Shown here piece after piece: positions 1 to 64,000 of a stretch of 64,000 nt of DNA. The translations under genes and the position numbers were made by a program. The DNA is from Neomelitea salexigens DSM 19753 (lineage in GTDB: Bacteria > Pseudomonadota > Gammaproteobacteria > Pseudomonadales > Spongiibacteraceae). The stretch lies in the NCBI RefSeq assembly GCF_000422345.1, contig NZ_AULP01000002.1:62001-126000 (forward strand), written 5' to 3'. How positions within the stretch are numbered: the first letter of the stretch is position 1; every line of letters starts with the position of its first letter. Below the pieces are notes generated by a model that saw nothing but the letters and a program-made list of their open reading frames with translations, was not told the origin of the DNA and made no database searches.

Positions 1-399
1 GGCCTCATTGTCTTTGGTGGCCTGTATTACTACAGCAGCCAAGTAGAAGAGCAGTACGGCGAGCCCGCGCGCAGTTATTTAGACGCTGCACTTAGCAGTA
101 TTTCGAGCTGGCAGCCCGCGGCGCTGCGCGCCCAGCTCAGTCGCGAAACACTGGCGCAAGTCAATGATAAGCAACTGGCTGCACTCAGCGCGCAATACCA
201 GCATTTAGGGCAATATCAGCGCATGGACGAACTGCGCTTTTCTCGCCTGAGTGGCGCCCTATCACTCTTTGCAGACTCGCCGCGACTCAGTTACAGCAGC
301 AAGCTTTATTTCGAAAACGGCAGCGCGATCATGACCGCAACGCTGACCCTGCAAGATCAACGCTTCAAATTGTATAACTTCAATTTGGCTACGCCCTGA
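1..399 (+). CDS. Partial hypothetical protein (C-terminal part)
   Basis: The reading frame is open from the first base to TGA at 397-399, so the gene starts outside the window and only its last 132 residues are visible. The visible start (GLIVFGGLYYYSS) is hydrophobic and looks like the end of a membrane anchor or signal segment. The rest is soluble and of mixed composition, with no motif I recognise. It is convergent with the thioesterase gene that ends at 413. No function is proposed. Confidence 0.6.
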   Translation, partial: GLIVFGGLYYYSSQVEEQYGEPARSYLDAALSSISSWQPAALRAQLSRETLAQVNDKQLAALSAQYQHLGQYQRMDELRFSRLSGALSLFADSPRLSYSSKLYFENGSAIMTATLTLQDQRFKLYNFNLATP

Positions 400-412
400 A
401 GCGGAAAAAGCG

Positions 413-832
413 CTAGCTTTCGATCAGCGACCGCGCCAGTACGGCCCTGGCAGCAGCAGAAATGGCCTCCGGCCGGTGATCCTCATTCACATGTACCAGG
501 GTGGCATCGCCCTCTGCCACCAGCTGCTCACCATCGTCACTAAATAGCGCTTGCCGCAAACTAAAGCTACTGTTCCCCACGCGCGTAACCCAGGCGCGCG
601 CCCGCAGCGATCGGCCGTGTCGCCACTCCTGCCGGTAATTCAACGCGATGGCCGCAATCACAAGCCGAAAGCCGCCCAGGGCTAGCATTTCCTCGGAGCG
701 CAGCCAGTGCACTCGCGCCTCCTCAAGATAAGAGAAGTACTGCACGTGATTGATATGCCCCAGGCTGTCTTGATCGGCCCAGCGAGGCGCTATCTCGACA
801 TCAAATAACGGCGGTTGCGTGTGGATAGTCAT
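413..832 (-). CDS. Acyl-CoA thioesterase, 4-hydroxybenzoyl-CoA thioesterase (hotdog) family
   Basis: This 139-residue protein has the single hotdog-fold layout of the YbgC/FadM group, cytosolic enzymes that hydrolyse acyl-CoA thioesters. The family signature is near the N-terminus (RWADQDSLGHINHVQYF), including the catalytic Asp and the GHxN segment. Its ATG overlaps the TGA of thiI by four bases (ATGA at 829-832), so the two genes are probably translated together. Substrate chain length cannot be read from the sequence. The family call is firm; the physiological role is unknown. Confidence 0.85.
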   Translation of the reverse strand: MTIHTQPPLFDVEIAPRWADQDSLGHINHVQYFSYLEEARVHWLRSEEMLALGGFRLVIAAIALNYRQEWRHGRSLRARAWVTRVGNSSFSLRQALFSDDGEQLVAEGDATLVHVNEDHRPEAISAAARAVLARSLIES

Positions 833-2283
833 GAGGGGCGATACACCTTAATGTTTTCATAACCCTGCTCAAGCAGGTGTGCAGCATGTAAACGACTCAT
901 CACCCCCTTGTCGCAATACAGTTGGTAGACCGTGTCACGATCGAGCTCAACGCAGCGCTTATGCAATTCGTAAAAGGGCATGCACGCCACACGGTTGCGC
1001 TCCAACTTGAGCGGCTTGCGGTCAACTTCATCAGGGTGGCGCACATCCAGCACCACGGCGTCAGCCAAGGGAATCGGCAGCACTTCCACCTCGGTATGGC
1101 TGACCTCTTCATCTGCCAATTTGTCGATGTTGATATATTTGGCACTGGCAACCGCGCGCTCAAGCACTGAGAAGTCGAACTTCTCTTCCTCCGCAGCAAT
1201 CCGCTCCGGGCGCGCACGTGTGGTGGGTTTCACAGAAATCACACCGCAGTATTCAGGCATATTCGCGGCAAATTGCTCGGTGCCAATTCTGGATGCGGTA
1301 TTGATAATGTCCAGCTTGTCGCTGGTGATCAGCGGGCGCAACACCAGGGTATCAGTCACCTGATCGATCACAGAGAGATTGGTTAGCGTCTGACTACTCA
1401 CCTGAGACACCGCCTCACCGGTCACCAGCGCTGGTGCCTCCAGCTCGGCCGCCACCTGTTCCGCAGCGCGCAACATCATGCGCTTGAGAATCACCCCCAT
1501 CTGCGAATTCTCAACATTCTTCAAAATTTCGGCGACAACATCTTCAAACGGCACACTGATAAATTTCACGCGATGCGAAGCACCAAATTTCTGCCAGAGA
1601 TACAGCGCGACTTCTTTCACCCCCACCTCGTGCTCGCGGCCACCGAGATTGAAAAAGCAAAAATGCGTGCGCATGCCCCGCTTCATCGTCATGTAACTGG
1701 AGACCGTGGAATCAAAGCCACCAGAAATCAGGCTGACGACAGAGTCGACAGTGCCAATGGGGTAGCCACCCAGCCCTTCGTGTCGCTGCTTAACGACAAA
1801 GAACTGATTCTTGCGCACCTCGATCCGCACAACTTCGTCCGGGTTCTTAAGCTTTACCCCCCCGGTTTCTGAATACTGGTTCAGGCCGCCACCGACGTAG
1901 CGCTCCACCTCATTGGAGTTGAAGTCGTGATCACCCGTGCGCTTACAGCGCACCGCAAAGGTCTTGCCACGCAAGCTATCGCCAACGGCATCCCGGACCT
2001 TTTCATAGATATCGTGCACATCTACCAAGGGGTACTCCGCCACTTCTATGACATGAGCAATGCCCGGGGTATTACTCAGCACCGCCAATATCGCTGCAAT
2101 ATCGGCGTCGGTACGACACTGGGTTTCAATAGTGATGCGATCCCATTCGCGGACAATATTCAATTCAGGATCAATCGGAATCAGCAGCTTGCGCAAATTA
2201 TCGCGCAACTGTTTGATGAACTTTTTGCGAACAGGTTTGCTCTTGATGATAATTTCAGGGAAGAGCTTTACGATGAACTTCAT
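829..2283 (-). CDS. thiI: tRNA 4-thiouridine sulfurtransferase ThiI with rhodanese domain
   Basis: ThiI transfers sulfur to uridine 8 of tRNA and, in many bacteria, to ThiS for thiazole synthesis. The 484 residues contain a THUMP RNA-binding region (about 60-165), an adenylating PP-loop (SGGFDS at 187-192) and a C-terminal rhodanese domain. The persulfide-carrying Cys is about residue 457 (YCDKGVMSRL), and a second conserved Cys lies in EYCGVISVKP. Length and architecture match the long E. coli-type protein. The gene is first in a two-gene unit with the downstream thioesterase and diverges from glnA. Confidence 0.96.
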   Translation of the reverse strand: MKFIVKLFPEIIIKSKPVRKKFIKQLRDNLRKLLIPIDPELNIVREWDRITIETQCRTDADIAAILAVLSNTPGIAHVIEVAEYPLVDVHDIYEKVRDAVGDSLRGKTFAVRCKRTGDHDFNSNEVERYVGGGLNQYSETGGVKLKNPDEVVRIEVRKNQFFVVKQRHEGLGGYPIGTVDSVVSLISGGFDSTVSSYMTMKRGMRTHFCFFNLGGREHEVGVKEVALYLWQKFGASHRVKFISVPFEDVVAEILKNVENSQMGVILKRMMLRAAEQVAAELEAPALVTGEAVSQVSSQTLTNLSVIDQVTDTLVLRPLITSDKLDIINTASRIGTEQFAANMPEYCGVISVKPTTRARPERIAAEEEKFDFSVLERAVASAKYINIDKLADEEVSHTEVEVLPIPLADAVVLDVRHPDEVDRKPLKLERNRVACMPFYELHKRCVELDRDTVYQLYCDKGVMSRLHAAHLLEQGYENIKVYRPS

Positions 2284-2362
2284 TGTGGCACCACGGAGAT
2301 AGCTGGGCGGGCATTATAGCGGTTCACTTAAAACGCTTCAGCTCCGCAGAAACCCCGATACC

Positions 2363-2398
2363 GCACCAAAATGAGACACTAGAGCACTATATTGGTGC
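2363..2398. promoter_or_regulatory. NtrC enhancer region upstream of glnA
   Basis: Positions 2384-2398 read GCACTATATTGGTGC, matching the NtrC operator pattern GCAC(C/T)-N5-GGTGC. A weaker copy with one good half (GCACC) lies at 2363-2377. Relative to the start predicted from the sigma-54 element (about 2506), the centres are near -115 and -136, a typical enhancer distance. NtrC-P bound here would activate glnA transcription. Confidence 0.8.
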
Positions 2399-2479
2399 GC
2401 ACTTTTTGGCAAAACGCACAGTTTTCAGGCAAAGTGGGTTTTTCGCTCGGATTTTGAACAAAAAACCAGCACAAAAATA

Positions 2480-2495
2480 TGGCACACATATTGCT
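2480..2495 (+). promoter_or_regulatory. Sigma-54 promoter of glnA
   Basis: TGGCACACATATTGCT matches the RpoN consensus TGGCAC-N5-TTGCW, with the invariant GG and GC elements at the correct 10-base spacing. The predicted start is about 2506, leaving a 160-base leader before the glnA ATG. Together with the NtrC sites about 100 bases upstream, this is a classic nitrogen-regulated glnA promoter. Confidence 0.85.
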
Positions 2496-2666
2496 CCATA
2501 AATCTCGAACAGAAACAGCGGCGCCAACGGCCCGCAGCGCATATGCGTGTTTACTTTCGGTTCTCTGTAGATGTCGCTATGCGGCGCCTTGCAATGAACC
2601 TATAATCGCCACTGCTTTCGGCCCTGCCGAATCGACTACAAGACTCTATGTTGGAGGATGTTAAGA

Positions 2667-4073
2667 ATGTCAGAGAACACTCTGAAGTTAATCGCCGATA
2701 ACGACGTGAAGTGGGCGGACCTGCGCTTCACCGACACTAAAGGTAAAGAACAGCACGTCACCATGCCGGTGAGCGAAATCGACGCAGGCTTCTTTGAAGA
2801 AGGCAAAATGTTCGACGGCTCATCAATCTCCGGCTGGAAAGGCATTAACGAGTCAGACATGATTCTCATGCCAGACGACGAGGCCTCTGTTCTCGACCCC
2901 TTCACCGACGAGCCTACTGTCATCATTCGCTGTGGCATCGTTGAGCCTTCTACTATGCAGGGCTACAACCGTGACCCACGTTCTATCGCTCAGCGCGCCG
3001 AAGACTACATGCGCTCTGCCGGCATCGCCGACAGCGCCCTGTTTGGCCCCGAGCCCGAGTTCTTCGTGTTTGACGACGTGAAGTGGAAAGTGGCAATGGA
3101 AGGCGCGAGCTACGCGATTTCTTCTGACGAAGCCGCCTGGGTTTCTGGCAACAGCTTCGAAGAAGGCAACACCGGTCACCGCCCTGGCGTTAAAGGCGGT
3201 TACTTCCCCGTACCACCCGTCGACAGCCTGCACGATCTGCGTGGCGCAATGTGTAACGCCATGGAAGACATGGGCCTGGAAATTGAAGTACACCACCACG
3301 AAGTGGGTACTGCCGGCCAGTGTGAAATCGGTGTTGGCCCTAACTCTGCCGTGAAGAAAGCTGACGAAGTACAGATCCTTAAGTACTGCGTACACAACGT
3401 CGCTCACGCCTACGGCAAGACCGCTACTTTCATGCCCAAGCCTGTTGTCGGCGACAACGGTAGCGGTATGCACGTGCACATGTCACTGAGCAAAGACGGC
3501 CAAAACCTGTTTACTGGCGACGCTTACGGCGGCCTGTCTGAAACAGCACTGTACTACATTGGCGGTATCATCAAGCACGCTCGCGCGATCAACGCCTTTG
3601 CCAACGCTTCTACTAACTCGTACAAGCGCCTAGTTCCCGGCTTTGAAGCACCTGTTATGCTGGCTTACTCAGCACGTAACCGCTCAGCGTCTATCCGTAT
3701 TCCATTCATCACTAACCCGAAAGCACGCCGCGTAGAAGTTCGCTTCCCAGATCCCTCTGCGAACCCCTACCTGGCATTCGCGGCCCTGCTGATGGCTGGC
3801 CTTGACGGTATCCAGAACAAGATCCACCCTGGCGATGCGGCAGACAAAGATCTGTACGACCTGCCTGCAGAAGAAGCGGCTGAAATCCCGACTGTTGCGT
3901 CTAGCCTGGAGCAAGCGCTGCAAGCACTGGATGCAGACCGCGCCTTCTTGACCGCTGGCGGCGTATTCGACGACGACATGATCGATGCTTACATCGAGCT
4001 GAAGTCTGAGGAAATCGAGCGCCTGAACATGACAACTCACCCTGTTGAGTTCGACATGTACTACAGCGTTTAA
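2667..4073 (+). CDS. glnA: Glutamine synthetase type I (GSI-beta)
   Basis: GlnA makes glutamine from glutamate, ammonia and ATP. The ATG at 2667 is preferred over 2658 because GGAGG at 2653-2657 is correctly spaced and it gives the usual 468 residues. The N-terminal beta-grasp domain ([13 protein letters not shown]) is followed by the ATP- and metal-binding catalytic core ([42 protein letters not shown]). Tyr397 in LYDLP is the adenylylation site, so the enzyme should be under GlnE control. It is preceded by a sigma-54/NtrC promoter and followed by a strong terminator, then DUF4124 and ntrBC. Confidence 0.98.
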
Positions 4074-4086
4074 TACGCCTTGTACG

Positions 4087-4114
4087 AAAAGCCCGCTTCG
4101 GCGGGCTTTTTTTT
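4087..4114 (+). terminator. Rho-independent terminator after glnA
   Basis: An 8-bp stem AAGCCCGC / GCGGGCTT with a TTCG tetraloop (4089-4108) is followed by a run of Ts. It starts about 14 bases after the glnA stop and separates glnA from the DUF4124 gene. Confidence 0.92.
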
Positions 4115-4189
4115 GCCTGTCATTTTTTAAACCTTGCCGCGCCTATCAACTCGTCGCACACTACAGAAAAGTGATAGCGAGGGCTTTTT

Positions 4190-4690
4190 ATGTATCGTCT
4201 GCTGAGCCTTATTTGCGTAGCGAGCGTGCTCTGCAGCCCACTGCATGCAGAAATCTATCGTCATACCGACGAACAGGGCCGCACCGTTTACAGCGACTCT
4301 CCCCGCGACGGCGGCAGCCCGGTCGACCTTCCTCCGGTAAACACCACGCCAGCTGTGTCGCCGCCACCCCCGGCCAGGCTAGACCGCCATGCCACCCCCG
4401 TACCGGCCTCAATCAAGGTACAAATCATCCAGCCGCGCGACGGCCAGGTATTCCCCAACGGCCGCATTCCCACCACCGTTAATGTAAAGCTGGAGCGCCC
4501 TCTGCGCGGCGACGAAAGCCTGCGCATCGCCGTCAATGGCAAAACCCTGAGCCGGGGAAGCGCCACGTCTGCACGCATTGAGCGCCTGAACCGCGGCCGG
4601 CACCAAATCAGCGCAGAAGTGCTCGGCCCAAACGGCGAAAAGCTGAGCCGAGACACCGTTTCAGTTGTGGCCCACTGGCCAAACAACTGA
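4190..4690 (+). CDS. Secreted DUF4124 protein between glnA and ntrB
   Basis: This 166-residue protein has a signal peptide (MYRLLSLICVASVLCSPLHA) followed directly by a DUF4124 segment (EIYRHTDEQGRTVYSDSPR), then a proline-rich linker and a C-terminal beta-rich region. It is therefore probably periplasmic. Function is unknown. A gene of this type is often found between glnA and ntrB in pseudomonads and relatives, but that position alone does not show a nitrogen role. It has its own spacing of about 75 bases after the glnA terminator. Confidence 0.85.
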   Translation: MYRLLSLICVASVLCSPLHAEIYRHTDEQGRTVYSDSPRDGGSPVDLPPVNTTPAVSPPPPARLDRHATPVPASIKVQIIQPRDGQVFPNGRIPTTVNVKLERPLRGDESLRIAVNGKTLSRGSATSARIERLNRGRHQISAEVLGPNGEKLSRDTVSVVAHWPNN

Positions 4691-4714
4691 CCCTCCAGCC
4701 AAGCTATACACCAA

Positions 4715-4729
4715 GCACCATTTTGGTGC
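4715..4729. promoter_or_regulatory. NtrC operator upstream of ntrB
   Basis: GCACCATTTTGGTGC is a perfect inverted repeat around a 5-base centre and matches the ideal NtrC site GCACC-N5-GGTGC. It lies just after the DUF4124 stop and about 160 bases upstream of the predicted ntrB transcription start. This implies autoregulation of ntrBC by NtrC. Confidence 0.85.
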
Positions 4730-4857
4730 ACACTAAAACAATAGCGGCGGCTTTGCGCGCCATCGCGGGGCCAGCCCCAGCGACGCACCACCGCGCCACG
4801 CCATATACAACGCCCAATTGGCGCTTACTCAATAACAACGCCCCCATTCCGGGGCAC

Positions 4858-4873
4858 TGGCCTAATTATTGCT
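4858..4873 (+). promoter_or_regulatory. Candidate sigma-54 promoter of ntrBC
   Basis: TGGCCTAATTATTGCT keeps the invariant GG and GC with 10 bases between them, as in the RpoN consensus, but departs from it at the CAC positions. The start would be near 4884, between two possible ntrB ATGs (4879 and 4909), and would favour the second. The upstream perfect NtrC site supports it. Confidence 0.55.
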
Positions 4874-4908
4874 TTGCAATGAACCATAATGAAGACAGTG
4901 GCGAACCC

Positions 4909-5982
4909 ATGCCCCCAGCGAATTTGCACCACCACATTCTCGACAACCTGAAAACGGCAATCCTACTGGTCGAGCCCAACCTTACCGTGAGTTATATCAA
5001 CCCGGCGGCAGAGTCACTGCTGGCGGTGTCTGACCAGCGCATCCACGGCGAGGCCATCACCCACCTTTTTCACGAAGACGAAGACACCGTTGTGAAACTG
5101 TTGGACGCCATCAACAACCGCGAGGCGTTCACCAAACGGGAAACCGTGTTAACCCTGCGCTCCGGCGACGAAATCACGGTGGACTACGCGGTAACCCCCA
5201 TCGTGGAACACCCGCGAACGTCTCTTATCATCGAGCTGCAGCCGCTCGATCGACTGCTTCGCATCAGTCGTGAAGAAGGCCTGCTATCTTCCCAGCAAAA
5301 CAGCAAAGCGCTGCTGCGCGGCATTGCCCACGAAGTAAAAAACCCGCTCGGCGGCTTGCGCGGTGCAGCGCAGCTGCTGGCACGCGAGCTCGACGACCCG
5401 CGCCTGCACGATTACACCAACATCATTATCGAAGAGGCCGACCGCCTGCGAAACCTGGTCGACAATATGCTGGGGCCCAATAAGATGCCCAACCAGCTGC
5501 CCACCAATATCCATGAGGTGCTGGAGCGCGTGCGCCAGCTAGTGGAAGTTGAGGGGGGCGAGGAGCTAAGCATCATCCGCGATTACGACCCGAGCATCCC
5601 GGACATCATTGGCGATCGCGAGCAATTAATTCAGGCGGTACTCAACATCGTCCGCAACGCCCTTCAGGCACTGAAGCAATCCCCTCCTGAAGGCGGCGCA
5701 CAAATTACCCTGCGCAGTAGAACACTGCGCCAATTTACCATTGGCTCTCACCGCCACCGACTGGTGTGCCGCGTGGACATTATCGATAACGGCCCGGGCA
5801 TACCTGAAGACCTGGCACCGTCGATATTCCTGCCAATGATCAGCGGCCGCGCCGACGGCTCTGGGCTTGGACTGTCGATCTCACAGTCCATTCTCAACCA
5901 TCACCAAGGCCTTATTGAATGCCACAGTGAACCCGGTCGCACGGAGTTTTCGCTGTTTATACCCGTGGAGCAAAACCGATGA
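4909..5982 (+). CDS. ntrB: Nitrogen regulation sensor histidine kinase NtrB
   Basis: NtrB (GlnL) phosphorylates and dephosphorylates NtrC in response to PII. It is soluble: a PAS domain (about 10-120), a HisKA helix pair with the phospho-His in IAHEVKNPLGGLRG, then a HATPase domain (NIVRNALQAL, DNGPGIP, GSGLGLSIS). I place the start at ATG 4909, which gives 357 residues and the usual short N-terminus before LDNLKTAILL. ATG 4879 is an alternative, and the frame stays open upstream to 4723 without family resemblance. No clear ribosome-binding site marks either start. The TGA overlaps the ntrC ATG by four bases. Confidence 0.95.
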   Translation: MPPANLHHHILDNLKTAILLVEPNLTVSYINPAAESLLAVSDQRIHGEAITHLFHEDEDTVVKLLDAINNREAFTKRETVLTLRSGDEITVDYAVTPIVEHPRTSLIIELQPLDRLLRISREEGLLSSQQNSKALLRGIAHEVKNPLGGLRGAAQLLARELDDPRLHDYTNIIIEEADRLRNLVDNMLGPNKMPNQLPTNIHEVLERVRQLVEVEGGEELSIIRDYDPSIPDIIGDREQLIQAVLNIVRNALQALKQSPPEGGAQITLRSRTLRQFTIGSHRHRLVCRVDIIDNGPGIPEDLAPSIFLPMISGRADGSGLGLSISQSILNHHQGLIECHSEPGRTEFSLFIPVEQNR

Positions 5983-7397
5983 GCTATAGCAACACCGTAT
6001 GGATTGCCGACGACGACAAATCGATTCGCTGGGTACTCGAAAAAGCCCTCAACCAGGCCGGCATTGAAACCCGCAGCTTCGAAAATGGCGATGCCCTGCT
6101 TGCTCAGCTGGAATCGGGAGTGCCCGACGCGGTGATCAGCGACATCCGCATGCCGGGTATCGACGGCCTGAAACTGCTGTCGCGCATCAGCGATATCCAC
6201 CCCGGATTGCCGGTGATTATTACCACCGCCCATTCAGATTTGGATAGCGCCGTTGCCTCCTATCAAGGTGGCGCCTTTGAATATCTGCCCAAACCCTTCG
6301 ACGTCGACGAGGTATTGGCAACAACCCAGCGCGCCCTGCAACACGCCAATAAAAACCGCCCGGTACTGCCCGAGGAAGTGCCGCTGGAGAGCACCGAAAT
6401 TATCGGCGAAGCACCCGCGATGCAGGAGGTGTTTCGCGCCATTGGCCGCCTGTCCCAGTCCAATATCACGGTACTGATTAACGGCGAATCCGGTACCGGT
6501 AAAGAGCTTGTCGCCCAGGCCCTCCACCGCCACAGCCCGAGGGCCAGCAAACCCTTTATCGCGCTGAATATGGCGGCGATCCCCAAGGACCTGATGGAGT
6601 CGGAACTCTTTGGCCACGAAAAAGGCGCCTTCACCGGTGCCACTGCCCAGCGTCGCGGACGCTTTGAGCAGGCCGATGGCGGTACGCTTTTTCTGGACGA
6701 AATAGGCGATATGCCCGCTGAAACCCAAACCCGCCTGTTGCGGGTACTCGCCGACAGTGAGTTCTATCGCGTGGGGGGGCATACCCCGGTGAAAGTCGAT
6801 GTTCGCATTATCGCAGCCACCCACCAAAACCTTGAAAAGCTGGTGCAAGACAACAGCTTCCGCGAGGATTTATTTCATCGCCTAAACGTTATCCGCATCC
6901 ACCTCCCCAAACTTGCCGAGCGCCGGGAAGACATTCCCAAGCTGATGCAGCACTTCTTTACCATTGCCGGCAATGAACTCAATGTGGAGCCCAAGCGCCT
7001 GCTGCCCGACACCGAGGAATACCTCAGCCAACTGGATTGGCCCGGCAACGTTCGGCAATTGGAGAATACCTGCCGCTGGCTAACGGTGATGGCATCTGGA
7101 CGGGAGATTCACCTCAATGACCTGCCCCCCGAACTACTGGAGCACAGCGACAGCGAAGCGGCGCCCGCCGCAAACTGGCAGGAGAATTTACGCCGCTGGG
7201 CCGACCAAGAATTACTACTGGGCAGAGATAAACTGCTGGATCGCGCGGTACCGGAGTTTGAGCGGATCATGATCGAAACGGCGCTCAAACACACCCACGG
7301 CAGACGTCGCGATGCCGCCAACTTACTCGGCTGGGGGCGCAACACCCTCACTCGTAAAATCAAAGAACTGGATATGGGTGGCGATGAAGACGAGTAG
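5979..7397 (+). CDS. ntrC: Nitrogen regulation response regulator NtrC (sigma-54 activator)
   Basis: NtrC activates RpoN promoters of nitrogen genes. The 472 residues comprise a receiver domain with Asp55 as phospho-acceptor (SDIRMPGIDG), a central AAA+ domain with Walker A (GESGTGKE), the sigma-54 contact loop GAFTGA and Walker B (GGTLFLDEIGDMP), and a C-terminal Fis-type helix-turn-helix (RRDAANLLGWGRNTLTRKIK). It is translationally coupled to ntrB through ATGA at 5979-5982. Operators matching its target site lie upstream of both glnA and ntrB in this window. Confidence 0.97.
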   Translation: MSYSNTVWIADDDKSIRWVLEKALNQAGIETRSFENGDALLAQLESGVPDAVISDIRMPGIDGLKLLSRISDIHPGLPVIITTAHSDLDSAVASYQGGAFEYLPKPFDVDEVLATTQRALQHANKNRPVLPEEVPLESTEIIGEAPAMQEVFRAIGRLSQSNITVLINGESGTGKELVAQALHRHSPRASKPFIALNMAAIPKDLMESELFGHEKGAFTGATAQRRGRFEQADGGTLFLDEIGDMPAETQTRLLRVLADSEFYRVGGHTPVKVDVRIIAATHQNLEKLVQDNSFREDLFHRLNVIRIHLPKLAERREDIPKLMQHFFTIAGNELNVEPKRLLPDTEEYLSQLDWPGNVRQLENTCRWLTVMASGREIHLNDLPPELLEHSDSEAAPAANWQENLRRWADQELLLGRDKLLDRAVPEFERIMIETALKHTHGRRRDAANLLGWGRNTLTRKIKELDMGGDEDE

Positions 7398-7417
7398 CCC
7401 TGACTAGCGCAATACCG

Positions 7418-7885
7418 CTACCGAAGCGCGCCGGCAAACCCCTGCTGGCGCCATGCTTCATAGCTGACCAGAGCCACCGTATTTGACAGATTTAGGCTGC
7501 GCGCGCCCTCCATCATAGGCACCCGCAGGCAGTGATCCGGACCGAGTTCATCGCGAACCTCAGCGGGCAAGCCCGCTGTTTCAGAGCCGAACAGCAACAC
7601 ATCGCCGGGCTGGAATGCCACCTCGGCATAGTTGCGCTGCCCCTTGGTCGTCAGCGCAAAAATGCGCTGCCCCGCCACCGCCTCGCAAAACGCGGCATAG
7701 TCGGCGTGGCGGCTAACCCGCGCCATGTCGCTATAATCCAATCCCGCACGCCGCAGTTTTTTCTCTTCCAAGTCAAAGCCCATGGGCTCGATCAAATGCA
7801 GATGGCAGCCGTTGTTCGCCACCAAGCGAATGATATTGCCGGTATTCGGCGCGATCTTGGGTTCGTGCAAAGCAATATGGAACAT
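7418..7885 (-). CDS. trmL: tRNA (cytidine(34)-2'-O)-methyltransferase TrmL
   Basis: TrmL methylates the ribose of the wobble base in certain leucine tRNAs. The 155-residue protein is a minimal SPOUT methyltransferase. It starts with the family sequence [20 protein letters not shown] and has the C-terminal knot region ([20 protein letters not shown]) that binds S-adenosylmethionine. Length is typical. It is convergent with ntrC and lies about 90 bases downstream of secB on the same strand. Confidence 0.95.
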
Positions 7886-7975
7886 GGCGCATTCACCACA
7901 GCAGCAGGAATGAAACAGGCCGAGACAGACATCCCGGCCTCGCCGCGCAGGGAGCGCAGCTGATATGCAGAGAGT

Positions 7976-8461
7976 TTAGTGAGTGGTCTCTTCCGCGGCA
8001 GCTTTTTCATCCGCCTGCGCTTTGGCCTGGCGGTAAAGCGCCTCAAAATTCACCGGCTGCAGTGCCAGCGCCGGGAAACCGCCTTTTACTGCCAGTGCGT
8101 CAACAGACTCACGCACATAGGGGAACAGCATATTCGGACAGGCAATACCCAGCAGCTGGCGCAGTGCCTCACCTTCAATGCCCTCTGCGACAAACAGGCC
8201 GGCCTGCTGCACTTCAACCAAAAACGCGGTCTCGTCTTCTTCCAGCTTGGCAGTCACTGTCACCGTCAGCGTCACTTCATAGCTGTTTTCACCCACGGGC
8301 TGGCTGCGCGTGTTGAGATCCACGTGCATTTTTGGCTTCCAGCTTTTGGTGAACACCACAGGGCTAGACGGCGACTCAAAGGAAGCATCTTTTATGTAAA
8401 TGCGCTGCAATGCGAACTTGGGCGTATTGTCTTGTGCTTGGGCGTTATCTTGTTCAGCCAT
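7976..8461 (-). CDS. secB: Protein-export chaperone SecB
   Basis: SecB is a cytosolic tetrameric chaperone that holds preproteins unfolded and passes them to SecA. The 161-residue protein has the family features FALQRIYIKDASFESP near the N-terminus and the conserved GIACPNMLFPYVRE segment. Length is normal. It lies in the widely conserved gammaproteobacterial order rhodanese–grxC–secB, all on the minus strand, about 40 bases after grxC. Confidence 0.97.
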   Translation of the reverse strand: MAEQDNAQAQDNTPKFALQRIYIKDASFESPSSPVVFTKSWKPKMHVDLNTRSQPVGENSYEVTLTVTVTAKLEEDETAFLVEVQQAGLFVAEGIEGEALRQLLGIACPNMLFPYVRESVDALAVKGGFPALALQPVNFEALYRQAKAQADEKAAAEETTH

Positions 8462-8500
8462 TGTCGGGTCTCGACTCCTGATAGGTAAATTTTTCGATAT

Positions 8501-8758
8501 TTAACTGGCTGCCAACAGGCGATCCAGCTTGCCGCCACGCTCCAGCGCAAACAGCTCGTCACAACCGCCAACATGGGTTTCACCCACCCATATCTGCGGC
8601 ACTGTGCGCTGCCCCGTACGGGACAACAATTCTTGGCGCAAGTCGCTGCGACCGTCTACCGGCACTTCGTCGTAGGCAACCTGTTTGTGCTCAAGCAAGT
8701 GCTTGGCACGCACACAGAAAGGGCAAAAGCGAGTGGTATAAATAGTGACCTTCGCCAT
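8501..8758 (-). CDS. grxC: Glutaredoxin 3
   Basis: This is an 85-residue single-domain glutaredoxin that reduces disulfides using glutathione. The dithiol site is Cys12 and Cys15 in FCPFC; the TVPQIWV cis-Pro loop and the VGGCDEL glutathione-binding segment are intact. It is six bases downstream of the rhodanese gene and upstream of secB, so the three are probably cotranscribed. Confidence 0.95.
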   Translation of the reverse strand: MAKVTIYTTRFCPFCVRAKHLLEHKQVAYDEVPVDGRSDLRQELLSRTGQRTVPQIWVGETHVGGCDELFALERGGKLDRLLAAS

Positions 8759-8764
8759 AAGCCC

Positions 8765-9181
8765 TTAGCCTTTCACTAGCGGCATCTGCAGTGCCTGCCA
8801 TTCGCTAACACCACCTTTCAAGCGATGCACATTGCTGTAGCCCAGCGCCGCCAGCTTTTTACCTGCCGCACTGGAGTGCTGACCCAATTTGCAGATCAAC
8901 ACCAACGGCTGCTCCTTATCACCCGCGACGCGGTCAATTTCCTTGTCCAACTTGGCAAAGGGCAGGTGCACCGCATCTAAGATGTGGCCCTTGTTGTACT
9001 CTGCCTTGTCGCGCAGGTCGATCATCAAGGCCTTCTCTTGATTGACGAGGTTCACCACCTGCTGTGGCGTCAACGCGCGACCTGCTCGGCGTGACTCGTG
9101 AAAGCTCAACAGCATAAGGCACGACAGCAACGCCGCTACCAGCAGCCACTGTTCAGCGATAAATAAAATCAGTTTTTCCAT
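8765..9181 (-). CDS. Membrane-anchored rhodanese-like protein (YibN type)
   Basis: The 138 residues start with one hydrophobic segment (about 5-26), followed by a cytosolic rhodanese domain with the putative catalytic Cys97 in LICKLGQHSS. The first conserved block (ALMIDLRDKAEYNKGHI) is present. Position upstream of grxC and secB matches yibN of E. coli. A sulfur-transfer role is expected from the fold; the acceptor is unknown. It diverges from gpmI, with about 210 bases between the two starts. Confidence 0.88.
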   Translation of the reverse strand: MEKLILFIAEQWLLVAALLSCLMLLSFHESRRAGRALTPQQVVNLVNQEKALMIDLRDKAEYNKGHILDAVHLPFAKLDKEIDRVAGDKEQPLVLICKLGQHSSAAGKKLAALGYSNVHRLKGGVSEWQALQMPLVKG

Positions 9182-9392
9182 GAATTCTCTCGAATCACTC
9201 GTGTGAACATCGTCAAAAAAGCCGTAGGCCGGCGCGCGAAAAGGCCAGAGTATACACCGCTAAACGGGAATTCTCACCACGCCAAGCGTGGCCGCCTCCC
9301 AAAGGAAAAGTTACAATGCCTTATTTCGTTTTCACCGCGCTACACGCGAGCGGCGATGAGACCTCAACGACTTAAGAATGGATTTTCTACAC

Positions 9393-10946
9393 ATGGCTGA
9401 CCCACAGGTAAAACAACCCGTCGTTCTGATTATTCTAGATGGCTTCGGCTACCGGGAAGCACCGCAGGACAACGCCATTTACCACGCCAATACGCCCAAT
9501 TGGGACGCACTGTGGAAAAACCAGCCGCACACCCTGATCTCCGGCTCCGGGCTGGATGTGGGTTTGCCAGACGGCCAAATGGGCAATTCAGAGGTCGGCC
9601 ACATGAGCCTGGGTGCAGGCCGCATCATCTACCAAAACATTACCCGCATTGATAAAGAAATTGCCGATGGCAGCTTCTTCGACAATGACGTTTACAAGGC
9701 CAATATCGACAAAGCAGTCGCCGCTGATAAAGCCGTGCACATTTTCGGGCTGCTCTCCCCGGGCGGCGTCCACAGCCACGAAAACCATGTGCTGGCAATG
9801 ATCGATATGGCCGCTCAGCGCGGCGCCAAAAAAGTGTATGTACACGCCTTTCTCGACGGCCGCGACACACCGCCACGCAGCGCCCAGGCCTCGCTTGAAA
9901 AAGTCGACGCCAAATTTGCCGAACTCGGCTGTGGCCGACTGGCGTCAATGATCGGCCGCTACTACGCCATGGATCGCGACAACCGCTGGGACCGCGTTGA
10001 AAAAGCCTATCGCCTGCTGACCGAAGCAGAGGCCGAGCACCGCTATAACACTAGCCAAGACGCCCTGAGCGCCGCCTACGCTCGCGACGAAAACGATGAA
10101 TTTGTCGCCGCCAGCGTTATTCAAGCCGAGGGCCAGGACAGCGCCGCCATTGCCGATGGCGATACCGTCATCTTTATGAACTTCCGCGCCGACCGCGCGC
10201 GCGAAATTACTCGCGCGTTTGTGGAAAGCGATTTCGATGGCTTTGAGCGCCGTGTTCGCCCTGAGCTTGCCGGCTTTGTCATGACCACCGAATACGCCGA
10301 CAGCATCGACGCGCCCGTGGCCTACCCGCCGGAGAACATTCAAAACAGCCTCGGCGAACTGCTAGAGAAACACGGCAAGACACAGCTGCGTATCGCCGAA
10401 ACTGAAAAATATGCCCACGTTACGTTTTTCTTCAGTGGCGGCCGCGAAGCACTCTATCAGGGTGAAGAGCGCAAGCTGATCAACTCCCCCGATGTGGCCA
10501 CCTACGACTTAAAGCCGGAGATGAGCGCCCCGGAAGTGACCGAAGAGCTGGTCGCGGCCATACGCAGCGGCAGCTACGATGCGATTATCTGCAACTATGC
10601 CAACGGCGATATGGTGGGCCATACCGGTGTTTTCGATGCCGCCGTAAAAGCCGTGGAAGCGCTGGACGACTGCATTAAACAGGTGACCGATGCCGTTCGT
10701 GAGGTCGGCGGCCACTGCCTGATTACCGCTGACCACGGCAACTGTGAGCAAATGCTCGACTACGACGCCGAACAACCACACACTCAACACACCACCGAGT
10801 TAGTGCCACTGGTATATGTGGGCGACGACACCGCAACCCTGACAGCTGAAGGTGGGCGCCTCGCTGATATCGCACCGACGATGGTCGCGTTGCTGGGCAT
10901 TGCTCAGCCGGAAGAAATGACCGGCAAGAACCTGATCAGCCACTGA
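9393..10946 (+). CDS. gpmI: 2,3-bisphosphoglycerate-independent phosphoglycerate mutase
   Basis: GpmI interconverts 3- and 2-phosphoglycerate in glycolysis and is manganese-dependent. Recognisable blocks are [13 protein letters not shown], the phospho-Ser loop [29 protein letters not shown] and the metal ligands in [11 protein letters not shown] chose ATG 9393 (517 residues, [12 protein letters not shown]), the usual family start; an in-frame ATG five codons upstream at 9378 is possible. Neither has a strong ribosome-binding site. It is followed after four bases by envC, the usual gammaproteobacterial order gpmI–envC–ctpA. Confidence 0.96.
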
Positions 10947-10950
10947 GGAA

Positions 10951-12111
10951 TTGCGAATTAGCAGCAAACTGGCACATCTAGGTATGCCGTTCATCGTCCT
11001 ACTGTTCGCTGGCCTTCTGGCCAGCGTCAGCCTTGCCGAGGACGAAGCCGCGACCCGCCAACAGCTGAAAGACCTCAGCCAGCAGCTTCATTCGCTGAAA
11101 AAACAGCTTGGCAGTACCCAGAAAGAACGCAGTCGTGCCGCGCGGGAGCTTCGCGAGGTCGAGGTCGAGATCGGCAAAATCGCGGCCAAACTGCACAGCA
11201 CCCGCGCAGAACGCGACCGCCGCCAGAGCAAATTGACTGCCCTTCAAGACGAACAACAAACCCTGCGCCAGCGCCAAAGTCAGCAAAAAGCACTGATTGC
11301 AGAGCAAATTCGCAGTGCATACACCTTGGGGCAAGAGCGGCAGGTCAAGATGCTGCTTAATCAGGAAGACCCTCAGTCACTCAGCCGGCTGATCACCTAC
11401 TACGACTATTTTAATGCCGCCCGCAGCCAACAGCTCGACAGCTACCGCGAAACACTCACTGCCCTCAATGCACTGATCCCCGAAATCAGCGCACAAACCG
11501 AGGCGCTTAGCGCCACAGAACGCCAGCTGGCCCAGCAGCGCCAGCAACTGGAGGTTCAGCAGCAACGCCGCCAGCGCAGTGTCGCGAAACTCGACCGCGA
11601 GCTGAAACAGCAACAGAGCAGCATTGGCTCACTGGACAAGCAACGCAAGAGCCTGGAGAGCATCCTCTCGGCTATTGAGCGCGAAATTACCGACATTGCC
11701 ATTCCGTCGAGCTACCGGCCCTTCAAGCAAATGCGCGGTGCCATGCCCTGGCCTGTTGCCGGTAAGCGGCTGAACCGCTACGGTGCGCCGCGCCAAGGCA
11801 GCGCGGTGCGGTGGCAGGGAGTGCAAATTGCCGGTGAAGAGGGCAGCCCGGTGCGCACTATCCACAATGGCCGTGTTGTCTACGCCGACTGGCTGCGTGG
11901 GGCCGGCCTGCTTATTATTGTCGACCACGGCAATGACTATATGAGCCTTTACGCTCACAACCAGAGTCTGCTCCGTCAGGAAGGCGACTGGGTGCGCGGT
12001 GGCGAGGCGATTGCCACACTGGGCAACAGTGGCGGTCAGCGGCGCAGCGGACTGTATTTTGAAATTCGCCACAAAGGCCGCCCTACCGACCCCGCCCGCT
12101 GGTGCCGCTGA
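10951..12111 (+). CDS. envC: Murein hydrolase activator EnvC (LytM-domain protein)
   Basis: EnvC is periplasmic and activates amidases at the septum. The TTG start gives a signal peptide with basic residues (MRISSKLAHLGMPFIVLLFA); ATG 10984 is the alternative. Residues about 28-245 form long Gln/Arg-rich coiled coils, followed by a C-terminal M23/LytM domain. The domain lacks zinc-ligand positions: the usual HxH is replaced in GLYFEIRHKG and the first His is absent from RWQGVQI. This agrees with EnvC being a non-catalytic regulator. Confidence 0.93.
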   Translation: MRISSKLAHLGMPFIVLLFAGLLASVSLAEDEAATRQQLKDLSQQLHSLKKQLGSTQKERSRAARELREVEVEIGKIAAKLHSTRAERDRRQSKLTALQDEQQTLRQRQSQQKALIAEQIRSAYTLGQERQVKMLLNQEDPQSLSRLITYYDYFNAARSQQLDSYRETLTALNALIPEISAQTEALSATERQLAQQRQQLEVQQQRRQRSVAKLDRELKQQQSSIGSLDKQRKSLESILSAIEREITDIAIPSSYRPFKQMRGAMPWPVAGKRLNRYGAPRQGSAVRWQGVQIAGEEGSPVRTIHNGRVVYADWLRGAGLLIIVDHGNDYMSLYAHNQSLLRQEGDWVRGGEAIATLGNSGGQRRSGLYFEIRHKGRPTDPARWCR

Positions 12112-12230
12112 ACGCGGCCCCCTGCATTTAGAGATAGCGACAAATCCCGACAAAGCTGGCTACAATGGGTGCTTTGTTTCTGTCGGCGGGCGCAGGACGC
12201 CCCGCCGCATGTTGTATCGGGAAGCTGATA

Positions 12231-13568
12231 ATGCTGCGTCATTTTAGTCGAGCCGCCGTGCTCAACCTTGCTCTGCTCTCTCCTTTTTGTCTGGCCGAGG
12301 CGCCCGCCTCGCCACACAGCGCGCAAGGCGATCTGCCCCTTCAGGCGCTGCGAAATTTTGCCGACGTTTTCAACCAAATTCGCCGCAGCTATGTCGAAGA
12401 GGTGGACGACGAAACACTATTGGAAAACGCCATTCGCGGCATGCTCAGCGGCCTTGACCCACACTCCGACTACCTGGACTCCGATTCCTTCGACAACCTT
12501 CAAACTCACACCACCGGCGAGTTCGGCGGTTTGGGAATCGAAGTGGGTATGGAAAATGGCTTTGTCAAAGTTGTCAGCCCCATCGATAACACGCCGGCGC
12601 AACGGGCAGGTATTCAGCCCGGCGATCTGATTATCCAGATCGACCAACAGCCCATCAAAGGCCTCAGCCTGCAAGAGGCCATCGAACTAATGCGCGGCCC
12701 CAAAGGCAGCCCCATCACCCTCACTATTTTGCGCGAGGGAGTGAAAGCGCCGATAGAATTGGAACTGAAGCGCGACATCATCACCGTCGCCAGTGTGCGC
12801 GGCCGCATGCTCCAGCCCGGCTACGGTTATCTGCGCATTTCGCAGTTCCAAAGCCGCACCGGCGAAGACCTGCGCAGCGAGTTGGCAAAACTTAAAGCCA
12901 ACCGCAGCGGCTTGCGCGGAGTGGTACTGGACCTTCGCAACAACCCCGGCGGCCTGCTTCAGGCTTCCGTACAAGTGGTCGACACCTTTTTAAACGAGGG
13001 TCTTATTGTCTACACCGAGGGACGCCTACCCAACGCCTTTAGTCGCTACATGGCCAGCGACACCAATAATGCCGACGACACCCCTCTTGTGGTGCTGATA
13101 AACGGCGGCTCGGCCTCCGCCTCAGAAATTGTAGCCGGTGCACTGCAAGACCACCGCCGGGCCATTATTCTGGGCACCCAAAGCTTCGGTAAAGGCTCGG
13201 TCCAAACCGTGCTGCCACTGGCTGAGGACAGCGCCATAAAACTGACGACCGCCCGCTACTACACCCCCAGCGGCCGCTCGATACAAGCGCAGGGCATCGT
13301 GCCGGACATTATTGTCGAGCGTGCTCGCATTGAATCACTGGGCGCAGAAAAAACGGTTACCGAAGCTGACCTGGCTGGGCACCTGGGCAACGAGAGCGGA
13401 AAAGAAAACAACGGCAGCAACCGCATTGTCGACAGCGCGGCCAACGAACTTGCTGCCACCGATAACCAGCTTTACGAGGCACTCAACCTGCTAAAAGGCC
13501 TGCATATTATGTCGGCCAATAGTCAGCGTTTGGCCAAGCAAAAACTGGAGGCGCCAAACGCTCAATAA
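12231..13568 (+). CDS. ctpA: Carboxyl-terminal processing protease, S41 family
   Basis: This is a periplasmic S41 peptidase of 445 residues. From ATG 12231 there is a signal peptide (MLRHFSRAAVLNLALL), preceded by a GGGA-type ribosome-binding site, followed by a PDZ domain (FGGLGIEVGMENGFVKVV) and the catalytic core. The Ser-Lys dyad is in GGSASASEIVAG and FGKGSVQT. It follows envC by 119 bases. Its last seven bases overlap the end of the convergent lipoprotein gene. Confidence 0.94.
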   Translation: MLRHFSRAAVLNLALLSPFCLAEAPASPHSAQGDLPLQALRNFADVFNQIRRSYVEEVDDETLLENAIRGMLSGLDPHSDYLDSDSFDNLQTHTTGEFGGLGIEVGMENGFVKVVSPIDNTPAQRAGIQPGDLIIQIDQQPIKGLSLQEAIELMRGPKGSPITLTILREGVKAPIELELKRDIITVASVRGRMLQPGYGYLRISQFQSRTGEDLRSELAKLKANRSGLRGVVLDLRNNPGGLLQASVQVVDTFLNEGLIVYTEGRLPNAFSRYMASDTNNADDTPLVVLINGGSASASEIVAGALQDHRRAIILGTQSFGKGSVQTVLPLAEDSAIKLTTARYYTPSGRSIQAQGIVPDIIVERARIESLGAEKTVTEADLAGHLGNESGKENNGSNRIVDSAANELAATDNQLYEALNLLKGLHIMSANSQRLAKQKLEAPNAQ

Positions 13569-14278
13569 GCGCTTTCCCCTTCAACGCGCAGGGACTCGGC
13601 CAGGGCTTTAATCACGCCCTGGCCGAGAGGCAGCAGAAAAATATCGCCATCACTGACACCATCCACCGACACCCCTAATACATAGCGCTCACTCACGATG
13701 TACTCACGCAGCGCAGTATAGTTAACAGAAGTGTGCCAGAAGCGCGCTCCCTGACCATTCACTCCCTCGACTTCCAGCGACAGCTTCGGCGACACTCTCA
13801 CCACCAGCCCTTCCACAATCCCGATGCCGGCACGGGTAATATCGCTGTAGGGATAGGACAAATAGCCACGCAGATTCATATAGGCCCTGCCGGCATCCAC
13901 GGGGTACTCAAAGCGAATGGCCGACAGCTCATTGTGATCACCGTACACCATTACCATTTCCGACTCCCCGGCCTGCACCACGGGCACACCTGACACCTCG
14001 CGTACGCCGTCAACAATCAGGCGCTCGAAGCGGCGCAACTGCGCATCCAGCTGAGCACTGGCGGCCGGGTCGAGAGCGCGCTCCACGGCTTGAAAAACGC
14101 GCTGCCAAGAGTTGATACGGCGCTGGTCCTTGCCCTCCGGCTCCGTCAATGCGCTGAGCGACTCAAAGTCTACCGTCAGGCTACGTATCTGCACGTCACC
14201 CTGATAGTTGTGGATCAAAGGCTGATTAGCACAGGCGGCCAGCAGCACTGTAGAAATAGTGAGTATCGCCCGCAGCAT
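13562..14278 (-). CDS. Hypothetical lipoprotein
   Basis: Starting at ATG 14278, the 238-residue protein begins with a lipoprotein signal peptide ending in the lipobox LLAAC (MLRAILTISTVLLAACANQP). The open frame extends upstream to 14365, but that would bury the signal. The mature part is soluble, of mixed alpha/beta composition, with no domain I recognise. It is convergent with ctpA and overlaps it by seven bases. Function unknown. Confidence 0.75.
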   Translation of the reverse strand: MLRAILTISTVLLAACANQPLIHNYQGDVQIRSLTVDFESLSALTEPEGKDQRRINSWQRVFQAVERALDPAASAQLDAQLRRFERLIVDGVREVSGVPVVQAGESEMVMVYGDHNELSAIRFEYPVDAGRAYMNLRGYLSYPYSDITRAGIGIVEGLVVRVSPKLSLEVEGVNGQGARFWHTSVNYTALREYIVSERYVLGVSVDGVSDGDIFLLPLGQGVIKALAESLRVEGESAY

Positions 14279-14472
14279 GTTGGATTCCTCAAAGCTCGCA
14301 CCCGCCGGATGGCGCGCACATTGCCGCAGATAATAGCGCAATACCCGAAGTTGAGAAGTGGCCAAAGCGCCGGGGGGCGCAAACTAACGGCAGCACTCTC
14401 CCAGCTCAGGCGCATTTACCCGCATGGGTGCGCTATGCTGCAACTTTCCTTCTCGGATGCTTAGAACCTCGG

Positions 14473-14730
14473 ATGCATAGAACAATGATTCGCTGCGAGC
14501 TGCACGATTACATAGAAATTGCCTGCACCTTTCGCTACCCCGTGCGCTTAACCATGCGAACTGGGGAGGTGCTTGACGGTGTGGCGGTAGACACCAGGCG
14601 CGATGCGCAGGGCGAGGAGTGTATCGCCATCCATGTAGATGGCGCCGAATGCTTGGTGGTACTGGATAAACTGGCGAGCATGAAAGCGGGCGTACAGAAC
14701 CCGCATTTCGACACGGTTTCCTTTGGCTAA
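14473..14730 (+). CDS. Rho-binding antiterminator (Rof/YaeO family)
   Basis: The short protein (85 residues from ATG 14473, or 81 from ATG 14485) carries the Rof pattern: CELHDYIEIACTFRYPVRL, a strand region TMRTGEVLDGVAVDTR and LVVLDKLASMK. Rof binds Rho and reduces Rho-dependent termination in E. coli. The match is by fold pattern and conserved residues; activity here is inferred. It stands alone between the divergent lipoprotein gene and the convergent his genes. Confidence 0.8.
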   Translation: MHRTMIRCELHDYIEIACTFRYPVRLTMRTGEVLDGVAVDTRRDAQGEECIAIHVDGAECLVVLDKLASMKAGVQNPHFDTVSFG

Positions 14731-14789
14731 ACGGCGCTCATTGCACTCGGCAAGACCGTGAAACAAAGGCCCGGGGCATTGGCAATGCC

Positions 14790-15566
14790 TTACAGCCGAA
14801 CCTCAACACCTTTGTCGGCCATATAAGCCTTGGCTTCGGGTACCGTGTGCTCGCCAAAGTGGAAGATACTGGCCGCCAACACTGCGTCGGCTTTACCGGC
14901 GGTTACGCCTTCGACCAGGTGGTCCAGTGTACCGACACCACCCGAGGCAATAACAGGCACCGAAACCGCGTCGGCCACTGCGCTGGTGAGCGCCAGGTCG
15001 TAACCGGCCTTGGTGCCATCGCCGTCCATACTGGTCAGCAAAATTTCACCGGCGCCCAGCTCAACCATTTTTGCCGCCCACTCCACCGCATTGATGCCGG
15101 TAGGCTTGCGGCCACCGTGGGTAAATATCTCCCAGCGCGGGCTGCCATCGGCCTCATCTTCGACACGCTTGGCATCGATCGCCACCACAATACACTGCGA
15201 GCCAAAACGCTCGGCGGCGTCACGCACAAAGTCGGGGTTATGAATAGCCGCAGAGTTGATCGCCACCTTATCCGCCCCCGCATTTAGCATGGTGCGAATG
15301 TCTTTGATCTCGCGAATACCGCCGCCCACGGTGAGGGGAATAAACACCTCGGCAGCAATCTGCTCAACCGTGTGCACGGTCGTCTCACGCCCCTCGTGGG
15401 TGGCCGTGATGTCGAGAAAGGTGATTTCGTCGGCGCCCTGTTCGTTGTAGCGCTTGGCGACTTCAACCGGGTCGCCCGCGTCGCGAATACCGACAAAGTT
15501 CACGCCTTTTACCACACGGCCTTTATCAACGTCCAAACAGGGAATAATGCGTTTTGCCAGAGCCAT
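14790..15566 (-). CDS. hisF: Imidazole glycerol phosphate synthase, cyclase subunit HisF
   Basis: HisF, with HisH, converts PRFAR and ammonia to imidazole glycerol phosphate and AICAR in histidine synthesis. From ATG 15566 ([16 protein letters not shown]) it has 258 residues, a TIM barrel with both catalytic aspartates (CLDVD and IDAKR regions) and the phosphate loops (VGGGI, ASGGVG). The longer frame upstream to 15686 has no family similarity. It is last in the minus-strand order hisB–hisH–hisA–hisF. Confidence 0.97.
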
Positions 15567-15594
15567 TGCTGTGCTTACCTTGTTGTTAAGGGGC

Positions 15595-16326
15595 TTATTC
15601 GCCGTCGCAGTAGCGCTGCGCTTCTGCCAGATCCAGCTCGCCTTCATAAATCGCGCGACCGGTAATCGCACCGAGAATCCCGGCATCGGCCACGGCCTTC
15701 AGCGCGCGAATATCATCCATATTCGTCACCCCGCCAGAGGCAATAACTTTCAGGCCCGAGGCCTGGGCCATGGCAACCGTGGCATCGATATTCACGCCCT
15801 GCATCATGCCGTCGCGGGCAATATCGGTGTAAACGATGGACGACACACCATCTTGCTCGTAGCGCTTGGCCAGCTCGGTGGCTTGAATATCAGACACTTC
15901 CGCCCAGCCGTCGGTGGCCACCAGGCCATTTTTCGCATCCAGACCAACAATTACCGCATCGGGGAAGGCTTTGCAGGCCTCGGTAACGAAGGCGGGCTCT
16001 TTCACCGCCTTAGTGCCAATAATCACGTAGTTCACACCGGCGTTCAGGTACTGCTCAATGGTATCGAGCGAGCGGATGCCTCCGCCAATTTGTATTGGCA
16101 GATCAGGGTAGGCCTTGGCGATCGCCATCACCGCGTCGCCATTTACAGGCTTGCCGTCAAACGCGCCATTCAGGTCAACCAAATGCAGGCGGCGAGCGCC
16201 TTGCTCTACCCAGCGCGCAGCCATTTCTACCGGATCGCTGCCATAAACGGTGGCGTCGCCCATTTCACCTTGGCGAAGGCGCACGCACTGGCCGTCTTTC
16301 AAATCAATTGCGGGAATCATTAACAT
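15595..16326 (-). CDS. hisA: Phosphoribosylformimino-5-aminoimidazole carboxamide ribotide isomerase HisA
   Basis: HisA catalyses the Amadori isomerisation that makes the HisF substrate. It is a 243-residue TIM barrel starting [17 protein letters not shown] (ATG 16320 is also possible), with catalytic aspartates in AIDLKDG and YTDIARDGM and phosphate-binding QIGGGIRS and ASGGVTN. It lies 28 bases upstream of hisF and 21 bases downstream of hisH. Confidence 0.97.
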
Positions 16327-16347
16327 AATTACAAAACCTGATAACGC

Positions 16348-17016
16348 TTAGGATACGGGCCGGAAGGTCGGTTGCCCGCCATCCCAGCGCAGAAAATTAC
16401 TGAGCAGACGCAGACCGGTCTCGCCGCTCTTTTCCGGGTGAAACTGCACGGCAAACACATTCTCACAACTCATTGCGGCATGTATCTCTACCCCGTAGTG
16501 AGCCGTGGCGGCCACAAATTCAGGCGCGTCGATATAGTAGCTGTGCACAAAGTAGAAACGGCTATTGTCGGCAATGCCTTCCCACAGCGGGTGGTCGACG
16601 GTTTGGCTCACCGTGTTCCACCCCATGTGCGGCACTTTCAGGCGCTCGCCGGTTGTCTCGCGCAGGTCTTTACCGAAAAACTTTACTTGGCCCGGCAATA
16701 CGTCCAGGCACTCGACGCCGCCGTTCTCCTCACTGCTTTCCATCAGCGCCTGCATACCCACGCAAATACCCAGCAGGGGTTTAGTGGCCGCCACTTCCTG
16801 AACAATTTCATCCAGGCCGCGGTTTTTCAGCTCGGCCATGCAGTCGCGAATCGCGCCCACACCGGGAAAAATCACCCGGTCGGCGGCAAAGATGGTATCC
16901 GGGCAATCGGTAACCTGCACCTCAACATCGTCGCCACCAACCTTGTGCAGTGCACTGGCCACCGAGTGCAAATTACCCATGCCGTAGTCGATAACGGCAA
17001 CGGTTGATTTAGTCAT
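16348..17016 (-). CDS. hisH: Imidazole glycerol phosphate synthase, glutaminase subunit HisH
   Basis: HisH is a class I glutamine amidotransferase that supplies ammonia to HisF. The 222 residues start [18 protein letters not shown] and contain the nucleophile elbow GICVGMQ with the catalytic Cys, and the His-Glu pair in VQFHPEKSG. It lies 12 bases after hisB and upstream of hisA. Length is slightly above the 200-215 usual for bacteria. Confidence 0.97.
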
Positions 17017-17028
17017 ATCGCAGAAATC

Positions 17029-17622
17029 CTAGAGGCACCCTTTAGTCGACGGGGTAATGCCCGCCATACGCTCATCCACCGACAAGGCCATGCGCAGGGC
17101 ACGACCGAAGGCTTTAAACACCGTTTCGGCCTGGTGGTGAGTATTGGTACCGCGCAAATTATCGATATGCAGGGTGACCTTGGCGTGGTTGATAAAGCCG
17201 TGGAAGAACTCCGAGAACAGGTCCACATCAAAACCACCCACGCTGGCGCGGGTATAGGGCACGTGGTATTCCAACCCGGGACGCCCAGAGAAATCGATAA
17301 CGACCCGCGACAGGGCCTCATCCAGCGGCACATACGCGTGGCCGTAACGGGTGATGCCTTTTTTATCGCCCACCGCCTCGGCAAAGGCCTGGCCCATGGT
17401 AATACCAATATCTTCCACGGTGTGGTGGTCATCGATATGCAAATCCCCCTTGGCCTGCACAGCCAGGTCAATCATGCCGTGGCGGGCAATCTGATCCATC
17501 ATGTGATCGAGAAAGGGGACCCCGGTCTCGAAACTCGATTGGCCGGTGCCATCCAAGTTAACGCTGACCGTGATTTGGGTTTCCAGGGTGTTGCGGCTGA
17601 TACTCGCCTTGCGCTCTGTCAT
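17029..17622 (-). CDS. hisB: Imidazoleglycerol-phosphate dehydratase HisB
   Basis: This is the monofunctional dehydratase (197 residues from ATG 17622, [11 protein letters not shown]), without the phosphatase domain found in enterobacterial HisB. The manganese-binding HHTVED and [15 protein letters not shown] motifs are intact. It is first in the four-gene his block. Its promoter must lie in the short divergent region shared with the PanZ-like gene (17623-17703). The remaining his genes are not in the window. Confidence 0.97.
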
Positions 17623-17703
17623 CGACGTCTCTACTGAAGATTGCGTACAATACGCCATTATAAAAAATCCCGACCCGTATTACAGCCAGCAGAGTGCGGA
17701 TAA

Positions 17704-18105
17704 ATGCCCGTATATTCAGAATACATTCGCGATCCTGCCCCAGAGGACCGTGTAGACCTAGAACGTCTCTATGCCGACGACGCCGAAAAACTCATCAGCG
17801 CCGCGCAGAGTGAGCAGCTATTGCTGATTGGCGGGCGCTTTAATGACCGCCTGATCGCCGCGATGACCTTAACGCCGATCCACAATGGCGACTACCAGTT
17901 GGCCAGGCTCACCGTTCGCGATATCACCCGCCGACGCGGTGCAGCGCGCCAGCTATTGATCCAGGCGATGAAAGCATTACCTGAGGACCTGCGCAGCATG
18001 TCGGCCGACATCGCCAGCGCGCCAGAACTCAGCCCGCTGCTGACCGAGCTGGGTTTTCAAAATCAAGGATCGACGTGGCAGTGGCAGCGCCCCAGCGGTG
18101 AGTGA
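17704..18105 (+). CDS. PanZ/PanM-like acetyltransferase-fold protein
   Basis: The 133-residue protein is a small GNAT-fold protein. It matches the PanZ (PanM) pattern in the segment RFNDRLIAAMTLTP and the acetyl-CoA loop VRDITRRRGAARQLL. In E. coli, PanZ binds acetyl-CoA and promotes maturation and feedback control of PanD in pantothenate synthesis. That role is inferred, as panD is not in the window. It is divergent from hisB and overlaps mutY by eight bases. Confidence 0.75.
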   Translation: MPVYSEYIRDPAPEDRVDLERLYADDAEKLISAAQSEQLLLIGGRFNDRLIAAMTLTPIHNGDYQLARLTVRDITRRRGAARQLLIQAMKALPEDLRSMSADIASAPELSPLLTELGFQNQGSTWQWQRPSGE

Positions 18106-19168
18106 CAGCGACTTCAGCCGCCGCCTGCTGAACTGGTTCGACCAGCACGGCCGCAAAGACCTGCCCTGGCAGCAAGACATCAACCCCTATCGGGTGTGGG
18201 TGTCTGAAATTATGCTCCAGCAAACCCAGGTCACCACGGTCATTCCCTACTACCAGCGCTTTATGGCCCGCTTCCCCAGTGCAGAGGCGCTGGCGCAGGC
18301 TGATATCGACGATGTTCTCGCCCTTTGGACAGGGCTGGGCTACTACGCCCGAGCGCGAAACCTGCACAAAGCGGCGCAAACCATTGTGACTGAGCACAGC
18401 GGCGAGTTCCCGCAAACACCGGAGACTATCGCGTCACTGCCGGGTATTGGCCGCTCCACGGCTGCAGCAATATTCAGCATTGCCTGCGGTGGCAGCGCCG
18501 CCATTCTCGATGGCAACGTCAAACGCGTACTCAGTCGCCACAGCGCCATCGATGGCTGGCCGGGCAAGCGCGAGATTGAACAACAGCTTTGGCAGCTCGC
18601 CGAGGCTTACACCCCACAAGAACGGGCCGCCGACTACACCCAGGCCATCATGGACCTCGGCGCAACCCTTTGCCGGCGCAGCAAACCCGAGTGCGATCGC
18701 TGCCCCGTCAGTGACAATTGCAAGGCCAAGGCCATGGGCCGCCAGAGTGACTACCCCGGCAAAAAGCCACGCAAAGCCCTGCCGGTAAAAACCACCCATA
18801 TGCTGCTGATTGAAAACCCTCAAGGGGAGATCCTGCTGGAAAAACGCCCCAGCAGCGGCATTTGGGGCGGCCTGTGGAGCCTACCGGAGCTGGACAGCGA
18901 CGGTGATATCGACGACTACCTCGACGCGACCGTTGGCCACAGTGCCGTTGCCGAAGCGCTGAGCCCCATGCGCCACACCTTTAGTCACTACCACTTGGAC
19001 ATTCAACCGCAGCACATCCGCCTGCAGCGAGAGCCGGCGCGGATCATGGAAGGTACTCGCCAGCTTTGGTATAAGGGTGGGCAACAACAGCTCGGCCTCG
19101 CGGCGCCCGTCAAAAAATTGCTCGACAGCCTGCTGCAAAACGACTTATTTACGGAACCTCAGCCATGA
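18098..19168 (+). CDS. mutY: Adenine DNA glycosylase MutY
   Basis: MutY removes adenine mispaired with 8-oxoguanine. The GTG start overlaps the panZ-like gene. The 356 residues contain the helix-hairpin-helix ([12 protein letters not shown]), catalytic Glu in [12 protein letters not shown], catalytic Asp in ILDGNVKRV, and a 4Fe-4S cluster ligated by four Cys in [19 protein letters not shown]-terminal NUDIX-like 8-oxoG recognition domain starts at about 230. Length is typical, and yggX follows with a four-base overlap, as in E. coli. Confidence 0.97.
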
Positions 19169-19437
19169 CACGCACCGTTTTCTGCAAGAAATACCAACAA
19201 GAACTCGAAGGCCTGACAAAGCCGCCCTACCCCGGCGCGAAAGGTCAGGAAATTTACGAAACCGTTTCCAAAAAAGCCTGGGAAGAGTGGCAGGCCCACC
19301 AAACCATGCTCATCAACGAGAAACAGCTGAGCATGATGGACCCCAGCTCGCGAAAATTCCTCCAGGCAGAAATGGAAAAATTCTTTGCCGGCGAAGACTT
19401 TGAACAAGCCGAAGGCTACGTTCCTCCCAGCGAGTAA
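19165..19437 (+). CDS. yggX: Probable Fe(2+)-trafficking protein YggX
   Basis: The 90-residue protein starts [17 protein letters not shown] and keeps the family core [14 protein letters not shown] and [11 protein letters not shown]. The single Cys7 is conserved. YggX proteins protect iron-sulfur clusters from oxidants and probably help iron traffic. The ATG overlaps the mutY stop by four bases, a functional pairing since MutY carries an Fe-S cluster. Confidence 0.96.
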
Positions 19438-19455
19438 GTTCCTGTTTTCAAGGGC

Positions 19456-19484
19456 TTGACTCATCGAATCGGAACAGGTTTAAT
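19456..19484 (+). promoter_or_regulatory. Sigma-70 promoter of tRNA-Phe
   Basis: TTGACT at 19456-19461 and TTTAAT at 19479-19484 are separated by exactly 17 bases. A GC-rich discriminator (ACGCGCCTC) follows, typical of stringently controlled stable-RNA promoters. Mature tRNA starts about 38 bases after the -10 box. Confidence 0.75.
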
Positions 19485-19522
19485 ACGCGCCTCTTGCGAA
19501 GTACATCAGCGACCTCGCCTAT

Positions 19523-19598
19523 GCCCAGATAGCTCAGTCGGTAGAGCAGTGGATTGAAAATCCTCGTGTCGGTGGTTCGATTCCGCCTCTGGGCACCA
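19523..19598 (+). tRNA. tRNA-Phe (anticodon GAA)
   Basis: The 76-nt gene folds as a standard cloverleaf. The acceptor stem GCCCAGA pairs with TCTGGGC, the D arm is GCTCAGTCGGTAGAGC, the anticodon GAA is in GGATTGAAAATCC, the T arm contains GGTTCGATTCC, and CCA is encoded (19596-19598). Its 3' part is duplicated at 21920-21967, marking it as the integration target of the element that follows. Confidence 0.97.
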
Positions 19599-19600
19599 CT
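19553..19600 (+). repeat. attL: left 48-bp direct repeat (within tRNA-Phe)
   Basis: The sequence runs from the anticodon loop (ATTGAAAATCC) through the T arm and CCA to two bases beyond the tRNA end. An identical copy is at 21920-21967. It is the attachment-site core used for integration, and it regenerates the tRNA 3' end. Confidence 0.9.
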
Positions 19601-19669
19601 CCTAGTGGCTTTCCCCTATATTCCAAGGCTTTCGACAACCATCAGAATAGACCGAATCAAGGATTCAAA

Positions 19670-19690
19670 GTCTACGCCAGAGTCTACGTG
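19670..19690. repeat. Putative arm-type integrase sites, left end
   Basis: GTCTACGCC (19670-19678) and GTCTACGTG (19682-19690) form a direct pair 12 bases apart, between the attachment site and the integrase start. GTCTACGTG recurs at the right end. The layout resembles arm-type binding sites of P4-type integrases. Confidence 0.45.
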
Positions 19691-19717
19691 TTCAACTTAC
19701 CGTAGCGAGGACGACCG

Positions 19718-20245
19718 ATGGCAGCACGGGAAGCAATTACCACCACCAAACTCAAGAAGTTTCTATCAGGCCCCGCACCCGAGAAAGACCAGTATCTCAG
19801 AGCACCTGATGGCTTCGGAGTCCGCAGGTTCAAAGAGAGCGGCAAAGCATCCTTCATAGTGGAAGCCAAGGTACGCGGCCAAGGCAAAGCCAGAAGGGTC
19901 ACTATTGGCCCAGCAGAACCCGAACTCCTTGGCGAGGCCAAAGATAAGGCCAGAGTCATCGTCGCACGACTACGCAGCGGAGAGGATGTCACTGCAACAG
20001 AGAAAGCCAAGCAAAGCGAGGCAGTCTCCCAGAGAGTGACCATCAAAACCGCTCTCGACTGTATGCTGGAGCAGCGACAGGGTGAACTAAAGCCCGAAAC
20101 GCTTCGGTTTTACAAATCCACCATCAAACCACACAACCTGAAACAATACTTCAAACTAACCCAGTCACCTCAGCGATATGGAGTGCTATCAGCCTCTCAC
20201 GCAGTTGGGTTGACCGACAAGCTTGATGACAGCTCTGGCTATTGA
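19718..20245 (+). CDS. Truncated tyrosine integrase (arm-binding N-terminal part)
   Basis: The 175-residue frame contains an integrase arm-type DNA-binding (DUF4102-like) domain (LRAPDGFGVRRFKESGKASF) and the beginning of the core-binding SAM-like domain (ETLRFYKSTIKPHNLKQYF). It then ends in unrelated sequence. Full P4-type integrases are about 400 residues, with a catalytic R-H-R-Y domain that is absent here. It lies 120 bases after tRNA-Phe, the usual place and direction. It may still bind DNA but should not recombine. Confidence 0.8.
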   Translation: MAAREAITTTKLKKFLSGPAPEKDQYLRAPDGFGVRRFKESGKASFIVEAKVRGQGKARRVTIGPAEPELLGEAKDKARVIVARLRSGEDVTATEKAKQSEAVSQRVTIKTALDCMLEQRQGELKPETLRFYKSTIKPHNLKQYFKLTQSPQRYGVLSASHAVGLTDKLDDSSGY

Positions 20246-20378
20246 GCGAACTAAGCATGACATCCGCCAAACCATTCTATAGGCCAGCTAAAGCCTAGGA
20301 ATATCAGGCCCCCTGCAATAAACTGGCTATACGGTTGCATGCTGAACCTCTAGTCTAAATAAACGGGATTGTATAAAC

Positions 20379-20750
20379 ATGGAAGAGACCGCCAACCTAG
20401 TTCGAACCGCATCATTACTCGCCTTATGCCTTCTCGCCGCATGCAGCACTAACCAAGGGGGCTACCGCACCACCAGCTCTGTAGAGCAGCGACTTATAGG
20501 AATGCCGATTGACGAAGTCGCCTTCAAATTAGGCGCCCCAACAAACTCAGTTGACATATCAGGGTCACAAAAAATTTGGAGCTATCGATCTGACAGCCAC
20601 TCAGAATGGCAACTTGTGGGAGGAAAATGCGACATTTCCGTAACATTTGAAGACGGCATCGTGGTGAGAGCAGTCGTCAACAAAACAGATCACTCACCAT
20701 TGTCAGCACCGATGGCTGCGTGCAGCGGCATCATCGGAAACCTTGACTAG
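20379..20750 (+). CDS. Small lipoprotein, SmpA/OmlA-like
   Basis: The 123-residue protein has a lipoprotein signal with lipobox LLAAC (Cys about residue 22). The mature part has the pattern VEQRLIGMPIDEVAFKLGAPT followed by WSYRS, which resembles the SmpA/BamE-like fold of small outer-membrane lipoproteins. Two further Cys may form a disulfide. It lies inside the tRNA-Phe element with its own upstream region of about 130 bases. Specific function unknown; it may be cargo. Confidence 0.65.
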   Translation: MEETANLVRTASLLALCLLAACSTNQGGYRTTSSVEQRLIGMPIDEVAFKLGAPTNSVDISGSQKIWSYRSDSHSEWQLVGGKCDISVTFEDGIVVRAVVNKTDHSPLSAPMAACSGIIGNLD

Positions 20751-20918
20751 CCTTTATACGGATAATTTTTGCGAGATAATTTCGAGGCGCTAGAAGTACA
20801 ACAGGCAGCCTCCCTACCCCCACACTTTTTCTGACAGCCACTCCGGACTCTACCTATAGCAACATACAAGTTGCGACTTACACTCAAGATTTTAGCTTCA
20901 CAAAGTCAAGGAGGACGA

Positions 20919-21371
20919 ATGAAAACTGCAGCACCACTTGCACTTGCATGTTTGCTCAGTACAACCCTCGCTGCTACAGCAGAATCTGTTGATTACCGAA
21001 TAGACAACGCCCAGTTTGCAACCTCAGAAGGCCCAATTCCCCCAGCCTGCATTGGCCGTATGATGACAGAGCTGAATGGGGACAACTTTATTGCCGCAAT
21101 TTACCTGAACCGAAATTCAATGCGAGGGTGCATAGACTCCAACTACGCGGGAGACAGCAGTATCAAAGAGCGTTACACCTACAAGATTCAATCAGAAACT
21201 GCGCCTCACACTTACAATCTCGTTGTATGTGAAAAGGTAGAGGGCTCACTGGGTGAGAGCTGCGAGAAAATCATCTTAGAACTTACAAACGTCACTTACC
21301 TGCTAGGCTCTGAAACAAAGCGAGTGCTTTCGATGAAAAAACTCGGCGAATGGACTGATAGAAAAGAATAG
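20919..21371 (+). CDS. Secreted protein of unknown function (element cargo)
   Basis: ATG 20919 is supported by a strong AAGGAGG at 20908-20914. The 150-residue product starts with a signal peptide (MKTAAPLALACLLSTTLAAT-AES), and the mature part has four cysteines that could form disulfides in the periplasm. I recognise no domain. It lies 15 bases before the next small gene and may be cotranscribed with it. Confidence 0.65.
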   Translation: MKTAAPLALACLLSTTLAATAESVDYRIDNAQFATSEGPIPPACIGRMMTELNGDNFIAAIYLNRNSMRGCIDSNYAGDSSIKERYTYKIQSETAPHTYNLVVCEKVEGSLGESCEKIILELTNVTYLLGSETKRVLSMKKLGEWTDRKE

Positions 21372-21386
21372 GGATGACCACATCAT

Positions 21387-21785
21387 ATGCCAGACTTTGA
21401 ATTAGAAGCTCAACGACAGCAGAGGCGTGACCGTCGCAGGTTATGGCTTCTTTCCTTATTTTCCCTTTATGTATTTGCCGACTGGTCAGGATTATTTTTC
21501 TGGATTGAAAGCATAGGCTCCAAGAGGGCATCGACATACGCTGAAATTGAGCACTACACCTGTACCAAATACGATTACAGCGATACGTGTAAGCGAATCG
21601 CACTGTATGCTACTCATAAAACCGAGTATGATTATCGCAGAATCGAAAACTATAGCTGCGCCAGAAAATGCTTGGAGCAAATACACTTGCTAGCCAATGG
21701 GGGGCGCTACGTGGTAACTATGAGTGGATTCCCTTTCACAAAGAATAGGATCATCGAAATCGACAGGGATCACTTCTACGACTGA
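21387..21785 (+). CDS. Small one-TM protein of unknown function (element cargo)
   Basis: The 132-residue protein has a very basic N-terminus (QRQQRRDRRR) followed by one hydrophobic segment (about 19-40). The rest is a Cys/Tyr-rich domain with four or five cysteines (YTCTKYDYSDTCK, NYSCARKC). By the positive-inside rule the domain should face the periplasm. It has no recognisable family and is the last gene before the right attachment repeat. Confidence 0.6.
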   Translation: MPDFELEAQRQQRRDRRRLWLLSLFSLYVFADWSGLFFWIESIGSKRASTYAEIEHYTCTKYDYSDTCKRIALYATHKTEYDYRRIENYSCARKCLEQIHLLANGGRYVVTMSGFPFTKNRIIEIDRDHFYD

Positions 21786-21838
21786 GTCTGAAGCATAGAC
21801 GGAAGTATATTTTCGCAATTGCTATTGAAGCCTTAAAA

Positions 21839-21860
21839 GGCTACGTGATCCGTCTACGTG
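21839..21860. repeat. Putative arm-type integrase sites, right end
   Basis: GGCTACGTG (21839-21847) and GTCTACGTG (21852-21860) form a direct pair about 60 bases before the right attachment repeat. They match the pair near the left end (19670-19690), which supports two intact element ends. Confidence 0.45.
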
Positions 21861-21919
21861 AACTTTTAAACCAACATGAACCCTAGAAATGGAGCACGAT
21901 CAAGAGACTTGAGCGTAGT

Positions 21920-21967
21920 ATTGAAAATCCTCGTGTCGGTGGTTCGATTCCGCCTCTGGGCACCACT
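21920..21967 (+). repeat. attR: right 48-bp direct repeat (tRNA-Phe 3' fragment)
   Basis: This is identical to 19553-19600 but lacks the 5' half of the tRNA, so it is not a tRNA gene. It marks the distal end of the integrated element and the original tRNA 3' end before integration. The rest of the 288-base gap between 21785 and 22074 holds the arm-type repeats and no gene that I can support. Confidence 0.9.
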
Positions 21968-22073
21968 ATTTTTCCCATTATTCTGTTACTCAACTCAGCA
22001 CATTTTGCACTGCACAAAACGCTCGTATGCCCGCGATAGCAAACGCGTATGGCATGCATGGTTATGTGGTCGT

Positions 22074-22361
22074 TTAACGGCGGGCTGCAAGAACTTCGGA
22101 AAGCAGCCAGCCATACGTTAGGCTGGCACCCAGCCATAACATCAGGCTGGCCCACATTCCCGTCAGCGCGAGCAGCACACCGGGCACAAGCATTGCGGTG
22201 AGTAGCCATCTACGACGACGTCGCGGAAGTGGCGAAAAGCCTTTGGCGGGGGTTGCGCCATAGCGGGCTAATTTTTGACGCCAACGCAATCGCTTTGGGT
22301 CGCGCAGGGCGAGCGCTGTTACGCTAAGCGCGCTGACGGCAATGCTGAGCAGCAACATCAT
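22074..22361 (-). CDS. Small inner-membrane protein downstream of PepSY protein
   Basis: The 95-residue protein is mostly hydrophobic, with an N-terminal membrane segment, a basic cytoplasmic loop (PLPRRRRRW) and one or two C-terminal segments. No domain is recognised with certainty. It overlaps the PepSY gene by four bases (22358-22361) and is the last gene of a three-gene unit that begins with a Fur box. That context suggests a part in iron or siderophore-linked electron transfer. Confidence 0.65.
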   Translation of the reverse strand: MMLLLSIAVSALSVTALALRDPKRLRWRQKLARYGATPAKGFSPLPRRRRRWLLTAMLVPGVLLALTGMWASLMLWLGASLTYGWLLSEVLAARR

Positions 22362-23968
22362 GGAGTGTTCACCTCCATGTCGCCGGTATCAATGAGGGAC
22401 CCCTCAGGCAAAGCCTGGGTTTGACGCCATTCACGGCGAAGCAGCCAGGCCCCGCCAAGCAGTAGAGCAACATCCAAAACCACAACAGCCGTTAAACCAC
22501 CTGTGGCCGCGCTTACCCAGCCCGGGCCGCCTAGCAACAAACGCAGCGCTACCAAGGCGCAAAGTCCTAGCCCCAAGCTGATGACGAGTATCCGCCGCAC
22601 GCCGGTAACACGGCGAACGATGCCGGCAAGAATGCCGCTTAGCGCCAGGCAAAGACCGAAGGCCTTGAACATCAGCGGCTCAACTGCCCCAGCCAGCACA
22701 CCAGCCTGCTGCAGCAAATAGGCCGCCGCCGCGGCGACCAATGCAAGGGGAAGCCCCCAAGCACTCCATAGTGTTGCCCGCAGCAAATACTGCCATGTCT
22801 TCTGCTGCTCTCTGCGCTTAACCCATAGGGCCAGGCCGCTAATACAGACATAGGCTCCGGCAAACCCCAGAGCGAACCACACCGTTTTCGACAGCCAGCC
22901 GGCAAAATTTCCAAAATGCAGCGGCCCCATCAACGCAACCAGGTCACTGCCCAGCGAGGGCGATTGCCCCAGCGCCGGTTTTTCACCAAGGTTTTCACCC
23001 GTCTGGGCGTCGAAGGCGTAGCCTTTGGGTAGCAGCTCGCCCTCTGCTTGCCAGGGAAATACGCTAATGCGTGCGTCTTGCCTTCCCCAGTGGTCGACGG
23101 TCAAAAACCGCGTGCGATGCCCCGCCGCCCGAACGTCTTCTAACATGGTGTCGATATTCGCCATTTCGGCAGGGCGCCGGTCCTCGGCCGGTGGTAAACC
23201 CTGAACGGTTTCGATTAGTTTTACCTGGTCTCCGCCGAACGCCACCATGGCAATGGCGGGAATGGCAAAGGCACCGGCCAGGCTATAGAAGCTGCCGGTA
23301 AACGCCAAAATAAACGCAAACGGCAGGTTCCAGGTACTCGCCATCACATGGGCGTCTTTGTGACTGAGCACATCCCCACCGCGCCGGCGACGTAAAAACG
23401 CGTCTTTAATAAGGTGGCGGTGCATGGCAAAACCGCTGACGCAGGCGACTAATAAGCTCATGCCAAGGATACCGGTTAACATCAGCCCCCAGGGCGAGGG
23501 CACATGCAGTTGCACATGCCATTCGACCAGAAAGTGCCCGAGCTTGCCGTAGTGGCTTTGCGCTTCGATCTCGCTCTGGGTTCCCTCAAAGCGTTGCAGT
23601 ATGTCTCCGCTGGCCGGGTCAAATACGAATAACACCCCCTCCTCTTCCGGGTGTTCTCCATCTACAGCCTCAGCATGAGTGTGGAAAAAAGCACGGATGC
23701 GACCGCCTGCGGTTGCAAAGACAGTGAGCTCGTCGAGGTACTCAGGCGCCACATCGGCAGCGGCCTTTCTCAACATAGCATCAGTGCCCAGTGGCAAGGT
23801 TTCCGGTATAGCGGCCGGCAGCGGCGAGGCCCAGTCATTTATGTCGTCGGCGAATACCGCGATCGTGCCGGTTAAGATCACCCAGTAGAGCAGCAGGCCG
23901 AAAATCACCGCGCCCCAGCCGTGAAGCGCCAGCATCGTTTGAGTCGTTTTTTGCTGTAGCTTTAGCAT
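22358..23968 (-). CDS. PepSY-associated TM helix protein (putative iron-reductase type)
   Basis: The 536-residue inner-membrane protein starts with a helix typical of PepSY_TM proteins (LHGWGAVIFGLLLYWVILTGTIAVFADDINDW). A large periplasmic region follows, then further membrane helices containing His pairs (WHVQLHVP, MHRHLIKDAF, GPLHFGNFAGW), and a multi-helix C-terminus. Such proteins occur beside TonB receptors and include FpvG, which takes part in ferripyoverdine reduction. A reductase role is inferred, supported by the Fur box upstream. It lies 14 bases after the next upstream gene. Confidence 0.82.
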   Translation of the reverse strand: MLKLQQKTTQTMLALHGWGAVIFGLLLYWVILTGTIAVFADDINDWASPLPAAIPETLPLGTDAMLRKAAADVAPEYLDELTVFATAGGRIRAFFHTHAEAVDGEHPEEEGVLFVFDPASGDILQRFEGTQSEIEAQSHYGKLGHFLVEWHVQLHVPSPWGLMLTGILGMSLLVACVSGFAMHRHLIKDAFLRRRRGGDVLSHKDAHVMASTWNLPFAFILAFTGSFYSLAGAFAIPAIAMVAFGGDQVKLIETVQGLPPAEDRRPAEMANIDTMLEDVRAAGHRTRFLTVDHWGRQDARISVFPWQAEGELLPKGYAFDAQTGENLGEKPALGQSPSLGSDLVALMGPLHFGNFAGWLSKTVWFALGFAGAYVCISGLALWVKRREQQKTWQYLLRATLWSAWGLPLALVAAAAAYLLQQAGVLAGAVEPLMFKAFGLCLALSGILAGIVRRVTGVRRILVISLGLGLCALVALRLLLGGPGWVSAATGGLTAVVVLDVALLLGGAWLLRREWRQTQALPEGSLIDTGDMEVNTP

Positions 23969-23982
23969 CGATGTCTCGCCGT

Positions 23983-24270
23983 TTATTGCTGCGCTTGCAG
24001 TAGGTGCTGCGCAATCAACGCCGCGTGCACGGCAGTCAATATGATGATCACTACCGACGCGCGGCCCAGCCGATCCAATACGCTATAGAAGAACAGCACT
24101 GCCCAGATCGCGGGCAGCAGCACTACCGGAATAACGAAGTTGTTAACCTGTGCTTGCCCCGCAGGCAGCCAGAGAGAACTGCCAGCCATAATAATGAGCG
24201 TGGCAAGTAGTACCAGCGGCCCAGCCAACACAAACCGCCAGATCTTTTCAGTGCGCGTCCCCGCCATCAC
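23983..24270 (-). CDS. Small inner-membrane protein, first gene of PepSY operon
   Basis: The 95-residue protein has three hydrophobic helices and few charged residues. It resembles the small membrane partners (DUF3649-like) encoded next to PepSY iron-uptake proteins, but the match is by size and context only. It is first in the operon and lies about 85 bases downstream of a good Fur box. Confidence 0.65.
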   Translation of the reverse strand: MMAGTRTEKIWRFVLAGPLVLLATLIIMAGSSLWLPAGQAQVNNFVIPVVLLPAIWAVLFFYSVLDRLGRASVVIIILTAVHAALIAQHLLQAQQ

Positions 24271-24354
24271 TCCCGTCTCTCTGCTTTTTCATCCCTAATT
24301 TGTCAGCGCGATGACTGTGCCGCGCAGGCGCGATTTGGCGCTGCAGCGCATTAT

Positions 24355-24373
24355 AACGAGAACGATTTTCATT
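24355..24373 (-). promoter_or_regulatory. Fur box
   Basis: On the minus strand this reads AATGAAAATCGTTCTCGTT, a 19-base imperfect palindrome with half-sites AATGAAAAT and AACGAGAAC that fits the gammaproteobacterial Fur consensus. It is upstream of the three-gene PepSY operon and downstream of the regA stop, so it most likely represses the PepSY genes when iron is sufficient. No other feature is seen in the 226-base gap. Confidence 0.72.
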
Positions 24374-24496
24374 TGCTATTGGGGCGCGCATTTTCTTGCG
24401 CCTGCGCAGGAGTAGCAGTAACGGCACCACACCGCCGCCCTTCCGGCGTAGTAGGAAGGAAAATTCGAATAGTGGAATAGGGTCGGCAAGCGCCGC

Positions 24497-25045
24497 TTAT
24501 TTAACTTGCTGCTTAGCCAGTTTTCTCGCCAGTGTGCGGCGATGCATACCGAGGCGGCGTGCGGTCTCAGAGATGTTAAAGTCGGTTTCAGCCAGCGTTT
24601 GGTGGATGCGTTCCCACTCCAGGGTTTTGATGGAGGTCGCACGCCCCGTCACTTTTATATCGGCGTTGCCTTCGGCATTGTTGAAAGCCGCTTCAATGTC
24701 ATCGGTATTTGAGGGCTTGGCCAAGTAGTGGCAGGCGCCGAGCTTCACTGCCTCAACCGCCGTGGCAATGCTTGCGTAGCCGGTGAGCACCACAATGAGC
24801 ATATCGCTGTCGTGTTTGTGCAGGGCCTGCACACAGGCAAGACCCGAGGCCTCGCCGTCGAGCTTTAAATCCACCACAGCGTAACCGGGTGAGACCTCTG
24901 CCAGCAGCGCTTCCACCTGTTCCAGTCGGGTGGCGTGATGAACCTTATAGCCGCGGCGCTCAAATGAACGGCGGAGCGTGCGCGCAAACGCCTCGTCGTC
25001 TTCGACGAGCAACAAGGTTTTCTGATCGTGCTCGGCCTCAGCCAT
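24497..25045 (-). CDS. regA: Redox response regulator, RegA/PrrA/RoxR family
   Basis: The 182-residue protein has a receiver domain with phospho-acceptor Asp59 (YAVVDLKLDG), a flexible linker, and a C-terminal Fis-like helix-turn-helix (NISETARRLGMHRRTLARKL), which is the RegA recognition helix signature. RegA-type regulators control respiratory oxidases and redox-dependent genes. It lies four bases after its cognate kinase gene. In pseudomonads the homologue is called RoxR and regulates terminal oxidases. Confidence 0.92.
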   Translation of the reverse strand: MAEAEHDQKTLLLVEDDEAFARTLRRSFERRGYKVHHATRLEQVEALLAEVSPGYAVVDLKLDGEASGLACVQALHKHDSDMLIVVLTGYASIATAVEAVKLGACHYLAKPSNTDDIEAAFNNAEGNADIKVTGRATSIKTLEWERIHQTLAETDFNISETARRLGMHRRTLARKLAKQQVK

Positions 25046-25049
25046 TGCA

Positions 25050-26378
25050 TTAGTCCTCTTTTAACACCAGCGCATCGAGGGGGAGGCGAAGCATAACCTC
25101 CGCACCGCCCTCGTCAAGGTTGCGCGCCGCAAATACACCGCCCAACATCCTCGCTACGTTAAACACCAGAAACAGCCCCAACCCGCTACCTGGCCGCCCT
25201 TTGGTGGATTGATAGGGCTGGCCGAGGCGCTGGTAAACTTCCGCAGCAAAACCGGGGCCGTGGTCGCACACCGCAATAATTAAGGTGTCGGCGTCGCGCT
25301 GCACGGTCAGCGCAATCCATTGCGGCGACGCTTCTAAAGCGTTATCCAGCAGATTACACACGGTTTGCTTCAGCACCGAGTCCGAGGCGATGTCGACATC
25401 CTCGCCAAACTGGTTGTCGAAGCGCAACTCTCGGCTATTGCGTGTGCTGCGCCATTCATCGACCAGCTCATCAAAAAACTCACAAACGGTCGTTTCTACC
25501 GAGACTTCACCGCGGGTTTCGCCCGCCGACATGAGTATTCCGCTAACAATCTCCTTGCAGCGCTTAACCTGGGTTTGCATTTCGCCGATGTCGTCCCCCA
25601 GGTCGGCGGAATCGCGGAACACCGGCATGTGGCGCCAGTCGCCCAAAATAACGTCGATGGTCGCCAGCGGCGTTCCCAACTCATGGGCCGCGCCGGAGGC
25701 GAGCAAGCCCATTCGCAAAATATGCTCTTCCTCGGCGGCCCGCTGCCGCAAGTCGGCCAGGCGAGCGTCGTGTTCTCTATGAGTACGAGTAATACGGTTA
25801 ACAAAGATCACCAGCAAGGCCGCCGTCAGTACCACACAGATAAACATGCCCTGCACGTAAACACTGTCGACACCGAGGTGGTAGTCCAGCGGCAAACCGG
25901 CCAGCGGGTGGCCGACTTCCGCCAGCCACAAAAAACACACGGCGGCGACGCCCGCCAGTGTCCAGGCCAGTGGTGCCACCATCAGCACTGCCGCCAGGCC
26001 CACTTGCAGTACATAAAGGAAGGCAAAGGGGTTGCTGACGCCGCCGCTCAGGTAGAGCTGAGCCGTGAGGGTGAACATATCGACCAGCAGGCCGACAAAT
26101 AACTCGCCGGCGTAGAGCTCGCGACCGAGGCGCAAACTGATTTCGTACACCAAGTTGTAGGCCGCCAAACCCGCCAGTACCCCACACATTTTTGCCAGCG
26201 GCAGATCGACCCCCAAACTAAAATGGGTGACCAATATGGTAAACAGCTGCCCGAGCACCGCCAACCAGCGCAGCTGCACCAGTTGGCGCATATGTTTGCT
26301 GAGGGTTTCATTGTTGCGATAGCTGAGCAGCGACATGGCGGCCAACAGAGCGCCTGCCCTGGCCCGGGGGTGTGACAT
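25050..26378 (-). CDS. regB: Redox sensor histidine kinase, RegB/PrrB/RoxS family
   Basis: RegB senses the quinone pool and redox state. The 442 residues have six membrane helices (about 35-195), containing the quinone-binding heptapeptide variant GGVSNPF (112-118). The H-box is GAAHELGTPLATI with His232, and the redox-active Cys is residue 274 (KRCKEI). A HATPase domain follows (NLLDNALEAS, GSGLGLFLVFN). ATG 26336 is an alternative start. It sits next to regA and downstream of cyoABCD–SURF1. Confidence 0.93.
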   Translation of the reverse strand: MSHPRARAGALLAAMSLLSYRNNETLSKHMRQLVQLRWLAVLGQLFTILVTHFSLGVDLPLAKMCGVLAGLAAYNLVYEISLRLGRELYAGELFVGLLVDMFTLTAQLYLSGGVSNPFAFLYVLQVGLAAVLMVAPLAWTLAGVAAVCFLWLAEVGHPLAGLPLDYHLGVDSVYVQGMFICVVLTAALLVIFVNRITRTHREHDARLADLRQRAAEEEHILRMGLLASGAAHELGTPLATIDVILGDWRHMPVFRDSADLGDDIGEMQTQVKRCKEIVSGILMSAGETRGEVSVETTVCEFFDELVDEWRSTRNSRELRFDNQFGEDVDIASDSVLKQTVCNLLDNALEASPQWIALTVQRDADTLIIAVCDHGPGFAAEVYQRLGQPYQSTKGRPGSGLGLFLVFNVARMLGGVFAARNLDEGGAEVMLRLPLDALVLKED

Positions 26379-26459
26379 CTAGGGTTTCTCCCACGCGGTG
26401 ATAGCGGTCATTATTATACGTAAGAGGCGGCCATCCAGCTTTAGAGCGCGTCGGCCTGC

Positions 26460-27179
26460 TTAGCGGCGGCGCTTCGCCTCTCGATACAGCATAGCAGCCG
26501 CAGCCAAAACCATGGCGGCTAGCGCATACCAGGTCAAGGCGTACACCATGTGAGAGTTGTGAAAGGTGACAACAGTCAGCCCACTGACCGGGGCATTGGC
26601 GCCGGATTCCGCCGTTTTTGCATCGACGAAGTATGGCGCCAGCGGCACGTCCAACGCCTTTGCCATTGCCTCGACATCCCGCGAATACCAGCGCTGTTGT
26701 TCGGGGAGGTTATCGCGCAGAAATGCGCCCTCCGGCTCAGTGAGCCTGAGCAAGCCCGTCACTTTCTGAGGCCCTTCCGGCGGTAAAGGTGCGCTCACGC
26801 CTTGGTCGATATAACCGCGATTCACCATCACCGTGCCGGCGTGCTCAGTGCGCAGCGGCGTCATTACCCAGTAGCCACTGCCCAATTCGGTTACGGCTTT
26901 GGCGAGCAGTGTCGCATCGCTAAGGTATTCACCGCGAAGGCGAATGTGGCGGTATTCATCGCGGTCTCGATTGATGCTGGACCAATCGGAAATGCTTGGC
27001 GCCGCTTGCGCAGCGGCGTCCACGCGAGCAGTGACGCGCTCAATCAGCCCGAGCTTCCATACCCGCCGTTCCAGTTGCCAGTTACCCAAGGCCACCAAGC
27101 CCGCCGCCGTTGCCAATGCGACCAGCATGGCAACAGCAAGAAAGAACCGATGGCGGCGCGACTTGGGCGAGGCAGCCAT
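26460..27179 (-). CDS. SURF1 family cytochrome oxidase assembly protein
   Basis: The 239-residue protein has the SURF1 layout: a membrane helix near each end (about 12-32 and 212-232) flanking a periplasmic domain. It has the family features LGNWQLERRVWK near the N-terminus, MVNRGYIDQG in the middle and HMVYALTWYALA at the C-terminal helix. SURF1 proteins help insert heme A or assemble heme-copper oxidases. It follows cyoD by seven bases, so it probably serves the quinol oxidase encoded with it. Confidence 0.9.
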   Translation of the reverse strand: MAASPKSRRHRFFLAVAMLVALATAAGLVALGNWQLERRVWKLGLIERVTARVDAAAQAAPSISDWSSINRDRDEYRHIRLRGEYLSDATLLAKAVTELGSGYWVMTPLRTEHAGTVMVNRGYIDQGVSAPLPPEGPQKVTGLLRLTEPEGAFLRDNLPEQQRWYSRDVEAMAKALDVPLAPYFVDAKTAESGANAPVSGLTVVTFHNSHMVYALTWYALAAMVLAAAAMLYREAKRRR

Positions 27180-27186
27180 AAGCGCC

Positions 27187-27534
27187 TTACATCATCCCCG
27201 GCATCATGCGGACGTTCATGTTGTACATGACCCACAATGAGCCGAACAAAGTGATGAACAGCAACACCGCCGTAAATAGTAGCGACAGCATATTCCAGCC
27301 GCCTTCGGACTGAAAATTCATGTGCAGGAAGTACACCATGTGCACCAGAATCTGCACAACAGCGAACCCGAGGATCACCATCGCAGTCGTGCTATTGGAG
27401 TCGAAGACATTGCCCATGACCAGCCAGAACGGAATGGCCGTGAGAAACACCGACGCCAAAAAGCCAATCATATAGCCGCTAAAGGAGGCGTGCGGCAGCT
27501 CTTCGTGGTGTTCGTGATCGTGATGATCGCTCAT
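27187..27534 (-). CDS. cyoD: Cytochrome o ubiquinol oxidase subunit IV
   Basis: The 115-residue protein has a His-rich N-terminus ([20 protein letters not shown]) followed by three membrane helices, with the family segment [17 protein letters not shown]. Subunit IV helps assembly and stability of the bo3-type complex. It overlaps cyoC by four bases (27531-27534). Confidence 0.95.
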
Positions 27535-28160
27535 GACATAGACCCCATCAGATAGACAAAGGTAAAGACACCAATCCAGATGACATCAAGGAAGTGCCAG
27601 AACATCGACAGACAAAATACCCGGCGGCGATTCGTTAAGGTCAGGCCGTGCTTAGACAATTGCAGCAGCAGCGTTACCAACCAAATCACACCAATGGTTA
27701 CGTGCAAGCCGTGGGTACCGACCAATGCAAAGAAGGCAGTTAGAAACGCACTGCGCTGTGGGCCCGCTCCCTGATGAATCAGGTGATAGAACTCATACAG
27801 TTCAACGCTTAAAAACGCCGTGCCCAACAAGCCGGTGAGTGCCAGCCAGAGCAGCGTGCCCTGCAGTTTGTTCTGCTGCATTTGCAGCAGCGCAAAGCCG
27901 TAGGTGATCGACGACAACAACAAAAAGGCGGTGTTGATCGCCACCAGCGGTAGGTCGAACAAGTCGGCACCGGTGGGGCCACCGGCAAAGCTTTGGCTCA
28001 GTACCCCATAGGTTGCAAACAGCGCCGCAAAGATGAGGCAGTCGCTCATCAGGTACAACCAGAAACCCAGCAGCGTACCGTTAGGAGCGTGGTGATCGCC
28101 GCGCACGAAAAACTCCAAGTCGCCGTTTTTCGTCGCAGCCGTGGCAGTGGGATGTGACAT
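27531..28160 (-). CDS. cyoC: Cytochrome o ubiquinol oxidase subunit III
   Basis: The 209-residue protein has five membrane helices and the subunit III family pattern ([46 protein letters not shown]). It belongs to the quinol-oxidising complex in the inner membrane. It is fused by a one-base overlap (TAATG) to the end of cyoB and by ATGA to cyoD. Confidence 0.96.
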
Positions 28161-30154
28161 TAGGCTTTCACCTCACTTGCTTGCGTTTCGATGCGCGCCA
28201 CCTCATCAGCGGGGATGTGGTAGTCGCGGTCGTAGTTAAAGGTATGCACGATGGTCGCCAGAATCAGCGCCACCAGCGACAGCGCCGCGGGCAGCCACAT
28301 GTGCCAGATCAGGGTAAAGCCCAGCACCGTGCTGATACCGGCAATCACCACCCCTGCCGCCGTATTTTTCGGCATATGGATCGGTAAGAAGCCGTCTTGA
28401 GGGCGCTTCACACCGTTGGCCTTCATTTGCCACCAGGCGTCGTTGTCATGCACACGCGGGGTAAAGGCAAAGTTGTACTGAGGCGGGGGCGACGTGGTCG
28501 ACCACTCCAGAGTACGGCCATCCCACGGGTCACCGGTTTCATCGCGCAGTTGGTCGCGCTTGCGGTAGCTGAAATAGAACTGCAGCAGGAAGCAGATGAT
28601 CCCAATACCTATCAATACTGCGCCGACCAGCGCGATCTGGAACCAGATCTGCAGCGACGGATCGTCGAAGTGGCTCATGCGACGCGTCACGCCCATCAGG
28701 CCCAATACGTACAGCGGCATAAAGGCCAGATAGAAACCGATAATCCAGAACCAGAAGGTCATCTTGCCCCAGAAAGGGTCCAGCTTGTAGCCCGTTACTT
28801 TCGGGTACCAGTAGGCGATAGCAGCGAACACACCGAAGACCACACCACCGATAATCACATTGTGGAAGTGAGCAATCAGGAACAGGCTGTTGTGCAGTAC
28901 AAAGTCAGCGGAAGGCACGGCCAACAGTACGCCCGTCATACCACCGATCACAAAGGTCACCATAAAGCCGACCGTCCACAGCATGGGCACGTCGAACTTG
29001 ATGCGACCGCGGTACATGGTAAACAGCCAGTTGAACACCTTGGCACCGGTCGGGATCGAGATGATCATGGTGGTGATGCCGAAGAAGCTATTCACCGTCG
29101 CCCCGCTTCCCATGGTGAAGAAGTGGTGCAGCCATACCAGGTAGGACAGGATGGTAATGACCACCGTCGCGTAGACCATCGACGAGTAACCGAACAGGCG
29201 CTTGCCGCTGTAGGTCGCCACAATTTCTGAGAACACACCAAACAGCGGCAGGATCAGGATATACACTTCGGGGTGACCCCAAATCCAGATCAGGTTCACG
29301 TACATCATGGCGTTACCGCCAAGGTCGTTGGTGAAGAAGTTAGTGTCGAGGTAGCGATCCATAGACAGCATCGCCAGCACCGCAGTCAGCACGGGGAAAG
29401 CCGCCACGATCAGGACGTTAGTACACAGTGCTGTCCAGGTGAATACCGGCATTTTCATCATCGACATGCCCGGTGCGCGCATCTTCACGATAGTCACCAC
29501 GAAGTTGACGCCGGACAGCAGTGTACCGACCCCGGCAATCTGCAGGGCCCAAATATAGTAGTCCACCCCCACGCCCGGACTTTGCAGTATCCCGGTCAAT
29601 GGCGGGTAGGCCAGCCAGCCCGATTTCGCGAACTCACCCACGAACAATGACATCATCACCAGAATCGCGCCCGAGGCCGTCATCCAGAAACTGAAGTTGT
29701 TAAGGAAGGGAAAGGCGACATCGCGGGCACCGATTTGCAGCGGCACGATGTAGTTCATAATGCCGACCACAAAGGGCATGGCCACGAAGAAGATCATAAT
29801 CACGCCGTGGGCGGTGAAGATCTGGTCGTAGTGATCCGGCGGCAGATAGCCCATGGAATCACCAAACGCGATGGCCTGCTGGATACGCATCATGATCGCG
29901 TCGGCAAAGCCGCGCAGCATCATCACAATACCCAGGATCATATACATCACACCGATGCGTTTATGATCGATACTGGTAAACCATTCGGTCCACAAGTAGC
30001 CCCACAGCTTGGCGCGAGTGATCGCAACCAGCAGGGCAACACCACCAATCGCTACCATGGCAAAGGTCGCCACAATAATTGGGTCGTGGTAAGGAATGGC
30101 CTCCAGACTGAGTCGGCCAAAAATCATTTTACCTAGGTCGAACGTGTCAGACAT
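28160..30154 (-). CDS. cyoB: Cytochrome o ubiquinol oxidase subunit I (heme-copper)
   Basis: The catalytic subunit oxidises ubiquinol, reduces oxygen and pumps protons. It has 664 residues, almost the E. coli CyoB length, with about 15 helices. Heme and copper ligands are visible: [11 protein letters not shown] (low-spin heme His), [12 protein letters not shown] (CuB His and the cross-linked Tyr), WLHHFFTMG (CuB His pair) and [12 protein letters not shown] (heme His pair). It is second in the cyoABCD order, 75 bases after cyoA. Confidence 0.97.
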
Positions 30155-30229
30155 GGGAATTACCGGCGCCCCAGGCGCTGTTCGGGTGAATGGAAGGGTT
30201 GCGCTGCAACCCGCTCAAAATGTGAGGCA

Positions 30230-31183
30230 TCAATGCGCATAGTGATCTGCCTCGTGTTGACTGTGATCCTGATGACCGCTGTGCCCGCCCATCATGTCCT
30301 TCATGCACAACGTGCCGGGATCAACGCAGCGGTTAAGAATGGCGTCGTAGAGGCCAGGCATCACAGTATTGAAGTAGCGGACAGGGTCGTACTGACTGGG
30401 TTTCTCCAGCTCTTTATACGCGGTACGGCTCAACTCAGTGCCCTGGCTTTTAACCGTGTCCAGCCATTGAGCAAAGCCTTCGTCGGTCTTGCCGTGGAAC
30501 TTAAAGCGCATACCGTTAAAGCCGGCACCGGAGTAGTTAGCGGAGAAACCGTCGTAGACGCCTTCCTCGTTAATAACCGCGTGCAACTGCGTTTCCATGC
30601 CGCCCATTGCGTAGATCTGGCCCGCCAGAGCTGGGATGAAGAACGAGTTCATCATCGTTGTTGCGGTGATTTTAAATTTGATCGGGCGATCCAAGGGTGC
30701 CGCCAGCTCGTTAACCGCCGCCACATCGTACTCGGGGTAGAAGAACAACCACTTCCAATCCATCGCGACCACTTCCACGACCAGAGGCTCCACACCGGCC
30801 GGAACCGGCTTGCCTTCGTCTACGCGGTCTAGCGGACGGTAAGGGTCAAGTTGGTGAGTACTCACCCAGGTCATCGCGCCAAGGGCAATGATGATTGCCA
30901 GCGGCGCCGCCCAGATCACTAACTCCAAATGCGTTGAGTGATCCCAGTCGGGCTGGTATGTTGCTTTTTTGTTCGACGCACGATAGCGCCAAGCAAATAG
31001 CAGTGTCAGCGCAATGACGGGCACAACGATAATTAACATAAGTACCGTTGCCCAAATAATCAGGTCAGCCTGCTGAGCGGCGATATCGCCCGAGGGCGAC
31101 ATAACAACCCAGTCGCAGCCACTGATCATTGCGACGCCCGCCGTCGCAGCTAATGATTTGATAAGGGTTTTGAACACTGTCAT
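30230..31183 (-). CDS. cyoA: Cytochrome o ubiquinol oxidase subunit II
   Basis: The 317-residue lipoprotein (Cys about residue 23 in MISGCDW) has two membrane helices and a periplasmic cupredoxin domain. It lacks the CuA cysteines, as expected for quinol rather than cytochrome c oxidase (FFIPALAGQIYAMGGMETQL). The C-terminus is His/Met-rich (DMMGGHSGHQDHSQHEADH), which may bind metal. It is first in cyoABCD–SURF1–regBA and divergent from an MFS gene. No cyoE (heme O synthase) is in the window. Confidence 0.95.
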   Translation of the reverse strand: MTVFKTLIKSLAATAGVAMISGCDWVVMSPSGDIAAQQADLIIWATVLMLIIVVPVIALTLLFAWRYRASNKKATYQPDWDHSTHLELVIWAAPLAIIIALGAMTWVSTHQLDPYRPLDRVDEGKPVPAGVEPLVVEVVAMDWKWLFFYPEYDVAAVNELAAPLDRPIKFKITATTMMNSFFIPALAGQIYAMGGMETQLHAVINEEGVYDGFSANYSGAGFNGMRFKFHGKTDEGFAQWLDTVKSQGTELSRTAYKELEKPSQYDPVRYFNTVMPGLYDAILNRCVDPGTLCMKDMMGGHSGHQDHSQHEADHYAH

Positions 31184-31338
31184 CGCTACACGCTTGTCCA
31201 GTTATTGCATTGGGTTGTGGACTGTACGTGAACCGATAAGGAGTGAGAATTGGACAATTTGTCCTATGTTCGCTTTCGAATAAAGCCGTTAGGCTTCGTG
31301 TCACTCAGAGTACTACGGGCGGAAAACACCTTCTGACT

Positions 31339-32652
31339 ATGGCAAATTTAACAGCAAACACCTCAACAGCTGAGGACATGAAAACCCCAGCGGGACACTC
31401 TCCAGTAGCCCCCAGCGAGATTGCAGTGGGCGTCATTATTGGCAGAGCTTCCGAGCATTTTGACTTCTTCGTGTTCGGTATCGCCTGCGTGCTGGTTTTC
31501 CCGCATGTCTTCTTTCCTTTTACTGATTCGCTAAATGGCATGCTCTACGGCTTTGCCATTTTTGCTATGGCCTTCGTTGCTCGCCCCTTCGGCACCGCAC
31601 TGTTTATGGCCATTCAGCGCCGCTGGGGCCGAAGCGTTAAGCTAACCGTATCGCTCTTCCTGTTGGGAACCGCGACGGCTGGCATCGCCTTTTTGCCAAG
31701 CTACGCCAGCCTGGGTGGCAGCGCCATCTTCCTGCTTGCCGTGTTTCGAATCTTGCAGGGCTTTGCGTTAGGCGGCTCATGGGACGGCCTACCATCGCTG
31801 CTCGCGCTGAATGCGCCCCCGGCTAAGCGCAACTGGTATACCATGTTCGGCCAGCTGGGTGCGCCTATCGGTTTCCTGCTTGCCAATGCGTTGTTTTTAT
31901 ACCTAACACTCAGCGTAAGCCAGGAAGATTTCCAAAACTGGGCGTGGCGCTATCCCTTCTTCGTGGCCTTTGCAATTAACGTTGTCGCCCTGTTCGCCCG
32001 CCTGCGCCTGGTGCTCACCGAAGAGTACACCCTGGCCATGGAGGAACAGGAACTGGAGCCCGTTAGCACCAAGAAAATGCTCGATGAAGAGGGCCCAACA
32101 ATCTTCCTCGGCGCCTTTGCGGCACTGGCCAGCTATGCCCTGTTCCACATTGTGACGATCTTCCCGCTGTCGTGGATCTCGCTGCAGAACTCCCAGGTCA
32201 TCACCAATGTGCTAACTGTGCAAATCTTCGGTGGAGTGATCGGTGTTGTTGCAACCCTCGCCTCCGGCCTGATTGCCAGCCGTCTCGGTAAGCGTGCACT
32301 GGTTGCCGTAATGGCGGTACTCATCGCTGCCTTCGCCGCCTTTGCCCCCGCACTACTTGGCGGCTCGGCGGGTGCGCAAAACGCCTTCATCTTGATCGGC
32401 TTCGCGCTGCTCGGTTTGTCATACGGCCAATCGTCGGGAACCGTTACCGACAACTTTGCCCCACGCTTCCGCTACGCTGGTGCGGCACTGACTTCCGACT
32501 TCGCTTGGTTATTCGGTGCCGCTTTTGCCCCGCTGATCGCCCTGGGCCTGTCTGTACACTTTGGTTTGACCGCCGTGTCCGGCTATCTGCTCTCCGGTGC
32601 GCTTAGCACTCTGCTGGCACTTTATATCCTGCGCCGCCTCGCGGCGAAGTAA
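31339..32652 (+). CDS. MFS transporter, metabolite:H+ symporter type
   Basis: From ATG 31339 the 437-residue protein has a cytoplasmic N-terminus and about 12 membrane helices. The first helix region (VGVIIGRASEHFDFFVFGIACVL) and the FVARPFGTALFMAIQRRWGR loop resemble the sugar/proline-betaine metabolite:H+ symporter subfamily. The open frame reaches upstream to 31243, but that part has no membrane-protein character. It is divergent from cyoA and ends at a terminator. Substrate unknown. Confidence 0.85.
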   Translation: MANLTANTSTAEDMKTPAGHSPVAPSEIAVGVIIGRASEHFDFFVFGIACVLVFPHVFFPFTDSLNGMLYGFAIFAMAFVARPFGTALFMAIQRRWGRSVKLTVSLFLLGTATAGIAFLPSYASLGGSAIFLLAVFRILQGFALGGSWDGLPSLLALNAPPAKRNWYTMFGQLGAPIGFLLANALFLYLTLSVSQEDFQNWAWRYPFFVAFAINVVALFARLRLVLTEEYTLAMEEQELEPVSTKKMLDEEGPTIFLGAFAALASYALFHIVTIFPLSWISLQNSQVITNVLTVQIFGGVIGVVATLASGLIASRLGKRALVAVMAVLIAAFAAFAPALLGGSAGAQNAFILIGFALLGLSYGQSSGTVTDNFAPRFRYAGAALTSDFAWLFGAAFAPLIALGLSVHFGLTAVSGYLLSGALSTLLALYILRRLAAK

Positions 32653-32673
32653 GCCAGCTCCCTTTTAGGCTCT

Positions 32674-32708
32674 CGCCCCACTCCCCCGGGGTGGGGGCCT
32701 TGTTTTTC
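32674..32708 (+). terminator. Rho-independent terminator after MFS gene
   Basis: A GC-rich hairpin (GCCCCAC paired with GTGGGGGC around a CCC/GGG-rich loop) is followed by CTTGTTTTT. It lies about 22 bases after the MFS stop and insulates it from the photolyase operon. Confidence 0.7.
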
Positions 32709-32780
32709 CCGCCACTTCCTCGCAAATCCAAAGCCTCCCCAACACCCTATAAGTTCTAGAGATCACTACTGGGGTTAGGC

Positions 32781-34100
32781 ATGCGCCGAGGACTATTTTT
32801 ATTCAGCAACGACCTTCGTCTGCACGAAAATGCGGCGCTGCGGCGCATTGCCAGTCAAGTAGACGAGTTGCTGCTGGTGTATTGCCTGGACCCGGAGTTA
32901 TTCCGGCCTCGGTTCTGTCAAACCCCGGCTCTGGGCAGCCACCGCCTGAAATTTATCCAGGAGAGTCTGCGCGACCTACAGGCGCAACTGGCCTCAATGG
33001 GCCAGCGACTTACCATTGTCGAGGCGTCGGCAGGACGCACGATTCCGGCTCTGGTCGAGCGCTACGACGTTACAGTCATCGCGCAGGCGCAGGCCATCGG
33101 GCTGGATGAGCGCCGACAGTGGCAAGCCCTGCAACAACAGCTCCCCGACTGCCGTTTTATCGAGGCCAATAATCACTGCTTGTTTGACGTTGACGAGCTG
33201 CCGTTTTCGCTGAGCGGCCTGCCCGATAGTTTTTCAAAATTTCGCCGCAAACTCGGCGACCAGCTCCCCAGCCCCGCGCTCGCCGCACCCGCTTCGCTTC
33301 CGCCGCCACCTGCCGGTTGGCGCACCGAGAGCCACGCAGGTTACAGCGCCGCTGGCGAGCAACGTTTTATCGGTGGTGAAACCGCCGCCATCGCTCACTT
33401 GAAAAATTATTTTTCAACAGCGCTGCCCACCCAGTACAAAGCAACACGCAACGCACTGTGGGGGTGGGAGACCTCGACCAAGTTTTCTGCCTGGCTGGCA
33501 AACGGCTGCCTGTCGCCAAGGCGACTGCTCGATACGCTGATCGATTACGAGCAAAGCGTGCAGCGCAATGGCTCCACCGGGTGGATTTACGTTGAGTTGC
33601 TTTGGCGGGAGTACTTCCAGTTCTATGCCCTGCGCCACGGCGCAGACCTGTTTTCATTTTCAGGCATTAAACACCAAAAACCGCTAACGAGCTTTTATCC
33701 CCAGCGCTTTCGCCAGTGGTGCGAGGGCACAACGCCCTATCCCATCGTTAACGCTTGTATGCGCGAGCTAAATGCCAGCGGCTATATGAGCAACCGAGGG
33801 CGACAGATCGTCGCGAGTTGCTTCGTCCATGAGATGGGGCTGGATTGGCGCTACGGCGCGGCCTATTTTCAGCGCCAGCTTATCGATTACGACGTCGCCA
33901 GCAATTGGGGAAATTGGCAGTATCTGGCGGGTGTTGGCGCCGACCCGCGCGGACACCGACACTTTGATCTGAATAAGCAAACCGAACAGTTCGACCCCGA
34001 TGGGGATTTCCGCCGTCACTGGCTCGGCGAGGACACCACCGCCGTCGAGCTCGACCATATCGATATCGTTGACTGGCCCATCCTGAGAGAGGGGCAATGA
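32781..34100 (+). CDS. DASH-type cryptochrome
   Basis: The 439-residue protein has the photolyase N-terminal alpha/beta antenna domain (GLFLFSNDLRLHENAAL) and a C-terminal FAD domain. Cry-DASH signatures are FSKFRRKLG, WGWETSTKFSAWLANGCLSPR, GYMSNRGRQIVASCF and NWGNWQYLAGVGADPRGHRHF. DASH proteins bind FAD and an antenna cofactor and repair CPD lesions in single-stranded DNA, or act in light signalling. It is first of three photolyase-family genes and overlaps the next by four bases. Confidence 0.93.
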   Translation: MRRGLFLFSNDLRLHENAALRRIASQVDELLLVYCLDPELFRPRFCQTPALGSHRLKFIQESLRDLQAQLASMGQRLTIVEASAGRTIPALVERYDVTVIAQAQAIGLDERRQWQALQQQLPDCRFIEANNHCLFDVDELPFSLSGLPDSFSKFRRKLGDQLPSPALAAPASLPPPPAGWRTESHAGYSAAGEQRFIGGETAAIAHLKNYFSTALPTQYKATRNALWGWETSTKFSAWLANGCLSPRRLLDTLIDYEQSVQRNGSTGWIYVELLWREYFQFYALRHGADLFSFSGIKHQKPLTSFYPQRFRQWCEGTTPYPIVNACMRELNASGYMSNRGRQIVASCFVHEMGLDWRYGAAYFQRQLIDYDVASNWGNWQYLAGVGADPRGHRHFDLNKQTEQFDPDGDFRRHWLGEDTTAVELDHIDIVDWPILREGQ

Positions 34101-35583
34101 GCCGCGCCGTTCAACTGGTGTGGCTAAAGCGCGACCTTCGTCTCAGCGACCACGCGCCCCTTGCCAACGCTTGTGCAGCGGGCGGGCCGGTACGACTTCT
34201 TTACATTTTCGAACCGGAATTACTGGCCGACCCCCACTACGATGAACGCCACTGGCGCTTTGTGTGGCAGGCCCTGGAAGCCATGCAAACTGCGCTGAAA
34301 CCCTTTGGCGGGCAAGTGCAGGTATTGCACGGCGAGCCACTGGCGATTTTTTCCGCTCTGCAGCAGCGCCTTACCATCGACACCGTTTTCAGCCACCAGG
34401 AAATCGGGCTGGCCTCCACGTTTGCTCGCGACCGCCGACTTGCCGCGTTCTTCACCGCATCAAACATACACTGGCAGGAAAGCCTTAGCGGCGCCGTTCA
34501 GCGCGGCGCAACGCATCGGCGCGGTTGGGACAGTCGGTGGCAGAAAGTCATGCGCGCATCACCGGCCACGCCGTCACTGGATAGCGCCACATTTGCAGAA
34601 CCACTGCAGCTAAACGACTTTGACATGCAGCCACCGGCAAGCTGGACAAGTCCAAACGCCGCCTTTCAGCAGGGCGGCGCTGATGCCGCCTGGCAAACCC
34701 TGCACAGCTTCTTTGCGCAACGTGGCAAGGACTACTACCGCTCACTGTCCAGTCCTGAGCTGAGTCGCGCCGCCTGTTCCCGTCTGTCGCCATACTTGGC
34801 GTGGGGCTGCATTAGCCTGCGCGAGGTCTATCAATATTTACTCGCGCGCTGGCGCACGCCGGGTTGGTCTCGCAGCCATGTCGCATTTTCCTCGCGGCTT
34901 CACTGGCACTGCCACTTTATGCAGAAATTTGAAAGCGAATGTGAAATGGAAACGCGGCCAATCAATCGCGCCTATGAGGCGTTTCCGTGGCGGGAGGGGG
35001 AAGACGCGGAGCGCGACCTGATCGCCTGGCAATCGGGTAAAACCAGCTATCCTTTAGTGGATGCCTGCAGGCCACCGGTTACATCAACTTTCGGATGCGC
35101 GCCATGTTAGTGAGCTTTCTCTGCCACCACCTACGGATCAATTGGACGCGAGGTAGCCAGCACCTGGCATCACTATTTCTGGATTTTGAGCCCGGCATTC
35201 ACTACCCACAAATGCAAATGCAAATGCAAGCCGGCGTTACCGGGATCAATACGCTGCGTATCTACAACCCAGTTAAACAATCCCAGGAGCACGACCCCGA
35301 GGGAACCTTTATTCGCCAGTGGTTGCCAGAGCTGGCAAACCTGCCCAGCCCCGTCATCCATCAACCGTGGCACATTCCACCACTGGAGGCGGCCATGTAT
35401 CACTTCACACCGGGCAAGGATTACCCGCTACCCATCGTCGATATTAGCGTCAGCGGGAAAACAGCACGAAGCGTATTCTGGCAGTGGCGCGCCCGCCCCG
35501 ATGTTAAGCAAGAGGCCCAACGCATCCTGGCCACGCATGTGCGCCCCAAACCCCACAACACCCTGACAAAGCGAGCCGGATAA
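34097..35583 (+). pseudogene. Photolyase/cryptochrome gene broken by an apparent 13-nt deletion
   Basis: Two frames join into one photolyase-family protein. The first (34097-35110) holds the antenna domain (VQLVWLKRDLRLSDHAPL) and half the FAD domain, up to SYPLVDAC. The second resumes at [20 protein letters not shown] and runs to 35583. At 35064-35070 the conserved block ACMRxLxATGYxNFRMRA is shortened to GCCTGCAGGCC: four codons plus one base are missing, between CTGC repeats. Everything else is well preserved, so the break is recent or a sequence error. It is flanked by overlapping intact genes. Confidence 0.85.
35210..35229 (+). repeat. Short in-frame ATGCAA tandem repeat
   Basis: Three copies of a six-base unit encode MQMQMQ, where related photolyases usually carry two MQ pairs (MQMQAG). 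It is a small microsatellite-like expansion inside the broken photolyase gene. Confidence 0.6.
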
Positions 35584-37145
35584 TGCGCCAGTATCAACGC
35601 CTGCGATTGATTCTCGGTGACCAACTGAACGCCAGCCACAGCTGGTACCGAGAGCACGACGATCAAACCCTTTACGTTATTGCGGAGCTGCATCAAGAAG
35701 CCAGCTACTGCCGACACCACATTCAGAAACTGTGCGGCTTTTTCGCCGCCATGGAGCAGTTTGCCAACGCGCTAAAAAAAGCGGGCCACCATGTCCTGCA
35801 CCTGAGCTTGGATGACACTGCAGAAGATGCCGACCTCAACGCCCTGCTGCAGCGCTTATGCCGCCAATACGCGGTTTCACAGCTGGAGTATCAGCAACCT
35901 GACGAGTACCGGGTGCACCAACAGTTGCAAGCGCTGACACTGCCAGATGGCGTGCAGCATCACTGCGTAGACAGCGAGCACTTCATGCTGCCCTTTGCCG
36001 AGCTGGACCAGTACTTTACGGCAGGCAAAGCGCAGAAAATGGAATTTTTCTATCGCAAAATGCGCAAACGCTTTCATGTGTTAATGGACGGGGAAAACGG
36101 CGATGAGCCCCGTGGCGGACGGTGGAATTACGATACTGACAACCGCAACAAGCTCAGTGCTGAGGACCTCGACGGCATCCCCGAGGCGCTGTGTTTTGCC
36201 AATCCCGTTGGGCCGATTCGCGAGCGCATTGCCCGCCACAACATCTCCTGCATCGGTCAGGGCGGCGACGAGCTTCCCTGGCCGATTACCCGCCAGCAGG
36301 CCCTGCAGCTACTCACGTATTTTTGTGAGCAGCTGCTACCGAATTTCGGGCGCTTTCAAGACGCTATGACTGCACGTAGCGAGCACCGGTGGAGCCTTTA
36401 CCATTCGCGCCTCGCCTTTGCGATGAACAGCAAGCTGTTGTCGCCAAAGCAGGTGATTGATACGTCTCTGAATGCCTTTGAGCGAAGCGATGGCGCGATA
36501 GATATTGCGCAAATCGAGGGCTTTATCCGCCAAATTTTAGGCTGGCGAGAGTTTGTGCGCGGCGTTTATTGGGCAAATATGCCCAACTACGGCGAGCGCA
36601 ATGCCCTGAACGCCCAGCGACCTCTGCCACGTTGGTATTGGAACGGCGAGACACAAATGCACTGCCTGAAGCAGGCAATAGACCAGTCGCTGGAGCACGC
36701 CTACGCCCATCATATTCAACGCCTAATGGTCACCGGCAACTTTGCGCTGCTGGCGGGCATTCACCCGGATGCGGTCGACAGCTGGTATCTGGGTATTTAT
36801 ATCGATGCCCTGGAGTGGGTGGAAATGCCCAATACTCGCGGCATGAGCCAGTACGCCGATGGCGGCTTGGTAGCCAGTAAAGCCTACGCCGCGAGCGGTA
36901 ACTATATGAACAAAATGAGCGACTACTGCGGCGACTGCCACTACAAAGTGAAAGAAAAAACCGGCGAGCGAAGCTGCCCTTTAAATAGCCTGTACTGGCA
37001 TTTTATGCTGCGCCACCGCGAGAATTTTGCGCGCAACCCGAGGGTGGGCATGGTCTACAAAAGCTGGGATAAGATGGCTGATGACAAGCAACAAGCCGTG
37101 TTGCAACGCGCCGACTGGTGCTTGGAGAATATCGACACGCTATAG
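35583..37145 (+). CDS. FeS-BCP type (6-4) photolyase-like protein
   Basis: The 520-residue protein belongs to the iron-sulfur bacterial cryptochromes and photolyases (PhrB of Agrobacterium, CryB of Rhodobacter). The N-terminal antenna domain begins LRLILGDQLNASHSWY. The four 4Fe-4S ligands are Cys361 (TQMHC), Cys449 and Cys452 (DYCGDCHYK) and Cys465 (RSCPLN). FAD-domain segments such as GWREFVRGVYW and NTRGMSQYADGG are intact. PhrB repairs (6-4) photoproducts. It overlaps the previous gene by one base (TAATG), so the three form one operon. Confidence 0.92.
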   Translation: MRQYQRLRLILGDQLNASHSWYREHDDQTLYVIAELHQEASYCRHHIQKLCGFFAAMEQFANALKKAGHHVLHLSLDDTAEDADLNALLQRLCRQYAVSQLEYQQPDEYRVHQQLQALTLPDGVQHHCVDSEHFMLPFAELDQYFTAGKAQKMEFFYRKMRKRFHVLMDGENGDEPRGGRWNYDTDNRNKLSAEDLDGIPEALCFANPVGPIRERIARHNISCIGQGGDELPWPITRQQALQLLTYFCEQLLPNFGRFQDAMTARSEHRWSLYHSRLAFAMNSKLLSPKQVIDTSLNAFERSDGAIDIAQIEGFIRQILGWREFVRGVYWANMPNYGERNALNAQRPLPRWYWNGETQMHCLKQAIDQSLEHAYAHHIQRLMVTGNFALLAGIHPDAVDSWYLGIYIDALEWVEMPNTRGMSQYADGGLVASKAYAASGNYMNKMSDYCGDCHYKVKEKTGERSCPLNSLYWHFMLRHRENFARNPRVGMVYKSWDKMADDKQQAVLQRADWCLENIDTL

Positions 37146-37173
37146 TGTTTGCACCTATACGCAGGAGCGCCAC

Positions 37174-37419
37174 ATGGAAGACAGCCAAGTACGCGACCAG
37201 CTCGCCTTAGAGCGCACCCTTCTCGCCAATGAACGCACGCTGCTTGCCTATTTGCGCAGCGCCCTCGCCTTCGCCGCTGCTGGCGCTGCCATCCTCCATT
37301 TCTACGCTCAACAAGCGCTGCTGGTCACTTTGGCGTGGAGCTTAGTCGCCGCCGGCGCGGCCATCGGCATTTGGGGCGCCTACCGCTTTGCTCAAGTTCG
37401 CAGGCGCCTGCGCAATTAA
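37174..37419 (+). CDS. Small DUF202 membrane protein
   Basis: From ATG 37174, after GGAG at 37163, this is an 81-residue protein. It has the DUF202 (YidH) signature LALERTLLANERTLLAYLRSALAF followed by two membrane helices. Function unknown. It lies 28 bases after the FeS photolyase and may share its transcript. The end overlaps the convergent DUF3429 gene by four bases. Confidence 0.82.
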   Translation: MEDSQVRDQLALERTLLANERTLLAYLRSALAFAAAGAAILHFYAQQALLVTLAWSLVAAGAAIGIWGAYRFAQVRRRLRN

Positions 37420-37856
37420 GCCAGGCGAACAATGAACAGCCCGGCGAGTAAACAGGCGATCGCGACACTGCTAAGGCAGCAGCGCAAACTGATATACCAG
37501 CTGGGCAGGCCATAGCGGTAATAGCGAAACAAGTCATAACACCAAAGAATGCCGAGTAGGATGGCCAATGTAAGGTAGGCTTGCGCCATTGGCATCCACA
37601 CCGTAAATGCCACCGCGATCGCCGCCGCCATTCCCAGCAAGGCATCGTTGAAGCGCGGTGCTGAAAAGGTCCCTCCCCAAAGTGTTCCCGCCATAAAAGC
37701 GGTGATGGCCACGCCGTAACTATGCAACGCCACCTGGCCGGTCAGGCCGGCCCAACTGCCGCCGGCATACACCGCCCACAGCGCCGCTATAAACGGTATC
37801 GTACCCAGCGCACCTGCCAGCAGATAGCTGCGTTGCGCAATGCCTGTTGTCGCCAT
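37416..37856 (-). CDS. DUF3429 family membrane protein
   Basis: The 146-residue protein has four to five membrane helices and the DUF3429 features (LGTIPFIAALWAVY, LHSYGVAITAFMAGTLWG, ILLGILWCYDLFRYYRYGLP). Function is unknown. It is convergent with the DUF202 gene. No partner gene is evident on its strand. Confidence 0.78.
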   Translation of the reverse strand: MATTGIAQRSYLLAGALGTIPFIAALWAVYAGGSWAGLTGQVALHSYGVAITAFMAGTLWGGTFSAPRFNDALLGMAAAIAVAFTVWMPMAQAYLTLAILLGILWCYDLFRYYRYGLPSWYISLRCCLSSVAIACLLAGLFIVRLA

Positions 37857-37921
37857 AAATCTTCTCCTCTTTCGTCAGTGATACGAAAAACAAGAAAAGC
37901 CCGGATTTATCGGCCAGAAAC

Positions 37922-37945
37922 AAAAAAGCGCCCGAGGGCGGGCGC
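37922..37945 (-). terminator. Rho-independent terminator after lipoprotein hydrolase
   Basis: On the minus strand a 7-bp stem GCGCCCG / CGGGCGC with a short loop is followed by TTTTTT. It lies about 45 bases after the hydrolase stop at 37992. A second hairpin (GACCAC/GTGGTC) lies between the two. Confidence 0.85.
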
Positions 37946-37991
37946 AAGCTGTGAAACGACCACCCGGGAGAGTGGTCACGCACTAAAAGTG

Positions 37992-39932
37992 TTAGCGGTA
38001 GGGGACGGTCTGAAACAGCACATCGGTCAACTGAAAGGTGCCCGCGGGCTTTTGGTCAAAGGCTAATTTAATTGACGACAGCGCACTGAGGTCGACGCCG
38101 GCATCGTGAATCACTTTGGCATCCAGCCGGAACGGCAGCATATTAATGACCGTCTTGGCTCCGGTATCGCGCGCCGATACCGTCAGCCCCGGCGGAAAAT
38201 ACAGCGCATCGCTGTAGTCGCTGGCGAGCAAGGTCACGGCGTTGCCAGACACATCACTGAGCGTGAGATGCAGATCCTGGCCAGTGGCATTTTCCGGCGT
38301 AACACTCACCCCCATACGCAGCGTCAGGAAGTCTGCCGCGCTGGCGTCCAGGCCCTCGGCTGGCAGGGCAAATTCAATACTGGCGCCCGTTCCCAGATAG
38401 TTGGCAAACACTTGCGGCGCTTTGGAGATAGTTGACGGCGACGGGCAACGGTCTTCATTCATGCCCAGCAAGTCTTCCAAGCTACCGCCATTTGGCGCGC
38501 ACCAGCCAGTAAAGGTAAAGCCGTCATACGTATTGGCGCCAAACTCGTTCATTAGCAACGAATCCTCGCTGAGCGTTTTGTCGACGACGATCAGGTTTTC
38601 TGACGACTGATGAAAGGACAAATGCAGTCGCTCGTCGCAGGTATCAACCCCCTCTGGGCAGGCGCTGGCGGGCGCGCTATCCAAGGCGCTCCAATACCCG
38701 GCGAATTGCTCTTCGCCGCCAGCGAAAAGGCGCAGGAAGCTGCTGATCAAAAACTCGCCGTGGCGGCGCTGGTCACTGCGGCTAAAGCGGCCGCTTACCG
38801 GCGAGGCTTCCGTGCAGTAGGGGTCAAAGCCATTCAGGGTAGCGTCATCGTTAAACCAAAAGTCGTTGTAGTAATTGTGGTTGGCGCCCATCGCGGTAAG
38901 CATGAATTGCGGCTGCGACACATCGTCGGCGTTGTAGCGAACATTGTCATACATATATACGCCGTGGAGGGTCGACACGTCGCCGTCACAGTAGGGTGAC
39001 AGAGTAGCCCAAGCGGTATTGAGCGGCAGTTCGGAGTCAAAATCAGTAGGTGCTAGGGAGAACACCGCCTTTATGTCGTGGGGCTGGTCAAAATCGCTAG
39101 TGCGGCGAAATTGCGGGTCTTGGTTGTAGGTGATGGTTTTGGCAACCCCATTACCGCCCCGGGAGTGCCCCATCAGGCCGATGCGGCTGAGGTCAATGCT
39201 GTCGAGCAAAACGCTAAAGTCATTACCGGCCTCATCCTGGTGGTAGGCCGAGTCGGGCTGGGTGGCAATATCGCGAAAGATATCCAGGTGGTGCAATATC
39301 ACTTCCGCTCGGGCGGTGATGCCCTGGTCGTTAGAACCTGAGTCCTGGGCGTTGATGTCATTCACATCCACCGACAGCACCACATAGCCGTGGGAGGCCA
39401 TGGTGTCGGCGATATAGTCATAGCCTTTATCCGAGCGGATAGGCACTAAACCGTTTGCTTCGCAGTCCGTGCCAGAAGATTCGTCGCCACTGGCATCGCC
39501 AGTAGTCGAACACGTTGAGTGGCGGCCGTGCTGGAACAAAATCAGCGGAAAGCCGTCTTCGGGTATATCACTGGCGCTGTCTACCACCGGGTAGTGAATC
39601 ACGCCGAGAATATCCACTGGGTCGGCAAACTGGTCGACGCTGCTGCCGTCGCTATCATCAATATTGCGGGTGGCCATCACCGCGGCATATTGGTAATCGA
39701 TGGGGCCTGCAATCTGGTAGGGGCCCTCCGTGTCGGCATCTGGCGCTGTGCCATCAAAGCGGCTTTCAGAAAAAACCGGTGTTTCAACCACAGGTGGGGT
39801 GGGGTCATCGATCACGCCTCCATCTCCCCCCGCGCCCGATGAGCTGCCCGATCCGCCACATGCGGTCAGTAACATCAGTGCACTACCTACGACCCACTTG
39901 CGAGGCGAATTAAAAGACGACGAATAAACCAT
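37992..39932 (-). CDS. Lipoprotein alpha/beta-hydrolase
   Basis: From ATG 39932 the 646-residue protein has a lipoprotein signal (lipobox LLTAC, Cys25) and a Gly/Ser-rich linker, so it is probably anchored at the outer membrane. The central domain is an alpha/beta-hydrolase: oxyanion region PLILFQHGRHS, nucleophile elbow GHSRGG (Ser257) and a later acid/His region. A C-terminal beta-rich domain follows. Several Cys pairs suit a secreted enzyme. It resembles dienelactone/PAF-acetylhydrolase or cutinase-type esterases; the substrate is unknown. The 350-base gap upstream (39933-40282) separates it from divergent minC; I see no gene there. Confidence 0.8.
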   Translation of the reverse strand: MVYSSSFNSPRKWVVGSALMLLTACGGSGSSSGAGGDGGVIDDPTPPVVETPVFSESRFDGTAPDADTEGPYQIAGPIDYQYAAVMATRNIDDSDGSSVDQFADPVDILGVIHYPVVDSASDIPEDGFPLILFQHGRHSTCSTTGDASGDESSGTDCEANGLVPIRSDKGYDYIADTMASHGYVVLSVDVNDINAQDSGSNDQGITARAEVILHHLDIFRDIATQPDSAYHQDEAGNDFSVLLDSIDLSRIGLMGHSRGGNGVAKTITYNQDPQFRRTSDFDQPHDIKAVFSLAPTDFDSELPLNTAWATLSPYCDGDVSTLHGVYMYDNVRYNADDVSQPQFMLTAMGANHNYYNDFWFNDDATLNGFDPYCTEASPVSGRFSRSDQRRHGEFLISSFLRLFAGGEEQFAGYWSALDSAPASACPEGVDTCDERLHLSFHQSSENLIVVDKTLSEDSLLMNEFGANTYDGFTFTGWCAPNGGSLEDLLGMNEDRCPSPSTISKAPQVFANYLGTGASIEFALPAEGLDASAADFLTLRMGVSVTPENATGQDLHLTLSDVSGNAVTLLASDYSDALYFPPGLTVSARDTGAKTVINMLPFRLDAKVIHDAGVDLSALSSIKLAFDQKPAGTFQLTDVLFQTVPYR

Positions 39933-40282
39933 GACACCACTCCTTACTGCTTTAAAGGATGACTTGCATCGGTGCCCTCCTGGCTTACGCTGCAAAAGTA
40001 GCCGCTGCATAACTCACTATCGCAGCGGCGAATAACAACGTCGTTGCAGCTTTAATGCCAGCTTTTCAAAAATTAGTATTGCAGTGAAAGTCGGTGTTTT
40101 TTCGATCAATCGCGCTTCTAACGCCCCTTTATAGGGCGCCGCGGGATGTATTCAGCGCGCAGTGCACCAGCAGTGACCGCGCCAGCGCGCTCACTGGAAG
40201 CGGGTTTTCAACTTGCGGCCAACACCACATCAAACTATAAGAAGCCGCCATTTTCATTGCAAACTCCGGTACACTTGAGCGC

Positions 40283-41056
40283 ATGGATTCAAAACCTCAA
40301 AACGCAGAACTCCCCTTCGGCAGCGCGCCGCAATTTCGCTTGAAAGCGGGCTTGTTCCCGCTGACGCAACTCGATATCAGCGACTATGAGCACAGCTGCT
40401 TTGAGCAGCAGTTGCGCGCCAAAGCCGCTGAAGCGCCGGCCTTTTTCCAGCACACCCCGGTCGTGCTCAACCTAGAGCCCTACCAGGGCACACTGGCGCC
40501 GCCCGTGCAGGAAATGGCCGCGCTGTGCCGCGAGCATGGCTTGATTCCCGTCGCCCTGCGCAGCCCGGATGACGCAATACAGGAACAGGCGCGCGCTTGC
40601 GGCCTGGCCATCATGCCCGCTGGTCGCCCCGCTCGCGAAACTGCCGATACCTCAGAGGCTTCCGAGACCGCTGCGGCCAAAGCAGAGCCAGAGGCCGCCG
40701 CGCCAACCAGCGAGGCGCCCACCGCGCGGCCCAGCAAAGTGATAGACACGCCGATTCGCTCCGGCCAACAGGTTTACGCGGCCGGCGGCGACTTAATTGT
40801 GCTGTCGTCGGTATCAGCCGGCGCGGAAGTACTCGCCGATGGCAATATTCATGTTTACGGCGCACTACGCGGACGCGCTCTGGCAGGTGTACGCGGCGAC
40901 ACTTCTGCACGAATATTTTGTCAGAGCTTGGAAGCCGAACTGGTATCTATCGCCGGAACCTTTAAGCTCGATGAAGATTTTCGCGGCCAGCATTGGAAGT
41001 CCGCCGCAAAGATTCGTCTCGACGAGCAAACATTAGAGATTCAACCACTCAGTTAA
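40283..41056 (+). CDS. minC: Septum site-determining protein MinC
   Basis: MinC inhibits FtsZ polymerisation away from midcell. The 257 residues contain the N-terminal inhibitory domain (FRLKAGLFPLTQL, residues about 10-115) and an Ala/Glu/Pro-rich linker (about 118-155). The C-terminal beta-helix domain follows (IRSGQQVYAAGGDLIVL, SIAGTFKLDED) and binds MinD. The linker is long and acidic. It is first in minCDE. Confidence 0.96.
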   Translation: MDSKPQNAELPFGSAPQFRLKAGLFPLTQLDISDYEHSCFEQQLRAKAAEAPAFFQHTPVVLNLEPYQGTLAPPVQEMAALCREHGLIPVALRSPDDAIQEQARACGLAIMPAGRPARETADTSEASETAAAKAEPEAAAPTSEAPTARPSKVIDTPIRSGQQVYAAGGDLIVLSSVSAGAEVLADGNIHVYGALRGRALAGVRGDTSARIFCQSLEAELVSIAGTFKLDEDFRGQHWKSAAKIRLDEQTLEIQPLS

Positions 41057-41105
41057 CAGAATGATGGGCGCACCGCGCCCTGCCAACATATAAGGGAGCC
41101 TTGCT

Positions 41106-41921
41106 TTGGCCAAAATTATTGTCGTGACCTCCGGGAAGGGCGGCGTGGGTAAAACCACCAGCAGCGCCGCAATCAGCAGTGGCTTGGCGCTACGCGGCCA
41201 CAAAACAGCCGTTATCGATTTTGATATTGGTTTGCGCAACCTCGACATTGTGATGAACTGCGAGCGCCGCGTTGTCTATGACTTTGTCAATGTGATCAAC
41301 GGTGACGCAACGCTGCGCCAGGCGCTGATTAAAGATAAGCGCGTCGACAATTTGTATATTCTCCCCGCCTCGCAAACCCGCGACAAAGACGCGTTGAGCG
41401 TAGAAGGTGTCGAGCGCGTCCTTAAAGAACTCGCCGACGACGGTTTTGAATACATCATTTGCGACTCACCTGCGGGCATTGAGCACGGTGCCTTTATGGC
41501 GCTGTACTTCGCTGACACGGCGATCGTCGTTGCCAACCCCGAGGTAAGCTCAGTAAGAGACTCCGATCGCATTCTCGGCATTTTGCAGAGCAAGTCCCGC
41601 CGCGCCGAAAACGGCGAGCGCGTGGAGGAGTACCTGCTACTCACCCGCTACAACCCGGAGCGCGTGGCCAAGGGCGAAATGCTGGCCGTGGAAGATGTCG
41701 AAGAAATTCTGGCGACCAAACTGCTGGGCGTTATCCCCGAGTCAGAAACCGTGTTGAAAGCGTCAAACCAGGGTATTCCGGTTATTCACGACGACCAAAG
41801 TACGGCCGGGCAAGCCTATAGCGACGCCGTAGCACGCCTACTCGGTGAAGAGGTGGAACAACGCTTTATTCACGCGGAACAGAAAGGCCTGTTCAAGCGC
41901 CTGTTTGGGAGGACAGCATGA
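41106..41921 (+). CDS. minD: Septum site-determining ATPase MinD
   Basis: MinD is a membrane-cycling ATPase that recruits MinC and is released by MinE. The 271 residues begin [20 protein letters not shown] with the deviant Walker A motif (two Lys). The C-terminal amphipathic membrane-targeting helix is [10 protein letters not shown]. The start is TTG at 41106, supported by AAGGGAG at 41092-41098. It overlaps minE by four bases. Confidence 0.97.
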
Positions 41922-42169
41922 GCATCCTGGACTTTTTCCGCAACAACAAAAAAGATACTGCCGCCGTCGCCAAAGAGCGGCTGCAAATCATTGTTGCTCA
42001 CGAACGCAACCAACGGAACCAACCCGACTATTTGCCAAAACTTCAGCAAGAGCTGTTGGAAGTTATACGCAAGTATGTCGATGTGAACCAGGATCAGGTC
42101 GAAGTGGCCCTGGACAATGCCGGCAACTGTTCGGTACTTGAGTTAAACATCACACTGCCTGACCGCTAA
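41918..42169 (+). CDS. minE: Cell division topological specificity factor MinE
   Basis: MinE stimulates the MinD ATPase and sets its oscillation. The 83-residue protein has an N-terminal amphipathic membrane-binding segment ([13 protein letters not shown]), the anti-MinCD helix ([13 protein letters not shown]) and the C-terminal dimerisation domain ([18 protein letters not shown]). Its ATG overlaps the minD stop. Confidence 0.96.
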
Positions 42170-42174
42170 GCCGT

Positions 42175-42204
42175 GCCGCGGGAATGCCAGCGCATTCCCG
42201 CGGC
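42175..42204. terminator. Bidirectional hairpin between minE and cytochrome gene
   Basis: GCCGCGGGAATGC (42175-42187) pairs perfectly with GCATTCCCGCGGC (42192-42204) across a 4-base loop. It lies between two convergent genes, with stops at 42169 and 42207. There is no T run on either side, so it may act as a Rho-dependent or RNA-end-protecting structure rather than a classic terminator. Confidence 0.55.
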
Positions 42205-42206
42205 TA

Positions 42207-42647
42207 CTAACGTGGTGCAAAGGACTGCATATACGGATTCGCGCTACTGCGCTGCACATGAATGTATCCGTGCTCGGTGAGTTCGTGACAGCTGTTGCAG
42301 CCATCAATCAACTTATCAAACGCCGTGCTGGCGCGGCTGACATCGCCGCTGTCGATTGCCGTTTCCAGCTTTAACACCAGCGGTTTAAGTGTACTGGCCG
42401 ACAAACGCCCTACCGGATAGTCGCCGTAGCTTTCAATGTCGCTGACCTGCTTTACCGCCGCTTCCAGCTCGTGGGCATAAAAATCCGCCAGCGTCAGGTT
42501 GCTCGCGTCCAGCGACAGCTGCAATTTGTGCGCAAAGCGTTGCATATCGCCCATGACGGCAATCAGGTCAGGGCTTTCATTGGCCTGCAATAGTGAACTT
42601 CCCGACATCACCGTGCCGACGCACAGCCCTACTATCCATTTCTTCAT
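42207..42647 (-). CDS. Periplasmic c-type cytochrome, cytochrome c'-like
   Basis: The 146-residue protein has a signal peptide (MKKWIVGLCVGTVMSGSSLLQA) and a single heme-binding CNSCH near the C-terminus in a helical domain. This is the cytochrome c'/c-556 arrangement with the heme motif at the end of a four-helix bundle. It may act as a periplasmic electron carrier. It is convergent with minE; the function is not otherwise known. Confidence 0.82.
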   Translation of the reverse strand: MKKWIVGLCVGTVMSGSSLLQANESPDLIAVMGDMQRFAHKLQLSLDASNLTLADFYAHELEAAVKQVSDIESYGDYPVGRLSASTLKPLVLKLETAIDSGDVSRASTAFDKLIDGCNSCHELTEHGYIHVQRSSANPYMQSFAPR

Positions 42648-42711
42648 TGGGCGCTTGTATCCTTAAAAATAAACGGCTGATGTTATACCAAAAGGCGTAG
42701 AAGCAACTCCA

Positions 42712-43791
42712 CTACTGCGGCGATTTGTCGCTATCGCCATGCGCCAGCTCATCGTGTAGGAAGCCCATCTGCCGCGCGCGCTGTTCCCAGCGCTGACGCG
42801 CAAATACCTGCATATCAACCACTTCATCGGTTTCGTCGGTAATTTCAAAGCCCAGCAAGGTTTCCACCAAATCCTCGGTTGTTACCAAGCCATGCAACTC
42901 ACCGTACTCGCCCACGGCCAATGCCATCTGCTTGCCGGGCACCAGCATCTTTTGAATCATACCGCGCAGCGGCAAGTTGTCGGGCACAATTAACAACGGA
43001 CGCTGAAGGGTGTGCAGCACTGTGCCCGGCGCCTCGATCGCAGCGCGTAGAATTTCGTCTTTGCGCACGAAGGCGTATACGTTATCGGCCTGGTCGCGAT
43101 AAATCGGAATACGGGAGAACGGCAAGCTGGCGTTTTCAGCCAGAACCTGCTCGGCGGTTTTGTCACCATCCAAACTAAAAATTACCGGCCGCGGGCTCAT
43201 CACGTCGCGCACTTTTAGGCGACTGAAATGCAGCAAGCTGCGCACTGCCCGCGCTTCGCGAGGCGAGAACACTCCTTCCTCAACACCCAGTTCGGCAAGG
43301 GCGGCAAACTCAGCACGACTAACCGATGCGGCCTCTTCCTTCTGACTCAGAAAGATCGTTACCCACTGAGTGAGCCACACCAGCGGCGACATCAAGCGCT
43401 GTACCCATTTCAGAATAAGCGCGCAGGCGGGTGCCAACTGACGCCAGTAACGCGCCCCCAGGGTTTTGGGGATAATCTCGGAAAAGACCAGGATCAACAG
43501 GGTTAATACCGCGGAGATTACCCCAAAATACACTTCGCCAAACAGGGCCGTGGCCTGCGCGCCCGCCCCCGCCGCGCCCACGGTGTGAGCAATGGTATTT
43601 AAACTGAGAATGGCCGCCAGAGGTTTGTCGATATCTTCTTTACAGCGCTGCCACCATGTCGCGGTGCGCTGACCACTGGCCAAGCCCGCCGCGATATAGG
43701 AAGAATTAACACTTAACAACACAGCTTCGAGCAGTGAGCAGAGGAAAGACACGCCCAACGCCAAAAAAACATATAGCGCCAATATGGCCAT
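42712..43791 (-). CDS. CNNM/CorC-type membrane protein with CBS domains
   Basis: The 359-residue protein has an N-terminal DUF21/CNNM membrane domain with four helices (LALGVSFLCSLLEAVLLSVN, SEIIPKTLGARYW), then two CBS domains (RDVMSPRPVIFSLDGDKT, PLLIVPDNLPLRGMI). A full C-terminal CorC_HlyC domain is not evident. CNNM proteins mediate or regulate Mg2+/Co2+ movement. It stands alone. The 105 bases upstream hold no other feature. Confidence 0.85.
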   Translation of the reverse strand: MAILALYVFLALGVSFLCSLLEAVLLSVNSSYIAAGLASGQRTATWWQRCKEDIDKPLAAILSLNTIAHTVGAAGAGAQATALFGEVYFGVISAVLTLLILVFSEIIPKTLGARYWRQLAPACALILKWVQRLMSPLVWLTQWVTIFLSQKEEAASVSRAEFAALAELGVEEGVFSPREARAVRSLLHFSRLKVRDVMSPRPVIFSLDGDKTAEQVLAENASLPFSRIPIYRDQADNVYAFVRKDEILRAAIEAPGTVLHTLQRPLLIVPDNLPLRGMIQKMLVPGKQMALAVGEYGELHGLVTTEDLVETLLGFEITDETDEVVDMQVFARQRWEQRARQMGFLHDELAHGDSDKSPQ

Positions 43792-43896
43792 TACGATTAC
43801 GCCTCATCGTGGTATCGATAGCGCTAACTGTGTCACAGCTTTCGCCGGACTTAAATCCTCTGCGCGAACAAAGTCGGCAAACGGCAGTGCCGTGCT

Positions 43897-44325
43897 TTAG
43901 CCGTTCGCCGCCGGGCGCTGACCACCGCACAAAATGTCACTCACCAACTCGGTATCCATATATTCCTTCAGTTCGATAATGCGCCCGTCTTTGAAGCGAA
44001 ATAGAAAGTGGTAACGGTTGTGATAGTGCTGACCAGAGCTGTGGTCACCGCGACTCTCGGCCTCCACTGCAACGCGTTCACCCTCGGCAGTGGTCGCGGT
44101 GATCGTGAACTTAAGGCCATTCGGGAAGGCATCCAGCACGCCCACTGCGGACGTCGAGATTTCCTCCAGATTATAACGGCCGGAAATCAACGTTCGACCC
44201 GAGGTCCACAGGGTCGCATCAGGGTGATAAAAGGCTAAAAACCCTTCGGTGTGGCCCGCCGACAAGCACTCAATAAAGCGGATGGCCCGCTGACGATTCT
44301 GCTCACTAAGCGACGTGTCTGCCAC
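43897..44325 (-). CDS. NTF2/SnoaL-like protein
   Basis: The 142-residue protein has the cone-shaped NTF2-like pattern (RAIRFIECLSAGHTEGFLAFYHPDATLWTSGR at the start, FRFKDGRIIELKEYMDT at the end). Members include ketosteroid isomerase, SnoaL cyclases and limonene epoxide hydrolase. Which activity this one has cannot be told. It is the last gene of the P450 operon and starts one base after the CMD-like gene. Confidence 0.78.
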   Translation of the reverse strand: MADTSLSEQNRQRAIRFIECLSAGHTEGFLAFYHPDATLWTSGRTLISGRYNLEEISTSAVGVLDAFPNGLKFTITATTAEGERVAVEAESRGDHSSGQHYHNRYHFLFRFKDGRIIELKEYMDTELVSDILCGGQRPAANG

Positions 44326-44326
44326 G

Positions 44327-44707
44327 CTACTCGCCCTCCTGTTTCTTTATTTTGGCCATTAACCCCATCAGCGCCATGCGCATTTTCGAGGCTCTTGGGT
44401 AGCCAATATACTGCGTTAGAAACAGTACGGCCTCCTCCAATTGGGCCTCGTCCAACTCCCCGCGCGTAAACGCCGACTGCGCCTGAATGGTGAAGGTCAT
44501 GTCTTCCCCCTGAGCGGCTATTGCTCCGAGCAGCAGTAACCTGCGGTCGCGAATGCTGAGGGTCTCGTTGTCCCACAGGTCGCCAAACAGCGAGCCCAAC
44601 ATGAAGTCGAAAAAGCGGTCTTCACCTTCTTTGGGGGGCTCGGGCAGAGCATTGCAATACACCTCTTTAAACTTTTCGATGCCGCGTTCACGTTTTGACT
44701 CTGTCAT
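44327..44707 (-). CDS. Carboxymuconolactone decarboxylase family protein lacking CxxC
   Basis: The 126-residue all-helical protein matches the CMD/AhpD fold (LSIRDRRLLLLGAIAAQG, ELDEAQLEEAVLFLTQYIGYPRA). The AhpD redox motif CxxC is absent, and its only Cys is near the N-terminus (VYCNAL), so it should behave as a decarboxylase/lactonase-type member rather than a peroxidase. It lies between an SDR and the NTF2-like gene in the P450 operon. Confidence 0.8.
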   Translation of the reverse strand: MTESKRERGIEKFKEVYCNALPEPPKEGEDRFFDFMLGSLFGDLWDNETLSIRDRRLLLLGAIAAQGEDMTFTIQAQSAFTRGELDEAQLEEAVLFLTQYIGYPRASKMRMALMGLMAKIKKQEGE

Positions 44708-44717
44708 AGTAGCGCTC

Positions 44718-45458
44718 CTACACCCGCATAAACTGACCGCCGTCCACGTTCAATATGTGGCCGGTGATCCAAGAGGCTTTGTCGGACAACAAAAACAGTG
44801 CTGCATCGGCCATATCATCCGGCGTGCCCAAGCGACTCAGTGGCATTTGCTTGACCAACTCGTCGGCGTAGTCACCTGCGGTATTGCGCAAGCCCTGGGT
44901 CTCGGTGGGGCCGGGAGCGATGGCATTGATACGAATTTTTCGCCAGCCCAGCTCGTTGGCAAGCGAGCAGGTCAGGCCATTGAGTGCCAGTTTGGCTACG
45001 CCGTAAAAGCCGATATTCATCCACGCCGCTGTGGAGGACTGATTTACTATCGCCGAGCCTTCCGGCATGTGCGGAACACAGGCGCGCGCCATTAACAGGC
45101 TGCCGTGAACATTCACGCGCATGAAGGTATCAAGGTAGTCCATATCGACATTCATATAACCTTCGATCTTCATGTCGCCAAAGATCGCCGCATTGTTTAT
45201 GAGGTAATCGATCTTGCCGTAGGCAGATTTCGCGGCGTCCGCACAGGCCATACACGAGGCCTCATCACCCACGTCGGTGCGCACAAACATCGCCTCACCG
45301 CCGCCCTGCTGAATGTCGGCAACGACGCGCTCGCCTTGCTCGGCATTTAGCTCGGCGACAACAACCCGCATGCCCTCAGCGGCGCAGCGTTTGGCATAGC
45401 CTTCGCCAATTCCCTGCCCCGCCCCCGTAACCACCACTACTTTGTTGTGAAAACTCAT
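44718..45458 (-). CDS. Short-chain dehydrogenase/reductase (SDR) of the P450 operon
   Basis: From ATG 45458 (MSFHNKVVVVTGAGQGIGEG) this is a 246-residue classical SDR. It has the TGxxxGxG nucleotide loop, NNAA, the catalytic Ser and YGVAK motif, and the C-terminal INVDGG-type end (LNVDGGQFMRV). It should oxidise an alcohol or reduce a ketone with NAD(P). The open frame upstream overlaps the ferredoxin gene in another frame and is not coding. Confidence 0.88.
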   Translation of the reverse strand: MSFHNKVVVVTGAGQGIGEGYAKRCAAEGMRVVVAELNAEQGERVVADIQQGGGEAMFVRTDVGDEASCMACADAAKSAYGKIDYLINNAAIFGDMKIEGYMNVDMDYLDTFMRVNVHGSLLMARACVPHMPEGSAIVNQSSTAAWMNIGFYGVAKLALNGLTCSLANELGWRKIRINAIAPGPTETQGLRNTAGDYADELVKQMPLSRLGTPDDMADAALFLLSDKASWITGHILNVDGGQFMRV

Positions 45459-45492
45459 TATTATTTTCTCGTTTTGATTGTGAATGCAGGGC

Positions 45493-45813
45493 CTAGGCCT
45501 GTTCTTCCGGTAGTTCCACACGCATGCCTTCAAGCGCGGGCGTCACGGGAATCTGGCAGCCCAGACGGCTGTTGGCACGGCGATCAATCGCGTTCTCCAA
45601 CATGCTGTTTTCGCCATCACTGAGCGGCGGCATCTGGCTTTGCCATTCCTCGGGGATATAGCAGTGGCAGGTTGCACAGGAGCAAATCCCACCACACATC
45701 CCCTCGACACCGGGCACCATGTTCAAGGTGGCTCCCTCCATCAAACTCATCTGCTCATCGACATCGACCGCGTGTTCGGTGCCGTCGTGCTCAACATAGG
45801 TGATAGCAACCAT
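45493..45813 (-). CDS. 2Fe-2S ferredoxin (adrenodoxin/putidaredoxin type)
   Basis: The 106-residue ferredoxin has the vertebrate-type spacing Cys40-x5-Cys46-x2-Cys49-x36-Cys86. Such ferredoxins donate electrons to bacterial class I P450s. It lies in the same operon as a P450, so it is the likely redox partner. No dedicated ferredoxin reductase is encoded in the window. An additional Cys44 and Cys51 flank the cluster loop (CGGICSCATCHC). Confidence 0.93.
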   Translation of the reverse strand: MVAITYVEHDGTEHAVDVDEQMSLMEGATLNMVPGVEGMCGGICSCATCHCYIPEEWQSQMPPLSDGENSMLENAIDRRANSRLGCQIPVTPALEGMRVELPEEQA

Positions 45814-45824
45814 TTCTCTCTCCT

Positions 45825-46595
45825 TTACAGGGTGACTTTTTCAACTGGCGTGCAGGGGCGAATTTCCAGTAAGTCGACCGACACCCCGCGCGGCATCGAC
45901 AAACAGAACAGCAGTGCCTGTGCGACATGCTCTGCCTGCATACCGCTATCCATCCACGGTCCCTGACGGTGCCATTGCTGCACCGCCGCCTGCAGGCGCT
46001 CAAACGTCCAACCTGCAGCGAAATCTGTCATCGCCGCGCCCGGTCGCAAAATACTGACGCCGACACCCGCCGGGGCGAGCTCGCGACGCAGGTCGCGGCT
46101 CAGTCGCTCAACAGCAGCCTTGCTGGCGGCGTACAGGGACAGACCGGCCATTTCGTCATGGTGCTGGGCACTGGCGCTGCTCACATTGATCAACCGGGGG
46201 TTGGCGGACTGCTTTAACAGGGGGGCGGCTGCACGGCAGCAATACAAGGTTGCGGCAATATTGAGCTGCAACTGTTGATGAATCTCGTCGTCTTGCCAGT
46301 CTTCAACAAAACCGGGGCGCGCCAGACCGGCGTTATTCACCAGCACGTCCAAACCGCCGAAATGCTGCGCAACGGTGTCTATTGCCGATTGCGCTTGCTC
46401 ACTGTCGGTAATATCGGCAGCAACCGCCAAGCTGCGCTCGCCCAGCTCGTCACAGTGCTGCTGCAATAGGGTTTCACGGCGCGCGATCATACCCACCTTC
46501 GCACCGGCGGCAATCAGCGCCCGCGCCATCGCCAGGCCAAAGCCCGAGGAGGCCCCCGTTACCGCAACGACCCGACCGCTCAGAGAATCATTCAT
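45825..46595 (-). CDS. Short-chain dehydrogenase/reductase (SDR) of the P450 operon
   Basis: The 256-residue classical SDR has VTGASSGFGLAMARAL as the nucleotide loop, NNAG in VLVNNAGLARPG, a catalytic Ser in SSASAQHH, and YAASK. It differs from the other SDR of the operon in its C-terminus. It may act on a different intermediate. It is 11 bases upstream of the ferredoxin gene and 9 bases after the aldehyde dehydrogenase gene. Confidence 0.88.
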   Translation of the reverse strand: MNDSLSGRVVAVTGASSGFGLAMARALIAAGAKVGMIARRETLLQQHCDELGERSLAVAADITDSEQAQSAIDTVAQHFGGLDVLVNNAGLARPGFVEDWQDDEIHQQLQLNIAATLYCCRAAAPLLKQSANPRLINVSSASAQHHDEMAGLSLYAASKAAVERLSRDLRRELAPAGVGVSILRPGAAMTDFAAGWTFERLQAAVQQWHRQGPWMDSGMQAEHVAQALLFCLSMPRGVSVDLLEIRPCTPVEKVTL

Positions 46596-46604
46596 AGTCC
46601 CCTC

Positions 46605-48086
46605 CTACACGGCGATGGCGATGGTTTTGGTTTGCAGGTATTCCTCAAAGCCTTCCGGCCCCATTTCTCGCCCTACCCCGCTTTGCTTGTAGCCGCCAAA
46701 GGGCGCATCGGGGCCGAGGAAATTGCCACCATTGACGTTGACCGTGCCACTGCGAATTTTCCGCGCAAACGCCAAGGCTCGCTCTTCGCTGGCCGAGTAC
46801 ACCGAGCCCGATAAGCCGTAGATGGAGTCGTTACACAAGCGCAGCGCCTCAACTTCATCGTCATAGGGGATGACCACCAATACCGGCCCGAATATTTCCT
46901 CTTGCGCGATACGCATATCATTGCGCACATCGCTGAATATGGTCGGCTCGACAAAGTAGCCAGCGCGCGTGTGCGCGGGAATGCCGCCACCCAGTATCAG
47001 CCTCGCGCCTTCCTGTTTACCCAGCTCAATATATTCCAACACCCGCTGACGTTGACGCTCGCTGATCAGCGGCCCCTGCATTTCCCCGCTGGTATCGCTG
47101 CTGCCGTAAGACATGCCGCCAACATAGGCGCACAACAGCTCTTCGGCCTCCGCAAGTCGGCTACGCGGCACTAACAGACGAGTGGTAATCGCGCAGCCCT
47201 GACCGCTGTGCGCGCAGATCGCCAGCGACCCAAACAACGCCGTTGGCAGATCGGCGTCTTCGAGCAGCACCATTGCAGACTTGCCGCCCAGCTCCAAAAA
47301 CACCCGTTTAACCGTATCCGCGGCGTTGCGCATTACCTGCTTACCCACCGCCGTGGAGCCAGTAAACGACACCACATCGACACGCGGATCGCGGGTCATT
47401 GCATCGCCAATTTCGGCCGGGTCGCTAGCGGTGAGTACATTGAACACGCCGGGGGGCAGCTCGGCCTCGGCGGCAATGCGGCCAAGCAGAGATGCCGTCC
47501 ACGGCGTTTCGGCTGCGGCCTTAAGCACCACAGTACAGCCCGCGGCGAGGGCCGGCAGGCACTTAGCCAGGTTGATTTGAATGGGAAAATTCCACGGTGA
47601 TATAGCCGCCACCACGCCGGCGGCCTCCTTCACCACAAGGCGCCGACTGCGAACGCCCATCACCTCGTATTCACCGATGTCCCGCTGCCAGGGGAAGGAA
47701 GCCATATACTCCACAGGCCAGTTCGCCATCGCAATTGGTCCGTCGCACTGGGGGCCGTGAACGAAGAACTGGGTCGCGCCGGTTTCCTCGGCAACCGCTG
47801 CGCGCAGGGCATCGCGATGGCGGTTTAGGCCATCTACAAAGCGCTGCAAACAGGCGCGGCGTGCGGTGTGATTCGTCGACCAGTCGCTGTGATCAAAGGC
47901 ACGCCGCGCGGCGTCAATCGCTTCATCGGCATCGCGCAAGCTGGCATCGGCGGCAACCCCGAGCACCGTCTCGGTCAAGGGGCTGATATTCTCATACTGA
48001 CGACCGCCCTCGGCGGGGCGCAGCTCGCCATTAATATACAAGCGGCTCTCGCCGTGACTTGGCTGCCGGGTATCAGCAACGCCCAT
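46605..48086 (-). CDS. NAD-dependent aldehyde dehydrogenase
   Basis: The 493-residue enzyme has all ALDH signatures: SPWNFPIQINLAKCLPALAAG, the NAD loop FTGSTAVGKQ, catalytic Glu in LELGGKS and catalytic Cys in GQGCAITTRL. The C-terminal NGGNFLGPDAPFGGYKQSG block is also present. It would oxidise an aldehyde to the acid, fitting a pathway of P450 hydroxylation, alcohol oxidation, then aldehyde oxidation. Substrate unknown. Confidence 0.93.
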   Translation of the reverse strand: MGVADTRQPSHGESRLYINGELRPAEGGRQYENISPLTETVLGVAADASLRDADEAIDAARRAFDHSDWSTNHTARRACLQRFVDGLNRHRDALRAAVAEETGATQFFVHGPQCDGPIAMANWPVEYMASFPWQRDIGEYEVMGVRSRRLVVKEAAGVVAAISPWNFPIQINLAKCLPALAAGCTVVLKAAAETPWTASLLGRIAAEAELPPGVFNVLTASDPAEIGDAMTRDPRVDVVSFTGSTAVGKQVMRNAADTVKRVFLELGGKSAMVLLEDADLPTALFGSLAICAHSGQGCAITTRLLVPRSRLAEAEELLCAYVGGMSYGSSDTSGEMQGPLISERQRQRVLEYIELGKQEGARLILGGGIPAHTRAGYFVEPTIFSDVRNDMRIAQEEIFGPVLVVIPYDDEVEALRLCNDSIYGLSGSVYSASEERALAFARKIRSGTVNVNGGNFLGPDAPFGGYKQSGVGREMGPEGFEEYLQTKTIAIAV

Positions 48087-48104
48087 GGTGACCTCCTATT
48101 ATTG

Positions 48105-48986
48105 TTATTCGACGTCCGAGCGCGATATCGCCATAAAGACATCGTCGATATCTCGGCGCACCCTTTCAGTGAGCGGCAACGCCACATTGAGCTGCGCCGC
48201 CAAACTGATAGCGTGGTCCAGGTCTTTCTCCGCCAACGCCGCGAAAGGGCCAAACACCGCTCGCATATCCTCATCACTACAGGCGGCGCGCATACCGTCA
48301 CGACCGTCGATAAACTGCTTCATCATGGCGGTAATCACGCCATTGGCCTGCCCTACCTGATGCAGCGCATCGAGATCGGCACCGGCGCGTTTGACCAATT
48401 GCGCCGCTTCAGAGATCGCCGAAAAAGCGGCATAGTTCATCAGATTATTTGCCAGCTTCAGCACGGTTGCCTGCCCTGCCTCGCCAGCGTAAACCACCGT
48501 TTTACTCGTACACGCAAACATCGCCTGACAGCGCGATACTGCCGCTTCACTGCCGCCGGCCATAATACATAGCGTGGCATCCGCCGCTCCTGCAGCACCG
48601 CCGGTGATAGGGGCATCGACCAGCGCCAACCCTCGCTCAGCGGCATCCGCGGCCCAGCGCACGACACCGTCTCGGGTAACGGTGCTGTGAATGGCAATGA
48701 CGGTTTCGGGTGCAGCCTCCGCAAAAATACCGGCGTCGCCATAGAGCAGTTGCTCAACGTCCGCGTCATCGCGCACACACAGCGCGATCAGCGAGCAGTT
48801 GCGGGCCAGTTCCTCCGCACTTTCAGCAACGCGGGCGCCCAGCGCCTGCATTTCTGCCAGTGGCGCGGGGTCGAGATCGAATACCGACAAGGCAAGATGC
48901 TGTGACAATGCCTTGCGGGCAATATTGGCGCACATCGGTTTGCCAATGTTGCCCAGTCCAATAAAGCCGCACTGCACGGCGCTCAT
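48105..48986 (-). CDS. 3-hydroxyisobutyrate dehydrogenase-like oxidoreductase
   Basis: The 293-residue beta-hydroxyacid dehydrogenase has the Rossmann loop GFIGLGNIGKPMCANI, the substrate-binding DAPITGGAAGAADATL and the catalytic Lys segment KLANNLMNY. It would oxidise a 3-hydroxyacid (or reduce the semialdehyde) with NAD(P). Its ATG overlaps the P450 stop by four bases. Confidence 0.92.
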   Translation of the reverse strand: MSAVQCGFIGLGNIGKPMCANIARKALSQHLALSVFDLDPAPLAEMQALGARVAESAEELARNCSLIALCVRDDADVEQLLYGDAGIFAEAAPETVIAIHSTVTRDGVVRWAADAAERGLALVDAPITGGAAGAADATLCIMAGGSEAAVSRCQAMFACTSKTVVYAGEAGQATVLKLANNLMNYAAFSAISEAAQLVKRAGADLDALHQVGQANGVITAMMKQFIDGRDGMRAACSDEDMRAVFGPFAALAEKDLDHAISLAAQLNVALPLTERVRRDIDDVFMAISRSDVE

Positions 48987-50182
48987 TGCCCACCTGCCTG
49001 TCGCGGACGAAAACGCATTGGCAAGGTAGTAAAGCCGCGCACATTGGGGTTGTGAGTGCGGTCACTGCGCGAGAGATCCAGTTCGTAATCGGGAATCGCC
49101 TTTAGCAGCTCCTCGAAGCATACCCTGACCTCCAAGCGCGCCAACGCCGAACCCAGGCAGGCGTGGATGCCCACGCCGAAGGCCATGTGGTCGCGCGCCC
49201 CCCGGCATACGTCGTAGACGTCAGCATTTTCATAGCGCTCTTCGTCACGACTAGCGGAAATAATGCACAGTCCCACGCGCGCGCCAGCGGCAATTTTTTG
49301 CCCGCGAATCTCAATATCTTTGGTTACCGTTCGGCCGATCATTTGCGTAGAGCCGTCGTAGCGCAGAGTCTCCTCTACCGCATCGGCGATGCGGCTGGGG
49401 TCGTCGATCAACAACTGGCGCTGCTGCGGGTGCTGCCACAAGCGGTAGCCCATATTGCCGATCAACTTGGTGGTGGTTTCGTTGCCGGCAACCGCCAGCA
49501 AAATGCCAAAGCCAATGACATCGTCGTGAGTCATTTTGCCGTCTTTCTCAGCCTGCAGAACGCAGCTAAACATATCGTCGGGATCGAAGGGCTGGTCAGC
49601 CAACTGCCGGGACAGGTCGTCAAAATACCCGGCCAATTTAAAATAGGCGTTGACGTTCGCCTCGCTGATCTCGAACTGGCCGTCTTCCCGGTAGATCAGC
49701 TCATCTGCCCAGGTGCGCACCGCGGCTTGATCCGCCTCGGGCACATGAATCATGGTGGAGATCACGTCCATCGGCAGAATGGCGCTGAAGTCCTGAATCA
49801 GGTCCATTTCCCCGCGCGGCAGATGAGGCGCGATCAGCGAACGGGCCTTTTGCCGCGTGTAGTCTTCAAGGGCGGCAATACGCTGGGGCACCATCAGACC
49901 CGATAGCAGTTTGCGAATACGCGTATGGTCCGGCGGGTCCATATTAATAAACATCGGGTAGCCCGCCGACGCACTTTGGTCTGACTCCAAGGCCGGGCCA
50001 TTGATGCTGCTGAAGGTTTTAAAATCGCGAAAGGCGTTAAAACAGTCCTCCCATTTGCTCAGCAGCCAAAAACCGTGCTCGGCGTTGTAGTAAACCGGCG
50101 CTTCGGCCCGCAGGCGCTGGTAGTAGGGATAGGGGTCTTCATGAACCGCATGAGAATAGGGATTGAACTCCACCGCCGTCAT
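48983..50182 (-). CDS. Cytochrome P450
   Basis: From ATG 50182 (MTAVEFNPYSHAVHEDPYPYY) this is a 399-residue soluble bacterial P450. It has the I-helix AGNETT (232-237), the K-helix ETLR (271-274) and the heme-binding loop FGVGIHACLG with Cys342. It hydroxylates an unidentified substrate with electrons from the 2Fe-2S ferredoxin of the same operon. It is first in an eight-gene minus-strand operon and divergent from the tandem-MarR regulator. Substrate class is not predictable from these motifs. Confidence 0.94.
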   Translation of the reverse strand: MTAVEFNPYSHAVHEDPYPYYQRLRAEAPVYYNAEHGFWLLSKWEDCFNAFRDFKTFSSINGPALESDQSASAGYPMFINMDPPDHTRIRKLLSGLMVPQRIAALEDYTRQKARSLIAPHLPRGEMDLIQDFSAILPMDVISTMIHVPEADQAAVRTWADELIYREDGQFEISEANVNAYFKLAGYFDDLSRQLADQPFDPDDMFSCVLQAEKDGKMTHDDVIGFGILLAVAGNETTTKLIGNMGYRLWQHPQQRQLLIDDPSRIADAVEETLRYDGSTQMIGRTVTKDIEIRGQKIAAGARVGLCIISASRDEERYENADVYDVCRGARDHMAFGVGIHACLGSALARLEVRVCFEELLKAIPDYELDLSRSDRTHNPNVRGFTTLPMRFRPRQAGGQ

Positions 50183-50235
50183 CGCGCACTCCTTATCATT
50201 ATTATTGATGAGTACGCTAGCACAGCCCCACACAA

Positions 50236-50284
50236 AAGGTAAATACACTAAATATATTTTAATAAATATGTGTTACATTAATTG
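50236..50284. promoter_or_regulatory. AT-rich divergent promoter/operator region
   Basis: Between the P450 and MarR-type starts (50183-50313) lies a sharply AT-rich tract (from GGTAAATACACTAAATATA to GTGTTACATTAATT) with ACAC and GTGT at the two sides of an AT core. It is the likely promoter and operator for both genes. I cannot define exact -35/-10 boxes with certainty. Confidence 0.5.
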
Positions 50285-50313
50285 GCGCTACAGAATTAAC
50301 AGGCGCCCAGGCC

Positions 50314-51399
50314 ATGCTACAGACGTCAACCGCACTCGAGCGGTTTCGCAACAACCCGCTCAAACAACTGAATGCCCTAAGCAATGACTGCGAACAACGC
50401 ACCATGCAGGGCTTAGCCGCACAGGGGTTCACGAAATTAGCCATGCACTTCGCCGCGCCGATGAGCTTACTGGGCCAACGCCCACATCGGCTCACCGAGC
50501 TAGCCCAGCGCCTGGCAATGAGTAAACAGCTTTGCCTACAGAGCCTGCGCCCTTTGAGCGAGGCCGGGTATATCGCGCGCCAAGCCGACCCGCTCGACAA
50601 ACGCGCAAAGCTGATTGCCCTCAGCCCGCGCGGCAATCAGCTTATTGCTGCAGCAAACCAACAGTTGGCCGACGTCAATGAGCGTTATGTGGCGCAGCTC
50701 GGCAGCACTGAGATGGCGTTTTTGAGCCGCTATGCTCAGCGGGTTTGCATTGAGATGGCCGTGCCCGGCTTTGAACCGAACCGGACTGACATTGATGAAC
50801 ATCTGCCTTTTTCGATGCTGATCGGCATGATCAACCGAAGCCTGCAGCGTCACCTGATGCAGGGCACCATTGCCCGCGGCCACCCACATTTGCAAATGAC
50901 TCACGGCCAGGTGCTCGCCTGCCTGGCCCCAGAGGGCAGCAGTGTTGGCAAACTGGCACAGGCCAATGGCGTATCCAGCCAGGCCATTTCTCGCGTCGCG
51001 CGCCAGCTTGATGAATTGGGCTATGTCGAGCGCCATAGTGACCCCACTGACGGACGCAGCCAGCGCCTTCACCTGACTGAAACCGGCGTTGAGTTAATAG
51101 ACGATGCGGTATCAGTTATGACGGAACTTGAGCGGCGTCTGCAACACCGCCTGGGTGACGGCGACTTCCAGCGCTTCTGCAAGGCCCTGCAGACGCTTAG
51201 CGGCGCCGAGCCGCAGGCTAAGGTGGATGTGGCGGCGCCGCTAAGCGTCCCCGAGTTGCTGACTTACGCCGCGGACTTACTGGATAAGGGCCGGCCGAGC
51301 GCCGACCTGAATGCCGCCGTCGAAAAGCGCCTGGGAGGCGAAGCGCAAACGCAGCTGAATGAATTACTCCGCCTTGCTGTCGGGACTCCCGTAGGGTGA
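50314..51399 (+). CDS. Tandem MarR-domain transcriptional regulator
   Basis: The 361-residue protein holds two complete MarR winged-helix domains. The first has recognition helix region LTELAQRLAMSKQLCLQSL and wing DPLDKRAKLIALSPRG (92-107). The second has VGKLAQANGVSSQAISRVAR and wing DPTDGRSQRLHLTETG (243-258). Normal MarR proteins have about 150 residues and dimerise; here one chain carries both halves. It is divergent from the P450 operon and probably regulates it. Its last 36 bases overlap the convergent Na/Pi cotransporter gene. Confidence 0.88.
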   Translation: MLQTSTALERFRNNPLKQLNALSNDCEQRTMQGLAAQGFTKLAMHFAAPMSLLGQRPHRLTELAQRLAMSKQLCLQSLRPLSEAGYIARQADPLDKRAKLIALSPRGNQLIAAANQQLADVNERYVAQLGSTEMAFLSRYAQRVCIEMAVPGFEPNRTDIDEHLPFSMLIGMINRSLQRHLMQGTIARGHPHLQMTHGQVLACLAPEGSSVGKLAQANGVSSQAISRVARQLDELGYVERHSDPTDGRSQRLHLTETGVELIDDAVSVMTELERRLQHRLGDGDFQRFCKALQTLSGAEPQAKVDVAAPLSVPELLTYAADLLDKGRPSADLNAAVEKRLGGEAQTQLNELLRLAVGTPVG

Positions 51400-52968
51400 G
51401 AGCTTGTGCAATTGATCCAGGTAGACAAAGATTTTCGCGAAGTGGCGCGATGAGCGCCGCTGCCAGCGCAGCGCATCCAGATACAAATCGCCATTAACGG
51501 TATTCTCATTGCCCGACGCAATTTCTGCCATCAGCGCTTCGCGGGCGGACTCGGTCTCTTCCTCACAGCGCTCAGCAAACGCCGATGCAGCGGCAGCCAC
51601 GTTATCGGGTTCGTCTGTTAAGCGTTTTACGAGCTGCCGGCAACCGTCTTCAAAAACCACACCGGAGTGCAGTGGCGGCCCTTTTTTCTGCCAGCGCTGA
51701 GCCGTTTCGCGATCCGCCATGCGCAGGTGCAGGCGCTGCATATGATCAATGACGTGCATACACGCCAACAGGCGCTGCCAGCTGTCCGGAGTGTCTGGCC
51801 GGAGGTGAATATCGTCTACATAGCGCTGGCAGCGTTCTATGGCATCATCCAGCTCGCGATGGCGCTCGAGCTTGGCTGATGGCTGGTCGCGCAGCAGAGC
51901 AATGCAATATTGCAGCTGCGCTTCAACCAGTGAGCGCAAACTGCGCCGCACAGCTTCCAGGGCAATCGCGGGATCTTTCAACAATTGCTTGTCCAAATGC
52001 CCGGTGAATTGCTCCTGCGCCTCCGGCACCAGCCAGAGCATAAAGCGCGCAAACTGGCCCGCCAGTGGCAACACCAAAATAACGCCGAGCAGATTAAACA
52101 AACTGTGAAATGCCACCAGGGCAACCTCAGCCTGCTCGTATATCGTCCCGGGGGCCCACCATTGCCAAAGCGCAACGTAAGGCAGCAGCATGAGGAACGC
52201 AGCAAGCCCTGTGAACACGTTGTACACCACATGGGAGTAGCCCGTCCGCCGAGTTTCAGCAGACCCGCCCAGGGTGGCAAAAAGCGCCGTTGCAGTGGTG
52301 CCAACGTCCATACCAATTACCATCGCGGCAGCCTGTTCAAACTCCAAAGCGCCGCTATGCACCGCGGTTAACGCGGTAGCCACACCCGCACTGGAGGATT
52401 GGGTAATCAGCGTAATTAGCGCCCCCAGCAACAACAGCTGGAGACGCCCGAGCCAATTATTCTCGGGGAAGTTGTCCGGGGTAATACGCCCCTCTAAGCC
52501 AGACATGCCCGCTTGCATCGCGTCGATACCGACAAAGATAAGACCAAAGCCCGCAAGTGCCAGCCCGGCGGCACGCCAGCGCCCCCTACCAAATAATTGC
52601 GCCAGGGCGCCAGCGAGAATACAGGGCAATAACAGCGTATTCAGTTCGAGCTTGAAGCCCAGCAGGGCAACCATCCAGCCCGTAATGGTGGTACCGAGGT
52701 TGGCACCAAATATCACCCCAAGAGCCTGGGGGTAGCTCAATAAGCCCGCGCCAACAAAACCCACTGCCGCCACCGTTGTTGCGCTGGAAGACTGCAGAAT
52801 TGCCGTGGTTGCTGCGCCGGTGAAGGCGCCACTAGTCGGGCTGCGGGTAAAGCGCGAAAGCGCCCGGTGCAGGGCATCGCCAGCCAGTGCTTTGAGGCCG
52901 TCGGTCATCAGGATAATGCCGACTAAAAACAGGCCGAGGCCGCCTGCTAATTCCATCCATTGGTTCAC
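51364..52968 (-). CDS. Na/Pi cotransporter family protein (NptA type)
   Basis: The 534-residue protein has two inverted membrane repeats with the signature QSSS motifs (AILQSSSATTVAAVGF and LITQSSSAGVATALTA), about nine helices. A C-terminal PhoU-like helical cytosolic domain follows (about 340-534). It probably imports phosphate with sodium or regulates phosphate flux. Its 3' end overlaps the tandem-MarR gene tail to tail by 36 bases. Confidence 0.9.
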   Translation of the reverse strand: MNQWMELAGGLGLFLVGIILMTDGLKALAGDALHRALSRFTRSPTSGAFTGAATTAILQSSSATTVAAVGFVGAGLLSYPQALGVIFGANLGTTITGWMVALLGFKLELNTLLLPCILAGALAQLFGRGRWRAAGLALAGFGLIFVGIDAMQAGMSGLEGRITPDNFPENNWLGRLQLLLLGALITLITQSSSAGVATALTAVHSGALEFEQAAAMVIGMDVGTTATALFATLGGSAETRRTGYSHVVYNVFTGLAAFLMLLPYVALWQWWAPGTIYEQAEVALVAFHSLFNLLGVILVLPLAGQFARFMLWLVPEAQEQFTGHLDKQLLKDPAIALEAVRRSLRSLVEAQLQYCIALLRDQPSAKLERHRELDDAIERCQRYVDDIHLRPDTPDSWQRLLACMHVIDHMQRLHLRMADRETAQRWQKKGPPLHSGVVFEDGCRQLVKRLTDEPDNVAAAASAFAERCEEETESAREALMAEIASGNENTVNGDLYLDALRWQRRSSRHFAKIFVYLDQLHKLSPYGSPDSKAE

Positions 52969-53045
52969 ATTGAAACGCCTTTAAACGATCGCTGTATTTT
53001 GCCGATAACAACGCGCCATTTATTCCCCGTAATTTTACTTAGGGC

Positions 53046-53489
53046 CTAGGCACGAGCGAGTATCCGGTCGAGCTGATTGGCGAAGGCTTGTTTCTCGCGC
53101 TGGCCATAGGCGCTTTGCCCCCCGCTCTGAATACCGGAGGACCGCAGCGTCTCCATAAAGTCGCGCATATTGAGCCGACTGCGAATATTGTCAGCGGTAT
53201 AGCGCTCACCCCGGGGATTAAGGGCCACAGCCCCTTTTTCAACCACTTCTGCGGCGAGGGGAATGTCACTGGTAATGACTAAGTCACCCTGTTCGCAGCG
53301 ACGCACAATTTCATTATCGGCAACATCAAAACCGGCACTCACCTGAACCGCTGTAATATTAGGTAGCGGCGGCACTCGCAGCATTTGATTCGCCACCAAG
53401 GTTAAGGCGACCCCGGTGCGCTCGGCCGCTTTAAATAAGATGTCTCTGACCACCACCGGGCAGGCATCGGCATCAACCCAGATTTTCAT
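53046..53489 (-). CDS. YaiI/YqxD family protein (DUF188)
   Basis: From ATG 53489, after GGAG at the correct distance, the 147-residue protein begins [18 protein letters not shown], the DUF188 signature, a PIN-like/NYN nuclease-type fold. It also has the acidic motif [17 protein letters not shown] and [16 protein letters not shown]. Function is not established for the family. Upstream frames to 53558 are not supported. It is divergent from the DCC-type gene. Confidence 0.9.
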
Positions 53490-53584
53490 TTTGGCTTTCT
53501 CCGGCATTTCGTTATAGCGTGTCAGGCATCGCTTTGACCTGGCGCTTCGTACAGACACTGAGCACCTTACTGTGGAAAGAAATT

Positions 53585-53995
53585 ATGACGCGATTGACCC
53601 TATTTTACGATGGCCGATGCCCCTTGTGTGTCGCGGAAATGACGCGACTCGCTGCCCTGGACGGTCGCCGCGCATTGGCCTTTGAAGACATCAACGGCGA
53701 GGACTTCGCTCGCCGCTACCCCAGCATCGACCCCGTTGCGGCCAACCGAGTGTTACACGGCTGGGATGAAAACGGCTCGTTATTACTCGGCCTGGATGTG
53801 AGCTGCCGCGCCTGGCAGCTGGTAGGCAAACACCGCTGGATGGCCGCACTGCGCTGGCCGCTCATTCGCCCCCTAGCCGACCTCGGCTATCGTGTGTTCG
53901 CTCGACACCGCTATTTCTTTTCCCGCCTGTTTACCGGCCAGCCACGCTGCACCGAGCGCTGTGCCATCATTGAACACCGCCGCCATGAACCCTAA
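53585..53995 (+). CDS. DCC family thiol-disulfide protein (DUF393)
   Basis: The 136-residue protein starts MTRLTLFYDGRCPLCVAEMTRL with the DUF393 signature DGxCxxC, where CPLC is a thioredoxin-like dithiol. A conserved HGWDENG segment and a C-terminal membrane-proximal Arg-rich part follow. Specific substrates are unknown. It overlaps the SDR gene by 11 bases, so the two are probably cotranscribed. Confidence 0.85.
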   Translation: MTRLTLFYDGRCPLCVAEMTRLAALDGRRALAFEDINGEDFARRYPSIDPVAANRVLHGWDENGSLLLGLDVSCRAWQLVGKHRWMAALRWPLIRPLADLGYRVFARHRYFFSRLFTGQPRCTERCAIIEHRRHEP

Positions 53996-54713
53996 GCGCG
54001 CACTGGTGGTTGGCGGCAACAGCGCTATTGCGCAGGCGCTGATTCAGACATTACTCGGCGACCAAGACTTTGGCGGCATACACGTCTTTAGTCGCCACCC
54101 CAGCGCCGCCAACTGCGATGACCCGCGGCTGCACTGGCACTGCGGCGACTACAGCGCGGACGGCCTCGCTGCGTGGGCAGACTCTTTGGCGGAGCATACT
54201 GGCACCATCTCTCGCGTATTTATTTGCAATGGCGTGCTGCACGACGACGCTGGCCAACCTGAGAAACGCCTCGAAGACATTAGCGCCGATACGCTGCTGG
54301 CGCGACTGCACAGCAACACCGTAACCCCCATGTTGGCCATTCAAGCGCTACTCCCCGTGCTGCGCGGCCCTCAGCCTTGCGTGGTAGCCGTTCTCAGCGC
54401 CCGAATCGGCAGCATTGGCGATAATCAGCTGGGTGGTTGGTACAGTTACCGCGCCTCCAAGGCGGCGTTGAACATGTTGTTGAAAACCGCCAGCATCGAA
54501 TTCACTCGCCGTGCGAAGAACCTGAAATTGCTATCCTTCCACCCGGGCACGACCGACTCACCACTGTCAGCGCCTTTCCAGCGCCGCGTCCCAGACGGCA
54601 AGTTATTCACCCCTCAGTTCGTCGCCGAACGCCTGTTGAGCCTCTGCGCCGCCCTCCCCCACGACGGCCAGCTCAGTTACATCGATTGGCAGGGAAAAGC
54701 CATCGACTGGTAA
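53985..54713 (+). CDS. SDR family oxidoreductase (C-factor-like)
   Basis: The 242-residue protein starts MNPKRALVVGGNSAIAQAL with a Rossmann loop variant, then FICNGVLH, a catalytic Ser in VLSARIGSIGDN and YRASK. It resembles the CsgA/C-factor type short-chain dehydrogenases found beside DUF393 genes. The substrate is unknown. ATG 53985 lies inside the end of the preceding gene. Confidence 0.85.
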   Translation: MNPKRALVVGGNSAIAQALIQTLLGDQDFGGIHVFSRHPSAANCDDPRLHWHCGDYSADGLAAWADSLAEHTGTISRVFICNGVLHDDAGQPEKRLEDISADTLLARLHSNTVTPMLAIQALLPVLRGPQPCVVAVLSARIGSIGDNQLGGWYSYRASKAALNMLLKTASIEFTRRAKNLKLLSFHPGTTDSPLSAPFQRRVPDGKLFTPQFVAERLLSLCAALPHDGQLSYIDWQGKAIDW

Positions 54714-54862
54714 CGGCCGTGGAAACTACGCATGTTCGACAGTGCAAGTGCACACTAGCATTACAGGTGTTATTGCCACGGCGTTTGATGTACTGACGAG
54801 ACAGGGAGTTCGGGTACCGCACAGCCGCGGCGTCGTTATTGGCCGGTGCTCAGGGAGCAGTC

Positions 54863-57800
54863 ATGAACTTGTTCCTCCAAAAACTCCGTCGTCACAGCGG
54901 ATCACGCCAACCTGCTGTGGGTCGCTCCCGCCGTTGGCTGCACCCACTGGCCAGCCTAGCCAGTTTTATGATTATCGCCGTCGTCGCGATGTATATCGAC
55001 CAGCTGAATAACCACAACCGCGAGTTGAATCACCGCGACGCCGTTCTGCGAGAAATGGGTTCCATCAGCGCTAAAGTAGAGAGTGACCTCAAGGGTGACC
55101 TCCAGGCAGCCAAAGCGATGGTGGCGGCCGTCCGCCAGCACCCCGACCTCACCCCCGATTATTTGGATAAATATTCCGAAAGCCTGCTCTCCGGTGAAAG
55201 CCGCATTCGCAGCGTTGCGGTATTTCGCGGTGTCATCGGCGCCTATGTCTATCCACTCGAGGGCAATGAGCCGGTGCTGGGGCTGGACTTAAGAACGCGG
55301 CCTGACCAACTCGCCGACATGATGAAGGTACATAGAACAGGCGGCGCCGTACTCTCGGGCCCTGTCGAATTGGTTCAAGGCGGAATGGCGCTTATTGCCC
55401 GTCTACCCGGTGGCCAGAGTCAAGGTGCTGGAGAGCCTATGACGGTGTCGGCCGTGATTGATATAGACCAGCTCCTGCTTAGCAGTGGCCTCAGTGAGGC
55501 AGGCGAGGGATTGCAGATAGCCATACGCAAATACGGGCCCGAGGGTCACTTAGGTAAAACCGTATTTGGCAACGCCGCGCTATTTAACGACCAGACTCGC
55601 GCGGTCACCACGGATATCCGACTACCGCTGGATGAGCGCTGGCAAATCGCCGCGGCTCCCGAGAACGGCTGGCTGCAGGTGAACCTGCTTGACCCCTTCC
55701 GGGTCGTTGTCGCGTCGCTGGCACTAATCATTTTTTGCTTCCTAACGATTATTTCGTGGCTGCTTGCCAAGCGCTATGAAAGCAATCAACTATTGGTTCA
55801 GCTGTTCGAGCTATCGCCGATTGGCATTGCATTAAACGACTACGAAACAGGCAAATTCATCGCCGCCAATCAGTCTCTGTGCAAAAGCTTAGGCTACCCT
55901 CACGATCAGTTAACAGATATATGCTATCAAGAACTGACCCCTCCAGAGTACATTCTTGATGATGAGGCAGCGCTGATCATTTTGACCGAGACGGGGCGCT
56001 TAGATCGGTATGAGAAACACCTCGTTCGCGCTGATGGCAAAACGGTGCCAATAGAAATTAACAGCATTTTGTTCAGCGACTCCCACGGCACCCCTCGAAT
56101 CTGGTCAATGATTGAGGACATCAGTGAGCGCAAGCACGCCGCCCAGATAATGGACCGGCAGCAACAAATGTTTAACTCCATGAGCCAGCAAGCAAGGATC
56201 GGCGCCTGGGAGCTGGAGGTAGATAGCGGCCAGCTCACCTGGTCTGAGGTGACAAGGGAAATTTGCGGTGTACCGGCAAACTTTACCCCAACTGAAGAGG
56301 CGCTTCGCAAGGTGTTTCCTCAGGAAGAGATGTGGCACCTGCTACAGCATTTGATCAGACGCGCCATTGTTAATGGCCAAGCATTTAGCGAAGAAGTGAG
56401 GCTTACTACACAACAAGGCCGCGAACTGTGGATTCAGCTCACGGGCCACCCGGTACTGCACAAGCAACGTTGCACACACATTTTCGGCTCGCTCCAAGAT
56501 ATTGATGACCGCAAACGCGCTGCCGAAGCATTGATACGCGCCCGTGATGAAGCGGAGCAAGCCGCTCGCTCGAAAAGTGAGTTTTTGGCAACCATGAGCC
56601 ACGAAATTCGCACTCCGATGAACGGCGTCCTCGGCATGCTGAATTTGCTGGCAAACTCCGAGCTCGACTTCGAGCAGGAGCGCCGAGTGAGCATTGCCCG
56701 CAGCAGCGCACATTCGCTGCTCTCCCTTATCGACGATGTCCTCGACTTCTCCCGTATCGACGCCGGTAAAATGGAGTTGGAAGACAGCAGCTTTGCGATA
56801 CGCGAAGTCATCGAAGAAGTCTGCGAGAGTATGTCGTTGCGCGCTCAGGAAAAAGGCCTGGAGCTCATTGTTGACCTCAGCGAGATCAAGGTAGACATGG
56901 TCTCAGGCGACGCCGCAAGGCTGCGCCAGGTCCTGACCAACTTACTTGGCAACGCACTAAAATTTACCGAAAGCGGCGAGATCGTTGTTCACGCCACGCT
57001 CACCGAGCATCAAAACCAATGGATATTTGACTGCTATGTACGCGACACCGGCATCGGCATTGCCAGTGAAAAATTAGACAGCCTGTTTAGCGCATTCACC
57101 CAGGCGGATGCCAGCACCACGCGCCGCTACGGCGGCTCCGGACTTGGCCTGTCGATTAGTCAGAAAATCTGCCAAGCCATGAATGGCAGCATTGCCGTTA
57201 GCAGCAAGGAAAACAAAGGAAGTACCTTCCATGTCCAGGTGATGCTGAATTCATCCGCCGATGCCTCATTCGATGAGGCCTATGCATCGGGCAGGCATGT
57301 ATGGTTGATAGAGGACAATATAAACAGCTGCAAAAGCCTGGAGCGTCAGCTGCTGCGTTGGGGCGCAAAAGTCTATTGCTCTACATCCAGTGAGTCTGCG
57401 CTCAACTCTGCCGAGAGTCATGACATTCCGCTGGAAAAAATCGACCTGGTTATTATCGACCGATACATGGATGGCTTAGACGGCACCGAGCTCGTTCAAT
57501 TCCTGCGCCAGGAAGAACATCTGAGCAGCCAGCCTTTTGTACTGCTTAGCAAAATCAGTAGCCAGGGAACCGACGCCCACTTTCGCTCGCTGGGCTTCGA
57601 CGCTTGGTATCCCAAACCCCTCACCACCAGCAATTTGCGCGAAGTACTAAAACTGGCGCCACTGGGAAGCTACCTGCAAAGCGATAGCCGCGACCGTATG
57701 CAGGATGCACCGGCTAGTAGTCTATTACAGGGCAGGCGCGTGCTACTGGTTGAGGACAATGCGGTAAACCAAGAGGTAGTGCGCTGCCTGCTAGACGAGT

Positions 57801-58537
57801 TGGGCTTACAGGTGAGCATCGCCGGTAACGGCAACAAGGCGATCGCCGCGCTGAAGTACCAGCAGGACAAACAAGCGCCGCCCTACTCCGCTATTTTAAT
57901 GGACTGTCAGATGCCGGAAATGGATGGCTACGAGTGCACTCGCCAAATCCGAGCGGGTCTGGCAGGCGAAGCGGCACGCGAGCTACCCATTATCGCGTTG
58001 ACCGCCAACGCGCTCAGTGGCGACCGAGAGAAATGCAGCGCTGCCGGTATGGATGACTACCTCAGTAAACCGATTGATCCCGACCGGCTGCACAAAAAAT
58101 TGCTGAGCTGGTTGCACGCCTCGCGCAGTGACGACCCTGCCACCCCCTCATCCAAGAGTCATGCCGAGGCGCTATGGAATGCCGACAAAGCACTGGAAGG
58201 GGTCATGGGCCAGGAGCGCACCCTGAATAAAATGCTGTTGATGTTCAACGAGTACAGCGTTGCGCAACAGCAGGCGTTACGCAGCGCCGTCACCGCAGCA
58301 GACACCGCAGAAATAGCGCGTATCAGCCGTGCGCTTAAGGGCAGTAGCGGACAGCTGCAAGGCGACGCACTGCGCGAGCTGGCCTCATCACTGGAACTTG
58401 CCGCCAGCAATAAGGACTGGGAAAAAATCCACTATTTCTATCCCCAGCTCCACCAGTGCTGGCGACAGCTATGCGCATGCTTTGAACAGCATTTGCTACG
58501 CAACACCAACGAAAGCCGCGCGCTAATAGAGGGTTAA
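54863..58537 (+). CDS. Hybrid sensor histidine kinase with degenerate Hpt domain
   Basis: From ATG 54863, after GGGAG at 54853-54857, the 1224-residue inner-membrane protein has a helix at about 28-46, a periplasmic CHASE-like sensor (about 50-280) and a helix at about 283-303. Two PAS domains (about 310-425 and 435-555) follow, then HisKA with His580 (MSHEIRTPMNG), HATPase (NLLGNALKF, GSGLGLSIS), two receivers with Asp866 (IIDRYMDG) and Asp1014 (MDCQMPEMDG) and a C-terminal Hpt-like domain. The Hpt segment reads SRALKGSSGQLQG, with Arg1156 where the phospho-His should be. No response regulator is adjacent. Confidence 0.92.
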   Translation: MNLFLQKLRRHSGSRQPAVGRSRRWLHPLASLASFMIIAVVAMYIDQLNNHNRELNHRDAVLREMGSISAKVESDLKGDLQAAKAMVAAVRQHPDLTPDYLDKYSESLLSGESRIRSVAVFRGVIGAYVYPLEGNEPVLGLDLRTRPDQLADMMKVHRTGGAVLSGPVELVQGGMALIARLPGGQSQGAGEPMTVSAVIDIDQLLLSSGLSEAGEGLQIAIRKYGPEGHLGKTVFGNAALFNDQTRAVTTDIRLPLDERWQIAAAPENGWLQVNLLDPFRVVVASLALIIFCFLTIISWLLAKRYESNQLLVQLFELSPIGIALNDYETGKFIAANQSLCKSLGYPHDQLTDICYQELTPPEYILDDEAALIILTETGRLDRYEKHLVRADGKTVPIEINSILFSDSHGTPRIWSMIEDISERKHAAQIMDRQQQMFNSMSQQARIGAWELEVDSGQLTWSEVTREICGVPANFTPTEEALRKVFPQEEMWHLLQHLIRRAIVNGQAFSEEVRLTTQQGRELWIQLTGHPVLHKQRCTHIFGSLQDIDDRKRAAEALIRARDEAEQAARSKSEFLATMSHEIRTPMNGVLGMLNLLANSELDFEQERRVSIARSSAHSLLSLIDDVLDFSRIDAGKMELEDSSFAIREVIEEVCESMSLRAQEKGLELIVDLSEIKVDMVSGDAARLRQVLTNLLGNALKFTESGEIVVHATLTEHQNQWIFDCYVRDTGIGIASEKLDSLFSAFTQADASTTRRYGGSGLGLSISQKICQAMNGSIAVSSKENKGSTFHVQVMLNSSADASFDEAYASGRHVWLIEDNINSCKSLERQLLRWGAKVYCSTSSESALNSAESHDIPLEKIDLVIIDRYMDGLDGTELVQFLRQEEHLSSQPFVLLSKISSQGTDAHFRSLGFDAWYPKPLTTSNLREVLKLAPLGSYLQSDSRDRMQDAPASSLLQGRRVLLVEDNAVNQEVVRCLLDELGLQVSIAGNGNKAIAALKYQQDKQAPPYSAILMDCQMPEMDGYECTRQIRAGLAGEAARELPIIALTANALSGDREKCSAAGMDDYLSKPIDPDRLHKKLLSWLHASRSDDPATPSSKSHAEALWNADKALEGVMGQERTLNKMLLMFNEYSVAQQQALRSAVTAADTAEIARISRALKGSSGQLQGDALRELASSLELAASNKDWEKIHYFYPQLHQCWRQLCACFEQHLLRNTNESRALIEG

Positions 58538-58563
58538 CTGTCGCGCCGACGTATAATGTGGGC

Positions 58564-59754
58564 ATGACCAGTAACATTCTTACAGCTGCGAAAGGCGCCG
58601 ACCTACTCGCAAACATCGACCAGCTACTCAGCCAGCACGAAGCATTGTGGCGCGCCGACTCGAACGCCGAGCCAGCGCCGCACTACGAGGCGCTGTTCCG
58701 TGCGCTTCGCACACTCTCGGCAGAGGATGTTGCCCAGCTGCAGGGCGATGACCTTATGCTCCTGGAGCGACTGTCGCCACACTTCGCTGACGCCAAAGAC
58801 ATTCTTGCTATTCTGTCTTGCTTTCCGCCGCCCATCGAGCCACCGCATGTCGAGCCGCCCAGCGGCATTGGTGGTAGAAAGTGGCAGCAAATACAGGCTT
58901 TTTGTGGCGGGCTAACGTCATTGTCGGGAGACGTGATCGAGTGGTGCTCCGGAAAAGGCTACCTCGGCCAGGCGCTGCGATTCCACCCGCAACATTCGCC
59001 CTTATCGGTCATCGGCCTGGAAATTGATAGCGACCTTGTTGCCAGTGGCAACAGCAGGCACGCCAACACCCATCAACGCATTGTGCGCTGCGATGTATTG
59101 AGCGAGCAGGCGGAGTCGTTTGTGGCCGATGCCAACGCCATCATTGCACTGCACGCCTGCGGAGGTCTCCACCAACGTATGCTGAAAGTTGCCGCGGCGA
59201 CGAGCGCCAAGCAGATTGCCCTCGCCCCGTGCTGCTACCACCGGTTTGTTGAGCAGTACGCGCCGCTGTCCAAGGCCGGCAACAACTCGCCCCTCACAAT
59301 CACGACACAAGATTTGCGCCTGGCGGTTCGACAAACCGTCACTGCCCGGCGCGGTGAAACGCAGGCGCGACGACAACTCCACCACTGGTGGCTTGCAAGC
59401 CGGCAACTTGCCCAGCAACAGGGGGTAGCGCTGGATCACTACCGCGCTCTGCCCCACAGTGCTGCCAAAAAAGGGTTTAGCTACTTTGTTGAACAACAAT
59501 GCGCGACCAATGGCATTGCAACACTAGACATGAGCGACGCTGATACCGCCCTGGCCCACGCGTCAGACCTACAGCTTGCCCAAGAACAGCGCGGCCTCGC
59601 CGCCATGTTATTTAGACGCCTGCTGGAATTGCGCTGCGTATTAGACAGCGCCCTATTCCTGTGTGAGCAGGACTACCAAGTTAAGCTCAGTGTCTTTTGC
59701 CCGAGCACAACCACCCCAAGAAACTTTTTATTATCTGCCTCGCGCAAGACCTAA
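58564..59754 (+). CDS. SAM-dependent methyltransferase (Methyltransf_32 type)
   Basis: The 396-residue protein has an N-terminal helical part and a central Rossmann methyltransferase domain with VIEWCSGKGYLGQAL as the SAM-binding loop. ALHACGGLHQRML and IALAPCCYHRF follow as further conserved blocks. The C-terminus is helical. Related proteins are annotated only as methyltransferases; the target is unknown. GTG 58558 is an alternative start two codons upstream. It is 26 bases downstream of the hybrid kinase gene. Confidence 0.85.
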   Translation: MTSNILTAAKGADLLANIDQLLSQHEALWRADSNAEPAPHYEALFRALRTLSAEDVAQLQGDDLMLLERLSPHFADAKDILAILSCFPPPIEPPHVEPPSGIGGRKWQQIQAFCGGLTSLSGDVIEWCSGKGYLGQALRFHPQHSPLSVIGLEIDSDLVASGNSRHANTHQRIVRCDVLSEQAESFVADANAIIALHACGGLHQRMLKVAAATSAKQIALAPCCYHRFVEQYAPLSKAGNNSPLTITTQDLRLAVRQTVTARRGETQARRQLHHWWLASRQLAQQQGVALDHYRALPHSAAKKGFSYFVEQQCATNGIATLDMSDADTALAHASDLQLAQEQRGLAAMLFRRLLELRCVLDSALFLCEQDYQVKLSVFCPSTTTPRNFLLSASRKT

Positions 59755-59772
59755 AGTTAAGCAGCAAGCGAC

Positions 59773-62700
59773 TTAGTCGCGTAGATAGACGCCGCTATTC
59801 CCGTAGCCATCCACCACCGCTACCCGCTCGGTGTCCGCTTCGATAACTACGCTTGAGCGAGGCACCGCACGACTGTCGATCGTCCATCGATCTGTTATGT
59901 CTGCGGTATTGCCGAAGCTATCGACGGCAATAATCGACGAGATCTTACGAATCGGCGCAGCCTCATCTTCTGGGACAAAGGGGTCGATAACACGGCGAGT
60001 ATCGGGCAACACAGGGTAGTTCAGCGTTAAGCTATCCTGCTCTTCAATAAGGGCGAGGTTGGTGGCCGGGCTTACCTCAAAAGCTTGAGAGACCAGGTGG
60101 TAACCTTCCTCTGCTAGCGAAGGTGACAATGCTGAACCCGATACAACAAACCGGTAGTTTCCAACCGGCCAGTCTAGCGGCACTTCGAAATCGACAAGCC
60201 AAATATGTCGACCGCTGCTCAAGCGGTACTTTAGCTGCATTTCAAAGAAGGTATTGAGGGCATCGCCATTGGCGCGGGTAACCGGCTGCCACGCGCCGTT
60301 ACGCTCAACTTGCATTAGCACGGAGGGCGTACCGAGAACAGGGTCCCCGCCCTCAAAAGCAAACTCGGTTCGCTTAAATCGAGATATGGCTCGTGGTTGA
60401 GAAATACTGCTGCCCGCGAGCATGCTGGGCAAGGCTTGCGCATTGACTTGCGAGTCATAGTGCTGGCGGTAGTGCTCATAGCGCACGACTAGCTCGTCCA
60501 TAGGTGCCGCACTGCCGTCTCGAAGCGACTCTAGCAACTCCACGGTTACATCAAGAAAGCGCTCGCCCTGCTTCCAACCCCAAAACGTTGTGGTTGATTC
60601 CGCCCCACCCAATGTTGCCCAATCCTCCTCTTCGGGCGGCAAGATATAGCCAATGTGATCACCGGCATAACCCCATATAAAGGTGTCGTCGTAGCGATAG
60701 CGCTCCCCACCTCCCAGTTCGGCAGCTGCATCGAGTAAACGCAGGCCGTATTCAGTAAGCGGTTCACCCGGCTGCATCAACAGCGTTAGCTCGCCAATTT
60801 TTTGAGCTGCAATGATCGTGTCCTGCGGGTAAAACGAGGCGTTTTCGGCAACACCATTGTCGGCGAGATCGTAGGCATCTGGCGGTGGTGAAGGCAGGCA
60901 ATACGGAACCTGCTCGGGCAGGCCATTTCCCTCATAGCCCGGCACGTCTTTCAGGCCAGCCCCCACAAAGGGAACCGCAATGTCGTTGCCGCACTGCCCG
61001 GCACCCCAGGCGTAGGGAAACTCCTCAGGGCTATAACCCAGCCGGTCGCGATCGAGGATTATCCGCTTAGACACACTGCGAAGATCAGGGGATAGCTGGA
61101 ACTGTTCAATGCTGTCGGCTATAACTTTTATTTGCGGAGCAAGGCGACGTCCATAGCTTTCGATACGCTGCAGTTTATTCTGATGAATATTGCTACGCGG
61201 GCTAATATCTCCAGCCGCACTCTGCACCAACATCGCCAGTGGTAACGCCATAAGTTGCTCAGTTGCTCTTTCTACTGACGCCAGCACATCCCCTGAGAAG
61301 TATTGGTTCTCCACGTCAAAAGCAATGCCGTGAGCCGCCCAATTGATAATCACCGCCAGTGGCTCAGGCTCAGTGTTATCCAAGGCATCGATGCGAATCA
61401 CACCAAGGCGGCGGTGAAGGGCTTGCAGCCTATCGTCGTCGTAGCTGGGTAAACGCCCACGACGAAAGCCGTTCATTCCCAACGCTTCCTGAGCACTACC
61501 GTGACCAATGCGCGCCAAGCGCATATTGTCATCGTCCAATGCCGTCACCACTACCGCTGCCAATTGCGCAACGACTCTGCGGTAGACTTCGTGCTGGTAC
61601 AGATCCATCGCCAACCAAAAATAGCGTGCAGAGTGGTTGGCAAGCGCCCCAGGCCCATCGTGGCTGTGAGTCGCAGAGAGTACCAATCCATCGCCAAGCG
61701 CGATCCCCGTTTGCCGTTGCACTTCGTCTTTTACATCTTCCGCTAGTTCGTTAAGAGCGCCGATGAAATCGGTTTTCAACAATACGATGTAGTCGCGACC
61801 ATCGTGCAGGGCAATGGCTTTGGCAACCAGTGAATCGTAGTAACCTCGGCTCGGCGGCGAATAACTTGCGTAGGGGGAGTGAACCGCACGCAACTCATCG
61901 GGCAAAGGTGCCAGAGGAGGACAGCTTTCAGGGTGGTCGGGCTCGCAACCGTCAGCCATGTATGGAATGAAGTCGACCAGCTCATCAAAGAATGTTTGAA
62001 AATCACCTGAGGCAAAGCCTTCGGCACCGGGAATATAGTCACCAGCAACAGGTGGCCTTAGGTAGCCACCTAGCGGAGTACCAACTGGAATATCAATCGG
62101 CGCCTTGGCGATACCTGCACGCAGCGGCATAACCGAGTGAGCCTGCGGTTGCTCTTTGGTCTGTGGCTGAGGCTGCTCAAGCCCCGACTCAGCCCCCACA
62201 GCCATCATCACTTGGCGCAGCGCATTGGCTGAATTTTCTTGCAGGCCAGCTAATACCGCATCTCCCGCCTTTTGGAACTCGCCATCGCGCATTTGCTCAA
62301 CGGCCGCGCTGAAAGCACGGGTATCGATAGGCAGAGTCTCACCATCGACCACTACTGGTTCGCCGACAATAGTCACGGGGGCAGGTAACGGCGGGCAGTC
62401 CAATGGTCCCCGTACTTCTCGCGCTATCCATGTATCGAGTAGCTGTCCCTGGCTATGTAGAAAGTGCGATTTTTGACATTTTGCGTGCGGCGCCGCTCGA
62501 GGGTAGCCATGGGGGTCGAAATCATCTCCCCTGGGCGCGACATTACCGATAGGTGGGCTTTGTGTTTTTCCTTCATCTAGCTCTATAAAGCCAGACTTGC
62601 TGCTGCGGCAAGGGCCCTGGCAACTGCCGCTGTCATAACCCTCGCCGTCTCGCCCAGCGAGCGCCAAGCCCCAAAATGCGTCGACGTCTGGGTCGCGCTC

Positions 62701-64000
62701 GGCAAAGAACGCCTCTCGAGATGCGAAGGTATAGGTTGCGCTGTCGCCTGGGCGACGCGGGTAAATATCAGCGACCTCAACGCCAATGGTTCGCGCCATC
62801 ACCTGGGCGCTCCAGTGTGTCACTTGGTGGTCCGCAAAAGCCGGCTGCAGCAGGACTTGATTGTCGGGCCCATTTAAGGCGCTATTGTCGGCGATATGGT
62901 GGGCATAACCATTATTCTCGGACCGATCCCACAGCATCTGGATGAGTGCAAACCCCAAGTCGCGATCCAGGTCATCCTGGTAGGAAAGATAGAGAGGTGT
63001 AGCGTAGGACGGCAAGCCTCCCGGCTCGTATTCCGCGTCAAAATCAACACTGCGCCTCAGCAGGGTTGAGTAGTTCATACCAACGACACCAAATACTCCG
63101 CGCTTCACATCCTTGGACATAGCGACGATCGGTCCTCCGGTAATGCCCCCCTGGGAGTTGCCGTCGTAAAAGATCTCTCTATGGTCGAAAACAGGCAGGC
63201 CCTTGGCATCCTGAAAGACGGCCTCTGCCGCAAAACCAGCCGGGTGGCGCATAGCCCTGGCAAGGAATAGAAAATTCAACAGCCCCTGCTGGGAAGCATC
63301 TGGGATCACCGCGAAATTGGATAAATCGACCAGCGCTGCCAAGACATTGGGAACATCCCCTGTCGAGAAACCGAACAGGTCGACACCACAAAACAGGAAA
63401 TTGTATTCACGGCTGAAATTCGGCACGTGGTCGTATGTCACCGCCTGGTGACCATCCAATAAGCCATGCCCATATATCCCTCCCCTTGCCGGGTTTTCCG
63501 AGCTGGCTTGCTCGGGGATTTGGCAGGTAAATCGCGTTGTCATTTCACCCAGGCTGTCGGGCAAGCCATCCCCGTAGCTCGCCCCGGCGGTATCGAAGGC
63601 GGGTGCATCGAGGGGGTCAAAGTACAGCCGGTTGGGCTGCACTGAGCCGCCATCTGCAATACCCACCCCTTCAAACAAGGTATCGCAAGCTTCGCGCATT
63701 TCCTCCGGAAGCTGTACACACAATTGCTCGGCATAGATGCTGAGCTGGTCCAGTGGCGCTGGGTCGGCGGGGATGACAAAGCTCGGCACGGTGATCGTGC
63801 CCTCGATACGCCTAGCAATCCCTTCCCTGGGATTCTCCGTCACTTTGTCGATCGTATAATCTGGCGCTCGACCTAAATCGGTGATGTTCCCCTGGGCGTC
63901 TTCGAGCTGACCGAGCTGTTTAAAGGCTTCATCACGCATATGGCGTAATCTACCCACATTGTTTTCCGCACTGGCAACGGTAAAGTCCCACGCCAGATAC
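59773..64000 (-). CDS. Fusion of alpha/beta-hydrolase and neutral ceramidase-like domains (5' end outside window)
   Basis: The frame stays open to the window edge, so 1408 residues are visible and the start is missing. The first about 600 residues are hydrolase-like: oxyanion region IYGHGLLDG, nucleophile elbow YDGNSQGGITGG, and a late His in DHQVTHWS. From about 62130 the rest resembles neutral ceramidase: IAKAPIDIPVGTPLGGYLRP, zinc-ligand segments LSATHSHDGPGA and WAAHGIAFD, and the catalytic Ser region SAAGDISPRSN. A beta-rich C-terminal domain ends the protein. It is probably secreted and hydrolyses ester or amide lipids. The two-domain union is unusual. Confidence 0.82.
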   Translation of the reverse strand, partial: YLAWDFTVASAENNVGRLRHMRDEAFKQLGQLEDAQGNITDLGRAPDYTIDKVTENPREGIARRIEGTITVPSFVIPADPAPLDQLSIYAEQLCVQLPEEMREACDTLFEGVGIADGGSVQPNRLYFDPLDAPAFDTAGASYGDGLPDSLGEMTTRFTCQIPEQASSENPARGGIYGHGLLDGHQAVTYDHVPNFSREYNFLFCGVDLFGFSTGDVPNVLAALVDLSNFAVIPDASQQGLLNFLFLARAMRHPAGFAAEAVFQDAKGLPVFDHREIFYDGNSQGGITGGPIVAMSKDVKRGVFGVVGMNYSTLLRRSVDFDAEYEPGGLPSYATPLYLSYQDDLDRDLGFALIQMLWDRSENNGYAHHIADNSALNGPDNQVLLQPAFADHQVTHWSAQVMARTIGVEVADIYPRRPGDSATYTFASREAFFAERDPDVDAFWGLALAGRDGEGYDSGSCQGPCRSSKSGFIELDEGKTQSPPIGNVAPRGDDFDPHGYPRAAPHAKCQKSHFLHSQGQLLDTWIAREVRGPLDCPPLPAPVTIVGEPVVVDGETLPIDTRAFSAAVEQMRDGEFQKAGDAVLAGLQENSANALRQVMMAVGAESGLEQPQPQTKEQPQAHSVMPLRAGIAKAPIDIPVGTPLGGYLRPPVAGDYIPGAEGFASGDFQTFFDELVDFIPYMADGCEPDHPESCPPLAPLPDELRAVHSPYASYSPPSRGYYDSLVAKAIALHDGRDYIVLLKTDFIGALNELAEDVKDEVQRQTGIALGDGLVLSATHSHDGPGALANHSARYFWLAMDLYQHEVYRRVVAQLAAVVVTALDDDNMRLARIGHGSAQEALGMNGFRRGRLPSYDDDRLQALHRRLGVIRIDALDNTEPEPLAVIINWAAHGIAFDVENQYFSGDVLASVERATEQLMALPLAMLVQSAAGDISPRSNIHQNKLQRIESYGRRLAPQIKVIADSIEQFQLSPDLRSVSKRIILDRDRLGYSPEEFPYAWGAGQCGNDIAVPFVGAGLKDVPGYEGNGLPEQVPYCLPSPPPDAYDLADNGVAENASFYPQDTIIAAQKIGELTLLMQPGEPLTEYGLRLLDAAAELGGGERYRYDDTFIWGYAGDHIGYILPPEEEDWATLGGAESTTTFWGWKQGERFLDVTVELLESLRDGSAAPMDELVVRYEHYRQHYDSQVNAQALPSMLAGSSISQPRAISRFKRTEFAFEGGDPVLGTPSVLMQVERNGAWQPVTRANGDALNTFFEMQLKYRLSSGRHIWLVDFEVPLDWPVGNYRFVVSGSALSPSLAEEGYHLVSQAFEVSPATNLALIEEQDSLTLNYPVLPDTRRVIDPFVPEDEAAPIRKISSIIAVDSFGNTADITDRWTIDSRAVPRSSVVIEADTERVAVVDGYGNSGVYLRD

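Follow-up and report, generated by a model that had tools for sequence, protein, structure and literature searches.

Location and extent of the gene

A stretch of 64,000 nucleotides of the Neomelitea salexigens DSM 19753 genome (the window) ends within a giant gene on the minus strand, the full extent of which is G000:C2:121773-130004, with its upper end at window position 68004. The protein predicted from an ATG with an AAGGAGG site is 2,743 aa long, and both start and site are conserved in Spongiibacter marinus DSM 17750; residue numbers of the giant protein are in frame numbering, counted from an upstream GTG. From N- to C-terminus it comprises a lipobox, thrombospondin-3 (TSP3) repeats, a Calx-beta-like domain, a first ceramidase-type domain (Cer1), an alpha/beta hydrolase (AB) and a second ceramidase-type domain (Cer2), an architecture that is well supported. 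The features, in window coordinates, are:

59773..64000 (-), part of the giant gene inside the window, 1,408 aa; the gene extends past the edge to 68004
67945-68004 (-), beyond the window, signal peptide with lipobox, found by our own lipobox pattern
~66508-67413 (-), beyond the window, Calx-beta-like domain and TSP3 repeats (TSP3 match; Calx-beta below cut-off)
~64825-66495 (-), beyond the window, Cer1, ceramidase-fold domain (HMM, hhalign, fold match)
62353..64000 (-), continuing upstream to ~64737, AB, alpha/beta hydrolase (own HMM 1397 bits, AlphaFold model, fold matches)
63154..63156 (-), predicted AB nucleophile Ser1687 (GNSQGG), invariant in 30/30 rows
62830..62832 (-), predicted AB catalytic acid Asp1795, invariant in 30/30 rows, after the strand at model residues 627-630
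62509..62511 (-), predicted AB catalytic His1902 (H743 of A3), among the invariant columns
62149..62352 (-), linker between AB and Cer2 (dN/dS 0.20)
59776..62148 (-), Cer2, neutral-ceramidase-type domain with its C-terminal part (Pfam PF04734, hhalign)
61666..61668 (-), Cer2 His2183, predicted zinc ligand, equivalent to His97 of the Pseudomonas aeruginosa ceramidase via P0002 and 2zws, 8/8 rows
61330..61332 (-), Cer2 His2295, predicted zinc ligand, equivalent to His204, 8/8 rows
61201..61203 (-), Cer2 Ser2338 of GDISP, equivalent to Ser274, 8/8 rows
60763..60765 (-), Cer2 Glu2484, predicted zinc ligand, equivalent to Glu411, 8/8 rows
60646..60648 (-), Cer2 Tyr2523, predicted zinc ligand, equivalent to Tyr448, 8/8 rows
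59776..60417 (-), approximate boundary, C-terminal part of Cer2, which aligns with the C-terminal domain of the canonical ceramidase

The preliminary description of the window had presented the gene as a fusion of two hydrolases, with GNSQGG in an N-terminal half, and had called for recovery of the 5′ end. That end has been recovered, the gene running to 68004, and it adds Cer1, the stalk domains and the lipobox. The fusion was correctly recognized, but the hydrolases number three, the second ceramidase-type domain lying upstream of the window; and because the window edge cuts the frame, the supposed N-terminal half, rightly identified as an alpha/beta hydrolase, is the middle of the 2,743-aa protein.

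A frame error joining two genes near 62130 had also been suspected. The open frame is genuine: it joins the alpha/beta hydrolase to a neutral-ceramidase-type domain, this fusion is conserved, and all four motifs on which it was recognized lie within it (GNSQGG at 1685, THSHDGPG at 2182, AAHGIAFD at 2293, GDISP at 2335). Fusion of two adjacent genes by a sequencing frame error or an assembly artefact finds no support and is rejected, because the independent assembly of S. marinus has the same fusion without interruption (2,751 aa between stop codons, the three catalytic modules 96-98% identical) and dN/dS relative to S. marinus is 0.04-0.06 in these modules, low on either side of the suspected junction (Cer1 0.049, AB 0.038, Cer2 0.059; one neighbour gene, 0.27). 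These ratios indicate that Cer1, AB and Cer2 are all under purifying selection. S. thalassae and two frames from Nevskiaceae MAGs (L038 and L039) likewise have Cer2 directly after AB in one reading frame. The linkers between modules are ~29 and ~68 residues long; the second, between AB and Cer2, is weakly constrained (dN/dS 0.20), and the short first one has a dN/dS of 0.019 from 26 codons, too few to weigh.

Predicted lipid anchor and stalk

The lipobox LFAC-GGG (MRAAYRVGLLAVVSLILFAC-GGG), found with our own pattern, is conserved in S. marinus; within the fusion, no lipobox was seen anywhere but at the N-terminal end. By the same pattern the giant protein has the signal peptide and lipobox cysteine of a bacterial lipoprotein, and it is probably membrane-anchored. 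From the glycine at +2, the TSP3 stalk and the analogy with VolA (below), we infer that it may be exposed on the outer face of the outer membrane. A match to MtsC (91 bits; cut-off 350) was ascribed to the TSP3 repeats and rejected.

Two ceramidase-type domains

Cer2 passes the curated cut-off of Pfam PF04734 only marginally (32.3 versus 32.1 bits), and its profile aligns with P0002, a more canonical ceramidase lipoprotein of the same genome (800 aa, PF17048 at 652-792), over 557 columns (hhalign, P 95.6%, E 1.1e-8). A phmmer search for solved relatives of Cer2 placed 4wgk at E 0.46, among chance rows. Cer1 falls below the same Pfam cut-off (23.3 bits) and is therefore named only a neutral-ceramidase fold. 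It aligns with Cer2 in hhalign (P 97%, E 6.8e-11), although a smaller local hhalign comparison of the two reached just 17%, and directly with P0002 only weakly (P 51%, 64 columns); a sequence search for its solved relatives returned one row, an unrelated enzyme, at E 0.21. The structure predicted for Cer1 of S. marinus (pLDDT 73) has a neutral ceramidase fold: it superimposes on 2ZWS with a VIA Z of 24.5 (373 residues, 3.2 A, 19% identity), the next unrelated row having a Z of 4.7, and neutral ceramidases are its sole strong structural matches (Foldseek E 3.3e-19).

The zinc ligands of neutral ceramidase, which we take to be His97, His204, Glu411 and Tyr448 (2ZWS numbering), were mapped through P0002, 2zws and the Cer1-Cer2 alignment. 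All four positions are present in 8/8 rows of Cer2 and in 13/13 rows of Cer1 (H722, H817, E985, Y1016). Where the canonical motif is G-D/N-x-S-P, Cer1 reads ADAS, and the serine position is alanine in one of the 13 rows. For human neutral ceramidase, PMC6952831 names a second catalytic tyrosine, Tyr591, and an active-site Arg257. An invariant arginine pair lies in the region of Cer1 and Cer2 expected for Arg257; no clear equivalent of Tyr591 was found in either domain. The NCBIfam neutral-ceramidase equivalog NF041649 was matched at 37.2 bits versus 1200, and even P0002 reached only 299.2.

The alpha/beta hydrolase domain

The AlphaFold model of AB from S. marinus (pLDDT 84.2) has an alpha/beta hydrolase fold, and the closest solved fold in the re-aligned list is the acetyl esterase 3m81 (Z 19.1). 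AB is predicted to be an esterase-like alpha/beta hydrolase with a nucleophile, acid and histidine in canonical order (S528, D636 and H743 in A3 numbering, all invariant), the acid and histidine having been assigned from conservation and order. By sequence, 29 of 30 tested AB rows have no Pfam match, a search for solved relatives returned nothing at E up to 1, and a plasmid collection contained no match. The VolA/Pla-1 model (TIGR03502) is touched by ten of the 30 rows at E up to 0.01, the top score among ten rows rescanned being 20.3 bits versus a cut-off of 383.9, and the S. marinus domain does not match it; AB resembles VolA/Pla-1 only distantly. A PHA-depolymerase model was matched by a single row of 30 (E 0.0027), and the earlier proposals of polyesters as substrates and of sponge or algal hosts found no direct support.

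Modular relatives

Relatives build frames of ~2,000-8,600 or more aa from eight modules that recur among them: Cer1, Cer2, W (the third of ceramidase type), AB, S15-type and S9-type hydrolases, a DUF3604-like module (Y) and an unnamed one (Z). In Alcanivorax the modules are split into adjoining lipoprotein genes, a Cer1 gene followed by an S15-AB gene; in Stagnimonas a separate AB gene overlaps a Cer2 gene at ATGA; and every gene at such split loci has its own lipobox (by our own pattern). The genome G324 has a stand-alone Cer1 gene with a lipobox. The giant gene is patchily distributed, AB being present in 5 of 18 in-genus genomes. The neighbouring genes of nine loci, in an unannotated listing, point to no substrate. 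A tree of AB was built from 86 rows by a quick method, with a midpoint root for drawing, and left out duplicate frames (G013, G002, G001, G019, L053) and AB matches of fewer than 550 model positions. A recent tandem duplication as the origin of Cer1 and Cer2 was rejected because the two domains align at ~22% and because, in L032, L038 and L039 alike, the two AB copies belong to separate subclades. No description of such fusions was found in a search of openly licensed papers.

Proposed function and alternatives

Our preferred, still tentative annotation of the giant protein, with a probability of roughly 0.6, is a lipid hydrolase whose several catalytic domains share one chain that is tethered to the outer membrane. 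The reshuffling of modules in relatives of up to 8,600 aa suggests a lipid-digesting machine on a single chain. We infer its catalysis and substrate as follows. The lipid anchor and a calcium-binding stalk would keep the enzymes outside the cell, where AB (Ser1687) would cleave acyl esters while Cer1, with the four ligands given above, and Cer2 (H2183, H2295, E2484, Y2523) would cleave acyl amides by zinc-water attack. With three sites held together by the fusion, a lipid containing both ester and amide bonds (a membrane sphingolipid or aminolipid, for example) would lose its acyl chains, which the cell would then import, and lineages may gain or lose modules to match the lipids they encounter. 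The stepwise attack on a complex lipid proposed earlier would be a plausible mode of action. FadL (PF03349) was not found in the N. salexigens genome and was matched in 3 of 14 control genomes, including E. coli; therefore a Vibrio-style uptake route is unsupported. More speculatively, and with confidence well short of even, the relatives may constitute a combinatorial class of lipid-digesting megaenzymes, with at least eight modules in varied order on one lipid-anchored stalk and ~2,000 to at least 8,600 residues, the order being a degradation line whose composition would set the lipid that each species can eat.

Ceramides might not be the amide substrates at all. Cer1 and Cer2 would then hydrolyse different N-acyl compounds (ornithine-type aminolipids, N-acyl amino acids, acyl-homoserine lactones or synthetic polyamides), and AB the corresponding ester. 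Neither domain is close to characterized ceramidases, as the E-value of Cer2 with 4wgk and the identity of Cer1 to 2zws attest, NF041649 is far out of reach, and P0002 already provides a more canonical ceramidase lipoprotein; but no positive evidence points to any of these substrates, and we regard this possibility as somewhat unlikely. Catalytic death of one ceramidase-type domain, leaving it a binding or structural role, is less probable still: the ADAS of Cer1 and the alanine in one row would fit it, whereas the invariance of the four zinc-ligand positions in 13 rows, the strong purifying selection and the stand-alone, lipobox-bearing Cer1 gene of G324 argue for a functional enzyme.

Equally little weight is given to a polyprotein that is exported once and then cleaved in its linkers into Cer1, AB and Cer2, so that fusion would serve co-delivery and not joint catalysis. 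The existence of two linkers, one of them weakly constrained, and of separate genes elsewhere for related modules would permit this, and a shared chain does not require a shared substrate. However, the first linker is short (its dN/dS carrying no weight here), and since the fusion showed a lipobox nowhere but at its N-terminus, cleaved pieces would lack an anchor, whereas the split genes of the Alcanivorax and Stagnimonas type each have a lipobox.

Comparison with known systems

Neutral/alkaline ceramidases (PF04734/PF17048; P. aeruginosa 2ZWS, human 4WGK) share their fold with the Cer1 model and profile similarity with Cer2, to which their C-terminal domain can also be aligned; the zinc-ligand positions are found in all tested rows of both domains and the serine position in nearly all. 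Known neutral ceramidases stand alone, whereas here two remote versions flank an esterase-type domain within one lipoprotein. According to PMC12208996 and PMC5500766, VolA is a surface lipoprotein that releases fatty acids from external lipids. VolA/Pla-1 lysophospholipases resemble the giant protein in being lipoproteins with an alpha/beta hydrolase, and the N-terminal part of some AB relatives corresponds to that of TIGR03502, but AB has a GNSQGG elbow, is fused with ceramidase-type domains and matches far below the cut-off. Among the solved folds that were re-aligned, those nearest to AB belong to CE7 acetyl (xylan) esterases and cephalosporin C deacetylase (Z up to 19.1 over ~290 residues), yet identity is ~12% and AB has at least 110 extra residues ahead of the aligned part and many insertions; the shared fold demonstrates no function. 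The proposed reading would give the AB family, in which nearly all tested rows lack a Pfam match, a likely role as a hydrolase. S. marinus DSM 17750, Zhongshania antarctica DSM 25701 and Alcanivorax limicola JB21 are isolates in which any advantage of fusing ester and amide hydrolases on complex lipids could be tested.

Multi-catalytic single-chain enzymes are known among multidomain glycoside hydrolases and polyketide synthases, and polysaccharide-degrading enzymes join catalytic modules on one chain. If the proposed function is correct, bacteria combine lipid hydrolases on a single chain in the same manner. The likeness lies in several catalytic modules per chain, reshuffled among relatives; unlike those of other multi-catalytic chains, the modules here are ester and amide hydrolase types from lipid-enzyme families, carried on a lipid anchor.

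Structure and integrity of the giant gene

P0001, the giant predicted lipoprotein studied here, carries two ceramidase-type domains (Cer1 and Cer2) and an alpha/beta hydrolase module (AB) between them in one gene. At 59773-64000 (minus strand) the frame is open up to the window edge. In the genome of Neomelitea salexigens (G000), where the window spans G000:C2:62001-126000, the open frame that contains it is 2,819 aa long. Recovery of the 5′ end from the neighbouring sequence showed, at window position 68004, an ATG that has an AAGGAGG site and is conserved in S. marinus; from there the protein is 2,743 aa long. The in-window protein of the preliminary description had covered all of Cer2 but only about two thirds of AB. 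The features of P0001 are as follows, with residue numbers that start at an upstream GTG and place the ATG at 71.

Features of P0001
C90, N-terminus: signal peptide with lipobox
After the signal peptide, before the TSP3 repeats: N-terminal domain
About 268-459: TSP3 repeats
473-569: Calx-beta-like domain (23 bits, cut-off 27)
About 574-1130: Cer1
About 1160-1954: AB
About 2023-2813: Cer2

The concern that a frame error had joined two genes is dispelled by S. marinus DSM 17750 (L031; same frame in G013), which carries the same fusion with 97% (Cer1), 98% (AB) and 96% (Cer2) identity. Our Nei-Gojobori estimates of dN/dS for this single pair are 0.049 for Cer1, 0.038 for AB and 0.059 for Cer2, as against 0.18 for the N-terminal part and 0.11 for TSP3 plus Calx-beta outside the catalytic modules, and 0.27 for a neighbouring gene (methyltransferase-like by eye). 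Two large genes that by eye encode hybrid sensor kinases (window 54839-58537 and L004:11189-13753) flank the giant gene, and an isochorismatase-like gene is divergent from it.

The ceramidase-type domains

The ceramidase-like character of the C-terminal half was borne out: Cer2 marginally passes the Pfam Ceramidase_alk cut-off (32.3 bits, cut-off 32.1) and aligns by hhalign over 557 columns (P 95.6%) with P0002, which itself matches the Pseudomonas aeruginosa neutral ceramidase structure 2zws with E 2.9e-92. The 800-aa P0002, encoded separately in the same genome (G000:C12; L001:961-3363, minus strand), is closer to canonical neutral ceramidases, and by eye its N-terminus is lipobox-like.

Cer1 scores 23.3 bits, under the Pfam ceramidase cut-off, and its hhalign results are uneven: P 97% and E 6.8e-11 between 13 Cer1 rows and 8 Cer2 rows, P 17% with a smaller row set, and P 51% across 64 columns with P0002. 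For Cer1 of S. marinus, the AlphaFold model (pLDDT 73.4) gave only four Foldseek matches at E < 0.001, all neutral ceramidase chains (best E 3.3e-19), and VIA aligned it to 2zws with Z 24.5 over 373 residues, the first unrelated row having Z 4.7. Because the predicted model strongly matches neutral ceramidases only, assignment of Cer1 to the neutral ceramidase fold is regarded as settled.

The positions of His97, His204, Glu411 and Tyr448 of 2ZWS, the zinc ligands of that enzyme, are kept in 8/8 Cer2 rows and 13/13 Cer1 rows, and the Ser position in 8/8 and 12/13, respectively. In the HxH motif the second His, kept in all rows of both domains, maps to human ceramidase His196, termed critical in PMC6952831.

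The alpha/beta hydrolase module

For 29 of 30 AB family rows, Pfam gave no match with E of 0.01 or less; the thirtieth matches PF12262 weakly (E 0.0056). The AB model from S. marinus (pLDDT 84.2, pTM 0.88) is an alpha/beta hydrolase; after re-alignment it matches CE7 acetyl esterases best (Z 19.1, 12% identity). Every one of the 30 rows has Ser1687 and Asp1795, and His1902 is among the invariant columns listed.

Multi-module relatives and distribution

Scanning GTDB genome contigs turned up 392 stretches encoding AB relatives, the best 80 of which yielded 79 loci for module assignment by profile. Names of the recurring modules S15 and P (S9) come from Pfam matches, and that of Y from a DUF3604 match below cut-off. 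Among these 79 loci (best 80 of 392), the AB genes of Actinomycetota, Myxococcota and Solimonas encode single enzymes, multi-module frames belong to a set of Gammaproteobacteria, and frames complete at both ends have eight different module orders.

Module orders of complete frames
Cer1-AB-Cer2: P0001 gene, S. marinus
S15-AB-Cer2-Z: S. thalassae, 3,697 aa
S15-Cer1-AB: Zhongshania antarctica, 3,387 aa, profile-uncovered segment between S15 and Cer1
Cer1-S15-AB: G011, 2,644 aa
Cer1-AB-W: Abyssibacter MAG, 3,087 aa
Cer1-AB-Z: L036, L040, L041, L044
Cer1-S15-S15-Y-S15-AB-P: G411, 6,307 aa
S15-AB: Alcanivorax, three loci, 1,958-1,986 aa

The longest frame among the 79 loci (best 80 of 392), 8,600 aa broken by a run of N in Spongiibacteraceae MAG UBA5047 (L032 or joined L020+L021, G019:C41), has eleven modules by profile: Cer1-AB-S15-AB-S15-Y-Cer2-Z-Y-P-W. 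An adjoining frame has a lipobox, TSP3 repeats and an S15 module, pointing to a real protein of even greater length. The W module is a third ceramidase-like one (P 99.5% to Cer2 by hhalign) with an SH(N/S)H motif and without GDxSP; it is fused or is encoded by its own gene behind the giant (L050, L034:11098-14451, L047:6546-10445). The Z module, about 740 aa with no match in a Pfam search, is often last, right behind AB or Cer2 (L033:14945-17248, L036:9022-11274, L040:12380-14737). Of the 18 multi-module frames whose 5′ end is intact, 16 have a lipobox by our pattern; it was missed in L034 and L050. The stalks of L034, L036, L038, L039, L040 and L044 are without TSP3 repeats; shifted matches, among those listed, point to tandem repeats of about 95 residues.

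The gene is an accessory trait. AB was found in 8/57 relatives (5/18 for the in-genus genomes), 24/293 genomes of the order (4 with frames over 2,000 aa) and 15/369 of the class (8 matches under 25 bits), where such long frames with AB occur in two, N. salexigens and G411. Cer1 was found in 9/369 genomes of the class (5 under 50 bits) and Cer2 in 3/18 in-genus genomes.

Split genes and possible joint function

The Alcanivorax loci L048 and L094 have a Cer1 lipoprotein gene and, no more than about 40 bases behind it, an S15-AB lipoprotein gene. The AB and Cer2 genes of Stagnimonas aquatica and a Nevskiaceae MAG (L069, L085) overlap at ATGA. The AB gene of L045 lies behind a frame with the order Cer1-Cer2-Z-Y, and L040 and L047 each have a W gene closely downstream of the giant. 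The AB-ceramidase link may cross phyla, because the gene right behind AB in an Actinomycetota MAG (L088, 5898-9745) scores 38 bits to the Cer1 profile and has the Cer1-like motifs GGWGGVP, YAAHP, GNLSPR and PGE.

In a tree of 86 AB rows, one group of 28 rows (support 100) contains 24/25 multi-module rows along with four single genes; G411 is the multi-module row outside it. The Stagnimonas AB of the AB-Cer2 pair is placed among the 53 single AB rows, so the AB-Cer2 link seems to have more than one origin. Split and fused loci together provide Rosetta-stone arguments that AB and ceramidase may function jointly, a claim to be tempered because only 3/53 single AB rows (L069, L085, L088) have a ceramidase-type neighbour by the Cer1 and Cer2 profiles, in flanks of unequal length.

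Proposed mechanism and comparison with known systems

The case stands on anatomy, folds, conserved residues, constraint and split homologues. P0001 would be exposed at the cell surface on a calcium stalk, where its modules would hydrolyse ester and amide bonds of a substrate whose products might be taken up. The ingredients of the fusion are already known. No description of a two-ceramidase-plus-esterase fusion or of the modular giants was found in the openly licensed literature searched, whose partial coverage makes this a weak sign of absence; neither ceramidase nor lipase occurs as a word in a survey of huge proteins (PMC11573180).

The NCBIfam VolA/Pla-1 surface lipase model is touched by 10/30 AB rows (best E 4.8e-6). 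In a second scan of ten AB rows, three matched, all at model positions 156-305 of 790 (the N-terminal part), the best scoring 20.3 bits where the cut-off is 383.9; the likeness is a lead and not membership. A FadL-type fatty-acid channel (PF03349) was searched for in the N. salexigens genome and none was found, whereas 3/14 control genomes including E. coli matched. A simple copy of the scheme of VolA, a surface lipoprotein that releases fatty acids out of external lipids according to PMC12208996 and PMC5500766, is therefore disfavoured for P0001.
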